DNA from: Planctomycetaceae bacterium
Lineage (GTDB): Bacteria; Planctomycetota; Planctomycetia; Pirellulales; UBA1268
DNA: 44,853 bases
Direction: 5' to 3'
NCBI GenBank assembly: GCA_011523305.1
Contig: WTHB01000187.1
Location: forward strand, 1 to 44,853
How positions within the stretch are numbered: position 1 is the first letter of the stretch; the number at the start of each line of letters is the position of its first letter. The notes under the pieces were generated by a model. That model did not search any database and was not told the DNA's origin. It saw only the letters and a program-made list of their open reading frames with translations. Shown here in pieces: positions 1-44,853 of the stretch. Both the position numbers and the translations under genes were made by a program.

Positions 1-1409
1 GTGCCGGGAAGGACTCCGCGGGAGACACCATCACTCGCAGCTGCGGGCAGGCTCCCTGCCATTCGCAGCCCCATGCGATCACTGGAGGACAGGGCCCGCA
101 GGGATGCCTCGGGAAGCGCGGCTATCGCGGGCTGGTCTGGCTCGGAGGGAATAAACCGCAGCGTTGTCCTGCCGCCCGGCGGCGTGATTGGGATCAGCGA
201 AGGAGAGAGACTCCACGAGTGGTCGGCAACGAGGTGCGCCGGCTGGTCGACGTGAAGCTGGTCGCCTGCAGCGAGTGGTCTGCCCGAAAGACCACCAAAG
301 CCGCCAGGCAGATAGGTGCTTCGGCTGCCAAGAATCCGGGGCACCGTCAGGCCGCCGGCAATGGCCAAATAGCCACGGCAACCCGAGGCAAGGTGACCGA
401 GTTCGAGGAGATCACCCGCTTGCATGGCCAGCGGTCGCAGCGTGGGCAGGCCGGCGAGGCCGCCGCCAGCGATGGCGATCGTGGTCGCGGCTTCGAACCG
501 CAGCGTCGGGCCGGTTAGGCTGAACTCTAGCACGGCAGCGGTGTCCTCATTTCCAACCAGCAGGTTTGCCAGCCGGGCCGACAGTCTGTCGGCCGCACCA
601 CCGCTGGGAACACCGGCAGCCCGGTGCCCCGGACGGCCTAGGTCCTGCACTGTGGTCAACAGCCCCGGTGTCAGCACGGTGGCGACGGGCCGAGCCCGCT
701 GGGCCGGAAGTGGGACGACCGCTGGCGGTGGCGTCGGCGTTGGTCGCTCGGCGGTCTCTCGGAACCGCAGCCGGTCGCCAACGTGCAGCCGGGCCGGCTG
801 CGGGGCGGTGACATCGAAGAGCGGAAAGTCGGTCCGGCCAATCAACTGCCATCCCCCCGGCGTGGCGAAGGGATAGATGCCGGTCTGGCTGCCACCGATG
901 CCGACTGAACCAGCCGGGATGCGGGTTCGCGGGGTCGCTCGCCGGGGCGTGGCGAGCTGCTCATCAAGTCCTGCCAGATAGGGGAAGCCAGGCGCGAAGC
1001 CGATCGCGGTGACGAGGTAGTCCGGCCCAGTGTGGAGACGAATCAGCGTCTCCATGCTGATGCGGTGGTGCCGGCAGACCGCATCACAGTCGGGGCCATC
1101 ATCAGCCCCGTAGCAGACGGGAACCTCATGGGTTGTGCCACCGGTGGAGCTCATGACGACAGTGTGCACCACCTCTGCGATGTGGGCTGTCAGGTTGGCC
1201 AGGCTGCTGATCACGAGGGGGTCGTAGACGACGGTGACGCAGTCTGGTGATGCGATGACATCGACGACCCCGGGCAGGGCCGCAGCCCTTACGGCCTGCG
1301 TCCAAGCCGCAAACTGCGGTGCACGTGCTTCCGCCGACAGAGAAAGATTCGCCGGCCGAATGACGATCGTGGTATCACTAGAGTGATTGATTCGTGGGAG
1401 ATCGGCCAT
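1..1409 (-). CDS. pxpBC: PxpB-PxpC fusion (5-oxoprolinase subunits B and C; KipI-KipA type), cut by the window edge
   Basis: The frame is open from an ATG at 1409 to the left edge, about 469 residues without a stop. Residues about 14-230 carry the KipI/PxpB fold with the signature GFAPGFPYLAGLD and the following PAGSVGIGG stretch. After a Pro-rich linker, residues about 250 onward carry the PxpC/KipA (allophanate hydrolase subunit 2-like) domain, with PGLLTTVQDLGRPG, a GGAAD stretch and later YLAIAGG and LGSRSTY. In the family, PxpA, PxpB and PxpC together hydrolyse 5-oxoproline to glutamate using ATP. Most bacteria encode PxpB and PxpC separately; here they are one chain. Roughly 60-70 C-terminal residues should lie outside the window. 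The start lies 16 bases after the FtsK-like gene stop, so it probably sits at the end of that transcript, although the functions look unrelated. No PxpA is visible in the window. Confidence 0.88.
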   Translation of the reverse strand, partial: MADLPRINHSSDTTIVIRPANLSLSAEARAPQFAAWTQAVRAAALPGVVDVIASPDCVTVVYDPLVISSLANLTAHIAEVVHTVVMSSTGGTTHEVPVCYGADDGPDCDAVCRHHRISMETLIRLHTGPDYLVTAIGFAPGFPYLAGLDEQLATPRRATPRTRIPAGSVGIGGSQTGIYPFATPGGWQLIGRTDFPLFDVTAPQPARLHVGDRLRFRETAERPTPTPPPAVVPLPAQRARPVATVLTPGLLTTVQDLGRPGHRAAGVPSGGAADRLSARLANLLVGNEDTAAVLEFSLTGPTLRFEAATTIAIAGGGLAGLPTLRPLAMQAGDLLELGHLASGCRGYLAIAGGLTVPRILGSRSTYLPGGFGGLSGRPLAAGDQLHVDQPAHLVADHSWSLSPSLIPITPPGGRTTLRFIPSEPDQPAIAALPEASLRALSSSDRMGLRMAGSLPAAASDGVSRGVLPG

Positions 1410-1425
1410 GCCTGTTCTCACTCAC

Positions 1426-4400
1426 TTACGAGTCACTGTCGTCGGGCGTGGCCGGCGTGTCGTCAGGGGTGTCCTCCGGTGGGTCGTCAAGCATTTTGGC
1501 GAAGTTGAATTCATCGGCACCAAAGCCATGCTTCAGCGAAAAGCCGCCGTCGTCATCGGGTGCCGGGGTGGCGGGCTGTGGAGCAGGCCGAGGACGATCG
1601 GCCGGCGTGCCCTGCGGGCGGCTGCGGAGTTTTTCGGAGACATTCGCCAGCCACTCGTCGCTGGGGAACTGATAGGGGCGGAATTTTTCCAGCGTGCCCG
1701 TCTCCTCGTGGACGAACAGGGCCCGCTGTTCGCCGAGTCGGCCGGCAGCCGGGTTTTCCACCAGTTGGCTCGAGTCGGTGCCGCTCATCTGGAAGAGCAC
1801 TCGCAGTTCAAACTCCTTGAGTGTGTTCCGCTCGAAGGTGCGTTGCAGGTTGGTCAGAGAGTCGCACCAAATGATGGCATGCACCCCCACTGTTGGACCG
1901 TCCTTGAGAATGGTCACGAGGTTCTGGGCGGGACTTGCCTTCTGCTCGCCTGACATCGAGAAGCCAAAGTCGTTCTCGTCACGGCGGCATTCACGGAATC
2001 GGCCCAGGTCACGGATGATGACAAACACACTTTCGGCATCGAGAATCTGCTCGTCGAGCCGACGCTGCACCTCGCCGGCCAGGTCAGCGAAGGCGTCGGC
2101 CACGCCGAGCCGCCCGACCGTTTCGAGTTCATGAGGCAGGAACTCCGTCAGCCGGCTGATCATGGTTTCCGGGTGCTCTTCGGCAATCGCCGGCTCCAGC
2201 AGGACGAACCGGGCCGCCTTGCCGATGCTGCCACCGGGGTGCGGGTCACTGCCGGCGGCCAGGCTGACGGTCGCCATTGCCAGAATGCGGGTCGCAAGGT
2301 CTTCCCGCTGGCCGACAATGAGCAGGTTGGTGCCACCCTGCCGTCGGAAGGTGGCAACGGTGGGGTCCTTGATGGCAATGGCATCGCCGAGCCAGGCCAA
2401 TGGGGCGATGGCGGGTTTCCCGCCAATCGTGCCAGCGTCGAGCAGTTCGCTGAGCAGACGGTTGGCTGCAGGGTCAGCAGCCTCGTTTCCGTCAAAGACC
2501 AAGCGGGGGAGCGCCGGAATGTCGCTGCGTGAATCAGCAAGAGCGCGGAGTTTGCCGAGAAATTTCTCCCGCCGCTCTTCGCCGAGCCAGACCACCTGGA
2601 ACGGGTGGTTGCCCTCGATCATGCCGTTGGCGTCGTTGTAGATCGCCTCACCCGGTCGGGTGAGGAGCCGGGCCGCCGTGTTGTCTTCGCTGAGAATCAG
2701 ACTGCTGTCGGCCTCGTTGCACTGCAATGCCACTCGGACTGCCATCTGGCCCATGGTTGCCCTCGGCAGGCTGTACGAGCCACCCAGGGTCTGCGAGCCG
2801 AGCAGGACGTGCATGCCGAAGGCACGGCCCTGACGGACCAGCCGGTCGAGCACCAGCGAGCAGTCCTGAGCGAGTTTGTCGTCTTCGACAAAAAGTTCCT
2901 GAAACTCGTCGATGATCAGCATGATCCTCGGCATCGGCTCAGGGTGGCCGCTAGCACGGTAGCCAGCCAGGTCCTGTACCGACAGATCGCGGAACAGGTC
3001 GCCGCGTCGCTTTAGTTCCCGGTCGAGTTGTTGGAGGACCGAAAGGCCAAATTCACGTTCGCTTTCGATGGCAATGACGCGGGCGTGCGGCAGGCGAAAA
3101 TGGTCGTAGAGTTTGAACTCAACGCCCTTTTTGAAGTCGATGAGATAGAACTGGATTTCGTTTGGGCTGTAGATCAGCGACAAGTTCGTGATCAGGGCGT
3201 GCATCATCGTCGACTTCCCGGAACCGGTCTTTCCCGCGATTAGCACATGCTGGCTGGTGCCCTTGCCGAGTTTCATGGACAGGGTCTTTTTCGCGCCGGC
3301 TGGACCCAGGGGCACGACAATTTCCTTGGCGGTGTCACCCGTCCACCAGGCGTCTTCCGGTGGGGCCACCCGCTCGAAGGGCACTTCGACTCGCTTGGCC
3401 GCGACCGCCTCCTTGCCGACCCGCTGCACAATCTTGGTGAAGGTCTGGTCATCTGGAGCGGTTTCAACGGTCAGCGGCCACTTGGAAAACTCCGGGTCGT
3501 TCCAGGTGAAACTGCCATCTTTCAGCAGGATCGTGGTGGCATAGGACTGGAGTTCCTCAAGGCTGAAGTTCGAGGGCGGGGTCTGTGAGGTGTCGATTGA
3601 GATAATGGGAATCACGCCACAGCGGGCCCCGGAACTGGCAATGCTCGCCAGCCTGCGAACGGCGGTCTCAGTGAAATTGGCCGGGAAGTTTGCGATGACC
3701 ACGAAGCGGTAGGGTTCGGGAACCTCTGCCTCAGCGTTGTAGTCACCGATCGAGGCATACTCGTTCCGGAGGTATTTCTGGATCACCATCTCCATCTGTT
3801 CCGTCACGATGCCAAGCCGCTCTTCGATCTGTCCTGGCTCGGTCCAGATGCGGCTGGAGACCAGTTGCTCGTCGTGATCGGCAAGATGCATGAAGCCGGC
3901 GAACTGCTTGCCGAGACCCAGGGGGTCGATGATGGTGAACAGGCTCTGCCCCGGCGGCAGTCCGGAGGCAATCCGCAGCATCAGTGCCTGGATCAAGGCG
4001 GAGGCGTGTTCCTTCTGGTCGGGCGGCGTCTTGATCAAAAGGGCGGCATCGTCAGGGAAGGTGGTGAACGCCGGCTGCTGCCAGCGTTCGGGCCCGAATT
4101 GATTGAGTTCCGCGTGGCTGGAAACACCACCGGGGATACCCGCAAGCGAAAGGTCGAGCTGGCCAAACCGGAGCCCGGGCGGGGGCGTGGTGGGCAAGGC
4201 AGCTGAGCCGTCGGCAAGGTCCTGCCAGCTGCGGAAGGCGTCGCGGTCGACCGCCTCAGCGGCGGCATAAATCTGCGTGGTCTCCTCGCGGGTGGTCCGC
4301 CAGGCGGCGGTCATGTCGGCCCATCGGGCCGTGCGCTGCTCCTCAATCGCCGTGAGTTGCTTTTGCTGGCGGGCTTCGATGCGAGTGATCTCTTGGTCAC

Positions 4401-5682
4401 GCTTCTGCTCGGCGTCTGCTATTTTGGGGGGATAGGTTTCGTCGAGAACTTTCAGCCCGCGTGCCTTCTTCTCGTCAAGCGCAGTGCAGCCAATCTGATA
4501 CTTCTGTTCGAGGGTGCGGATTTTTTCATCCCGTGCGGACGTTTGCGAAGCCGAGGCGTCTGCCATGGCCCCGTGGCGGTCTTGGGCCTCTTTTGCATGG
4601 CGGGCGGCGAGACGCTCTAGGTCACGCTCAAGCTTCTCGGCGACCGCGGACAAGGCAGCTGCATGACACTGGTCGAGCCGGTTGCAGGTTGCTGCCAATT
4701 GAGTGACCAGCGTTGCGGCCTCGGTCCGAGCCACCCCTTTTTGTCGTTTCTGCCACATCAGCCCGAAGCCAATGCCGGCAACCAGGGACACCCCGGCGGT
4801 GATGGCGGCGATCAGCGCCTTACTGCTCATGTCCATCGCCTGCAGCCCAAAGAACGAGCCCCCGCCCACCGCCACGGCGGCCAGGACAGGGATGACAAAG
4901 ACGAGGGCGGTTGTCCGGTCATCAAAGGCGCGGGCACTGCGAAGTTGCCGCAGGGCCTTGGCCTCGGCAGTGACGGTATCGGTCAACTCCTGGAAGTGGA
5001 CGAGCAGGTCCTTGCCTGTTGGCAGGGGAGGGTCGAGCGGCGGGGCCGTGGCGGCGGTGTCAGGAGGGACCTCAGCGTCCGCGTCGGAGGCTGGCGTGTC
5101 GTCCGATTCAGCCGGCGCGAACGCGATCTCAGCGGCGTTGCTCACGCCCCAACGGGTGAGCAGATCCTGGGTGCGGCTGAGGTCGTCAGCGATGGTGGTT
5201 CGAGTGGCATTGAGCTTCTTCTCGGCGGCCGCAGCTTTTTTTCGCGTGTCTTCCTGTTTGGCCTTGAGTTGTTCACCGACAGAGATCGCCTCGTATTCGA
5301 GGTCTTCGGTCCGCTCCTTCTCGCCCGCCTGCCATTCGCGGGCAATTTTGTCTTTCAGCGTTTCCAACTGCTGGTCGAGGGCCTGCCGCTCAGCCTCAAC
5401 CTGGCCTTCCAAGCGGGTTCGGTCGCGGATGAAATCGGCCTTGAGAGCGGCGGTCTCCTTGTCACATTGGTCTCGGACTTTCGCCAAGGCTGCCGCTGCC
5501 GCCTTTTTCAGTTTGGTGGTGGCCGCGTCGGATTCGCTGCTGATTTCGGTTTCGAGTGTGACGCGGGTGGCCGCCTCCTGACGCAACCGGGCCATCTGGT
5601 CGCGGAGCAGATTGCGGTCATAACAAGACCTGTACAACGGGGTGGATGAAGGCTGTGAGGTGGTCGAATCAGGTGCAGTCAT
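1426..5682 (-). CDS. FtsK/SpoIIIE-family membrane ATPase of a type VII secretion-like module (EssC/EccC-like)
   Basis: This 1418-residue protein begins with a long charged coiled coil (about 30-190), then two membrane segments (about 255-310) and a second coiled coil (to about 480). Three ATPase-like regions follow. The middle one is intact: Walker A GKTGSGKST near residue 815 and Walker B IMLIIDEFQE near 920, followed by the FtsK-type GSQTLGG stretch. The first (about 540-770) and third (about 1110-1380) keep the fold-like hydrophobic strands but show no Walker A. The tail is acidic. Type VII ATPases (EccC, EssC) also string several FtsK domains behind two membrane helices, and they export WXG100 proteins; two WXG100-like genes lie just upstream. 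Unlike EssC there is no visible N-terminal FHA domain. DNA translocation in division is a less likely role, since no gamma DNA-binding domain is seen at the C-terminus. The assignment to secretion is inferred from architecture and neighbours. Confidence 0.85.
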   Translation of the reverse strand: MTAPDSTTSQPSSTPLYRSCYDRNLLRDQMARLRQEAATRVTLETEISSESDAATTKLKKAAAAALAKVRDQCDKETAALKADFIRDRTRLEGQVEAERQALDQQLETLKDKIAREWQAGEKERTEDLEYEAISVGEQLKAKQEDTRKKAAAAEKKLNATRTTIADDLSRTQDLLTRWGVSNAAEIAFAPAESDDTPASDADAEVPPDTAATAPPLDPPLPTGKDLLVHFQELTDTVTAEAKALRQLRSARAFDDRTTALVFVIPVLAAVAVGGGSFFGLQAMDMSSKALIAAITAGVSLVAGIGFGLMWQKRQKGVARTEAATLVTQLAATCNRLDQCHAAALSAVAEKLERDLERLAARHAKEAQDRHGAMADASASQTSARDEKIRTLEQKYQIGCTALDEKKARGLKVLDETYPPKIADAEQKRDQEITRIEARQQKQLTAIEEQRTARWADMTAAWRTTREETTQIYAAAEAVDRDAFRSWQDLADGSAALPTTPPPGLRFGQLDLSLAGIPGGVSSHAELNQFGPERWQQPAFTTFPDDAALLIKTPPDQKEHASALIQALMLRIASGLPPGQSLFTIIDPLGLGKQFAGFMHLADHDEQLVSSRIWTEPGQIEERLGIVTEQMEMVIQKYLRNEYASIGDYNAEAEVPEPYRFVVIANFPANFTETAVRRLASIASSGARCGVIPIISIDTSQTPPSNFSLEELQSYATTILLKDGSFTWNDPEFSKWPLTVETAPDDQTFTKIVQRVGKEAVAAKRVEVPFERVAPPEDAWWTGDTAKEIVVPLGPAGAKKTLSMKLGKGTSQHVLIAGKTGSGKSTMMHALITNLSLIYSPNEIQFYLIDFKKGVEFKLYDHFRLPHARVIAIESEREFGLSVLQQLDRELKRRGDLFRDLSVQDLAGYRASGHPEPMPRIMLIIDEFQELFVEDDKLAQDCSLVLDRLVRQGRAFGMHVLLGSQTLGGSYSLPRATMGQMAVRVALQCNEADSSLILSEDNTAARLLTRPGEAIYNDANGMIEGNHPFQVVWLGEERREKFLGKLRALADSRSDIPALPRLVFDGNEAADPAANRLLSELLDAGTIGGKPAIAPLAWLGDAIAIKDPTVATFRRQGGTNLLIVGQREDLATRILAMATVSLAAGSDPHPGGSIGKAARFVLLEPAIAEEHPETMISRLTEFLPHELETVGRLGVADAFADLAGEVQRRLDEQILDAESVFVIIRDLGRFRECRRDENDFGFSMSGEQKASPAQNLVTILKDGPTVGVHAIIWCDSLTNLQRTFERNTLKEFELRVLFQMSGTDSSQLVENPAAGRLGEQRALFVHEETGTLEKFRPYQFPSDEWLANVSEKLRSRPQGTPADRPRPAPQPATPAPDDDGGFSLKHGFGADEFNFAKMLDDPPEDTPDDTPATPDDSDS

Positions 5683-5723
5683 GGCGTCTGAGAGTGGAAA
5701 AGGTGGGGAGATTGGCAGCCACG

Positions 5724-5960
5724 CTAGAACATGCCGCCATCGCTGACGTCGCGCTCAGCCCGGTCCAGGACCTCGGCAAGCCGCCCGATGGCTTCGAGCG
5801 TCTGCTTTACATCGGGCGTGAGGGGCATGATGTTCTCTTCGTGGAACTTGCGGGCGGTGGCGTCATCCCAGGTGTCGCGAGCATGTTCCCATTTGATGCC
5901 GAGCTGCTTCAGGGCCAGGGCCAACTTGGCTGCACCACTGGAGAGGTCGCAGGATCTCAT
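5724..5960 (-). CDS. Small helical protein, second WXG100-like candidate
   Basis: A 78-residue protein whose ATG overlaps the stop of the preceding gene by four bases (ATGA), a strong sign of real translation. The sequence looks like two helices around a turn, with W31-D-D33 followed at fixed spacing by K38-F39. The WXG100-like protein at 6590-6862 has the same W-x-D-x4-K-F spacing (W43, D45, K50, F51). The protein is a little shorter than a typical WXG100 member (about 100 residues) and ends in DGGMF. Its position between the 205-residue protein and the FtsK-like ATPase suggests a substrate or adaptor of that ATPase. This could instead be an unrelated helical chaperone; no named family is recognised with certainty. 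Confidence 0.72.
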   Translation of the reverse strand: MRSCDLSSGAAKLALALKQLGIKWEHARDTWDDATARKFHEENIMPLTPDVKQTLEAIGRLAEVLDRAERDVSDGGMF

Positions 5961-6574
5961 GATGCCTCTCCGTCAGCGGGCGGATTGGGGGTGTCGAGCG
6001 TGGCGGCGTCCGGGTCGGTGGCCTCATCGAGCTGGCGGGTGACCGAAGCAGCATCACCCGTGCCGCCGGTTTCGCTGCCTGTCTGGGGGCCGCTGACGGT
6101 CCGGTAGTGATCGAGCGCCGTGATCATTTTTTCGAGCCGGCCAATGGATCGGGGGCAGTCGACGTCGATCACCTCTCGGAAGCGGACCAGACGGACGCAG
6201 GCCTCACGGAACTGTTGGAGGACGACCGGGGTCCACCGCCGCACCAGTTCGGCCTTTTCTTCAGCCTGCTGCAGCCGCTTCCGCGCCTTCTCCAGGTTTT
6301 TCTTCTCTTCGGCGCAGGACGGCGTGTTGTCTCCCACCTTCTTGTAGGCCCGACAGTGTTCCAGGTCTTTGATCGCCTGGTTGACCGCCTCGGCAGCCCG
6401 ACGGATTTCGGCCTTCCAGTAGCCGGCCCGGTCGACGGTGATCCAGTCGATCCCCCGTTGCCCCTCGATTTCGATGTCGGCCAAGGCCTGGCCCGACTCA
6501 TGCGCATAGGCGATCAACGCCTGCTTGACGAAGGCGAGGGTGTCGGTCGATTTGACATCAGCCTGCGAGGACAT
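5957..6574 (-). CDS. Coiled-coil protein of the type VII-like module, unknown function
   Basis: A 205-residue protein I do not recognise by family. Residues 1-60 are mixed and contain the stretch GQRGIDWITVDRAGYW. Residues about 50-155 are strongly helical and charged, with a Lys/Glu-rich coiled coil (KKNLEKARKRLQQAEEK). The last 45 residues are an acidic, Thr/Ala/Pro-rich, probably disordered tail. There is no signal peptide or membrane segment. It starts 15 bases after the WXG100-like gene and overlaps the next gene by four bases, so the four genes look like one operon. The ATG has no clear Shine-Dalgarno sequence, which fits translational coupling to the upstream gene. It may be a cytosolic partner of the ATPase or a larger helical secretion substrate; this is inference from context. 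Confidence 0.75.
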   Translation of the reverse strand: MSSQADVKSTDTLAFVKQALIAYAHESGQALADIEIEGQRGIDWITVDRAGYWKAEIRRAAEAVNQAIKDLEHCRAYKKVGDNTPSCAEEKKNLEKARKRLQQAEEKAELVRRWTPVVLQQFREACVRLVRFREVIDVDCPRSIGRLEKMITALDHYRTVSGPQTGSETGGTGDAASVTRQLDEATDPDAATLDTPNPPADGEAS

Positions 6575-6589
6575 GAAGGCCCGGGAGCG

Positions 6590-6862
6590 TTAGCGTTGCT
6601 GCTGGTATTCCTCGACCCGTTCCGCCTTGCGGATCAGGTAAGGCACATATTCGCCGGTCGATTCGACGAACCGGGCAAACGTGGTGAGCTGCTGCTCGAA
6701 TTCTTCGGCAAACTTCTGGTGTTCCTGGTCGCGCCAGCTTGCTGAAAGAGCCTGCAGCTGCCGTTGGACGGTCTGCATCTGGGCGAGCACCTCGGTGCTG
6801 AAATGCCGCAGTCGCGAGGCAAAGCGGCGGAGTTCCTGTGGGTCGACAATGGCCTGTCCCAT
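6590..6862 (-). CDS. WXG100-family-like protein (ESAT-6/CFP-10 type)
   Basis: A 90-residue, all-helical protein. Two amphipathic helices flank a turn at SW43RDQEHQKF, where a WXG100 protein would have its Trp-x-Gly hairpin; here the glycine is replaced by Asp (W-R-D). The length and layout match WXG100 proteins, which form four-helix-bundle dimers and are exported by FtsK-type ATPases. No canonical C-terminal YxxxD/E export motif is seen; the tail is ERVEEYQQQR. The gene is the first of a four-gene minus-strand operon ending in the FtsK-like ATPase. An AGAGGA box lies about nine bases upstream of the ATG. A promoter for the operon should lie in 6863-7064, shared divergently with hemQ. Confidence 0.82.
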   Translation of the reverse strand: MGQAIVDPQELRRFASRLRHFSTEVLAQMQTVQRQLQALSASWRDQEHQKFAEEFEQQLTTFARFVESTGEYVPYLIRKAERVEEYQQQR

Positions 6863-7064
6863 GGCGGTATCCTCTCAAGTGTGGCCCTCGGGCCGAAAGC
6901 GGCCTTGGCCGCGGAGCGGGCGAACCAACTCGCCATCGTTCCCTCCCTGCTATCCTAACGGGTGGACCGAGGCTACGGGAACTGTGGCTTCTTGGTTGCA
7001 GGCCGTCGGCTGATTTGACGGCAGAGACAGTTCGAGTCGTATTCCCCCAAGAGAGAGCACCATC
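6863..7064. promoter_or_regulatory. Divergent intergenic region between the type VII-like operon and hemQ
   Basis: About 200 bases separate two divergent starts, so promoters in both directions are expected here. I could not pick a convincing -35/-10 pair on either strand. No open frame with credible codon use and no strong hairpin is visible. Confidence 0.4.
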
Positions 7065-7955
7065 ATGAGCCAGCAGCCGTCCGCGCCCCCCGCCGCCCAC
7101 CGCCCCGCTGGAGGCCGTCCGGGTGCCGCCGCTGCGGTTGACGAGACGGTCGCGGTCGAGCCGGCCAGCGGCTGGCACTGCACGCACTCGTTCTACCGGT
7201 TTGATCGAGCAATCCTGGCGGCTCTGCCGGAGGCACAGCGACGGGCCGGGATGGAGGCGTTTCAGGCAACCCTGAACGACCAGACGGACCGTCCGGTACG
7301 GCTGCAGCAGTGGATTGTTCCCGGCCACAAGGCCGACTTTGCGGTGATGGCACTCGATCCGTCGCCCCACGCGGTTGATGGGGTGCATCAGCGTCTGTTG
7401 GCCGGACCCCTCGGTCCAGCGATTGTGCCGACCTACTCGTTCGTTGGGCTGACGGAGGTCAGTGAGTACCTGCCCACGGCGGAACAGTTCGCTGCCAAAC
7501 TAATCAGGCAGGGTGAGGATCCTGAGAGCCCCAGTTTCCAGGCCCGGGTGAAGGGCTATGCGGCACGCGAGCCGGCTATGCACCAGGCCCGGCTTGAGCC
7601 CGACTTCCCCCCCTGGCCCTGCGCCTGTTTCTATCCGATGAACAAAAAGCGGAAAGTCGGCGAGAACTGGTTCACGCTGCCGTTTTCCGAACGCAGCCGG
7701 CTGATGGCTGAACACGGTTCCAGCGGCATGAAGTTCGGTGGCAAGGTGAGCCAGTTGATTACCGTCTCGGTGGGCCTCGACGACTGGGAGTGGGGAGTTA
7801 CGCTCTGGGCCCGGCGGCCTGAGTATCTCAAGGAAATCGTCTACACCATGCGGTTTGACGAGGCGAGTGCCCGCTATGCGGAATTCGGGCCGTTCTACAC
7901 CGGCTACATCGCTACCCCTGAAGAGATCCTCAAGCACTGCCGCCTGCAGGACTGA
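7065..7955 (+). CDS. hemQ: Coproheme decarboxylase HemQ (chlorite dismutase-like family)
   Basis: HemQ oxidatively decarboxylates coproheme to haem b in the coproporphyrin-dependent haem pathway of the cytoplasm. The 296-residue protein has a Pro/Ala-rich N-terminal extension of about 35 residues, then the two ferredoxin-like halves of the family. Diagnostic pieces are FYPMNKKR, where Y190 and K194 match by spacing the Y145/K149 pair of Staphylococcus HemQ; the stretch AEHGSSGMKFGGKV with H217 as the likely proximal haem ligand; and the C-terminal DDWEWGVTLWA and MRFDEASARYAEFGPFY. A true chlorite dismutase is less likely because of these HemQ-type residues. An AGAGAGAG stretch precedes the ATG. 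It is divergent from the type VII-like operon and converges on the YdjY-domain gene, with only 19 bases between the stops. No other haem gene is nearby. Confidence 0.93.
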   Translation: MSQQPSAPPAAHRPAGGRPGAAAAVDETVAVEPASGWHCTHSFYRFDRAILAALPEAQRRAGMEAFQATLNDQTDRPVRLQQWIVPGHKADFAVMALDPSPHAVDGVHQRLLAGPLGPAIVPTYSFVGLTEVSEYLPTAEQFAAKLIRQGEDPESPSFQARVKGYAAREPAMHQARLEPDFPPWPCACFYPMNKKRKVGENWFTLPFSERSRLMAEHGSSGMKFGGKVSQLITVSVGLDDWEWGVTLWARRPEYLKEIVYTMRFDEASARYAEFGPFYTGYIATPEEILKHCRLQD

Positions 7956-7983
7956 ATTGTTTGCAAGGCGCGGGTCAATTCGG
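7952..7983. terminator. Inverted repeat spanning both stops of convergent hemQ and YdjY-domain genes
   Basis: The arms CTGAATTG (7952-7959) and CAATTCGG (7976-7983) pair at seven of eight positions around a 16-base loop and include the stop region of each convergent gene. It could act as a bidirectional transcription end. There is no T-tract and the stem is short, so this is tentative. Confidence 0.3.
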
Positions 7984-8727
7984 TGACTGGGGCGTGACGG
8001 CTGGATCGCCAGCGTCCGCTGGCCTGGCCTGGGCTCTGCTCAAGATCAGCTCGACGGGGGTGCCACTTGGTGGAACCCGTTCGGCGAAGGCTTCGAACAG
8101 GAGGGCCTCGTTGGCCTGGGAACTGGCAATCGGTAGGTCGAGCATGGCGGTCGGGAAGTTTGAGACGCAGACCAGGTCGCCGCCATCGGCCTGGTAATAC
8201 TCGGTGCCATCCCGCGGGTCCTTCCAGAACTGGCTGCCCGCGAAGACCCAGTGCGTGTCGAGTTGGTCGCCAGTCCGGCTGTCACGGACCCATTCTTGGG
8301 CGGTCGCGCGGCGGGTGGTCTCGCCTTCCTGCCAGATCACCTCAATGGCCACGGGGTCACCGGATGCTGGGGTGTAGCCGTCGGCAAAAGATGCGGGCTG
8401 CCCCGACTGCAGGCCAATTGCCAAGAGCGCGGCATGCACGAGCCTAGCCGGTGCGTCGACGGCGACAATCGACTCGTGTTCCTTGGTCTCTTTTGGGCAG
8501 GCAAAGAACTCAATCGGGCCGTCGTCGAGCGCAATCCGGCCTCCGACAATCACGCGGCTCGCGGCGAGGTCGACCCAGACTGCATCGGCCGGGGACAGCC
8601 GGCGAAGCTCGGGGTGAGGGTCACTCGCGGCAGCCGTCCCTGGCACCAGGGTGGCAAGGGCCAATCCGGCCAGGATGGTTCCCAGCCGGAACGTCTGTGA
8701 TTGGGGCAGGAAGCGGGGCTGAAACAT
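7975..8727 (-). CDS. YdjY-domain secreted protein
   Basis: A 250-residue protein from the ATG at 8727. A longer upstream frame exists, but only this start puts a signal-like segment (about residues 15-35, LAGLALATLVPGTAAA) at the N-terminus. The body carries the pattern of planctomycete YdjY-domain proteins: FACPKETKEHESIV, then VHAALLAIG, then QEWVRD, FAGSQFWKDP, YYQADGGDLVCVSNF and PTAMLDLPI. The molecular function of the domain is not established. The single Cys-Pro pair and the conserved acidic residues could bind metal, but that is a guess. It is divergent from the gene at 8927 and ends 19 bases from the hemQ stop. Confidence 0.85.
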   Translation of the reverse strand: MFQPRFLPQSQTFRLGTILAGLALATLVPGTAAASDPHPELRRLSPADAVWVDLAASRVIVGGRIALDDGPIEFFACPKETKEHESIVAVDAPARLVHAALLAIGLQSGQPASFADGYTPASGDPVAIEVIWQEGETTRRATAQEWVRDSRTGDQLDTHWVFAGSQFWKDPRDGTEYYQADGGDLVCVSNFPTAMLDLPIASSQANEALLFEAFAERVPPSGTPVELILSRAQARPADAGDPAVTPQSPN

Positions 8728-8913
8728 CGGGGGCTGCGTTCCTGTCAGGATGTGAATTGCCGCAGGGCTGGCTGCGAACTGGAGAACTGGCTGGTATAGT
8801 CGGTGCGTCTGGCCACCGCCTTTGGGGCGATTCGAAGAGTATCGCATGCCAGCAGACGGTGCCGATACGCCGGTTTCCACCCGTGAAAGCTGGCGTGGGT
8901 TTGAGGATCTTGT

Positions 8914-8919
8914 GAGGAG
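8914..8919 (+). promoter_or_regulatory. Shine-Dalgarno GAGGAG deciding the start at 8927
   Basis: A GAGGAG box lies seven bases before the ATG at 8927. The in-frame codons upstream (back to 8822) have no such site, so the shorter protein is preferred. Confidence 0.7.
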
Positions 8920-8926
8920 ACGTGGG

Positions 8927-10753
8927 ATGGCGAGTGTTAAACAGAAGAAGCGACCGAAGGCCCCAGCAGCGGTCGTTCCCAATGGCGAGGTCACCCCGTC
9001 TCCTGCGGCTGTTCCGCCAGTCGTTCCCGCTCCGGTGGTCCGCAAGCGTTCCGCCTCTCGGCAACGCCTGAAGCGAGACCGGTTGGCCGAACATCTTGAG
9101 CGAGCAGTTGGCCTGGCTGTCGACAAGCCAGTCACCCGGCGGCTGAAGCAACTGGCCCGGACCCTTACCGGCAAGTCGGCCAATGACCGCAGGCGAACGC
9201 ATGGGGCCAGCCTTGTTGCTGAGTGCCTTGATGCAGCTGCCACCGCTTCCGGGGCTGATCGGTGGGCCACCTGTGAGGCCGTGGCCTGGAGTGTGGCCTG
9301 GCTGATGCGACGCGGGGAGGGTGACGCTGCCCTTGGTGAACTGCTGGAGCGGGTTGTCCACTTGGCTGATGTGGCGCTGGATGGCATTGAACAGGGCGAT
9401 CTTGCGGCAGCGCCGTTTGTGCTGGTGGTGGCGGGCCTGTTTGCTGATGTGGAGAGTTGCCGGCCGCTCGGTCAGGTTGCGCGGACGAGCGTGGAAGAAC
9501 AGATTGAACGGTTCGTTGGCGCGGAAGGGGGGCTGCGGCTTGATGACGCCACAGCGATGCTGCGGCACGTCTGCTGCTGGGTGCGGTGCCGCGAGGCCAT
9601 CACTGCTGCCGGGGGGAAGGATCTTTCGCGGGACATCGTTCGGAAGCTCGATCTGGCAGTGGCATTTGCGGTTCGCTTGCTTGGAAACGACGCCCGGCCG
9701 CTTGAAGACATTGGCCCCGGACCCCGGCGGGGTGTCGATCCATTGATGCGGGCCGCCTTGCAGGGCCGTAAGAAATTGGCGGCGACCGTGCTCGCCTTGA
9801 CCGAAGGCCGAGAGGCCTCCGGAAGCCAACGCTGGTCGCAGAAGGGCCTGTTGACCGGCTCACTGTTTGATGAAGAGGCCTCCGTTGCCGTGCTGCGAAG
9901 TGGCTGGAAGCGGGGCAGCGTGCGGGTCGTGGTGTCGTTTCAGGCCGAGGTGCCACACCTTGAGATTGTGGTCGGGAATTGCTGCGTCACTTCTGGGCCG
10001 TGGGAGATTGCGATCGACCGGAAGGGCACGCCGCTGCCACTGGTCGGTGGCTGGACACGGAGTTGGTGGGAGGCCGATGACGACGCGGTCTATTTCGAGA
10101 TGTCTGTCGAACTGGACGGTGGGTTGCGGCTAGATCGGTCGGTGTTGGTGCTGCGGGACGATCAGGTCGTTTTGCTGGGCGATGCCGTGGTGCTGCCAGA
10201 GGCAGCGTACGGTGACAGGCCAGAGTCGCTGGCTGGCAAGCTAACGCTGCGATCAGCGATCAGCGTGCCGCCGACACTCGATGTGGAGGCGTGTGAGGAG
10301 ACCCGTGAGGTCTTTGGTGCTGACCTGAAACCGCGGCTGCTGGCCGCGCCGCTCGGGCTCGGCGAATGGCGGCAGCGGGATGCGGAAGGTGGCCTCGAGG
10401 TCACTGGGCGTCGCCTGGAACTAACGCAGTCCGCCGCAGTCAGTCGGCTGTATGCACCGCTCTGGATTGATCTCAATGCCCGACGGTTGAAGCGGCTGAA
10501 GGAGCGTCCGGCCGAAGAGCAGTTGACCTGGCGGCAGTTGACCGTTGCCGACACCCGTGAGATCCTCACGGCCGATCAGGCGGCTGGCTTCCGGGTGCAG
10601 GAGGGGCTCGATCAGTGGTTGGTCTATCGCTCGCTCGATGAAGCCCGCAATCGGTCGGTGCTCGGCTGTAATATTTCGAGCGAATTTCTCGCCGGCCGGC
10701 TCCGGACTGATGGAGAAGTCGATCGGGCGATTGAGGTGACTGAAGGCCCGTGA
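8927..10753 (+). CDS. Large conserved-looking protein of unknown function (weak heparinase II/III-like C-terminal half)
   Basis: A 608-residue protein I cannot name. Residues 1-50 are basic and Pro/Ala-rich. Residues about 55-290 are helical, rich in Leu, Ala and Arg, with the look of an alpha-alpha barrel or repeat. From about residue 300 the chain becomes beta-rich: FDEEASVAVLRSGWKRGSVRVVV is followed by many short strands. That start resembles the junction before the beta-sandwich of heparinase II/III-type lyases (xAVLRSG), but no catalytic Tyr/His pair is identified, so the link is weak. There is no signal peptide, so it is probably cytosolic. Its stop overlaps the GTG of yggS (GTGA), implying one transcript and coupled translation. 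A TATAGT at 8795-8800 is a possible -10 element without a good -35. Confidence 0.8.
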   Translation: MASVKQKKRPKAPAAVVPNGEVTPSPAAVPPVVPAPVVRKRSASRQRLKRDRLAEHLERAVGLAVDKPVTRRLKQLARTLTGKSANDRRRTHGASLVAECLDAAATASGADRWATCEAVAWSVAWLMRRGEGDAALGELLERVVHLADVALDGIEQGDLAAAPFVLVVAGLFADVESCRPLGQVARTSVEEQIERFVGAEGGLRLDDATAMLRHVCCWVRCREAITAAGGKDLSRDIVRKLDLAVAFAVRLLGNDARPLEDIGPGPRRGVDPLMRAALQGRKKLAATVLALTEGREASGSQRWSQKGLLTGSLFDEEASVAVLRSGWKRGSVRVVVSFQAEVPHLEIVVGNCCVTSGPWEIAIDRKGTPLPLVGGWTRSWWEADDDAVYFEMSVELDGGLRLDRSVLVLRDDQVVLLGDAVVLPEAAYGDRPESLAGKLTLRSAISVPPTLDVEACEETREVFGADLKPRLLAAPLGLGEWRQRDAEGGLEVTGRRLELTQSAAVSRLYAPLWIDLNARRLKRLKERPAEEQLTWRQLTVADTREILTADQAAGFRVQEGLDQWLVYRSLDEARNRSVLGCNISSEFLAGRLRTDGEVDRAIEVTEGP

Positions 10754-11508
10754 GTTCGACGACCAGTGATTCCCCGACGCCAGGGGAGCCTGAGCCGACG
10801 GCAGCCGAGCAGCGGCAGTGCTGCGAGAATTGGCAGGCGGTCCGCGAACGGGTTGCCACCGCCTGTCACCAGGCTGGACGTGGGCCTGACACTGTCCGCA
10901 TTGTTGGGGTGACAAAGTATGTCGGGCTGGCAGCGACCCGGGCCCTGATTGAGGCAGGCTGTCGCGATCTCGGGGAAAGCCGCCCACAGGCTCTCTGGGA
11001 GAAGGCGGCTGCGTTTGCGACTGTCGATCGGTCCCTGCAGTGGCATCTGATTGGGCATCTCCAACGCAACAAGGTGCCGCGGACGGTTGCCTGCGGAGCT
11101 TTGATCCAGACGCTCGACAGTGAGCGGCTGGCGATCGCCCTCAACCAGGCTGCGGTTGCTGCTGGAGTGAGCTGTGAAGTGTTGCTGGAGGTGAACGTGT
11201 CCGCCGATCCCGGGCGGAGCGGGGTGGTGCCGGCGGCGGCTGGCGATCTCTTGGAGATGGTCGCGGGCCTGCCCGGCCTGCTGCCGCGGGGGGTGATGGG
11301 GATGGCCAGCCATCCCGACGCAGGCATCGATCCCCGTCAGGACTTTGCTCACCTGCGGACGCTCCGCGACACGCTGGCCAAGCATTGCCCTGCGGCAGGT
11401 GAACTGCCCGAGCTCTCCATGGGCATGAGCGGGGACTTCGAGGCCGCAATTCTCGAAGGAAGCACGATGGTGCGGATCGGTTCAGCCCTGTTTGAGAGCC
11501 TGCGGTAA
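10750..11508 (+). CDS. yggS: YggS-family PLP-binding protein (PLP homeostasis)
   Basis: A 252-residue member of the YggS/PROSC (PLPBP) family, a single TIM-barrel protein that binds pyridoxal 5'-phosphate and buffers its level in the cytoplasm. The PLP lysine is K56 in VGVTKYV. Other family marks are DLGESRPQAL, WHLIGHLQRNK, the strand LLEVNVSADPGRSG, and near the C-terminus the phosphate-binding ELSMGMSGDFEAAI and GSTMVRIGSALFE. The N-terminal 30 residues are an acidic, Pro-rich extension. The GTG start overlaps the stop of the previous gene by four bases, so translation is probably coupled. It ends next to a short tandem repeat and converges with a sulfatase gene. Confidence 0.94.
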   Translation: MSSTTSDSPTPGEPEPTAAEQRQCCENWQAVRERVATACHQAGRGPDTVRIVGVTKYVGLAATRALIEAGCRDLGESRPQALWEKAAAFATVDRSLQWHLIGHLQRNKVPRTVACGALIQTLDSERLAIALNQAAVAAGVSCEVLLEVNVSADPGRSGVVPAAAGDLLEMVAGLPGLLPRGVMGMASHPDAGIDPRQDFAHLRTLRDTLAKHCPAAGELPELSMGMSGDFEAAILEGSTMVRIGSALFESLR

Positions 11509-11516
11509 TTGACCGA

Positions 11517-11568
11517 TCAGTCAGTCTGGTCAGTCAGTCTGGTCAGTCAGTCCGGTCTGGCAGCCCGG
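11517..11568. repeat. 13-base tandem repeat at a convergent gene junction
   Basis: Two exact copies of TCAGTCAGTCTGG (11517-11529, 11530-11542), a third copy with one change (11543-11555) and a more diverged fourth unit (11556-11568) stand head to tail. They begin just after the yggS stop and run into the last codons of the sulfatase on the other strand. Confidence 0.85.
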
Positions 11569-13037
11569 TCTGGCAACGCAGTCTTCTTGATCAAGGCTTC
11601 GGGCGGTTGAACGGAAGTCCTAGGGGCTCGGAAGACATACGGCCGAAACACCTCGACGATCATGGCCCAGTCCTCCAGCGATCGCGTAGGATAGGTTGCC
11701 GGCCAGCCGCCTTGGCGAAAGGCATCTGTCACCCCGTTGTCGTGCATGGCGTTTCGCCAGGTAGCCAGAGCCGCCCGCATCTCCTGAGCGGTGTTTGTGT
11801 AAGCCGGGTCATCGATCAGGTTGTTGGTTTCCCAGGGGTCGGCGTCGAGGTCGTAGAGTTCTTCAGCCGGTTTCGTGGCGGCCATGAACCGGGCCTGCAC
11901 CGGCGTGAGGGCACCCTCAAGATTCATGACGTTGAGCACGGCCAATGTCGGATAGCGGAGTTCTTTGTAGGCGTTGTACTGACAGTAAGGGCGTTCAGGC
12001 ATCAGGTTGAGAATGTATTTGTGGTGTTTACTGCGAACCGCCCGCATCGCGTCGTGGGTGTCATCCATCTTGTCCCGTGCGGCAAAGATGAAGGGCCGCG
12101 AGTGAATAGCGTCTGAAAAGAGATTCATGCCCTGCAGTGGGTGAGGAGGCGTCACGCCCGCGGCATCGACGATGGTTTGGCAAATATCGAGCGTGGTGAC
12201 GAGGTCTTCACAGACGGTGCCGGCTTCGATGTGGCCGGGCCACCGCATGATCAGCGGAATGGCGATGCCACCGTCATAGAGGAACTGCTTGCCGCGGGGC
12301 ATGCAGCGACCATTGTCGCCAATCAAAATGACCAGCGTGCTGTCACGGAGCCCGTCGTCATCGAGTTGCTTGAGGATCCGGCCAATTGCGCGGTCGGCTA
12401 TCTGCAATTGCTCAAGCCCGTTGGCCCAGTCCCGGCGAACCAGCGGCACATCGGGGTAGTACGGTGGGAGTTGCACGGCATTTTCATCGATTGGGCGGAG
12501 CGGATCCCGCTGCCATTTGCGATGGGTCGACGCCTCGGTTGCTTGGGCAAAGAATGGTTGGCCGGCAGCACGTTGTCTCCAGTGTTTGCCGGCGAAGCCA
12601 AGTGGGTCAGAAAAATTCTGGTCAGTCTTAGCACTGAGTCCGCAGCCGCAGGCGGTAAAGTAACCGGCGTCCTGCAGCAGCGCAGGAATGGGGCGAATGC
12701 CGTAGGGCAGGGGCTTTTTGTCGCCGGTGCGATGCTGATTGGTGCCGGTGTAGTTCTGGTAGTGGCCGGTGAGCATAGCCGATCGCGACGTTGAGCAGAC
12801 CGGCGCGGTCGTGAAGGCTTGGGTATAGCGGACGCCCTCTGCGGCGAACTGGTCGATATTGGGGGTGTGGACAGCCGCGGTGCCATAGCAGGAGAGTTCG
12901 GGGCCCCAGTCTTCGAGCATGATCCAGAGGATGTTTGGACGGTTGTCTGCTGCAGGCCGTGGCTCGGCGGCCAAGAGCACAGGCAGGATGGTCTGGCAGG
13001 CTGCGACGAAGCAGAAGACTCGGGCGTAGAGTGCCAT
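11547..13037 (-). CDS. Sulfatase (alkaline-phosphatase superfamily), secreted, with an atypical CSTSR motif
   Basis: A 496-residue sulfatase starting at the ATG at 13037, which has a GGAAGG box upstream and puts a signal peptide at residues 1-25 (cleavage near LLAAEP). The N-terminal metal site reads NILWIMLEDWG. The formylglycine motif is C81-S-T-S-R, so the third position is Thr rather than the usual Pro or Ala of C-x-P/A-x-R. Later marks are LVILIGDNGRCMPRGK (metal site) and a C-terminal substrate lobe with LYDLDADPWETNNL. In the family Cys is converted to formylglycine, which attacks the sulfate ester (or sulfamate). The overall pattern is close to heparan N-sulfatase-like planctomycete enzymes; the substrate is unknown. 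It lies downstream of greA on the same strand, 107 bases away. Confidence 0.92.
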   Translation of the reverse strand: MALYARVFCFVAACQTILPVLLAAEPRPAADNRPNILWIMLEDWGPELSCYGTAAVHTPNIDQFAAEGVRYTQAFTTAPVCSTSRSAMLTGHYQNYTGTNQHRTGDKKPLPYGIRPIPALLQDAGYFTACGCGLSAKTDQNFSDPLGFAGKHWRQRAAGQPFFAQATEASTHRKWQRDPLRPIDENAVQLPPYYPDVPLVRRDWANGLEQLQIADRAIGRILKQLDDDGLRDSTLVILIGDNGRCMPRGKQFLYDGGIAIPLIMRWPGHIEAGTVCEDLVTTLDICQTIVDAAGVTPPHPLQGMNLFSDAIHSRPFIFAARDKMDDTHDAMRAVRSKHHKYILNLMPERPYCQYNAYKELRYPTLAVLNVMNLEGALTPVQARFMAATKPAEELYDLDADPWETNNLIDDPAYTNTAQEMRAALATWRNAMHDNGVTDAFRQGGWPATYPTRSLEDWAMIVEVFRPYVFRAPRTSVQPPEALIKKTALPDRAARPD

Positions 13038-13144
13038 GGAGTATCCTTCCGAAGACCGCGAAGACGACCGGGTTTGGGTGATCGGGTCCAAAAAGCGACC
13101 CGATCGTGAGTTGGAATCCATGAAAATGCTTGCCGCTGCGTGGC

Positions 13145-13621
13145 CTAGTCGAACCGCACTTCCTTGATCTCAAAATTCATGGTGCCGGCAGGCACATCGA
13201 TCGAGACCTTTTGGCCGACCTTGCTTCCCATTAGTCCCTGGGCCAACGGGCTGGCGACGTTGATCTTGCCAGCGTCGTAGTCCTCTTCGCCCGCGCCGAC
13301 CAGTACGAAGGTTTCTTCGTCACCGAAATCAAGGTCCTTGACGATGACGGTCGATCCGAACACCACCTCGTCTCCCGCCTCTTTCGGCCGCTCAACGATC
13401 ACGGCCCGAGCGAGTTTGTCCCGCAGCAGGTTGATCTTCGCCTGGAGCATGCCTTGGCTTTCCCGAGCACCGTGATATTCGGCGTTCTCACTCAGGTCGC
13501 CCTCACTGCGGGCTTCGGCAATCCGCTTCGTGATCTTGGGCATTTCTTCCTGTTCGAGCTGATCGACCTCGGCCTTGAGTTTGTCATAGCCGACCTTTGT
13601 CATGGGAATACGATCAGACAT
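13145..13621 (-). CDS. greA: Transcription elongation factor GreA
   Basis: A 158-residue protein with both GreA domains. The N-terminal coiled coil (about 1-75) carries ARSEGDLSENAEYHGARE, whose acidic tip residues (D42, E45) reach the RNA polymerase active site to stimulate cleavage of backtracked RNA. The C-terminal FKBP-like domain (about 80-158) contains VVFGSTV, INVASPLAQGLMG and the typical end pattern. An AAGGAG box lies about seven bases before the ATG at 13621, and the length equals that of the family. It follows the zinc-ribbon gene by 67 bases on the same strand, so the two may be co-transcribed. Confidence 0.97.
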   Translation of the reverse strand: MSDRIPMTKVGYDKLKAEVDQLEQEEMPKITKRIAEARSEGDLSENAEYHGARESQGMLQAKINLLRDKLARAVIVERPKEAGDEVVFGSTVIVKDLDFGDEETFVLVGAGEEDYDAGKINVASPLAQGLMGSKVGQKVSIDVPAGTMNFEIKEVRFD

Positions 13622-13688
13622 GGTGCGTCTCCTTCTCAAATCTCCACAAGGAAAAAATGGGTGGTCTGCCGAGACCCGCCTGGGGTGC

Positions 13689-14405
13689 TCAAGATGGCAA
13701 GTCAGGTTCGTACAAGAGCCTGCCGCAACTGCGGCACATCGCCACATTGCCAGCCAGAAGTTGGGAGAGCAGCTTGCCGGTGAGTTGCTGGTGGCAGCCA
13801 CCACAGCAACCAGACTCTGAGGTGGCCATGCCATCCTCTCCCTTGTGCTTGACGACCCGGTGGTAGAGTTCCCGAACGTCGTCAGTCAGATCGGCCTCAG
13901 CCTGTTCAAGTTGCTTCGTGACGTGGGCAACGTCCTGTTCAAGCTGTGCTGCCTCGTCACTGATCCGCTGCTTCAGACTGTCCAGGGTGGCACTGGCCTC
14001 GTTTACCTGCTTGTCGGCAGCTGGCTGCTCAGCGGTGATGGCATCGACCCCTTCGAGGGCCTCGAGGATTTCATCCTCAAGCACTCGGATGGCGGCACGA
14101 TCGGCGTCAATCTGCTCCCCGAGCAGTTGGTATTCGCGATTGGTTTTGGCCGTGTTTCGCTTGGCTTCCAGGTCGGTGATCTTGGCTTCGGAAGACCGCA
14201 GCTGAAGCTGCTTGTCGTCGACTTTTTTCCGTGCCAGCCGCAGCGACTCGGCCAGTTGGGTGCGGGCTGATTCAGCCGCAGTGAGGCGTCCGGTCTGAGC
14301 GGCGATCTGCCGGGGACCAGCTGCCAGCCTGCCACGGAGGTCAGTCAGTTGCCGCTGAATGCGGTGCAGAGTGCGAATGACGACAGCGGCGGTGGCAACA
14401 GCCAT
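13689..14405 (-). CDS. Coiled-coil protein with C-terminal C4 zinc ribbon
   Basis: A 238-residue protein starting at ATG 14405, with a GGAGGG box before it. Residues about 15-185 form a long, nearly uninterrupted antiparallel-type coiled coil. The C-terminus holds a zinc ribbon with two Cys pairs, CGGC and CRSC, about 22 residues apart. This layout matches the DUF164/C4-type zinc-ribbon family (CT398/HP0958-like). HP0958 in Helicobacter interacts with RpoN and flagellar mRNA, but most members have no known role. The gene sits between rpoD and greA in a run of information-processing genes, which hints at a nucleic-acid or transcription-linked function. Confidence 0.85.
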   Translation of the reverse strand: MAVATAAVVIRTLHRIQRQLTDLRGRLAAGPRQIAAQTGRLTAAESARTQLAESLRLARKKVDDKQLQLRSSEAKITDLEAKRNTAKTNREYQLLGEQIDADRAAIRVLEDEILEALEGVDAITAEQPAADKQVNEASATLDSLKQRISDEAAQLEQDVAHVTKQLEQAEADLTDDVRELYHRVVKHKGEDGMATSESGCCGGCHQQLTGKLLSQLLAGNVAMCRSCGRLLYEPDLPS

Positions 14406-14485
14406 GGGGAACCCTCCGGGAAAACCGTCAGAGTACCACACTGGGGGAGGTCCCGAAATTCCCCGGTTCGGCCAGCCGAGCCGAG

Positions 14486-14514
14486 CCGGGCCGCAGGACC
14501 AGCCTGCGGCCCGG
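14486..14514. terminator. Strong GC hairpin after rpoD
   Basis: CCGGGCCGCAGG (14486-14497) pairs perfectly over 12 bases with CCTGCGGCCCGG (14503-14514) around a five-base loop, seven bases past the rpoD stop. No T-tract follows on the minus strand, so it may need Rho or mainly protect the 3' end of the mRNA. Confidence 0.6.
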
Positions 14515-14521
14515 ACGGTCG

Positions 14522-16285
14522 TCAGCTTGCGGCCGTGCCGAGGAAGTTCTCCAACTGCTTTGCCCGCACTGGGTGTTGCAGTTTCTTGACCGCTTTGGCC
14601 TCGATCTGGCGAACCCGTTCGCGGGTGACCCGGAAGATGCGGCCCACCTCTTCGAGCGTGTAGGTGTAGCCATCGGTCAGGCCATAGCGGAGGCGAATGA
14701 TTTCCCGCTCACGGTAGGTGAGCGTTTTCAGGAGCGAGTCGAGTTTGTCCCGGAGGAGGCCGTGGGTGGTTGACTCTGTCGGGCTCGACGACCCGAGGTC
14801 TTCAACTAATTCACTGAAGCTCGCATCTTCGCTTTCACCAATGGGCCGGTCGAGACTCATCGGCTGGCGGCCCATGTCGAGCACCCGGCGGGCGTCCTCA
14901 AGCGAGACCTCCGCCGAGTCAGCGATCTCTTCTGGGGTTGGCTCGCGGCCCAGTTCATGGAGCAGCCGCTTAGCGGTGGCCCGCAGTTTGGACAGGAGGT
15001 CGATCATGTGCACCGGAATGCGGATCGTACGGGCCTGGTCGGCAATTGCCCGCGTGATCGCCTGCCGAATCCACCAGGTGGCGTAGGTCGAGAACTTGAA
15101 CCCGCGGCGATACTCGTACTTGTCGACCGCTCGCATCAGTCCTGTGTTGCCCTCTTGGATCAGGTCGAGAAAAGAGAGACCGCGGTTCCGGTACTTCTTT
15201 GCGATTGAGACCACCAGCCGGAGATTGGCGGCCGACAGGTTGCGTTTGGCTGCTTCATACTCGGCCTTCAGTTTGTCGAGCGAGGCAACGCGGTTGCGAA
15301 GGGATGTCGGGCTTTCCTGGGTGGACAGCATCAGGTCGCGGAGTTCCTTCCGCATGTCAGCGCGGTCATCGCAGGAGAGTTCGCCGGTCTTCATTCGCCG
15401 CAGGTCTGCCTGGAGGCGATCCATCCGTTCCGACATGCCAGCCAGCAGTTTCATCAGCGGCTGCACGCGGCGGGTTCGCAGACTCAGTTCCTCAACGAGG
15501 GTCAGTGTCTTGCCCCGGATTCGGCGGAACCGCTGACGGGCCTCGCGGGCCGTCGCTCGCTCCGTGCGAGTACTGATCAAGCGTTTGAAGTCCTCGTGGC
15601 TCTGGTTCATCAGCCGATCGAGCGTGGCAAGGTTGTGGGGCATCCGGGCGAGAATCTGCTCTTTCGTCAGCCGCTCGGTGAGCGACACCTTGATGGTCCG
15701 GTCGAAGGGCAGGCGGCCCTCATGGACCCGTCGGAGCGTTTCCACAGTCGAACGCATCGCGAAGCCGCAGCCGAGGATTGCCCGCCGAAACCGTTTGCGG
15801 GTGACTTCGATCCGTTTGGCCAACGAGATCTCTTCTTCACGGGTCAGCAGCGGGATTTCTGCCATCTGTGCCAGATACATTCGGATCGGATCGTTTGCTG
15901 CGTTTGACGGCGGGGTGGTGATTGCTTCATCACGCCGGGGCCGGGCTGGCTTGGCGGCGGGCGGTACGACAGTTGCCTCGGCCGGGGCAACGGGGCTTCC
16001 GGCTGCCTGCTCCGGCAGTTCCTCGACCAGTTCAATTCCCTTGTCATCCAGCGCGATCAGCAGGGCATCGATCTTTTCTGGATCGACCGCCTCGTCGGGC
16101 AGGTATGCGTTGATCTGGTCAAAGGTGAGAAAGCCGGTGCGGCGTCCCTCCTCGATGAGGCCACGGAGGTCGGCATCGTGGAGGTGGTTCAGGCCTGCGG
16201 TCCCAGGTGAAGGAGCAGACGCAGCCTCAGGGGGTAAGGCGGTCGCGTCGTGTGGTTCATTGTGCAGATCGTCATGTACTCGCAT
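14522..16285 (-). CDS. rpoD: Primary RNA polymerase sigma factor RpoD (sigma-70)
   Basis: A 587-residue primary sigma factor. Residues about 30-95 resemble region 1.1 ([21 protein letters not shown]). Region 1.2 contains [22 protein letters not shown] non-conserved helical insert of about 170 residues follows, as in group 1 sigmas. Region 2 includes [27 protein letters not shown] and the promoter-melting/-10 segment [16 protein letters not shown] (near residue 400). Region 3 has REPTPEEIA. Region 4.2 ends with the [22 protein letters not shown]. The whole set and region 1.1 mark it as the housekeeping factor rather than an alternative sigma. An AAGGAGA box supports ATG 16285. It follows dnaG by 136 bases, the conserved primase-sigma order, and ends at a strong hairpin. 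Confidence 0.97.
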
Positions 16286-16293
16286 CGGCTGGT

Positions 16294-16300
16294 TCTCCTT
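16294..16300 (-). promoter_or_regulatory. Shine-Dalgarno AAGGAGA for rpoD
   Basis: AAGGAGA on the minus strand lies eight bases before ATG 16285 and fixes this start over upstream in-frame codons. Confidence 0.7.
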
Positions 16301-16421
16301 CACCAGCGTGCCACCAGCGGCACGCATATTCCGTCGGTCACTCGCCAACCACCCCCCACAACGTCCATCGGCCAGCAGGCCGAGACAGGACGTTCTGATT
16401 GCGGTGACGAGTCGGGCATCT

Positions 16422-18278
16422 TCACCCCTCCTTGGGTTCGGTCATGCCCTGAGCAGCCCGTCGCGTCGCGATGAGTTGCTCGAGGATTGCTGCCTCGTCG
16501 TCCGGTTGGAGCGGCGAGGTTTTCAACGTCCGTAAGCTCTGTCGGGCAGTCCGTTCAGCCCGACGGCGTTCGATCGCGGCTTCAAGGTGATGCACGCGGT
16601 CGGTTTGATCAAGATGAGTCTGTTCGCGGATGGTCTCGTCGAGTTGCACCAGGAGCCCCTGAAGCCGGGAATCGGGCAATTCCAGCAGCAGGTTCGCCAG
16701 CGTCGGCACCCGGCCCGAGGCCTGGAGGCTGGTGGCGGCCGCGAGGATCGTCGCGGTGGCGGGGCTGCCGAGTTCCCCGGCCGAAACCTGCGCACACAGC
16801 GGGACGCTGGCCTCTGGAGCCGCGATGAGGGCCTCGAGGAGTTCTCGGTCCCAAGGGGGCAGCGAGGCCGCATCGACTCCACCGGCGTCCGCGTCGTCGG
16901 CGTCGCTGAGCGTGGGCCGGCGGGACCGGGCCAGTTCCCGAAGACGTGTCTGGAGGGCCTCACGGGTCAGGCCGAACCGCCGAGAGAGCCGGCCCAGCAG
17001 TTGGTCCTGCCGCAACTGCCGCTGCGACGGCGGCAGTGGAGAGCGGGGCGAGACAGCCGCCATCACCCGCAGCACGCCTTCCACCGCGTTGAGGGCAGCC
17101 TCGTCCGTCGCATCGTCCGGCAGACGCTCAAGGGTCTCCCGCATCCGGTAGTCGAGCGGGTCAACCGCCGCCTCAATGATCTGCTCAAAGGCAGCGGCCC
17201 CCTCCGAGAGGCAGTGGTCGCAGGGGTCAACGCCTGGGGGAAGCCGGGCAATCCGGACATCAATCGGTTCAGCCAGCAGCACCTCGAGCACTTCATCAGC
17301 CCGCCGCCGGCCGGCGTCGTCACCATCAAGCACCACAACAATTCGATCGGCATACCGGCGGAGCAGCCGTGCATGTCGCTGCCCCAGGGCAGTGCCCAGC
17401 ACTGCCACAACATCGGGAATGCCGGCCTGGCGGGCAGCGAGACAATCGGTGTAGCCCTCAACGACGACTGCCCGTCGCGAGCGGCTCATCGCCTCGCGGG
17501 CAGTGTCGAGTCCGTAGAGCATCGACTGCTTGGAAAAAATCGGGGTCTCGGGTGAGTTGATGTATTTCGCGGAATCGGCGTCCGCGCCGGGCAACACCCG
17601 GCCTCCAAAGGCGACACAGCGACCTTGGGCATCGGCGATCGGAAACATCACCCGGCCGCGGAACCGGTCGTAGTGCCCCGACCGATCCTGACGAGCAACG
17701 ACGAGACCAGCCTGTTCAAGCTGCCCGGTGGAGATGCCCGCCGCCTGAGCCTGCCGCAGCAGCCAGTCCCACTCCGGCGGCACAAAGCCGAGCCGGTGGG
17801 CGGCGATGATTTCGGCGGTGAGGCCCCGGTTACGAAGATAGTCGCGGGCCGGGCCAGCCATTGGCGCCGTGAGCAGGCACTCAGCGAAGCGGTCGGCCGC
17901 CCAGGCAGCAACATCGTAGAGTGGCCGCTTCACATCACCGCCAGGGCCCCGGCTACGGGGAAGGTCGATGCCAGCCCGGTCGGCGAGTTGCTCGAGGGCC
18001 TCGCGGAATTCGAGCCGGTCCATCCGCATCAGAAAGCTGAAGGCATCGCCTCCAACGTTGCAGACCCAGCAACGAAAGGTCTGCCGCTCTGGGTTGATCT
18101 GCAGGCTGGGCCGTGAGTCGTCATGCCAGGGACAGAGCCCCACAAAGTTTCGACCATTGCGGCGGAGCGAGATGTAGCTGCCAACGAGATCGACAATATC
18201 GACCGCCTCGCGAACGCGTTCCTTGACGTCGTCACCGCCTCCATCGAACGTTCCGGTTGTGTCGAGGGTTGAGGCCAT
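16422..18278 (-). CDS. dnaG: DNA primase DnaG
   Basis: A 618-residue primase. The N-terminal CHC2 zinc domain has C49, H52, C70 and C73 (CPWHDD ... [11 protein letters not shown]). The catalytic core follows, with the RNA polymerase-like part ([38 protein letters not shown]) and a Toprim fold with [12 protein letters not shown] near residue 270 and [16 protein letters not shown] near 310. The C-terminal 180 residues are helical and more variable, as expected for the helicase-binding domain. DnaG makes the RNA primers of DNA replication. No strong Shine-Dalgarno sequence precedes ATG 18278, but the start gives the usual primase N-terminus ([19 protein letters not shown]). It lies upstream of rpoD, as in the macromolecular synthesis operon; rpsU is not present here. 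Confidence 0.96.
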
Positions 18279-18566
18279 CAGGCGTGTTCGCGCAAGCAAG
18301 AATAAAACGAGTAGGTAGGTTCGCGGCAACGCCGCAGCGACCGGCCTGGGCCGGCGGAAGTCTGCTGGCTGACCTCCACCTATTCGTTCTAACCCGAGGG
18401 CGATCACCGACAAACAGAAGTTTTTCGAAGAATCCGCACGCCGGGATTCTTGCCCGTTCGTGCGAAAATGCGCAGGTTGGCGAAGCGAGGGCAGGGCTTG
18501 CCCGGTGGGCGAGTCGGCTCGCTGCAACCGGGAACAGGGTGACAGCAGCCGAGCGGCGGGCGGGGC
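18279..18566. other. Intergenic region upstream of dnaG, with a perfect 8-base hairpin
   Basis: This 288-base stretch between the response regulator stop and the dnaG start has no credible frame. It contains AAGAATCC (18428-18435) pairing exactly with GGATTCTT (18444-18451) around eight bases, preceded on the plus strand by a T5 run. The T-run is on the wrong side to make it a terminator for the minus-strand response regulator gene. The dnaG promoter is expected here; I could not identify it. Confidence 0.5.
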
Positions 18567-19004
18567 TTAGCCGAGCAGTTTGTTGACGCTTTCCAGCAGC
18601 CGATCCATCGCGAACGGCTTGCGGATGTAGTCATCAACCCCGAGCATTTCCGCATACGCCTTGTGCCGGCTGCCCTCGTTGGCCGTCACCATGATGATTC
18701 GCAGCGGGTGATCGTACCCTCGTCGCAACCGTTCGAGCACGAGAAAGCCACTCCGCTTGGGCATCATCATGTCGAGGACGACCAGGTCGGGCAGTTCCCG
18801 TTCCGCCAACGCAACGCCTTGGCTGCCGTCCCGCGCGATCAAAACCTGGTAGCCCTTGGCTTCCAGCACGGTCCGCATCGACTCGATGATCTCGGCATCA
18901 TCGTCGACAAGCAAAATTCGCTTCTCCGCCACCGTGGTGGCGGTCTTTTGAGCGGTGGTTGATTTGGCGCGGGTGGCTTTTTTGGCGCGTTTGGCTGGAG
19001 GCAT
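18567..19004 (-). CDS. Stand-alone response regulator receiver protein with a Lys-rich N-terminal tail
   Basis: A 145-residue protein. Residues 1-27 are a basic, Ala/Lys/Thr-rich tail (PAKRAKKATRAK). Residues about 28-145 are a complete CheY-like receiver: acidic pocket D34/D35 in LLVDDD, phospho-acceptor D78 in VVLDMMMPK, switch T107 in IMVTANEG and K129 in YIRKPF. There is no output domain, so it must act by protein contact. The basic tail, like those of small nucleic-acid-binding proteins, could hold it near DNA or RNA; that is inference. No histidine kinase is adjacent. It lies between the PAP2 and dnaG genes on the same strand. Confidence 0.93.
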   Translation of the reverse strand: MPPAKRAKKATRAKSTTAQKTATTVAEKRILLVDDDAEIIESMRTVLEAKGYQVLIARDGSQGVALAERELPDLVVLDMMMPKRSGFLVLERLRRGYDHPLRIIMVTANEGSRHKAYAEMLGVDDYIRKPFAMDRLLESVNKLLG

Positions 19005-19105
19005 CAGTGCGTTGCGTAGCGAAGGAGGGAGGCGGAGGGGGCAGCTAGATTGGCGACGGTCCCTGATACATGTCTAGCATACCAAACCCCACCATCTGTC
19101 GATGG

Positions 19106-19867
19106 TTAGGGGTTGGTTTCGGGTGGGCTGGTCGCTTGTGGCGGTGCTGTCAGGGCTGGGTAGACGGTTGGCGAGGGTTCCTGGCCGAGGACGATTGCCG
19201 CGCCGAGCACCCCGAGGGCGGCACCGAAGCAGGCGTCGCTAGGGTAGTGCGCCGAACTGGCCAAACGCTGCAGGCAGGCGCTGACTGCCAGCGTCAGAAA
19301 GAACCAGCGTCCATGGGGGTATTTCCAGATCAGCACCGCGGCCAGGGCAGCTGCCGTTGCCGAATGACCGGACGGAAAACTGTGCAGGTCACTGCTTCCG
19401 TGGGGGCCGGCGGAGAGGAGTTCGCGGCCAAATGTATCGATCGCCGACACAGCTTCGGCCAGATCGGCTGCCCGGGGACGAACCCGGTCAATGGCCTGCT
19501 TCAGCAGGAGGACGGTCAGGGGCCCGGCGACCAGCCCGCCCAGCATCCGGGCGGCGTGCCGCCGGGCCGCAGTTGTTTGGTAGGTGGGCCAGCGAATGGC
19601 CGGCCACGTCAGAGCAGGAAAGTGCAACGAGCGGTCGAGGCAGAACACGCCGATCATGATCACGGCGACGCCGAGGCCATGCCCAAAGACCTCAGAGAAG
19701 CTCAGGTACCGCATCAGCTCCTTCGGCAGCGGTTGTTCGCGAAACCAGACGGCTGCGGGTACGTCGAGTGCCAAGGCAAGCAGGCCGCAGCCGGCCAGTA
19801 CCGCAGCGACGACAAACCGCGACCAGGGCAGGCGGGCAGACGGTGGCAGGGGGTGTGACGTCGTCAT
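19106..19867 (-). CDS. PAP2-family membrane phosphatase
   Basis: A 253-residue integral membrane protein with about five hydrophobic segments. It carries the three PAP2 phosphatase motifs: K123-x6-R130-P131 (KQAIDRVRP), S163-F-P-S-G-H168, and R201-x5-H207-x3-D211 (RLASSAHYPSD). Family members remove phosphate from lipids such as phosphatidate, undecaprenyl pyrophosphate or phosphatidylglycerol phosphate; His168 would be the proton donor and His207 the nucleophile. The substrate cannot be told from sequence. An in-frame extension to 20044 is possible but adds an uncharacteristic Arg/Pro-rich N-terminus overlapping the yifB end, so ATG 19867 is chosen. The Pro/Thr-rich C-terminal tail is probably disordered. 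Confidence 0.9.
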   Translation of the reverse strand: MTTSHPLPPSARLPWSRFVVAAVLAGCGLLALALDVPAAVWFREQPLPKELMRYLSFSEVFGHGLGVAVIMIGVFCLDRSLHFPALTWPAIRWPTYQTTAARRHAARMLGGLVAGPLTVLLLKQAIDRVRPRAADLAEAVSAIDTFGRELLSAGPHGSSDLHSFPSGHSATAAALAAVLIWKYPHGRWFFLTLAVSACLQRLASSAHYPSDACFGAALGVLGAAIVLGQEPSPTVYPALTAPPQATSPPETNP

Positions 19868-19983
19868 GGCGGCAAGAAGGGGGCAGGTGGTGGGTGCAAG
19901 AACACGACCCACTGGGACCTCGGGGCCGGCAGTCTGCCGCGCTGTGGCAGACCCTGTCGAGGGCGATCGCATGCGGGGGCGTC

Positions 19984-21567
19984 TTACGTCCAGAGCGTGC
20001 GGTCGAGCAGACGGTACTGAATTGCCTCGCTGAGATGTCCACAAGTAATCGTGGCAGAGGCATCGAGGTCGGCGATGGTGCGGGCGACCCGCAGCACCTT
20101 GTCGTGGGCCCGGGCTGACAGCCCGAGATCGGACACGGCAGCCCGCAGCAGTTCCATGGCGGGCCCATCAAGCGGACACCATTCCCGAATTTGGCGGCTG
20201 GTCATTCGGGCATTGCAGCGTGGGGCAGCCGTGTTGGAGGTCGGGGCGGCAGCCATGGTAGCGGCCAGCGTGGCCTGTCCGAAGCGGTGCCTCTGAAGGT
20301 CGCGGGCGGCCAACACGTGCTGCCGCATGGTTTCGCTGGAGGTGCCGGCCCGTCGGGCCGAGAGTTCTCGAAACGGCACCGCGGGCACTTCCAGGTGAAT
20401 GTCGATGCGGTCAAGCAACGGGCCTGAAATCTTGCTCATGTACTTTTCGACCTGCGGGACGGTGCACTGGCAGTCCCGGCGGGGATCGCCCCGATAGCCG
20501 CACGGACACGGATTGAAGGCCGCCACCAGCATGAAGGCTGCCGGGAACCGAGTGGTCGAGCGGGCCCGGCTGATGGTCACGGTGCCATCCTCGAGCGGCT
20601 GCCTGAGCACCTCAAGGGTGCGGCGGTTGAACTCCGCGAGTTCGTCGAGGAAAAGGATGCCGTGATGGGCGAGACTGATTTCTCCCGGCATCGGCACCGA
20701 CCGGCCACCAATCAGGCCGGCTTCACTGATGGTGTGGTGCGGCGCCCGAAAAGGTCGGGTGGCCAGTAACGGCTGGCCTGCCCCGAGCAGGCCGAGAGCA
20801 CTGTAGATCCGAGTGGTCTCAATGCTTTCGTCAGCGGACAGCGGTGGCAAAATGGTTGGGATCCGCTTGGCAAGCATCGTCTTGCCGCCACCGGGCGGGC
20901 CAAGCATGGCCACGTTGTGGCCACCGGCTGCTGCCACCAGCAGGGCTCGCTTGGCGGCCTCCTGCCCGCGTACATCGGCAAAGTCGATGTCGTAATTCGC
21001 AAACCGGTCAAACCACTCATCAACCCGGGTGGGGGCGGGGGTGATGTCGAGTTCGCCGGCAAAGAAGCCGACCGCTTCCCCCAGCGTTTGTACCGGAATG
21101 ACCTCAATCGACTCGACAACTGCCGCTTCGGTGGCACTTGCGGCCGGGACCACGACGCCTTTTAGATTCTGTTGACGGGCGGCGGCAATCGCCATCGACA
21201 GGGCGCCGCGGGCGGGGCGGGTTGAGCCCTCCAGCGATAATTCACCAACGACGGCATAGTCGCGGAACCGGTCCGACGAGAACTGTCCGCTGCCGGCGAG
21301 AATGCCGAGGGTGATCGGCAGGTCAAAGGTGGCGGCCGTCTTGGGCAGTTCGGCAGGGGCAAGGTTGACGACAATCCGATCGTTGGGCCGATTGAAGCCG
21401 CAGTTGACCATCGCCCGGGCGACCCGGTGTGTGCTTTCGCGAATGGCAGTATCGGGCAGGCCGACCAGCACGGTGGCCGGCAAAGCCCCGCTGGAGACGT
21501 CGACTTCAACATCGACTGGAACGGCATCGACGCCGAGCAGCGAAAAGGTTTGCAGACGGGCAAGCAT
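19984..21567 (-). CDS. yifB: YifB/ComM-family Mg chelatase-like AAA+ ATPase
   Basis: A 527-residue protein of the YifB/ComM family. The N-terminal ChlI-like (Lon protease-like fold) domain starts with MLARLQTFSLLGVDA and holds VGLPDTAIRESTHRV and IVVNLAPAELPK. The AAA+ core has Walker A GPPGGGKTMLAKR (near residue 225), Walker B LFLDELAEF, and the family Cys-rich stretch FNPCPCGYRGDPRRDCQC. The C-terminal helical domain includes RIDIHLEVP and the final LSEAIQYR. ComM is a hexameric helicase that promotes branch migration during natural transformation in Gammaproteobacteria; in other phyla the role is less certain. A perfect AGGAGG box fixes ATG 21567. It is divergent from the S46 peptidase gene. 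Confidence 0.95.
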   Translation of the reverse strand: MLARLQTFSLLGVDAVPVDVEVDVSSGALPATVLVGLPDTAIRESTHRVARAMVNCGFNRPNDRIVVNLAPAELPKTAATFDLPITLGILAGSGQFSSDRFRDYAVVGELSLEGSTRPARGALSMAIAAARQQNLKGVVVPAASATEAAVVESIEVIPVQTLGEAVGFFAGELDITPAPTRVDEWFDRFANYDIDFADVRGQEAAKRALLVAAAGGHNVAMLGPPGGGKTMLAKRIPTILPPLSADESIETTRIYSALGLLGAGQPLLATRPFRAPHHTISEAGLIGGRSVPMPGEISLAHHGILFLDELAEFNRRTLEVLRQPLEDGTVTISRARSTTRFPAAFMLVAAFNPCPCGYRGDPRRDCQCTVPQVEKYMSKISGPLLDRIDIHLEVPAVPFRELSARRAGTSSETMRQHVLAARDLQRHRFGQATLAATMAAAPTSNTAAPRCNARMTSRQIREWCPLDGPAMELLRAAVSDLGLSARAHDKVLRVARTIADLDASATITCGHLSEAIQYRLLDRTLWT

Positions 21568-21867
21568 CGGTGGGCCTCCTGAGCGGTAAAATGGGTGTGA
21601 CAGGTGCAGGGACGGTTGCAGTGGTGTGGTCGGGTGGAACCGCCTGCTGTCCAGGAATGTGAACAAGTGTATACTAAATTCTCGCGGCGTGTTTTCAGGG
21701 CTGCAAGCGGAATGTTTGTGGGCACCCCAAGGCGGCATACCGGGGCGCGGGGGCATGCCATTGGCGGCACACCGGGTGGCTGTTGGCGGGTTAGGATGAC
21801 GGGCTCGGGCCGCGGGTTGCCCAGCGGCGAGCGGTCAGAGGCACGCGACAGTTAGAAGGACATCAGC
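21568..21867. promoter_or_regulatory. Divergent intergenic region between yifB and the S46 peptidase gene
   Basis: This 300-base stretch holds no credible gene. An AT-rich patch at 21660-21685 contains TATACT (21670-21675) on the plus strand, a possible -10 element for the peptidase gene, with only a poor -35 match (CTGTCC, 21647-21652). A minus-strand promoter for yifB should also lie here. The AGGAGG of yifB is at its left end (21575-21580). Confidence 0.35.
21575..21580 (-). promoter_or_regulatory. Shine-Dalgarno AGGAGG for yifB
   Basis: A perfect AGGAGG on the minus strand, seven bases before ATG 21567, decides that start over longer in-frame options. Confidence 0.75.
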
Positions 21868-24627
21868 ATGCGGCGACGGTGGCACAGCGGGCGGACCGGG
21901 GGCGGAATGGGTGTGTTCCGGGCTGGCCAGAGCCTCGCGGCGGTGGCCCTGCTACTCGGCCTGCTCACGGCACTCGTTCGTGCCGATGAGGGCATGTGGC
22001 TGTTCAATGCTATTCCCGAGGAGCGTCTGGAGCAGACCTACGGGGTCGGCCTGACGGAAGCCTGGCTTGAGCGGCTGCAGCGGTCGGCGGTCCGGTTCAG
22101 CAGCGGTGGCTCCGGGGCATTTGTTTCGCCCACCGGACTCGTGCTCACCAACCATCATGTTGCAGCCAGCACGCTGCAGATGCTGTCCACGCCTGAGCGG
22201 AACCTCGCCCGCGACGGCTATCAAGCCAACAGCCAAGCCGAGGAACTCCGCTGCCCCGGGCTGGAACTGAATGTGCTTGAGTCGATTGTGGATGTCACCG
22301 ACCGAGTGGAAGCGGCCGTGGCGGCAGCAGCTGATACCCGTGCCGCCGCTGAAGCGCGTCGCACCGTGCTGGCGGCGATCGAAGCAGAGTCACTCGAGGC
22401 GACCGGCCTCCGCAGTGATGTGGTCACGCTCTTCGGTGGTGGGCGGTCGCACCTCTATCGCTACCGCCGCTATACCGATGTGCGACTGGTCTTCGCGCCG
22501 GAGCGGCAGATCGCCTTCTTCGGTGGTGACGCAGATAATTTTGAGTTTCCGCGGCACTGTCTCGACATCTGTTTTTTTCGAGTCTATGAAGACGGCAGTC
22601 CGCTGCAGGGCGGGCAGTTTCTGCCGTGGGCCCGAGACGAGGTGGCTGCGGATGACCTCATCTTCGTGGCCGGACATCCCGGGCACACGGATCGGGCGAA
22701 GACACTGGTTGAACTGGTGGCGATGCGGGATCGGCAACTGCCGTTCATGCTGACCTGGCTCAACCGCCGTGAGGTGCTCTTGCAGGCCTATGCAGAGGAG
22801 GGCCGAGCCGAGTCGCAGCAGGCCCAGCAAGATTTGTTTGCCGTGCAAAACAGCCGCAAGGCACGGGCCGGTCTGCTGGCAGCCTTGCTCCGCCCAGAGG
22901 TGATGCAACAGAAGGCAAGGCGTGAGGCCGAGTTGCGGTCTCAGTGGCAGACTGCCAGTGAGAGTCCCTGGGACCGGATCTCCCGGGCCCAGCAGGCAAT
23001 CGATGCCGTCGCTGTTCGTTACAACCTGCTCGAGGCAGGGTTTGGGTTTCAGAGTCGCTTCTTTCGCCACGCCCGGACGCTCCTGCGGGCAGCCGCCGAA
23101 GCCGACAAGCCCGACGGTGCCCGTCTGCGGGAGTTTCGGCAGGCGGCCCGGCCTTCTCTTGAACACCGGCTGTTCGCTGCGGAACCGTTGTTCGATGCCT
23201 ACGAGGTCGTCAGCCTGACGGACTCACTCACGTTTCTCTGCGCTGAACTTGGAGTGTCGGACCCACTTGTGCGTCAGGTGTTGGCCGGCCAGTCGCCGGC
23301 AGCGCGTGCGGCTGCATTGGTTGCCGGCACGCGGCTTGGGCTTCGGGCCGGTGAGCATCCACTGCCAGATCGGCGGCGGGAAGTCTACGACGGTCGAGCG
23401 GCAGCGATTGCCGCCAGTGACGACAGCATGCTGGCCCTGGCAGCGATGATCGATGCCGAGGCCCGGCGGCTCCGCAGGATTGTTGAGGAAAACACTGAAC
23501 TAAAAAAGCAGGCTCATGCCGAGCTGTCGCGGCTGCACCTGAAGACCACGCATGAGCCGCTTGCTCCCGATGCGACCTTCACCCTGCGGTTGGCCTACGG
23601 CACCGTGCAGGGCGTCGCCGGCCAGTCATCGGCTCAGCAGCCATGGACGACGGTCGCCGATCTGTTTGCAAAGGTGCGGCAGGAACAGGGGCGTCCGCCC
23701 TTCGCGGTGCCGACGTCCTGGCAGGCGGTCGAGCCGCAGGTGTTGGCCCCAGCCGGGTGGGGTTCGACGCCGCTGAACTTTCTTACCACCGCCGACATCA
23801 TCGGGGGAAACTCCGGAAGCCCGGTTGTCAATCAGGGTGGGCAACTGGTCGGGGTGATTTTTGATGGCAATGAGGATTCGTTGGTGCTCGATGTTGTCTA
23901 CGATGCCACCCGGGCTCGGGCTATCGCTGTCTCGGCGGGAGCCATCACAACGGCCCTGCAGCAGGTCTATCAGGCAGATGACCTGCTGGCGGAATTGCAG
24001 CCGGCCCCGGTCGGCACTTCCTGTGTGCCTGAGGACACCGACTGGATCTCACTTTTTGAGGGTGAGTCACTTGGCGGCTGGGAGCCGGTCGAGTTTGGCG
24101 GCGAGGGGCCGGTCAGCGTCGATGCCGCAGCCATCACCATCGGCCGCGGCGATCCCCTGAGTGGCATCGTCTGGCAGCGTGCGTTTCCGACTGACAGTTA
24201 TGAACTGCAGCTCGAGGCAAAGCGGGCTGAGGGCTTCGATTTTTTCTGTGGGCTGACCTTTCCGGTCGGGGAGGGCTGCTGCAGTCTGATTCTTGGTGGC
24301 TGGGGCGGTGGCCTCACCGGGCTCTCGTCGATCGACGGCTTTGATGCCTCGGAAAATGACACGACCGACTACCGGGAGTTCGATGCAGACCGCTGGTATG
24401 CGGTGACCGTCCGCGTCGATCCGGAGACGGTGACCTGTCTGCTTGATGGCGAAGAGATTGTCAGCCAGCCGCGGGCGGGTCACGAGTTTTCCGTTCGCGG
24501 TGAGATGTTTCTGTCGAAGCCACTCGGGGTCGCCACCTATGCCACCACCGGCTGCCTCCGCAAACTCCGCTATCGACGGCTGCCAGGTGGACAGTCAGAG
24601 GAGTCCGGCCACGATGGCACACCCTGA
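21868..24627 (+). CDS. S46-family serine peptidase fused to a C-terminal DUF1080-like domain
   Basis: A 919-residue secreted protein with a signal peptide at about residues 15-40 (VALLLGLLTALVRA). Residues about 45-700 match the S46 dipeptidyl-peptidase family (DPP7/DPP11): His in VLTNHHVA (H96/H97), Asp in FGGDADNFEFPRH (D221 or D223) and Ser649 in GGNSGSPV, with spacing close to DPP7. These enzymes remove dipeptides from peptide N-termini in the periplasm. Residues about 725-905 form a second beta-rich domain, beginning DWISLFEGESLGGWEPV, like the DUF1080 (3-keto-disaccharide hydrolase/concanavalin-like) domains abundant in planctomycetes; here it may bind a glycan or anchor the enzyme. An AGAAGGA box precedes the ATG. 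The next gene starts inside the last codons, so the two are probably co-translated. Confidence 0.92.
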   Translation: MRRRWHSGRTGGGMGVFRAGQSLAAVALLLGLLTALVRADEGMWLFNAIPEERLEQTYGVGLTEAWLERLQRSAVRFSSGGSGAFVSPTGLVLTNHHVAASTLQMLSTPERNLARDGYQANSQAEELRCPGLELNVLESIVDVTDRVEAAVAAAADTRAAAEARRTVLAAIEAESLEATGLRSDVVTLFGGGRSHLYRYRRYTDVRLVFAPERQIAFFGGDADNFEFPRHCLDICFFRVYEDGSPLQGGQFLPWARDEVAADDLIFVAGHPGHTDRAKTLVELVAMRDRQLPFMLTWLNRREVLLQAYAEEGRAESQQAQQDLFAVQNSRKARAGLLAALLRPEVMQQKARREAELRSQWQTASESPWDRISRAQQAIDAVAVRYNLLEAGFGFQSRFFRHARTLLRAAAEADKPDGARLREFRQAARPSLEHRLFAAEPLFDAYEVVSLTDSLTFLCAELGVSDPLVRQVLAGQSPAARAAALVAGTRLGLRAGEHPLPDRRREVYDGRAAAIAASDDSMLALAAMIDAEARRLRRIVEENTELKKQAHAELSRLHLKTTHEPLAPDATFTLRLAYGTVQGVAGQSSAQQPWTTVADLFAKVRQEQGRPPFAVPTSWQAVEPQVLAPAGWGSTPLNFLTTADIIGGNSGSPVVNQGGQLVGVIFDGNEDSLVLDVVYDATRARAIAVSAGAITTALQQVYQADDLLAELQPAPVGTSCVPEDTDWISLFEGESLGGWEPVEFGGEGPVSVDAAAITIGRGDPLSGIVWQRAFPTDSYELQLEAKRAEGFDFFCGLTFPVGEGCCSLILGGWGGGLTGLSSIDGFDASENDTTDYREFDADRWYAVTVRVDPETVTCLLDGEEIVSQPRAGHEFSVRGEMFLSKPLGVATYATTGCLRKLRYRRLPGGQSEESGHDGTP

Positions 24628-25324
24628 CAAACGCCGCCGGCAGATTGCAGCGGAAGCGGCCCGGCGGCTGACTCGCGGGGGTGATATGCGTCGGGCCCGC
24701 ATTGCTGCCGGCCGCCGGCTAACGCGAGGCTGGGTGCCGGAGGAAGAACTGCCTTCGGCAGCAGAGGTGGGCCGGGAAGTTGCCCGGCAGCGGCTCACCG
24801 GTGAGCCTGATCGGTCAGGCGGCCTGGCGGCATTGATCGGTGATCGGTTTGACCGTCTGGCAGCGCTCGTGCGGCCGTTGGCGGCAATCCGACTCACCGC
24901 GAGGGCGGCTTCGGGGTTTACGATGCTTGATGTTGCGTTACAGGCGTTTGCGTTCGTTGAGCAAGAGTTCCCTTACGACGAAGAACTCTTGACGGCCGCC
25001 TTACTTGTTGAAGCCGGGCAGAGTATTGATCGGAGGGATCCCGCGGAGGCCATTCTCACTGCGGCTTCCGGCCTTTTGACCGAAAGAACCATGTGGCTGA
25101 TCGCTTCGCACAGCGTAGCGATCTCCTATCGTGACCGTACGCTTGGGTTCCGTGCACGTCAGCGACTTGAACAACACCCTGACTTTGAAGCGGTTCTCGT
25201 TCTCACGAATGCAACTGGTCACCCACTCGGCGGTAGCGTGCATTCCTTCTCGCTCGACGAGGCTGTCGGATTGCTGCGGAGGCTGGAGGCTTATGCCCGT
25301 AGTGACATGGGGGATGAACTGTGA
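24614..25324 (+). CDS. Unknown protein with a degenerate HD-like helical domain
   Basis: A 236-residue protein whose ATG lies within the end of the S46 gene (14-base overlap), implying coupled expression. Residues 1-50 are Arg-rich. From about residue 95 the pattern follows HD-type phosphohydrolases: a helix (LDVALQAFAFVEQEFPYDEELLTAALL), then VEAGQSIDRRDPA where an HD protein would read HDxGKxID, then LLTERTMWLIASHS and a Tyr-Arg-Asp stretch. The His-Asp metal pair is missing (Val-Glu instead), so catalysis by that mechanism is unlikely. This reading is my inference from spacing; the protein could be an unrelated helical fold. There is no signal peptide. Confidence 0.72.
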   Translation: MAHPDKRRRQIAAEAARRLTRGGDMRRARIAAGRRLTRGWVPEEELPSAAEVGREVARQRLTGEPDRSGGLAALIGDRFDRLAALVRPLAAIRLTARAASGFTMLDVALQAFAFVEQEFPYDEELLTAALLVEAGQSIDRRDPAEAILTAASGLLTERTMWLIASHSVAISYRDRTLGFRARQRLEQHPDFEAVLVLTNATGHPLGGSVHSFSLDEAVGLLRRLEAYARSDMGDEL

Positions 25325-25368
25325 AGGTCGTCTTGCGGACGTAAAATCAACGCGACATGGGGAGAAGG

Positions 25369-26307
25369 ATGTCAAAGACGCTTGATTTAATTTCATACAG
25401 TGTTTGGGCAGATGGCCGGGAACTCCGCACGAAGCCGAATGACAGTGGGTATCTATATGCATCCCAATGGTCTGTGTTGATGGTTCTATGCCTTGGATTT
25501 CAATGGTTCTTCTTTGGCGGACAGACTGCATCAGGGCCGTCGGTGTCGTTGCCCGTGGAAGAACAACAGGAGCGAAGAGCAACCCTCAAGGAAGCGGAGT
25601 CGAGACTGGAGACGGAGTCGCAGGCGTTACGGAAGGCGACAGATCAGGCCAAAGGAAATGCGGTTCTAGGCCTCGGCGAGCTTGCGGAGATTACTCAGAG
25701 ACTCGCGCAGGCGAAGCAGGACGTCAACGCAGCACAAGCCGCGATCCCTAGGGAGCCAAAGCCGAAACCAATTGCGGCAGCACTCTACCGGCTCGTCCAG
25801 TGGGGGTTTGCGCTTTCCGCAGTTGCTCCTTTTGTTCTGTTGCAGGTTGTTCGCCCGAGGGTTCGGTTTGAGGGATTGCCGGGTGAGGGAAGTCTTTGCG
25901 TGGCAATTATTCCGAGGCTCTGGCAGTATGAGTTGCCTGTGCGTTTTTTTGGGGCTATTACCCCGGCCGTTGAACGGCTGGTGAAGATGCCGAGCCGGCG
26001 GTCTGCGTTACGGGGTGCTTCAGCGCAAGACGTTGGTTTCGTTTGGATGATTCGGCTGACGGCCCAGCCCACTGAAACAATGGCGAAGCAAGAGACGGAG
26101 TTTCGCATCAACATGTCGCTGGGGCACGACAAGGGGATCATTCAAAATCGGTTGCCCCAGCATGTCCGAGACGTGTTGCGTTTTTTTGAAGGCGTGACTG
26201 GTCTCAGGCACGAGCGTATTCTCGTGCAGGATGTTGTCGCCACGAACGCTAGTGAAGGCAGCCAGCGACTTCGGCTTGAGATTCTTCCTGCTGAAGGGCA
26301 GGCCTGA
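25369..26307 (+). CDS. Orphan membrane protein with a periplasmic or cytosolic coiled coil, unknown function
   Basis: A 312-residue protein I do not recognise. A hydrophobic segment at about residues 35-50 (VLMVLCLGFQWFFFG) is followed by a charged coiled coil (about 60-130, EEQQERRATLKEAESRLETES), a second membrane segment at about 145-165 (WGFALSAVAPFVLLQVV), then a soluble beta-rich domain. It thus looks like a two-helix hairpin with the coiled coil on one side. The ATG at 25369 has a GGGGAG just upstream; an in-frame ATG at 25357 is possible but has no ribosome site. Codon use is less GC-biased than in the flanking genes. No neighbour explains its role. Confidence 0.72.
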   Translation: MSKTLDLISYSVWADGRELRTKPNDSGYLYASQWSVLMVLCLGFQWFFFGGQTASGPSVSLPVEEQQERRATLKEAESRLETESQALRKATDQAKGNAVLGLGELAEITQRLAQAKQDVNAAQAAIPREPKPKPIAAALYRLVQWGFALSAVAPFVLLQVVRPRVRFEGLPGEGSLCVAIIPRLWQYELPVRFFGAITPAVERLVKMPSRRSALRGASAQDVGFVWMIRLTAQPTETMAKQETEFRINMSLGHDKGIIQNRLPQHVRDVLRFFEGVTGLRHERILVQDVVATNASEGSQRLRLEILPAEGQA

Positions 26308-26632
26308 GTCAGGGGTATGGCTCATTCGCGTTTCGAGGGTTTCCTTGGGGAGGCGGTGTCAGCAGAAGTGGGTTTAGTCGACTTTGCTGTTAGGAATGAG
26401 TCCAATCCAGCTTGTTGCATCCGAGGAATGCCCCCCGAACGTGGTGGCTGCAGGTCTTCTTCCGATAAACGGCAGCGGTTGTGCTACATGTGCCAGTCTG
26501 TCGGCGGACTGCCAGTGGATGAGCCGTGTGTCGTTGATGGCTTTGTGGGGTGCTAAGCGGTACCCTTGCGGGCGGTGGTCAGCATGCCAGGGGAGCAGGG
26601 AGGCAGTTCCCACAACCAGAGGGTGCTCTGTG
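26308..26632. other. 325-base stretch without a supported gene
   Basis: Only short overlapping frames are present here (the best is about 79 codons from 26317), with no ribosome site and no recognisable motif. I see no strong hairpin or repeat. It probably holds the promoter of the DUF1571 gene. Confidence 0.45.
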
Positions 26633-27538
26633 ATGTCTGCGGTAAATGTCTCCACAACGTCGGTGCGGTGTCTTCGTGGTTGTGTCGGTGGGCTGGTCGC
26701 GGCTGCCGTCTTGGCCGGTCATGTACTGGCCGCTCCTCCGCGGGCAACTGCGGTGACAGCGAATCGGCTGGCGGTGCCGGAGTCCGATGCGGCTGTGCCT
26801 CCACCACCCCCCAGTCCGCACCCGCTGGAGCCAGCGCTTGCACATGCGGCGCGGTCGCTTGCCTTTCTCACCACTGAGGTGCGGGACTATTCCTGTCGGG
26901 TTGTGAAACAGGAACGCATCGATGGCCGGCTGCAGCCGATGGAATTCATCGATGCCAAGGTCCGGCACCGTCGCGAGGCTGAGGGCGAGGTGATGCAACG
27001 GGCAGGACTCTACCTACACTTTCTAGCCCCGGCGGCGGTAGCCGATCGGGAGGTGCTCTGGGTGGAGGGCAGAAACAATGGTCGGATGACTGTCCGCCGA
27101 GGGGGCACCCGGTTTCAGTACCTCACCCTCGATCTCGATCCACGGGGGGACGCAGCCTTGCAGCACAGCCGCTATCCGGCCAGCGAGAGCGGCATGCTCG
27201 ACATGGTGCAGAAATTGATTGAGGTGGGCCGGGCCGACATGCAGTATGGCGAGTGTGAGGTGCGGTCTTTTGCCGGCGTGAAGCTCGATGGTCGACCGTG
27301 TGAATGCATTGAGGTGACCCATCCTCGCCGGCGGACACAATTCCGCTTTCATATTGCCCGCATATTCATTGACGATGAGTACCCGCTGCCGGTGCGGTAC
27401 GAAGCCTACGATTGGCCGACTGCCGACGAAGAACCGCCATTGGTGGAGCAATACACCTTCCAAAACGTCAAACTCAACGTGGGCTTCAACGACGCAGAGT
27501 TTGAGCGGGGCTACGCTGGCTATCGATTTCGGCCATAA
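26633..27538 (+). CDS. DUF1571-domain exported protein
   Basis: A 301-residue protein. The ATG at 26633 places a signal-like segment at residues about 15-35 (GGLVAAAVLAGHVLAAPP). After a Pro-rich linker the rest matches the planctomycete DUF1571 pattern: VRDYSCRVVKQERIDGRLQP, then FIDAKVRHRRE, LYLHFLAPAAVADREVLWVEG, and PVRYEAYDWP followed by a beta-rich end. Proteins of this family look like LolA/LolB-type beta half-barrels by pattern, but their function is unknown. Upstream in-frame ATGs (to 26384) lack both a ribosome site and a sensible signal peptide. The next gene starts about 50 bases downstream on the same strand. Confidence 0.85.
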   Translation: MSAVNVSTTSVRCLRGCVGGLVAAAVLAGHVLAAPPRATAVTANRLAVPESDAAVPPPPPSPHPLEPALAHAARSLAFLTTEVRDYSCRVVKQERIDGRLQPMEFIDAKVRHRREAEGEVMQRAGLYLHFLAPAAVADREVLWVEGRNNGRMTVRRGGTRFQYLTLDLDPRGDAALQHSRYPASESGMLDMVQKLIEVGRADMQYGECEVRSFAGVKLDGRPCECIEVTHPRRRTQFRFHIARIFIDDEYPLPVRYEAYDWPTADEEPPLVEQYTFQNVKLNVGFNDAEFERGYAGYRFRP

Positions 27539-27591
27539 TGTCGGCTGGCTTCCCAGATCTGTCGTCGTGAGAGCGGGCCCTGAAGGTACTG

Positions 27592-29427
27592 ATGAGAGCG
27601 TTGCTTCGAACCGCGTGCACCACCCTGCGAAGACGGTGGCGAGACCTCTTTCTTGCGGATCTGTTCTTCAAGGCGATCGCCTTTGCCGTGCTTACCCCCT
27701 TGGCCGTGGCGGTGGTGCAGGGCATCCTTTGGCTGACTGGCAGCAGGGTGCTGGCTGATGCCGATATTCTCGTCGCCTGCCTCAATCCGGTGGGTGCGGT
27801 GGGGGCGGTTGTCATCGCGGCAGTCTGGCTGGGCATCACGGCCCTTGAGGTCGCGACCTTGTTGGCGATGCTGACGCAGGCTCCGGGCGGGGGGCTGGCC
27901 CAAGCGATGTGGCTTGTCTGGGCCCACGGTGCCGCACTCTTCCGCCTGGCGGGACAGCTAGTCGTCACGGCGGTTCTGGTGGCGGTCCCGTTTGCGCTTA
28001 TGGCCGCTGCCGCCGCGTGGCTGCTGCTTGGTGAGGCGGACATCAACTACTACCTCAGTGAGCGGCCGCCGGCCTTTCAGGTGGCCCTTGTGGTGGCGGC
28101 TTGCCTTGGGCTTGGCCTCGCGGCAGTGATCCTGCGGATTTTTGCGGGGTGGCTGCTTGCGGTTCCGCTGGTGCTGGTTGGACGGCTGCAGCCCCGAGAG
28201 GCAATGCGGGAAAGCCGCCGGAAGCTTGTCGGGCGTGAGCGGCAGGCGTTCGGGCTACTGGCTGGTTGGGCTGCGCTGGTGTTCCTGCTGACGGGCCTGG
28301 CCTCTGGTGTGGTGGTGGCGGTGGCGAGAGAGCTGCTTCCCCTCGTCAGTGGGAATCTGCCCGTGCTGATCGCTGCGGTTGGAGCCACCCTGCTGGCATG
28401 GACACTGATTCATCTCGTGGTGAATCTTCTGGCCGTCACCAGCTTTGCGGTGTTGCTTGATGCGGCTGCCAGGGCGGTGCTGCCGGCGCACGAACTCTCG
28501 GTGCCTCAGCCAGTTGCGGCCGGTCCGTCCGTGTGGAGCGGGTTGCGATCGCCTCGTGGTCTGGTGCTGGTGGCAGGGATCGGCTGCCTGGTCGCCATCG
28601 TCAGTGGTGTTGTGGCGGTTCGCAGCGTCAGCCTGAGCGATTCAGTCGAAGTGATGGGCCACCGAGGGGCGGCGGGCCTTGCTCCTGAGAACACCCTTGC
28701 AGCCGTTGATGCAGCGATTGCTGCCGGTGCCGACTGGATTGAGATCGACGTCCAAGAGTCAGCCGACGGCGAGGTGATCGTGATTCACGACAGTGATTTC
28801 ATGAAACTTGCCGGTGTTGCCACGAAGGTCTGGAGTGCGACCGGTGATGACCTTGCCACGATCGATGTTGGCAGTCGGTTTGGGCCAGCCTACGCCGGGG
28901 AACGCGTGCCGACCCTGCGCGAGGTGCTCACTCGGTGCCGGGGCCGCATCGGAGTCAATATTGAGTTGAAGTCCTATGGACATGGGCAGCGTCTTGAACA
29001 GCGAGTGGTTGAGATCGTAGAGACCCATGGAGATCCTGCCGACGTGCTACTGATGTCCCTAAAGCCGGCGGTAGTCAGCAAGGTCAAGGCGTTGCGGCCC
29101 GCCTGGCGGGCGGGGCTGCTGCTGTCGGTTGCCGTGGGGGATGTCGCGGGACTCGAGGCTGATTTCCTGGCAGTGAATGCCCTGTTTGTCAGCCGCCCGT
29201 TTGTGCAGCAGGCGCATAAGGCAGGCAAGGAGGTCTTTGCATGGACGGTCAATGACCCGGCCGCGGTCTCCCGGATGATTGGGCGTGGTGTTGATGGCGT
29301 GATAACGGATCGGCCTGATATTGCACGGCAGGTGCTTGCTGACCGCGCCGGCTATAGCCCCGTGGAACGGCTCCTCGTTGAGGTCGCTGAATATCTTGGC
29401 GTGCCAACGGCGAGTCTTGGGCAGTAG
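27592..29427 (+). CDS. Membrane-anchored glycerophosphodiester phosphodiesterase
   Basis: A 611-residue protein. Residues 1-345 form a membrane domain with about seven hydrophobic helices, as in GDPD proteins with the YckC/GlpQ-type membrane module. Residues about 350-595 are a TIM-barrel GDPD catalytic domain: H357 in GHRGAAGLAPENT, E384 and D386 in WIEIDVQ, and H399 in VIHDSDF, followed by NIELKSYG and the closing WTVNDP...GVDGVITDRPD. The family cleaves glycerophosphodiesters such as glycerophosphoethanolamine to glycerol 3-phosphate and an alcohol. The membrane domain may position it on phospholipids or lipoteichoic-acid-like substrates. An AAGG box lies about seven bases before the ATG. 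It follows the DUF1571 gene closely. Confidence 0.93.
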   Translation: MRALLRTACTTLRRRWRDLFLADLFFKAIAFAVLTPLAVAVVQGILWLTGSRVLADADILVACLNPVGAVGAVVIAAVWLGITALEVATLLAMLTQAPGGGLAQAMWLVWAHGAALFRLAGQLVVTAVLVAVPFALMAAAAAWLLLGEADINYYLSERPPAFQVALVVAACLGLGLAAVILRIFAGWLLAVPLVLVGRLQPREAMRESRRKLVGRERQAFGLLAGWAALVFLLTGLASGVVVAVARELLPLVSGNLPVLIAAVGATLLAWTLIHLVVNLLAVTSFAVLLDAAARAVLPAHELSVPQPVAAGPSVWSGLRSPRGLVLVAGIGCLVAIVSGVVAVRSVSLSDSVEVMGHRGAAGLAPENTLAAVDAAIAAGADWIEIDVQESADGEVIVIHDSDFMKLAGVATKVWSATGDDLATIDVGSRFGPAYAGERVPTLREVLTRCRGRIGVNIELKSYGHGQRLEQRVVEIVETHGDPADVLLMSLKPAVVSKVKALRPAWRAGLLLSVAVGDVAGLEADFLAVNALFVSRPFVQQAHKAGKEVFAWTVNDPAAVSRMIGRGVDGVITDRPDIARQVLADRAGYSPVERLLVEVAEYLGVPTASLGQ

Positions 29428-29553
29428 TGCGCGACCCAATGGCCTGAATCCGAGAAAGGTGATGGGGAAAGTCAGCAATTGAGAGTCAGGCTCACCTCTC
29501 ATACCATTGATGATTCACAGTAGCTCTCGTTTACCTAGATAAAGGGGCAATGC

Positions 29554-31200
29554 ATGAAAATGAAATCGCGTCTCGATTGGATGGCGACGTGTGGCAAGGG
29601 CTGCTGGCACTGGTTGCGTGCCAGCGGGTTTGCGCTGTTAGGTATTCTGTGCGCGAGTGAAATGCCCTACGAATTGGCTTTTGCAGCAGACCCAACTCCG
29701 CCGTTTCGATATGAGGCTACATGGGAGTCACTCGACTCTCGCCCCCTTCCGGCATGGTTTTCTGACGCCAAGTTCGGGATTTTTATTCATTGGGGTTTGT
29801 ATTCCGTTCCTGCCTGGTCGCCTCGTGGAACATACGCAGAGTGGTACTGGCATTCAAAAGACGGAATTCCAGGAAAGCATGCTGCGAAGGTCGCAAGATC
29901 AAACGCGGTGAATGAGTTCCACAATCGTGTTTATGGCAAGGATTTTGCCTACGAAGACTTTCGGCCGCTTTTTACGTGTGAGTTATTTGACCCCGCACAA
30001 TGGGCAAAAATTTTCCGCCGAAGTGGTGCAAAGTACGTTGTGCTGACGTCAAAGCATCACGACGGCTACTGCCTATGGCCAAGTGTTGAAGCGTCGAAAA
30101 GTTTTGATATGGCATGGAACAGTGCCGAGTCGGGCCCCCATCGTGACCTTGTTGGAGATCTTACGGCTGCGGTGCGGGCTGAGGGCCTCAAGATGGGCCT
30201 GTATTACTCGATCTGGGATTGGTTCAACCCGTATTGGCCGGAATCGCTCCAGTCCTACGGTGGAAATAAGCCGGTCTCAGAGGAAAGTGACGCAGCCCGT
30301 CAGCGGTATATTCGTGAGGTCATGTATCCACAATTCAAACAACTTGTGCGGAACTATCACCCCTCGTTGATTTTCTCTGACGGGGATTGGTGGTTGGATG
30401 ATGAGAAGTGGGAGACAAAACCGCTATTGGCATGGCTCTTTAATAATGCTCCCAATAAAGACGAGGTGGTCATCAATGATAGATGGGGAAAGGTGCGGGG
30501 TGTGCATGGTGGCTATTACACGACCGAATACGGTGCTGGTTTTGATGATCCAACCGTCGCCTGGGAAGAGAATCGTGGGATTGGAATGTCGTTTGGGCTG
30601 AATCGAGAAGAGACCTATGACGACTACAATTCTGCAGAACAGCTGATCTTGATGCTTGTTGATACAGTTTCACGTGGGGGAAACCTTTTGCTCGATGTCG
30701 GTCCGACGCATGATGGGCGCATTCCGGTGATCATGGAGGAACGCCTTTCTGAGATCGGGAGCTGGTTGGAGGTGAACGGAGAGGCAATCTATGGCACTCG
30801 ACGATGGGTTGTTGATGCTCAGTGGAGCGAGGGAAAGCGGCCAGAATTCACCAAGGAAGACCATCATTCCGGCGTGGCTCTACGGGAGTCAACAATTGAA
30901 CCGAAGTCTGGCAATGCAGCTCGGACTGCTATGTTCACACGGAAAGGTGACACGCTTTATGCGATGACTCCTGGGTGGCCGAAAGGAGATCACATTGTAA
31001 TTCAGGGGGTGAGGGCATCGACTGAGACGAACGTTTCCCTGCTTGGTTGTGAGCGGGCATTGTCTTGGAAGCAGCAAGGCAATTCAGTCAGAGTCGATCT
31101 ACGTACAGTCGGTATTCATGACCTGCCGTGCGAATATGTTTTTGTCTTCCGGCTGGAAAAAGTCTCCCCAGTTGATATTGCCAAGGAAGGAGCAGAGTGA
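29554..31200 (+). CDS. Alpha-L-fucosidase, GH29 (first of three)
   Basis: A 548-residue exported enzyme with a signal peptide at about residues 22-46 (FALLGILCASEMPYELAFAADP). GH29 marks are WFSDAKFGIFIHWGLYSVPAW, VLTSKHHDGYCLWPS and GVGVR-like later loops. The putative nucleophile is D276 in LIFSDGDWW, aligned with the GH29 nucleophile in the strand after HPSL. The C-terminal 100 residues are a small beta domain. GH29 enzymes remove terminal alpha-L-fucose with retention. It carries an AAAGGGG box and starts a tandem run of three GH29 genes three bases apart from the next. The region is visibly less GC-rich than the housekeeping genes, which may reflect acquisition or relaxed codon bias. Confidence 0.95.
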   Translation: MKMKSRLDWMATCGKGCWHWLRASGFALLGILCASEMPYELAFAADPTPPFRYEATWESLDSRPLPAWFSDAKFGIFIHWGLYSVPAWSPRGTYAEWYWHSKDGIPGKHAAKVARSNAVNEFHNRVYGKDFAYEDFRPLFTCELFDPAQWAKIFRRSGAKYVVLTSKHHDGYCLWPSVEASKSFDMAWNSAESGPHRDLVGDLTAAVRAEGLKMGLYYSIWDWFNPYWPESLQSYGGNKPVSEESDAARQRYIREVMYPQFKQLVRNYHPSLIFSDGDWWLDDEKWETKPLLAWLFNNAPNKDEVVINDRWGKVRGVHGGYYTTEYGAGFDDPTVAWEENRGIGMSFGLNREETYDDYNSAEQLILMLVDTVSRGGNLLLDVGPTHDGRIPVIMEERLSEIGSWLEVNGEAIYGTRRWVVDAQWSEGKRPEFTKEDHHSGVALRESTIEPKSGNAARTAMFTRKGDTLYAMTPGWPKGDHIVIQGVRASTETNVSLLGCERALSWKQQGNSVRVDLRTVGIHDLPCEYVFVFRLEKVSPVDIAKEGAE

Positions 31201-31203
31201 GCG

Positions 31204-32712
31204 ATGCGAATACGGCGGAGTTTTGTCGCGTGTTGTTTTGCAATTCTTGTTGTGTGCTTGAGCAGCAGCGGTCGGGCTCATGCTGAGGGGCAGTTTGAGC
31301 CCACAATCGATTCGCTCCAGAAGTACACATGTCCCGATTGGTTTCGTGACGCGAAGTTCGGGATCTACCTGCACTGGGGTCCCTATTCTGTCGCTGAACG
31401 TGGTGAGTGGTACGCCCGACGCCTTTACGAGGAAGGCAGTGAGGAATACGTCCATCATCTCAAGCACTACGGACATCCATCGGAAGTTGGTTACAAAGAC
31501 CTGATCCCGCTGTGGAAAGCTGAGCGGTTCGATCCCGATGCGCTATTAGCGATCTTTCGTCAGGCCGGGGCGAAATACTTCACTCCTTGTGCCGTTCATC
31601 ACGACAATTTCGATCTTTGGAATTCACCACACCAAAAGTGGAACGCCGTCAACATGGGGCCGGAGAAAGACCTCATTGGCATGTGGCGAGCGGCCACCCT
31701 GAAAGCAGGTCTTCGTTTTGGCGTGACGACACACCTATCGCGGAGCTACAGTTGGCTCAATGTGGCAAACCAGACGGACCAAGGTGGTGCTAAAAAGGGG
31801 GTGCCCTATGATGGTGGCCAGGGGCGGGGAAAAGGCCTTTATCCGCCGAATGATGGGCAGAGTACCCACCCGCGGGCTCCGCTGAACGCGCCAAAACAGT
31901 GGAGAGACCAGTGGAGCAGGCGGCTTCGTCAACTGGTCGATGACTATCAGCCGGATGTTTTGTATTTCGACTGTGCCGTGCCTTTTCGAGGAGATGATGA
32001 GGGGCGTACGGGCCTAGGTGTTTTAGCGCACTATTACAATAGACGCCCCGAGGGCGTCATGTGTATGAAAGAGCGTCCTTGGCAGGGACTTTATGCCGAT
32101 GGAATTGCCACGCTTGATTTCGAAAGAGGCAAGGCCAGCCACATCCTGTCGGAGCCTTGGCAGACGGACGACTCAATCGGCTCGTGGGGATATGACACTC
32201 GAAAGCCGTATACGACGTCAGATCTACAGATCGACAAACTTATCGATATTGTCAGCAAAAATGGGAATTTGCTCCTCAATATCCCAATTCGTGCTGACGG
32301 TACTCTCGATGAGACTGCAACGGCGATTCTCAAGGACATGGGGAAATGGTTTCAGGTAAACGGCGAGGGCATCTACGGCACAAGACCCTGGTTCTATTTT
32401 GGTGAAGGAAAAGTCAACGAGATCCCCCATTTCGTTGAGCAGTCGCCATTCACATTTCGTGATATTCGGTACACCAAAAAGGGAAATGCCTTGTATGCAT
32501 TTGTGCTGAAGTGGCCACCGAAGCACAAAGATTTCGTGGAGTTTCAGCTACTCGCGGGCGGCAATCAGCGGCTGTCGAAGATCAAGTCGGTTGAGTTGCT
32601 TGGCTATGAGGAAGACTTGGTGTGGGAGCGTCATCCCGATGGTCTACGGGTATTTTTTCCCAGCAAGCCCCCCACAGACTTTGCCCACTGCTTAAAGATA
32701 GAAATTGAGTGA
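31204..32712 (+). CDS. Alpha-L-fucosidase, GH29 (second of three)
   Basis: A 502-residue exported enzyme with a signal peptide MRIRRSFVACCFAILVVCLS, cleaved near AHAEG. GH29 marks are DWFRDAKFGIYLHWGPYSVAE, YFTPCAVHHDNFDLWNS and ISGNGNLLLN-type ending (DIVSKNGNLLLNIP). The putative nucleophile is D256 in VLYFDCAVPF. It is more similar to the third copy than to the first, by motif. It starts three bases after the first fucosidase stop, so it is translated from the same mRNA. The substrate is probably a fucose-containing glycan; linkage cannot be told from sequence. Confidence 0.95.
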   Translation: MRIRRSFVACCFAILVVCLSSSGRAHAEGQFEPTIDSLQKYTCPDWFRDAKFGIYLHWGPYSVAERGEWYARRLYEEGSEEYVHHLKHYGHPSEVGYKDLIPLWKAERFDPDALLAIFRQAGAKYFTPCAVHHDNFDLWNSPHQKWNAVNMGPEKDLIGMWRAATLKAGLRFGVTTHLSRSYSWLNVANQTDQGGAKKGVPYDGGQGRGKGLYPPNDGQSTHPRAPLNAPKQWRDQWSRRLRQLVDDYQPDVLYFDCAVPFRGDDEGRTGLGVLAHYYNRRPEGVMCMKERPWQGLYADGIATLDFERGKASHILSEPWQTDDSIGSWGYDTRKPYTTSDLQIDKLIDIVSKNGNLLLNIPIRADGTLDETATAILKDMGKWFQVNGEGIYGTRPWFYFGEGKVNEIPHFVEQSPFTFRDIRYTKKGNALYAFVLKWPPKHKDFVEFQLLAGGNQRLSKIKSVELLGYEEDLVWERHPDGLRVFFPSKPPTDFAHCLKIEIE

Positions 32713-32748
32713 GACGCGTCTGGTTGCTTAGGAAAAGGTGAATCGCGC

Positions 32749-34359
32749 ATGCGAAATCGTAGTGGTGTGTTGTTTGTTTGTGGAATTTCAGCCCTTCACG
32801 CATTGCTTGTATCGCAAGCCTTCGCCGAGCCGTTCTTTCCGGAATGGAAATCTCTTGCTCGACATGAACAAGCACCGGACTGGTTCCGTGATGCGAAATT
32901 TGGCATCTACTTCCACTGGGGGCCTTATTCAGTCCCGGCGTTTGGGAATGAGCATTACCCCCGCACGATGTACGGGCACGTGAGTGGAAAATCACCCCAG
33001 CCACAGAAAGCAGTCGTAGCAGGGATTGGTTTTCAGACATATCGCGAACACGAATTTCACATCCGTCATTACGGTCAGCCAAAAGATTTTGAGTACCACG
33101 ACTTTTTTCCGCTCTTTACGGCCAAGTCATTCAATGCCGAAGAGTGGGCTGACCTGTTCTTTTTGGCAGGGGCAAAGTTCGCTGGGCCTGTCGCAATGCA
33201 CCACGATGGGTTCGCTATGTGGGACTCTCAAGTAACGCCATGGAATAGCGTTGCCCTTGGACCTCGAAGAGATATTGTTGGTGAGATTGCTCACGCCATT
33301 CGAAAGCGTGGGATGAAGCTGATTACAACGTTTCATCACGCAAAATTAGGACGAGCAGCTGAGTCGGATCCGCAGAAGCATCGCTGGCATTATCTTGGGC
33401 GTCAGAAGTATTTTGAGCGTGTTGCCCCAGAGCGGCTCTCTCAAGGAGGGGCAGCGCTGGAAAAGCTCTATGGGACAATGCCATGGCAAGAGTTTTTATC
33501 GCTCTGGAAAGAGTTGCTCGCGGAAGTTGTCGATTTGTATGAGCCCGACATTGTTTGGTTTGACTCGTGGCTCGATCGGATTCCATCAGCAACCCAGCGG
33601 GAGTTTCTCTCCTACTACTTCAATAAGGCGGCAGAGTCTGGAAGAAAGGTGGTCGTAACTTACAAGCAGGAAGACTTGCCAGCGGGCATCGGTGTTGTTG
33701 ATTTTGAAAAGGGACGACTTGATCAGTCAACAGACTTTTCATGGCTCACAGATGACACCATCAGCGCGGGTTCCTGGACGACGACTGGAAGCTGGTCCTA
33801 CACGGAAGAGCTTGATATTAAGCCGGCCAAAGAATTGGTGCATACGCTAGTTGATATCGTCAGCAAAAACGGAAACCTGCTGCTCAATGTGTCGCCGACT
33901 GCTGAGGGGACCATTCCAGAGGCTCAGCGTTCAAGTTTGCTTCAGATGGGAGAGTGGCTTCGTGCGAATGGAGAGGCCATTTATGGCACACGTCCTTACC
34001 GTATCTATGGCGAAGGTCCGAAGCGGTTAGAGACAAGCGGGCACTTCGTTGAGATGAGCGGGGAGTATACAAGTGAGAATATTCGGTTCACGCAACGGGG
34101 GGATGTGATCTATGCGATTCAGCTCGGGTGGCCAGGCTCAGAGCGACAGGTGAAGGTCAAAAGCCTCGGAAAACTGGCAACGCAAGACCTTTTGATCCGT
34201 CGTGTGTCGGTGCTCGATTCCCCAGAGGCTATTGAGTGGGTGCATGCAGACGACGCACTCGTCGTGACCGCTCCTTTTGTTGCCCCAAATAAAATTGCGC
34301 TGTGCTTCAAGATCGAGACGCAGGTGATTGAGGAGGGGGCGAGAGCGGGCAGTCAATAA
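32749..34359 (+). CDS. Alpha-L-fucosidase, GH29 (third of three)
   Basis: A 536-residue exported enzyme with a signal peptide about 1-26 (cleavage near SQAFAEP). It has APDWFRDAKFGIYFHWGPYSVPAF, FAGPVAMHHDGFAMWDS, the putative nucleophile D272 in IVWFDSWLD, and the conserved DIVSKNGNLLLNVSPTAEG before the C-terminal domain. An AGGAAAAGG box precedes the ATG, and the gene starts 36 bases after the second fucosidase. Three adjacent divergent GH29 copies suggest different fucose linkages rather than simple dosage; that is inference. Confidence 0.95.
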   Translation: MRNRSGVLFVCGISALHALLVSQAFAEPFFPEWKSLARHEQAPDWFRDAKFGIYFHWGPYSVPAFGNEHYPRTMYGHVSGKSPQPQKAVVAGIGFQTYREHEFHIRHYGQPKDFEYHDFFPLFTAKSFNAEEWADLFFLAGAKFAGPVAMHHDGFAMWDSQVTPWNSVALGPRRDIVGEIAHAIRKRGMKLITTFHHAKLGRAAESDPQKHRWHYLGRQKYFERVAPERLSQGGAALEKLYGTMPWQEFLSLWKELLAEVVDLYEPDIVWFDSWLDRIPSATQREFLSYYFNKAAESGRKVVVTYKQEDLPAGIGVVDFEKGRLDQSTDFSWLTDDTISAGSWTTTGSWSYTEELDIKPAKELVHTLVDIVSKNGNLLLNVSPTAEGTIPEAQRSSLLQMGEWLRANGEAIYGTRPYRIYGEGPKRLETSGHFVEMSGEYTSENIRFTQRGDVIYAIQLGWPGSERQVKVKSLGKLATQDLLIRRVSVLDSPEAIEWVHADDALVVTAPFVAPNKIALCFKIETQVIEEGARAGSQ

Positions 34360-34639
34360 GTGTCGCGAGGAGGCGTAGGGAAAAGTGCATTCCTTTTCTT
34401 CGTGGGCCGGGTTTTTTTCTGCCGACTTCAAATTGAGTCGGTGCGCCCGTGTCAGTAATGCAATTTGACAATGCCAACAGATGGTGGCCATCTGCTCGCA
34501 TGCTGTCAGCGATGCGTACTGAATGCAGGGTTTTAGGGAATTCTGAGGAGAAAAATAATAAAAACTCGCTTGCGACCTTTTCAGGAGGACACTCAATGTT
34601 CGTCCCCGACCGCGTGTTTCAACTTTGAGAGATGTGCCG
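34360..34639. other. Intergenic region between the third fucosidase and a sulfatase
   Basis: About 280 bases without a gene. A weak hairpin GAAAAG (34380-34385) / CTTTTC (34393-34398) followed by a T7 run (34412-34418) could end the fucosidase transcript. AT-rich sequence near 34545-34565 could hold the promoter of the sulfatase. Confidence 0.4.
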
Positions 34640-36079
34640 ATGCTAAAACTTGTCCGATTTGGGGTGATGGCCGCACTCTTGCTAGTCGCGTCTACGCCTT
34701 TTCTTTCGGCGGCTGACCAGCAACCCAACATCGTTGTTTTGTTTGCTGATGACCTCGGTTACGGTGAACTGAGCTGTCAAGGTAACCCTGAAATTCCCAC
34801 GCCGCATATTGACTCGATCGCCAGCAATGGTGTGCGTTTTACCGACGGCTATGTAGCCGGCCCGAACTGCAGTCCCTCACGAGCGGGATTCTTAACTGGG
34901 CGAATCCCGACTCGCTTTGGTTATGAATTCAATCCGATCGGTGCGGTCAATGAGCACCCTGGTGTCGGCCTACCGGCTGCTGAGGTTACGATAGCTGAGA
35001 CGTTACGGAACGCTGGTTACACGACTGGGCTCATCGGAAAATGGCATCAGGGTGGCACGGCGGACTATCATCCTTTTCGGCACGGCTTCGATGAGTTCTT
35101 TGGGTTTCTGCACGAGGGCCATTCCTTCATTCCGCCACCATACGAAGGCGTTACGACGATGCTGCGCCGCAAGAGTTTGCCACATGGGAAAAAGGGCCGT
35201 TGGGTCGGAAAAAAAGGGCTCGTCTACACTGATCATATGGGTGAAAACGAGCCCGACTACGATGCCGACAACCCCATTTATCGTGGCGGCCAACCCGTTG
35301 TAGAAACCGAATACTTGACCGATGCACTGACCCGCGAAGCTGTTGACTTTATAGACCGTCACGATGACAAACCATTTTTTCTTTACCTTGCCTACAACGC
35401 AGTCCATAGCCCTCTTCAGGGGGCGAGCGCCTACATGCAGAAGTTTGCGCACATCGAAGATATCCACCGCCGCATTTTTGCTGCCATGCTGTCGAACATG
35501 GATGATAGTGTTGGCGCTGTCTTAACGCAGCTACGAAAGTCAGGGCTTGAAGAAGATACGATCGTGTTTTTTCTGAGCGATAATGGTGGGCCAACTCGTG
35601 AACTAACTTCTAGTAATTTGCCATTACGAGGATCGAAAGGGCAAATGTATGAAGGCGGCTTGCGGGTGCCGTTCTTGATGCAGTGGAAAGGAAAAGTTCC
35701 AGCAGGCCAGACGTACGAGAAACCAGTTTGCGCATTCGATATTTATGCGACTGCGGCGGCCAATAGTGTTGGCGTCATCGCGCCTGAGTTGGTTGAAGGT
35801 GTTGACTTAGTTCCCTTCGTCACGGGCAAGGACACCGGTACCCCACACGGAACACTCTTCTGGCGTCAGGGTGGCAAGTCCGGATTGCGGCACGGTGACT
35901 GGAAGATCGTGCGTATGGGCGGTCGAAAAACGGACCGCAAAGTGAAGTGGGAACTCTATGACCTTGAGAACGATGTCTCTGAAGAAACGAATGTCGCTGA
36001 TGTTCAACCTGAACGTCTTGCCGAATTGGTGGCACTTTGGCAGGAAATGAATAGCGAAATGGCGGAGCCGATGTTTTGA
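34640..36079 (+). CDS. Secreted sulfatase (S1 family, CSPSR)
   Basis: A 479-residue sulfatase starting at ATG 34640; the signal peptide spans residues about 1-25 (MAALLLVASTPFLSAADQ). The metal-site start is NIVVLFADDLGYG. The formylglycine motif is C77-S-P-S-R. Later marks are TGLIGKWHQG and FFLSDNGGPTRE, then LYDLENDVSEETN near the C-terminus. It would hydrolyse sulfate esters, probably from a polysaccharide outside the cytoplasm, after maturation by a formylglycine-generating enzyme or anSME not seen in the window. It lies downstream of three fucosidases on the same strand, a context that suggests sulfated fucan. An IS3-type element follows 46 bases after its stop. Confidence 0.95.
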   Translation: MLKLVRFGVMAALLLVASTPFLSAADQQPNIVVLFADDLGYGELSCQGNPEIPTPHIDSIASNGVRFTDGYVAGPNCSPSRAGFLTGRIPTRFGYEFNPIGAVNEHPGVGLPAAEVTIAETLRNAGYTTGLIGKWHQGGTADYHPFRHGFDEFFGFLHEGHSFIPPPYEGVTTMLRRKSLPHGKKGRWVGKKGLVYTDHMGENEPDYDADNPIYRGGQPVVETEYLTDALTREAVDFIDRHDDKPFFLYLAYNAVHSPLQGASAYMQKFAHIEDIHRRIFAAMLSNMDDSVGAVLTQLRKSGLEEDTIVFFLSDNGGPTRELTSSNLPLRGSKGQMYEGGLRVPFLMQWKGKVPAGQTYEKPVCAFDIYATAAANSVGVIAPELVEGVDLVPFVTGKDTGTPHGTLFWRQGGKSGLRHGDWKIVRMGGRKTDRKVKWELYDLENDVSEETNVADVQPERLAELVALWQEMNSEMAEPMF

Positions 36080-36125
36080 TCGCCATCGGACGTTTTTTAT
36101 CGAGTCGAAGCAAGGTGGCCTGCCT

Positions 36126-36157
36126 TGGAAATCCCGATCCAGTTGATATGAAGGTCT
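36126..36157 (+). repeat. Left terminal inverted repeat of the IS3-type element
   Basis: Matches the right end at 23 of 32 positions when reverse-complemented, including TGGA at the tip, CCAG, and the run GATATGA inside. Confidence 0.75.
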
Positions 36158-36184
36158 ACCGCCCTGAGGGCAAGGAGACTTTCA

Positions 36185-36493
36185 ATGACGAAGAGACGAC
36201 GGAAGAAGCACCGTCCTGAGGAGATTGTCGCGAAGCTGCGAGACGCTGATGCGATGCTCAACGCGGGCAAGGATCTTGCAGCAGTGTTGCAGGCCTTGGA
36301 GATCAGCGAGTCGACGCTTGATCGCTGGCGGGCCGGGCACCGCCGCGGAGCGGTGGTCGGCGGTGGGATGAAGTGTGAGGAAGCGACGCGGCTAAAGCAT
36401 CTTGAGGACGAGAACAAGCGACTCAAGACCTTGGTTGCTGACTTGTCCCTAGACAACCAGATGCTCAAGCACCTTTCGGAGGGAAACTGGTAA
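36185..36493 (+). CDS. IS3-family transposase OrfA (DNA-binding subunit)
   Basis: A 102-residue protein with a basic start (MTKRRRKKHRPEEIV), a helix-turn-helix (about 10-55, AVLQALEISESTLDRWR) and a leucine-zipper-like helix (about 65-95, LEDENKRLKTLVADLSLDNQMLK). In IS3 elements OrfA binds the inverted repeats, and the zipper mediates multimerisation. It overlaps orfB, and a slippery heptamer sits just before its stop, so OrfA and the fused OrfAB would both be made. Confidence 0.93.
   Translation: MTKRRRKKHRPEEIVAKLRDADAMLNAGKDLAAVLQALEISESTLDRWRAGHRRGAVVGGGMKCEEATRLKHLEDENKRLKTLVADLSLDNQMLKHLSEGNW
36481..36487 (+). other. Probable programmed -1 frameshift site G GGA AAC
   Basis: GGGAAAC fits the X XXY YYZ slippery pattern in the orfA frame (G-GGA-AAC), two codons before the orfA stop. 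Slipping back one base joins orfA to the orfB frame, which continues as GKLVSPSRKREAV. Frameshifting at such a site is established for IS3 elements; use of this exact heptamer here is inferred. Confidence 0.65.
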
Positions 36494-37386
36494 GCCCTTC
36501 CCGGAAGAGAGAGGCAGTCGCAGAACTCCAGCGAGAGTTCAGCGTCTCCGAGCGAAGGGCGTGTAAGGTGGTTAATCAGCCGCGTAGCAGTCAGCGATTC
36601 AAGGCCAAGCCCCGAACGGATGAGGCGCCGCTCGTGAAGCGGATGCTGCAGCTGGCGAGAGCGAAGCCGCGGTATGGATATTGCCGGATTGGCTGGCTAC
36701 TTCGAGAAGAAGGATGGCGTGCTGGGTTGTCTCGAGTATTTCGACTGTGGCAGCGGGAGGGGCTGAAAGTGCCTGTAAAGAAGCGAAAAAGGCGTCGTTT
36801 GGAATCGAGTGCCAATGGATACCATCGGCGAAGGGCCGAGACGCCCAACGACGTGTGGTGCTGGGACTTCGTGTTCGACAGGACGGCCCGCGGTAGCCAA
36901 CTGAAGTGGCTATCGGTCGTTGACGGGTACACCCGCGAGTGCTTAGCCTTGAAGGTGGACCGAGGGATCACGAGCGAGGATGTGATCGACACGCTCGCCG
37001 AATTGTTCGCGATGCATGGTGTGCCCCGGCACATTCGCAGCGACAACGGGCCCGTGTTCGTTGCCAAGGCGTTGCGGCATTGGCTTGAGAAGGTAGGAGT
37101 CGGCACGCTCTACATCGAGCCGGGGAGCCCCTGGGAAAACGGCTTTGCCGAGAGCTTCCACGGGCGATTCCGCGATGAGTTCCTGGCGATGGAGATCTTC
37201 GAGGGTGTCCGGGCTGCCCGGACGCTTACTGCCGCTTGGAAGGACGAATGCAACACCCAGCGACCACACAGTTCGTTGGGTTATCGGACCCCGGCCGGGT
37301 TGGCCGCCGCGTGTGCGGCTTCCGCCTCGGCCAAGGCCTCGGCTCCAGCCGCACACGCGATCTGGGGGGAGGCAACCTGTTCCTAA
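36481..37386 (+). CDS. IS3-family transposase OrfB (DDE integrase core), read by -1 frameshift from orfA
   Basis: The frame begins in the orfA overlap and runs to 37386; a stand-alone start would be the GTG at 36568. An HTH_21-like segment (PRYGYCRIGWLLREEGW) precedes the rve integrase core, with the catalytic triad D in CWDFVFD, D in IRSDNGPVF and E in ENGFAESFHGRFRDE. The stop lies at the inner edge of the right inverted repeat. The fused OrfAB of about 400 residues would be the active transposase. No truncation or internal stop is seen. Confidence 0.9.
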   Translation, partial: GKLVSPSRKREAVAELQREFSVSERRACKVVNQPRSSQRFKAKPRTDEAPLVKRMLQLARAKPRYGYCRIGWLLREEGWRAGLSRVFRLWQREGLKVPVKKRKRRRLESSANGYHRRRAETPNDVWCWDFVFDRTARGSQLKWLSVVDGYTRECLALKVDRGITSEDVIDTLAELFAMHGVPRHIRSDNGPVFVAKALRHWLEKVGVGTLYIEPGSPWENGFAESFHGRFRDEFLAMEIFEGVRAARTLTAAWKDECNTQRPHSSLGYRTPAGLAAACAASASAKASAPAAHAIWGEATCS

Positions 37387-37416
37387 ACCCTCATATCGCC
37401 TGGTGCAGGAAATCCA
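37385..37416 (-). repeat. Right terminal inverted repeat of the IS3-type element
   Basis: Reverse complement of the left end at 23 of 32 positions. It starts in the orfB stop codon. Confidence 0.75.
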
Positions 37417-37672
37417 ACCCGGTCAAGTGCAAATCCTTTCAGGAAGTCGAAACTGAACGCTTTGGCGGGTGAAAGAATCTGGAAGTCAAAAATAGCAAAA
37501 AGGCGGTTTGCTACGTAGGAAATAGTCTTCGCACGTAATTCATTGGTTTTTCACCCCGTAGGCAACAAGGGCAGGTGTCCTTCGATTGCACGGGTTGATG
37601 ATCAGTGCAGGGAACTGGAAGATATGGTCGTGCAGATACGAGAGCAGGCCAGGCAGCGGATGGAGAGGTGTA

Positions 37673-39088
37673 ATGCGTATGAGAAGTCGTTCGGGGGTAA
37701 CGAATGTGACGGGGTTTTTCCCCGCCTTGTTACTGGTCGGTGGGGTCTACGGCCTCCTGTGCTCATCTGCGGTCGCAGGTAGGCCAGATGGCACACGTGT
37801 TCAGCCGAACATCCTGATGATTCTCACCGATGATCAGGGGTGGGGAGATGTCGGTGCCTACGGTGCCAAGGATCTTCGCACGCCGGCGATGGATCGGCTC
37901 ATTGCTGCTGGCATGCGGCTCGATAATTTCTACGCTAACTGCCCGGTCTGTTCGCCAACTCGGGCAGCGTTGCTTTCTGGCATGGTGCCCGACAAGGTTG
38001 GTGTGCCTGGAGTCATTCGGACCAATGCCGACGACAGTTGGGGATTTCTCGATCCGGCAGCTGTGCTCTTACCTCGGCCGCTGAAACGGGCAGGTTATCA
38101 CACGGCCATCATCGGCAAGTGGCACCTTGGATTGGAGGCTCCCTCGCGACCGACTGACCATGGCTTCGACCACTTTCATGGCTTCCTGGGTGACATGATG
38201 GATGACTATTGGAGCCACACCCGACACGGCCAGCATTACATGCGGCATGGCGAGGAAGACGTGCGGCCAGAGGGCCATGCAACCGACATCTTCAGCGACT
38301 GGGCGGTTGACTACATTGAGTCACGGGCCAGCAGCGACCAACCCTGGTTCTGCTACCTTGCCTACAACGCCCCGCATTTCCCAGTGCAGCCACCACCGGA
38401 ATGGCTTGAGCGGGTCATCGCCCGTGAGCACGGAATCGATCCAACGCGGGCGAGCCTTGTCGCCTTCATTGAGCATCTCGATGCCGGCATCGGTCGAGTG
38501 GTCACGGCACTGCAGCAGACAGGACAGGCTGAGAATACGCTGATTGTCTTTACGTCTGATAACGGCGGACATGAGGGCAGCAAGGCCAACTGTGGTCCAC
38601 ATCGTGGCTTCAAACAGCAGATGTTCGAGGGTGGTATAGCAGTGCCATTTTGTGCCGTCTGGCCTGGGCAGATCACTCCTGGTTCTGCCAGTGACCTGGT
38701 CGCCCAGACGAGTGATCTCTATCCGACGTTCTGTGAAGCGGCTGGGGTGACGCTCGACCATGCGATCGATGGGGCGTCAATTCTGCCAACACTCAGGGGC
38801 AACCCGCAGTCGCTCGATCGACCGCTCGTCTGGGTGCGGCGAGAAGGCGGGCAGCGGTACCAAGGGCAGGACTACTACGCCATCCGCCAGGGCCCCTGGA
38901 AGTTGCTACAGAACGATCCCTTTGAGCGATATCAGCTCTACAACCTGGAGCATGATCCGCTTGAGCAACACGACGTTGCCGGTCAGAACCGCAAGGTTGC
39001 CAGCCGGCTTGCGGCAATTCTCCGGCGGCATGTGCAGCAGGCGGCTACGGTGCCGTGGCAATCATGGGCCACTCCAGCTCAACGGTGA
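37673..39088 (+). CDS. Secreted sulfatase (S1 family, CSPTR)
   Basis: A 471-residue sulfatase from ATG 37673, preceded by GGAGAGG. A signal peptide spans about residues 14-36 (ALLLVGGVYGLLCSSAVAG). Motifs are NILMILTDDQGWGD, the formylglycine site C93-S-P-T-R, AIIGKWHLG, FTSDNGGHEG and LYNLEHDPLEQHD. The pattern is that of S1 exosulfatases common in marine planctomycetes. It follows the IS element and precedes the Gfo/Idh/MocA gene by 145 bases. Its codon use is again GC-rich, unlike the sulfatase and fucosidases left of the IS element. Its natural substrate is unknown; the cluster suggests sulfated glycans. Confidence 0.95.
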   Translation: MRMRSRSGVTNVTGFFPALLLVGGVYGLLCSSAVAGRPDGTRVQPNILMILTDDQGWGDVGAYGAKDLRTPAMDRLIAAGMRLDNFYANCPVCSPTRAALLSGMVPDKVGVPGVIRTNADDSWGFLDPAAVLLPRPLKRAGYHTAIIGKWHLGLEAPSRPTDHGFDHFHGFLGDMMDDYWSHTRHGQHYMRHGEEDVRPEGHATDIFSDWAVDYIESRASSDQPWFCYLAYNAPHFPVQPPPEWLERVIAREHGIDPTRASLVAFIEHLDAGIGRVVTALQQTGQAENTLIVFTSDNGGHEGSKANCGPHRGFKQQMFEGGIAVPFCAVWPGQITPGSASDLVAQTSDLYPTFCEAAGVTLDHAIDGASILPTLRGNPQSLDRPLVWVRREGGQRYQGQDYYAIRQGPWKLLQNDPFERYQLYNLEHDPLEQHDVAGQNRKVASRLAAILRRHVQQAATVPWQSWATPAQR

Positions 39089-39233
39089 GTCTCAAGCGAA
39101 TTGCATCAAATCCGGCAGGAGTGTGCTGCCTGAGGGTCCTCGCCGGGTGGGGTTTTTCGGTCTTGCTGGAAACTGTTTAAACTCTTGCAACAAACAGGTG
39201 ACTTGTTCCCCCCTCTATGGAAAAGGCTGCATC

Positions 39234-40730
39234 ATGAGTGAAGGCGCTCGCTCCCCCAATCATCGTTCCTCTCGTCGTGATCTCCTGGCTGCTGGGGCAG
39301 GGCTCGCCGCTGCTGGTGTGGCTCACTCCGTCAAGGCAACCCCGGCGGCAAACAGTCGCATTCGGATCGGGTTCATCGGCCCTGGAGGGCGAGGCTTTGG
39401 GGCTCATGTCAAGACATTGGCTGCGTTGCGGGAACAAGGCGCGAACATTGATCTTGTGGCCGTGAGCGAGGTCTACAAGAAACAGGAAGACACAGTCTGT
39501 GGGTTCATCAAGGAGCAGACCGGTGTCGAACCGAAGCGGTATGTCGACTACCAGGACATGCTCGCGGACGAAACTGTCGATGCCGTGTGCATTGGGACTC
39601 CGGATCATTGGCACCACCGCCAGATTGTGGATGCGTTACGAGCAGGCAAGCATGTCTATGCCGAAAAGCCAATGACGAAGACCGTCGAAGAGGCACTCGA
39701 CGTGGTCAAGGTGTGGAAGGAGTCAGGGCGGGTCATGCAGGTGGGGGTTCAGTCGACCAGCCTGCAGGTCTGGGACCAGGCCCGTGAGCTGATTGATGCG
39801 GGCAAACTCGGCAAGGTACTCGGGTTCCAGACGGAGTATTTTCGCAACTCGTCCGGTGGGCAGTGGCGGTACTACAAGCTCGAAAAAGAGATGACGCCAC
39901 AGACCGTCGATTGGAAACGCTGGCTGGGCACCGCGGCAGGCCTGGCCCCCGACATGCCCTTTGATCGTGCCCTCTACAAGCAGTGGCGGTGCTACTGGCC
40001 GTTTGGCTCCGGCATGTTCACGGATCTCTTCGTCCATCGGACAACAGCCATGCTCAAGGCAACCGGCCTGCGTTTCCCTGCGCGAGTGGTGGGTGCGGGT
40101 GGAATCTACCTGGAACTCGACAGCCGCGACGTCCCCGACGTGGCAACCGTGGTCGCCGACTACAACGAGGGCTGCCAGGGGCTGATTACCGCCACCATGT
40201 GCAACGAGCGGTCCCGAATCCGGCAGGTGATTCGCGGGCACAACGGTGCCTTCGATTTTGGAAATGGCGAGCAATTCACTGAGTTTGAGTTTCTGGCCGA
40301 ACGCCCGCAGGTCACCCGGGACAGTTCCATCAAGGATGAAGTCATCAAGACGGACCTCACCGAAGAAACGTTGAAGAAGACCAATACCACGCACCTCCAT
40401 TTCCAGAATTGGCTGACGGCTATGGAGGCGGGTGATCCTGCGGCGTGCAACAATACACCTGACCTGGGGGCGGCCGCAGTGGTGACAGTCATTCTTGGAG
40501 CGATGAGCTATCGCAAGGGCAAGGTCTATCACTTCGATGCCGCTGGTGGTCGCTACACCGACGGTAGCCCCAGTTGGGCCCAGCGGTGGGAGCAACGCTC
40601 CAAGGCGCACGGGGCACCTGGCCATGTCCCGGGCTGGCACGCCAGCGAAACGGGCAGCCGGTTGGAGACACCGCCTGACCAGCAGTTGGCCGGGCCGTGG
40701 GTGAATGGTCGTGATCCAGCGGCGGGGTGA
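39234..40730 (+). CDS. Tat-exported Gfo/Idh/MocA-family oxidoreductase
   Basis: A 498-residue protein with a twin-arginine signal (SSRRDLLAAGAGLAAAGVA) and an NAD(P)-binding Rossmann domain beginning RIRIGFIGPGGRGFG. The catalytic-type motif YAEKPMTKT follows, with Lys in EKP as in Gfo/Idh/MocA enzymes, and then a C-terminal alpha/beta domain (SGMFTDLFVHRTTAML). Members oxidise or reduce sugar hydroxyls, often with tightly bound cofactor when exported by Tat. In planctomycetes such proteins accompany sulfatase and glycoside-hydrolase genes, as here. An AAGG box lies seven bases before the ATG. The substrate is not predictable. Confidence 0.95.
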   Translation: MSEGARSPNHRSSRRDLLAAGAGLAAAGVAHSVKATPAANSRIRIGFIGPGGRGFGAHVKTLAALREQGANIDLVAVSEVYKKQEDTVCGFIKEQTGVEPKRYVDYQDMLADETVDAVCIGTPDHWHHRQIVDALRAGKHVYAEKPMTKTVEEALDVVKVWKESGRVMQVGVQSTSLQVWDQARELIDAGKLGKVLGFQTEYFRNSSGGQWRYYKLEKEMTPQTVDWKRWLGTAAGLAPDMPFDRALYKQWRCYWPFGSGMFTDLFVHRTTAMLKATGLRFPARVVGAGGIYLELDSRDVPDVATVVADYNEGCQGLITATMCNERSRIRQVIRGHNGAFDFGNGEQFTEFEFLAERPQVTRDSSIKDEVIKTDLTEETLKKTNTTHLHFQNWLTAMEAGDPAACNNTPDLGAAAVVTVILGAMSYRKGKVYHFDAAGGRYTDGSPSWAQRWEQRSKAHGAPGHVPGWHASETGSRLETPPDQQLAGPWVNGRDPAAG

Positions 40731-40827
40731 ATGATGTCCCGGCTGGGCTGCATGCGACCCGCTGGCAGCTGCGCGTGGGTGGGCTTAGTCCAGTGGTCTC
40801 GTTTGCGGCGATTAGCGTTCAGATCGC

Positions 40828-41442
40828 TCAGGGAGGGGCTTCGTCACCAAGGGCTGCTTTGACCTGCTCGCGGGCTTCCCGCCAGCGGTTCTTGACCGTT
40901 CGCACTGAGCAGCCCAAGAGATCAGCGATGGTCTGTTGGTCGGCATCGAGGTACCAGACCAACTGGAAGACTTCCCGTTGGGGCTCAGGGAGGTGTTGAA
41001 TCGCCTCGTGGAAGAGCGTCCAACGGTCCAAGTTGGTTTCCGAGGAGCTTTTCGTGTCGGCGGGGTGGCGAATGTTCGAATGGTCTTCAAGCGGCTGAAT
41101 GCCGGTGGCATGGTTGCTTCCGAAGGCCATTGGGCCGGCATGGCGGCGGGCCATGTCGATCAACTCGCGGTGGATCTGGGTGGCGGCCAGGGCCAGAACC
41201 TCGCGTGGCGACTCGATCGAAACTTCGCCGAGGCAGCGATAGAGCCGCAAGGCGGCATTCTGGAAGACGTCGTCCGTTTCCTCCCAACGCCGCACGGCCG
41301 GAAACCGGTTGAGCATTCGGTGGGCGAGAATCCGTAGCCGCTCACTACAGAGTTCAATGATACGGCCACGGGCTGCGTCGTCACCGTTGGCCAGGTCGCG
41401 CAGACAATCGGCAACCACCGGGGGGAGGGAAGCCTCGTCCAT
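40828..41442 (-). CDS. ECF-type RNA polymerase sigma factor
   Basis: A 204-residue sigma-70-family protein with region 2 (about 20-90, ETDDVFQNAALRLYRCL) and region 4 (about 145-195, LPEPQREVFQLVWYLDADQQTIADLLGCSVRTVKNRWREAR). Regions 1 and 3 are absent, which makes it an extracytoplasmic-function type. No anti-sigma gene with a zinc-finger domain is adjacent. Instead it is divergent from a membrane Ser/Thr kinase with WD40 repeats, an arrangement described for planctomycete ECF groups in which the kinase may control the sigma factor. No clear Shine-Dalgarno sequence precedes ATG 41442; longer in-frame starts reach 41664 but add an unlike N-terminus. Confidence 0.93.
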   Translation of the reverse strand: MDEASLPPVVADCLRDLANGDDAARGRIIELCSERLRILAHRMLNRFPAVRRWEETDDVFQNAALRLYRCLGEVSIESPREVLALAATQIHRELIDMARRHAGPMAFGSNHATGIQPLEDHSNIRHPADTKSSSETNLDRWTLFHEAIQHLPEPQREVFQLVWYLDADQQTIADLLGCSVRTVKNRWREAREQVKAALGDEAPP

Positions 41443-41758
41443 GGTGCTACGTCTTTTGGGTGGAATTGCCTTGCCGCCTGAATCGTACCAGACCGGCGGC
41501 CTGGGTGCCGAATGAGAAAACCCGTCTGGCATGGTTTCCAGGCTTAGTTTTCGGGAAAAGTTTTGCCCCTGCTGAGGCCGGCACTCGCTTTCTCTGATAG
41601 AGGATATCTCGGCCGGTGGATGGCCGGGGATTTTTTGCGTGACGGCCAACGCCAGATTTCGCACTTGCGACGAGACGGGCTAGCGGGGAATCGCCGGTCC
41701 AGTGGGGCCAGAAAACAGTCAGAAATAATCCGGTCACAAGACCAAGAGGACAGTAGGC
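41443..41758. promoter_or_regulatory. Divergent control region between the ECF sigma gene and the kinase operon
   Basis: This 316-base stretch lies between two divergent starts and should hold promoters for both. No open frame with credible codon use is seen. ECF promoters are expected to carry an AAC-like -35 and CGT-like -10, but I could not assign a pair with confidence. Confidence 0.4.
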
Positions 41759-42181
41759 ATGGTGGGCAGAGGCAGTGATGCGGAGGCTGGGCGGTCGGGC
41801 GATGGAAGCCACGGCGGGCCGGCCACAAACGACTGGGAAAGAGTCGTGGCAGCCTTGGCCGAGTTGGGGCTGTCCATCGATGCGGGGAACGTGGTGTCGG
41901 CGGCGGATGTGGTTCTCGCTGCCCAAGTGCGACTGCGGTACTGGCGACGGCAGTTGCGGGTGGGCGACCTGTACCAGCCGATGTTTCATTCCGCGCCGGT
42001 CGCCATGCCGGGCGTTTCAGCACGGACGGGGACTGACCAAACGGACCGGTCTGCTGACCTGGGAGGAGACTTCACCTTCGTTCGGGAACGTATTCGCACC
42101 ATCAAGTCGGCCCGGGATCGGCTGCTTCGGCTGGCCTGCCCCCGGCGAGATGCCGAGGCCGTGAGGCAATCGCACTCATAA
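41759..42181 (+). CDS. Small unknown protein upstream of a Ser/Thr kinase
   Basis: A 140-residue soluble protein I cannot name. Residues about 25-65 form helices with WERVVAALAELGLSIDAGNVVSAADVV, and the tail is basic (RERIRTIKSARDRLLRLACPRRD). GC-rich third positions across the whole frame and a GAGGA box nine bases before the ATG support it as real. It ends 58 bases before the kinase gene on the same strand and may share its transcript. No signal peptide or membrane segment is seen. Confidence 0.62.
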   Translation: MVGRGSDAEAGRSGDGSHGGPATNDWERVVAALAELGLSIDAGNVVSAADVVLAAQVRLRYWRRQLRVGDLYQPMFHSAPVAMPGVSARTGTDQTDRSADLGGDFTFVRERIRTIKSARDRLLRLACPRRDAEAVRQSHS

Positions 42182-42239
42182 TCGAAGCCGAACGAACCGA
42201 ATCGTTCAATCCGTTGGCATCGAGCGGTACAAAAGAGGG

Positions 42240-44853
42240 ATGGAGTCCTTCGGCCGCACGACCACGTCGCCCCCAGTCGAACTCACCGGCGGTGAAGACA
42301 CCTTCGGCTTGAGTTCCCCTGCGAATGCCGTGCGGCAGTTGGACCCTGGTACCGATCTGGGTGGGGTCACGATTCTGCGACTCCTTGCCGAGGGGGGGAT
42401 GGGGCGGGTGTTCGAAGCCCGGCAGCATGCCCCCGCGCGGCGGGTCGCGGTGAAGGTTGTTCGTACCGAGAGCGGCGTGTTGCTTGGGCAGCGAGTGGGC
42501 GCAGAGGCAGCCCTGCTGGCGCGACTCACGCACCCTCACGTCGCGCAGGTGTACACCGTTGGCGTCTGTGAGGTTTCTGGACGGCCCGTTCCCTGGATCA
42601 TGATGGAACTAGTTGAAGGGGGCTTGCCCATCACCCAGTACGCCGCCGCACACCGGCTGGGACTACGGGAGCGGGTGCAGTTGGTGAGTGCTGCTGCCGC
42701 AGCGGTGGCGGCAGCTCACGGCAAGGGGGTGATTCACCTCGACCTCAAGCCGTCTAATATTTTGGTGGATCGCCATGGCCAGGTGAAGGTGATCGACTTC
42801 GGCATTGGGCGCCTGTTGGGAGCGTGGTCGGTCCGGGAGGCAACCGGCCAGGTGGTTGGGACGCCAGCAACCATGAGCCCTGAACAACGGGCTGGTCGGG
42901 ATGATCTGATCGACACCCGGAGTGATATCTACAGCCTCGGTCGTGTGCTGGCAGAGCTTGTCTGCAAGGCTCCCGACAGGCAGGCGGCGGGTGTTGCGGC
43001 TGGTTCTGTGGGCCAAACGTTGGCGGCTGCCGCCGTGAAGGAGACTGTGACGCTGGCCGTGCGGGGCCAGCGAGGCACCAGGTCTGAGGCGGCTGATCTG
43101 GCGGCGATTGCGGCGGCGTGTCTGGCGAAGTCTCCAGCCGAGCGGCTGGGAACCATGTCGGAACTCGAGGCGGACCTGCGCTGCTGGCTTGACGGTCTGC
43201 CGGTGCAGTGTCGCCCCTCACCCCCCGCAGAACGCCTCTGGCGCTGGGCTCGGCGGCATCCATTGGTGGCTGCAGGGAGCGGTCTTTCCTTCAGTGCATT
43301 GGTGGTGGCCATCCTGGCAATCCTCTGGTTTGCAGCGGCCAGTCAGCAGGCCCGCCAGCAGGCAGACCAGGCAGCCGACGAGGCGCGGCTGCATCTGGCG
43401 GGTGGGCTGCTGCGGCAGGCGGTCAGGGCAGGAGAGCAGCACCAGGAAGCGATGGTGGAGCAGTTGCTGGCCCAGCGTTCTGCCACGTTGGCGGCAATCA
43501 GCACGCCGCCGCAGGAACCGGTCCCAGCCAGTGACGGGCTGGCCGTCTGCTGCCTGCGGGCGGGGCTCGATCAGGCGTTGGCCTGGTGCCGGGTTGATGC
43601 GGGTGAGGCAACGGCGGTGGCAGTCGGCGACCGCCGAGGTGTTGCAGCGACGGCCAATGGAGCAGGGGTGATCCTGAGTCTTGAGGGGACTGGCCTCATA
43701 CCTGGAGCCAGATTTTGTGTTGGTGACGGCAAACGACTCTGGGCAGCGGCAGTTGCCGAGGAGGCGGGGCTGGTGGCTGTGGCAGGGGAAAGCGGGGAGA
43801 TTTTCCTGGTCGACGCCGACACGGGGCAGCAGCAGGCAGCCTGGTCAGGACACGCTGGCACGGTCTACGGCCTTGAGTTTCTGGCAAGGGGCAGCCGCTT
43901 GCTGAGTGCCGGACGAGACGGTCTGGTTCGGCTTTGGGACGTGGGTACCAGGCAGGTGATCCGGGGATATGGTCCGGTCAGCGATAGTGTCTATGGCGTG
44001 GCGTTCAGTTCGCAGGCTGGTCTGGTGGCGGCAGCGAGCCGCGATGGAACCGTCTGGCTGTGGGATGCCGAGACAGCCGCTGACCGGGGGCGGCTTCGGG
44101 GGCACCGGCAGCGGTGCTTCGGGCTTGCTTTTTCGCCCGACGGCCGCCTGCTCGCGTCTGCCTCAGAGGATCAGACCGTTCGAGTCTGGGAATGCGAAAG
44201 CCGCCGGGAGTACCGCCGCTTTGACCACCCCGGCCGGGTCAACGCCGTCCGCTTTTGTGGTCCGCAGCAGGTGGTGAGTGTCGGGGGAGACGCGGTGTTG
44301 CGGTGCTGGTCACTCGCTCAACCGGGAGTGGTGCGGCAGGTGGCCGGTCATAGGGGAACGGTCTGGGCGATTGCTGGCGGGAATGAACGTCCGCTGCTGA
44401 CGGTGTCGGCCGACGGGACCGTGCGACGGTGGGATGCAACCGGTGACCCTCAGCCGCGGCTGGCGGTGGGAGCCGCCGTGAAGGCAGTTGCTGCGTCGGC
44501 CGATGCTCGCCTGCTTGCTGTCGGCACCTTCACCGGGGTGGTGCAGATTTGGGACGGAGCCAGCGGCCGCCTGGTGGCTCAGCGGCAGGTTTCAGACCGT
44601 GCGATCAATGGTGTCGCCTGGCATCCGCAGCGTTTTGAGGTGCTGGTTGCCGGTGCCGACGGAATGGCCGATCGTTTTCGACTTCAACAGCCCGCCGGCG
44701 GGCAAGGCCTCGGATCGCTCGAGCCGGTGGGGAGGCAGTCGGGGTATCGACGCCGGGTTTTTGCAGGCGGCTTTTCAGTAACGGGCCAGACCCTGGCGAC
44801 GGCGGGTGAGGATGGGACCGTGCGACTCTGGACCGACGGCGGTGCCACGCCGC
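42240..44853 (+). CDS. Membrane Ser/Thr protein kinase with C-terminal WD40 repeats, cut by the right edge
   Basis: The frame is open from ATG 42240 to the right edge (871 residues so far). Residues about 40-320 are a Hanks-type kinase: glycine loop LLAEGGMGRVF (48-58), K72 in VAVKVV, catalytic loop H166-L-D168-LKPSN, DFG D186, and SPEQ followed by TRSDIYSLGRVL. The Arg of the usual HRD is Leu, so this is a non-RD kinase. A transmembrane helix lies at about 345-365. From about residue 465 onward repeated WD40 motifs (for example LASASEDQTVRVWE) form a propeller, which would lie outside the membrane and may sense a ligand. A GAGGG sequence lies directly against the ATG, closer than usual. Planctomycetes commonly pair such kinases with ECF sigma factors, as here. 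Confidence 0.93.
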   Translation, partial: MESFGRTTTSPPVELTGGEDTFGLSSPANAVRQLDPGTDLGGVTILRLLAEGGMGRVFEARQHAPARRVAVKVVRTESGVLLGQRVGAEAALLARLTHPHVAQVYTVGVCEVSGRPVPWIMMELVEGGLPITQYAAAHRLGLRERVQLVSAAAAAVAAAHGKGVIHLDLKPSNILVDRHGQVKVIDFGIGRLLGAWSVREATGQVVGTPATMSPEQRAGRDDLIDTRSDIYSLGRVLAELVCKAPDRQAAGVAAGSVGQTLAAAAVKETVTLAVRGQRGTRSEAADLAAIAAACLAKSPAERLGTMSELEADLRCWLDGLPVQCRPSPPAERLWRWARRHPLVAAGSGLSFSALVVAILAILWFAAASQQARQQADQAADEARLHLAGGLLRQAVRAGEQHQEAMVEQLLAQRSATLAAISTPPQEPVPASDGLAVCCLRAGLDQALAWCRVDAGEATAVAVGDRRGVAATANGAGVILSLEGTGLIPGARFCVGDGKRLWAAAVAEEAGLVAVAGESGEIFLVDADTGQQQAAWSGHAGTVYGLEFLARGSRLLSAGRDGLVRLWDVGTRQVIRGYGPVSDSVYGVAFSSQAGLVAAASRDGTVWLWDAETAADRGRLRGHRQRCFGLAFSPDGRLLASASEDQTVRVWECESRREYRRFDHPGRVNAVRFCGPQQVVSVGGDAVLRCWSLAQPGVVRQVAGHRGTVWAIAGGNERPLLTVSADGTVRRWDATGDPQPRLAVGAAVKAVAASADARLLAVGTFTGVVQIWDGASGRLVAQRQVSDRAINGVAWHPQRFEVLVAGADGMADRFRLQQPAGGQGLGSLEPVGRQSGYRRRVFAGGFSVTGQTLATAGEDGTVRLWTDGGATP

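What the first reader, a model, noticed from the sequence alone, without database searches (positions are those of the whole stretch)
1426..6862. Minimal type VII secretion-like operon in a planctomycete
Four genes in one minus-strand run encode a WXG100-like protein, a coiled-coil protein, a second WXG100-like protein and a two-helix membrane ATPase with FtsK domains. No EccB, EccD, EccE, EsaA or mycosin homologue is visible, so this may be a minimal or alternative export system. The N-terminal coiled coil replacing the FHA domain of EssC is unusual.
Basis: partly seen in the sequence, partly recalled or inferred. Interest (0 to 1): 0.8.

Follow-up and report, generated by a model that had tools for sequence, protein, structure and literature searches.

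The report
Planctomycete-wide minimal type VII-like exporter
Four neighbouring genes in a planctomycete encode a membrane motor related to the tuberculosis-type (type VII) protein exporter plus three small helical partner proteins; genomes across the phylum Planctomycetota keep or lose the set together, even where the genes are scattered, so it is very probably one machine, and what it exports is unknown.

Summary
Four minus-strand genes (wxgA 6862-6590, coiled-coil "cc" 6574-5957, wxgB 5960-5724, ATPase 5682-1426) form one operon. [quoted passage not shown] Its closest solved relatives by sequence and by Foldseek are type VII ATPases (EccC, EssC, YukB); no FtsK gamma domain was found. In 149 genomes drawn from the phylum, ATPase and wxgA occur in the same 19, and cc in 18 of those; none of the other 130 has any of the three. 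In several genomes the parts lie at unlinked loci yet are all kept. No EsaA or YukC homologue was found, and YukD in only one genome of 16. It is a real T7SS-like system with a short parts list, but not a new kind: Zhang et al. 2012 described this ATPase type with solo WXG proteins in a note naming planctomycetes, and wxgA's best solved relative is H. pylori HP0062. New here: phylum-wide, largely vertical, single-copy inheritance; cc as a predicted long helical hairpin; and its profile link to a plasmid-borne cargo-like protein. Export itself is inferred.

The parts
6590..6862 (-). wxgA: WXG100-family helical hairpin protein, 90 aa, with a W-R-D bend motif and a conserved C-terminus ending E-Y-x-x-Q-R
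   Evidence: Pfam WXG100 E=5.7e-9; invariant W43-R44-D45 and C-terminus; profile hits H. pylori HP0062 3fx7 E=4.7e-10 and EsxB E=2e-8
5957..6574 (-). cc: 205-aa protein, predicted antiparallel two-helix hairpin (helices 8-80 and 88-160) with a disordered tail (161-205); proposed cargo or delivery protein
   Evidence: AlphaFold2 mean pLDDT 86; one copy per ATPase-positive genome; Imm33-like domain at its C-terminus in Phycisphaerales; profile match to the N-terminus of a Rhodococcus plasmid protein
5724..5960 (-). wxgB: second, diverged WXG100-like helical protein, 78 aa, W-x-D motif
   Evidence: invariant W31 and D33; family profile matches EsxA 2vs0 E=0.0076
1426..5682 (-). EccC/EssC-related membrane ATPase, 1418 aa
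   Evidence: FtsK_SpoIIIE E=4.3e-30; NCBIfam EccCa E=2.6e-31, below its whole-protein cut-off; PDB best hit EccC 4nh0 E=3.5e-33
5113..5625 (-). ATPase N-terminal coiled coil (residues ~20-190), in the place of EssC's FHA domains
   Evidence: sequence; no FHA match; present but poorly conserved in sequence in homologues
4759..4905 (-). two predicted transmembrane helices (residues 260-278 and 290-308)
   Evidence: hydropathy; two helices in 21 of 22 homologues, one in the other; not found in four plasmid relatives
3400..4245 (-). first ATPase-like domain (residues ~480-761), no Walker A; resembles the EccC DUF domain
   Evidence: model residues 1-282 align with EccC5 DUF 8rin, Z=16.0, 221 residues, rmsd 3.8
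2581..3393 (-). middle FtsK domain (residues ~764-1034) with intact Walker A GKTGSGKS (817-824) and Walker B D925-E926
   Evidence: Walker residues invariant apart from a G822 change in one homologue
1660..2493 (-). third, degenerate ATPase domain (residues ~1064-1341), no Walker A, ending in the conserved LEKFRPY motif
   Evidence: model residues 585-862 align with type VII ATPase domains such as 6jd5, Z=21.7; alignment

Best explanation
This is a minimal type VII-like protein export system. The 1418-residue ATPase sits in the inner membrane through two helices, with a long coiled coil on the cytoplasmic side, and oligomerises (probably a hexamer) into a motor in which only the middle FtsK domain hydrolyses ATP; the flanking domains are structural or substrate-binding. 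wxgA and wxgB pair as W-x-D hairpins, either as substrates themselves or as escorts. They bring cc, a long helical hairpin with a disordered tail, to the motor, which moves it across the inner membrane. cc stands in the position that cargo-like proteins occupy in related plasmid operons, so it is proposed to be a fixed, non-toxic cargo or the bare delivery domain of an ancestral effector. Shown: gene content, operon order, ATPase architecture and ancestry, strict co-occurrence. Inferred: hexamer, heterodimer, direction and substrate of transport.
For: ATPase: best matches are EccC, EccC5 and YukB by sequence and EccC by Foldseek over the whole core; its first domain matches the EccC DUF. Partner: wxgA is a WXG100 protein. 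Unit: ATPase and wxgA in the same 19 of 149 phylum genomes, cc in 18 of the 19, none in the rest. Components are retained although unlinked in the closed genome G122 (wxgA 2.50 Mb, cc and wxgB 4.30 Mb, ATPase 5.92 Mb), in G203 and in others. Cargo idea: a Helicobacter plasmid has wxgA, a WHH nuclease, a SUKH immunity-type gene, a 77-aa gene, then the ATPase; the cc profile matches a Rhodococcus plasmid protein beside such an ATPase at E=6.5e-6, against a best of 4.3e-3 in 44 coiled-coil controls and 0.019 in 100 shuffles; cc carries an Imm33-like domain in some lineages. Cysteines 74 and 87 at the hairpin tip: both in 43, only the second in 13, neither in 28 of 84 distinct sequences, never the first alone, as a disulfide in an oxidising compartment would give.
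Against: No secretion data exist for any member in the sources read. Plasmid relatives of the ATPase lack the two membrane helices, so relatives can work without a built-in membrane anchor. EsaA and YukC homologues are absent and nothing for the outer membrane is known. No WXG100 protein other than the operon's own passed the cut-off in the genomes searched, so no variable substrate is evident. The cc-to-cargo link is good only for Rhodococcus, moderate for Deinococcus, at control level for Caballeronia and absent by sequence for Helicobacter. Co-occurrence counts are not corrected for phylogeny.
Confidence: 0.62

Rival explanations
1. The four proteins form an intracellular, membrane-attached FtsK/HerA-type complex (DNA handling, conflict or stress response) in which the WXG-like hairpins are regulators and nothing is exported.
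For: Plasmid relatives lack the membrane helices; one carries a TerD domain and one stands among VWA, PP2C, kinase and CARF genes; FtsK motor domains score as high as EccC by the structural aligner.
Against: Sequence and Foldseek rank EccC/EssC/YukB above FtsK; no gamma domain; two conserved membrane helices in planctomycetes; WXG100 partners are otherwise known with type VII ATPases (PMC11217815).
Confidence: 0.25
2. It is an active anti-bacterial toxin exporter whose toxins have been overlooked in planctomycetes.
For: A Helicobacter plasmid relative carries a nuclease and an immunity-type gene in the same operon; cc carries an Imm33-like domain in Phycisphaerales.
Against: One WXG100 above cut-off and one cc gene per positive genome searched; cc usually ends in a low-complexity tail, not a catalytic domain; gene neighbours vary and show no recurrent toxin-immunity pair.
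Confidence: 0.1
3. The small genes are chance neighbours of an ordinary FtsK-like translocase.
For: wxgB and cc are short and have little or no domain signal alone.
Against: Order conserved across the phylum; co-occurrence even when unlinked; wxgA is 50-66% identical at order level.
Confidence: 0.01

Closest known systems
Solo-WXG systems with a three-domain YueA-like ATPase of which only the middle domain is active (Zhang et al. 2012, PMC3482391, Table 1 note 6)
   Same: Same ATPase layout and solo WXG proteins; planctomycetes are named there.
Helicobacter pylori HP0062 / HP0066 (PMC3397514, PMC4978471)
   Same: HP0062 is the best solved relative of wxgA, with the same W-R-D bend and a gene cluster with an FtsK/SpoIIIE protein; WxG plus FtsK is called a minimal T7SS set in PMC4978471.
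   Different: The related Helicobacter plasmid ATPase examined here lacks the two membrane helices and its operon carries a nuclease; HP0066 itself was not examined.
T7SSa (ESX: EccC, EsxA/B)
   Same: EccC-like membrane ATPase with two N-terminal helices and a DUF-like first domain; WXG100 hairpin pair.
   Different: One ATPase domain fewer; long N-terminal coiled coil; EccB not found (without a positive control); YukD-like domain absent in 15 of 16 genomes.
T7SSb (Ess/Yuk: EssC, EsxA)
   Same: Membrane ATPase with FtsK domains plus a small WXG100 protein.
   Different: No FHA domains, no EsaA or YukC homologue; only one intact Walker A.
T7SSc-T7SSj (Garrett et al. 2024, PMC11217815)
   Same: Meets the two-gene core (ATPase and WXG100) used there.
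   Different: Those subtypes are reported only from Bacillota and Actinomycetota; their other components were not compared here.

Membership tests
Type VII secretion system (broad sense: EccC/EssC-type ATPase plus WXG100 protein) | Membrane-anchored ATPase of the EccC/EssC kind with several FtsK-like domains | tested here: met
   one ATPase domain fewer than EccC
Type VII secretion system (broad sense: EccC/EssC-type ATPase plus WXG100 protein) | Co-conserved WXG100 protein | tested here: met
   bend motif is W-R-D, as in HP0062
Type VII secretion system (broad sense: EccC/EssC-type ATPase plus WXG100 protein) | Demonstrated secretion of WXG100 proteins | not testable with these tools
   needs an experiment
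T7SSb | EsaA and EssB/YukC membrane components | tested here: not met
   EsaA N-terminus 0/19, YukC 0/16, positive controls rang
T7SSb | Ubiquitin-like EsaB/YukD | tested here: not met
   1/16 genomes, unlinked to the ATPase
T7SSb | FHA domains at the ATPase N-terminus | tested here: not met
   no FHA match
T7SSa (ESX) | EccB | tested here: inconclusive
   0/16 but no control genome rang
T7SSa (ESX) | EccE and mycosin | not tested
   no family search made
Zhang 2012 solo-WXG / three-domain ATPase class | Three FtsK/HerA domains with only the middle one active | tested here: met
   Walker A only in the middle domain across 22 homologues; three folded domains
Zhang 2012 solo-WXG / three-domain ATPase class | Mobile | tested here: not met
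   single copy, present in nearly all of the window's family; tree groups family members. Plasmid relatives do exist elsewhere
FtsK/SpoIIIE DNA translocase | C-terminal gamma DNA-recognition domain | tested here: not met
   no such Pfam match at E up to 1

The most novel reading that the evidence does not exclude
A diderm phylum uses an ancestral, stripped-down type VII machine as a conserved house-keeping exporter: the ATPase alone forms the inner-membrane channel, and it exports a fixed long helical hairpin protein (cc), the toxin-free counterpart of effector delivery domains, perhaps as an envelope or surface structure.
Probability: 0.3. Interest if true: 0.8.

Novelty: new variant of a known kind. 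Interest (0 to 1): 0.55.

Why it matters
T7SS work centres on Gram-positive bacteria and mycobacteria, where the export channel needs several extra membrane proteins. A co-inherited set of one ATPase and three small hairpin proteins in diderm planctomycetes would be close to the smallest such machine, and makes testable which parts of type VII export are truly essential. It also offers culturable, non-pathogenic hosts (for example Singulisphaera acidiphila, Limnoglobus roseus) for that test.

Tried and rejected
Chance clustering of unrelated genes: rejected by co-occurrence. DNA translocase with gamma domain: rejected. Viral origin: a scan of viral contigs with the planctomycete profile found no relative; a scan with the plasmid ATPase alignment gave 28 weak matches, not pursued. 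Fold search with the cc hairpin was uninformative, returning only generic long hairpins with no match at E<=0.001. The wxgB profile search in PDB was topped by short TALE-repeat segment matches, judged spurious; EsxA below them covers most of the hairpin. Direct homology of cc to the Caballeronia and Helicobacter cargo-position proteins was not supported. No tRNA or Rfam match in the window. Promoter and terminator scans gave nothing useful.

Full report
OBSERVATION. The four ORFs exist as described, in one minus-strand run. wxgA (6862-6590, 90 aa) is a WXG100 protein above Pfam's cut-off; wxgB (5960-5724, 78 aa) is only weakly so; cc (6574-5957, 205 aa) has no Pfam family; the 1418-aa product (5682-1426) holds an FtsK_SpoIIIE domain at residues 786-965. 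NCBIfam's nearest model is EccCa, below its whole-protein cut-off. The next gene downstream (1421 to the window's left end) looks like a fused 5-oxoprolinase PxpB-PxpC (by reading) and is not part of the conserved set: neighbours outside the four genes vary.

ATPASE. Sequence search of PDB gives EccC (4nh0, 3.5e-33), EccC5 and YukB before FtsK, and a 43-member profile gives the same order. The alignment of 22 homologues shows a conserved Walker A (GKTGSGKS) only in the middle domain; the first and third domains have none. Two hydrophobic helices near residue 270 occur in 21 of 22. A predicted model of residues 480-1365 (mean pLDDT 83) has three domains. Foldseek's best hit is the EccC cytoplasmic part over the whole length (E=6e-32), FtsK following at 5e-13. 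The structural aligner puts FtsK motor domains and EccC/EssC at similar Z (25.9 and 24.9), but EccC/EssC align over 464-726 residues against about 260; the first domain matches the EccC DUF domain (8rin, Z 16.0). The simplest reading is helices, stalk, DUF-like domain, active domain, degenerate domain: one ATPase domain fewer than EccC. Which one was lost cannot be told.

SMALL PROTEINS. wxgA is 50-66% identical at order level, with invariant W-R-D; its profile's best solved relative is H. pylori HP0062 (E=4.7e-10), then EsxB. HP0062 has the same WRD bend and lies in a cluster with an FtsK/SpoIIIE protein (PMC3397514). wxgB keeps W31 and D33 and matches EsxA weakly. cc is predicted as two ~73-residue antiparallel helices with a disordered tail (pLDDT 86). 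Cys74 and Cys87 flank its tip: of 84 distinct sequences 43 have both, 13 only the second, 28 neither, none only the first.

CO-CONSERVATION. The ATPase is present in nearly all sampled genomes of the window's family and most families of the order. The order wxgA-cc-wxgB-ATPase recurs in most order-level loci and in named Planctomycetota including Singulisphaera, Limnoglobus, Gemmataceae and Phycisphaerales. In 22 chosen genomes every ATPase-positive one (16) had a WXG100 gene above the cut-off; of the six ATPase-negative ones five had no hit and one a weak hit below the cut-off in a 1440-aa frame. cc: one copy in the same 16, none in the six. In 149 phylum genomes, ATPase and wxgA share the same 19, cc 18 of them (missing in G205) and none elsewhere. 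Fisher p is about 2e-24 without phylogenetic correction. Within-family contrasts exist: family f21 has genera with all parts and one genus with none. In closed genome G122 wxgA, cc-wxgB and the ATPase lie at 2.50, 4.30 and 5.92 Mb; G203, G234 and G174 are also dispersed, and in G066 the ATPase is apart from the small genes. Retention without linkage argues for one functional unit. The tree of ATPases groups family members and keeps Phycisphaerales and Gemmatales together, with some open forks: largely vertical, not mobile, in this phylum.

OTHER T7SS PARTS. EsaA N-terminus 0/19, YukC 0/16, YukD 1/16 unlinked; EccB 0/16 without a ringing control.

RELATIVES ELSEWHERE. Plasmids of Rhodococcus, Deinococcus, Caballeronia and Helicobacter carry three-domain relatives (aligned), all four without the two membrane helices. 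The Helicobacter operon reads: wxgA-like, WHH-nuclease protein, SUKH immunity-type gene, 77-aa gene, ATPase. Caballeronia has wxgA, a 436-aa protein, two small genes and the ATPase, next to VWA, PP2C, kinase and CARF genes. In Rhodococcus a 314-aa protein follows the ATPase; the cc profile matches its first 140 residues at E=6.5e-6, against a best of 4.3e-3 in 44 coiled-coil control segments and 0.019 in 100 shuffles; Deinococcus gives 1.1e-4, Caballeronia 4e-3 (control level), Helicobacter nothing. In Phycisphaerales cc itself ends in an Imm33-like domain (1.4e-14 and 1.2e-10). Hence the proposal that cc is a cargo or delivery protein; it rests mainly on position and one good profile match.

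PRIOR KNOWLEDGE. Zhang et al. [quoted passage not shown] An H. pylori pan-genome study calls WxG plus FtsK a minimal T7SS set, citing HP0062 and HP0066, and lists an FtsK and HNH/EndoVII nuclease cluster as core (PMC4978471). Garrett et al. 2024 list T7SSc-j only in Bacillota and Actinomycetota (PMC11217815). In the held library no paper was found that describes the planctomycete operon; subscription papers are mostly not held.

VERDICT. A real, co-inherited, T7SS-like system; a new variant of a known, little-studied kind. Export, partner pairing and cargo are inferred.

Noticed in passing
window 29554-39088: Three tandem alpha-L-fucosidase-like ORFs followed by two sulfatase-like ORFs around an IS3-type transposase-like ORF (36568-37386); GC falls to 0.51-0.53 at 30-36 kb against about 0.58-0.67 elsewhere in the window. 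Looks like an acquired sulfated-fucan degradation cluster; named by reading only.
   Followed up: no
window 5957-6574, cc residues ~176-183: Short motif S-[VMI]-[AT]-R-[QPS]-x-[DE]-[DE] in the disordered tail of cc, at a nearly fixed position in 22 of 83 distinct homologues (0.03 expected from shuffled tails), mostly close relatives but also one Phycisphaerales member. A possible docking or export signal.
   Followed up: partly
L178:4042-10569 (genome G205): This planctomycete has wxgA, then a separate 119-aa protein with hydrophobic helices, then an ATPase of ~1006 aa without its own N-terminal helices, then a 983-aa protein; no cc found. The membrane anchor may be a separate gene there.
   Followed up: partly
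L140:2037-7371: A 10.4-kb contig filed as a phage from human faeces encodes a related ATPase followed by a 349-aa protein with a weak WXG-like N-terminus and, by eye, an HExxH-type motif.
   Followed up: no
L136:8492-12460: The Rhodococcus plasmid ATPase carries a TerD domain at its N-terminus (E=4.4e-19) where the planctomycete protein has coiled coil and membrane helices.
   Followed up: no
window 3-1421: A fused 5-oxoprolinase PxpB-PxpC-like ORF starts 4 nt after the ATPase stop, so the two may be co-transcribed here; not seen as a recurrent neighbour in order-level loci.
   Followed up: no
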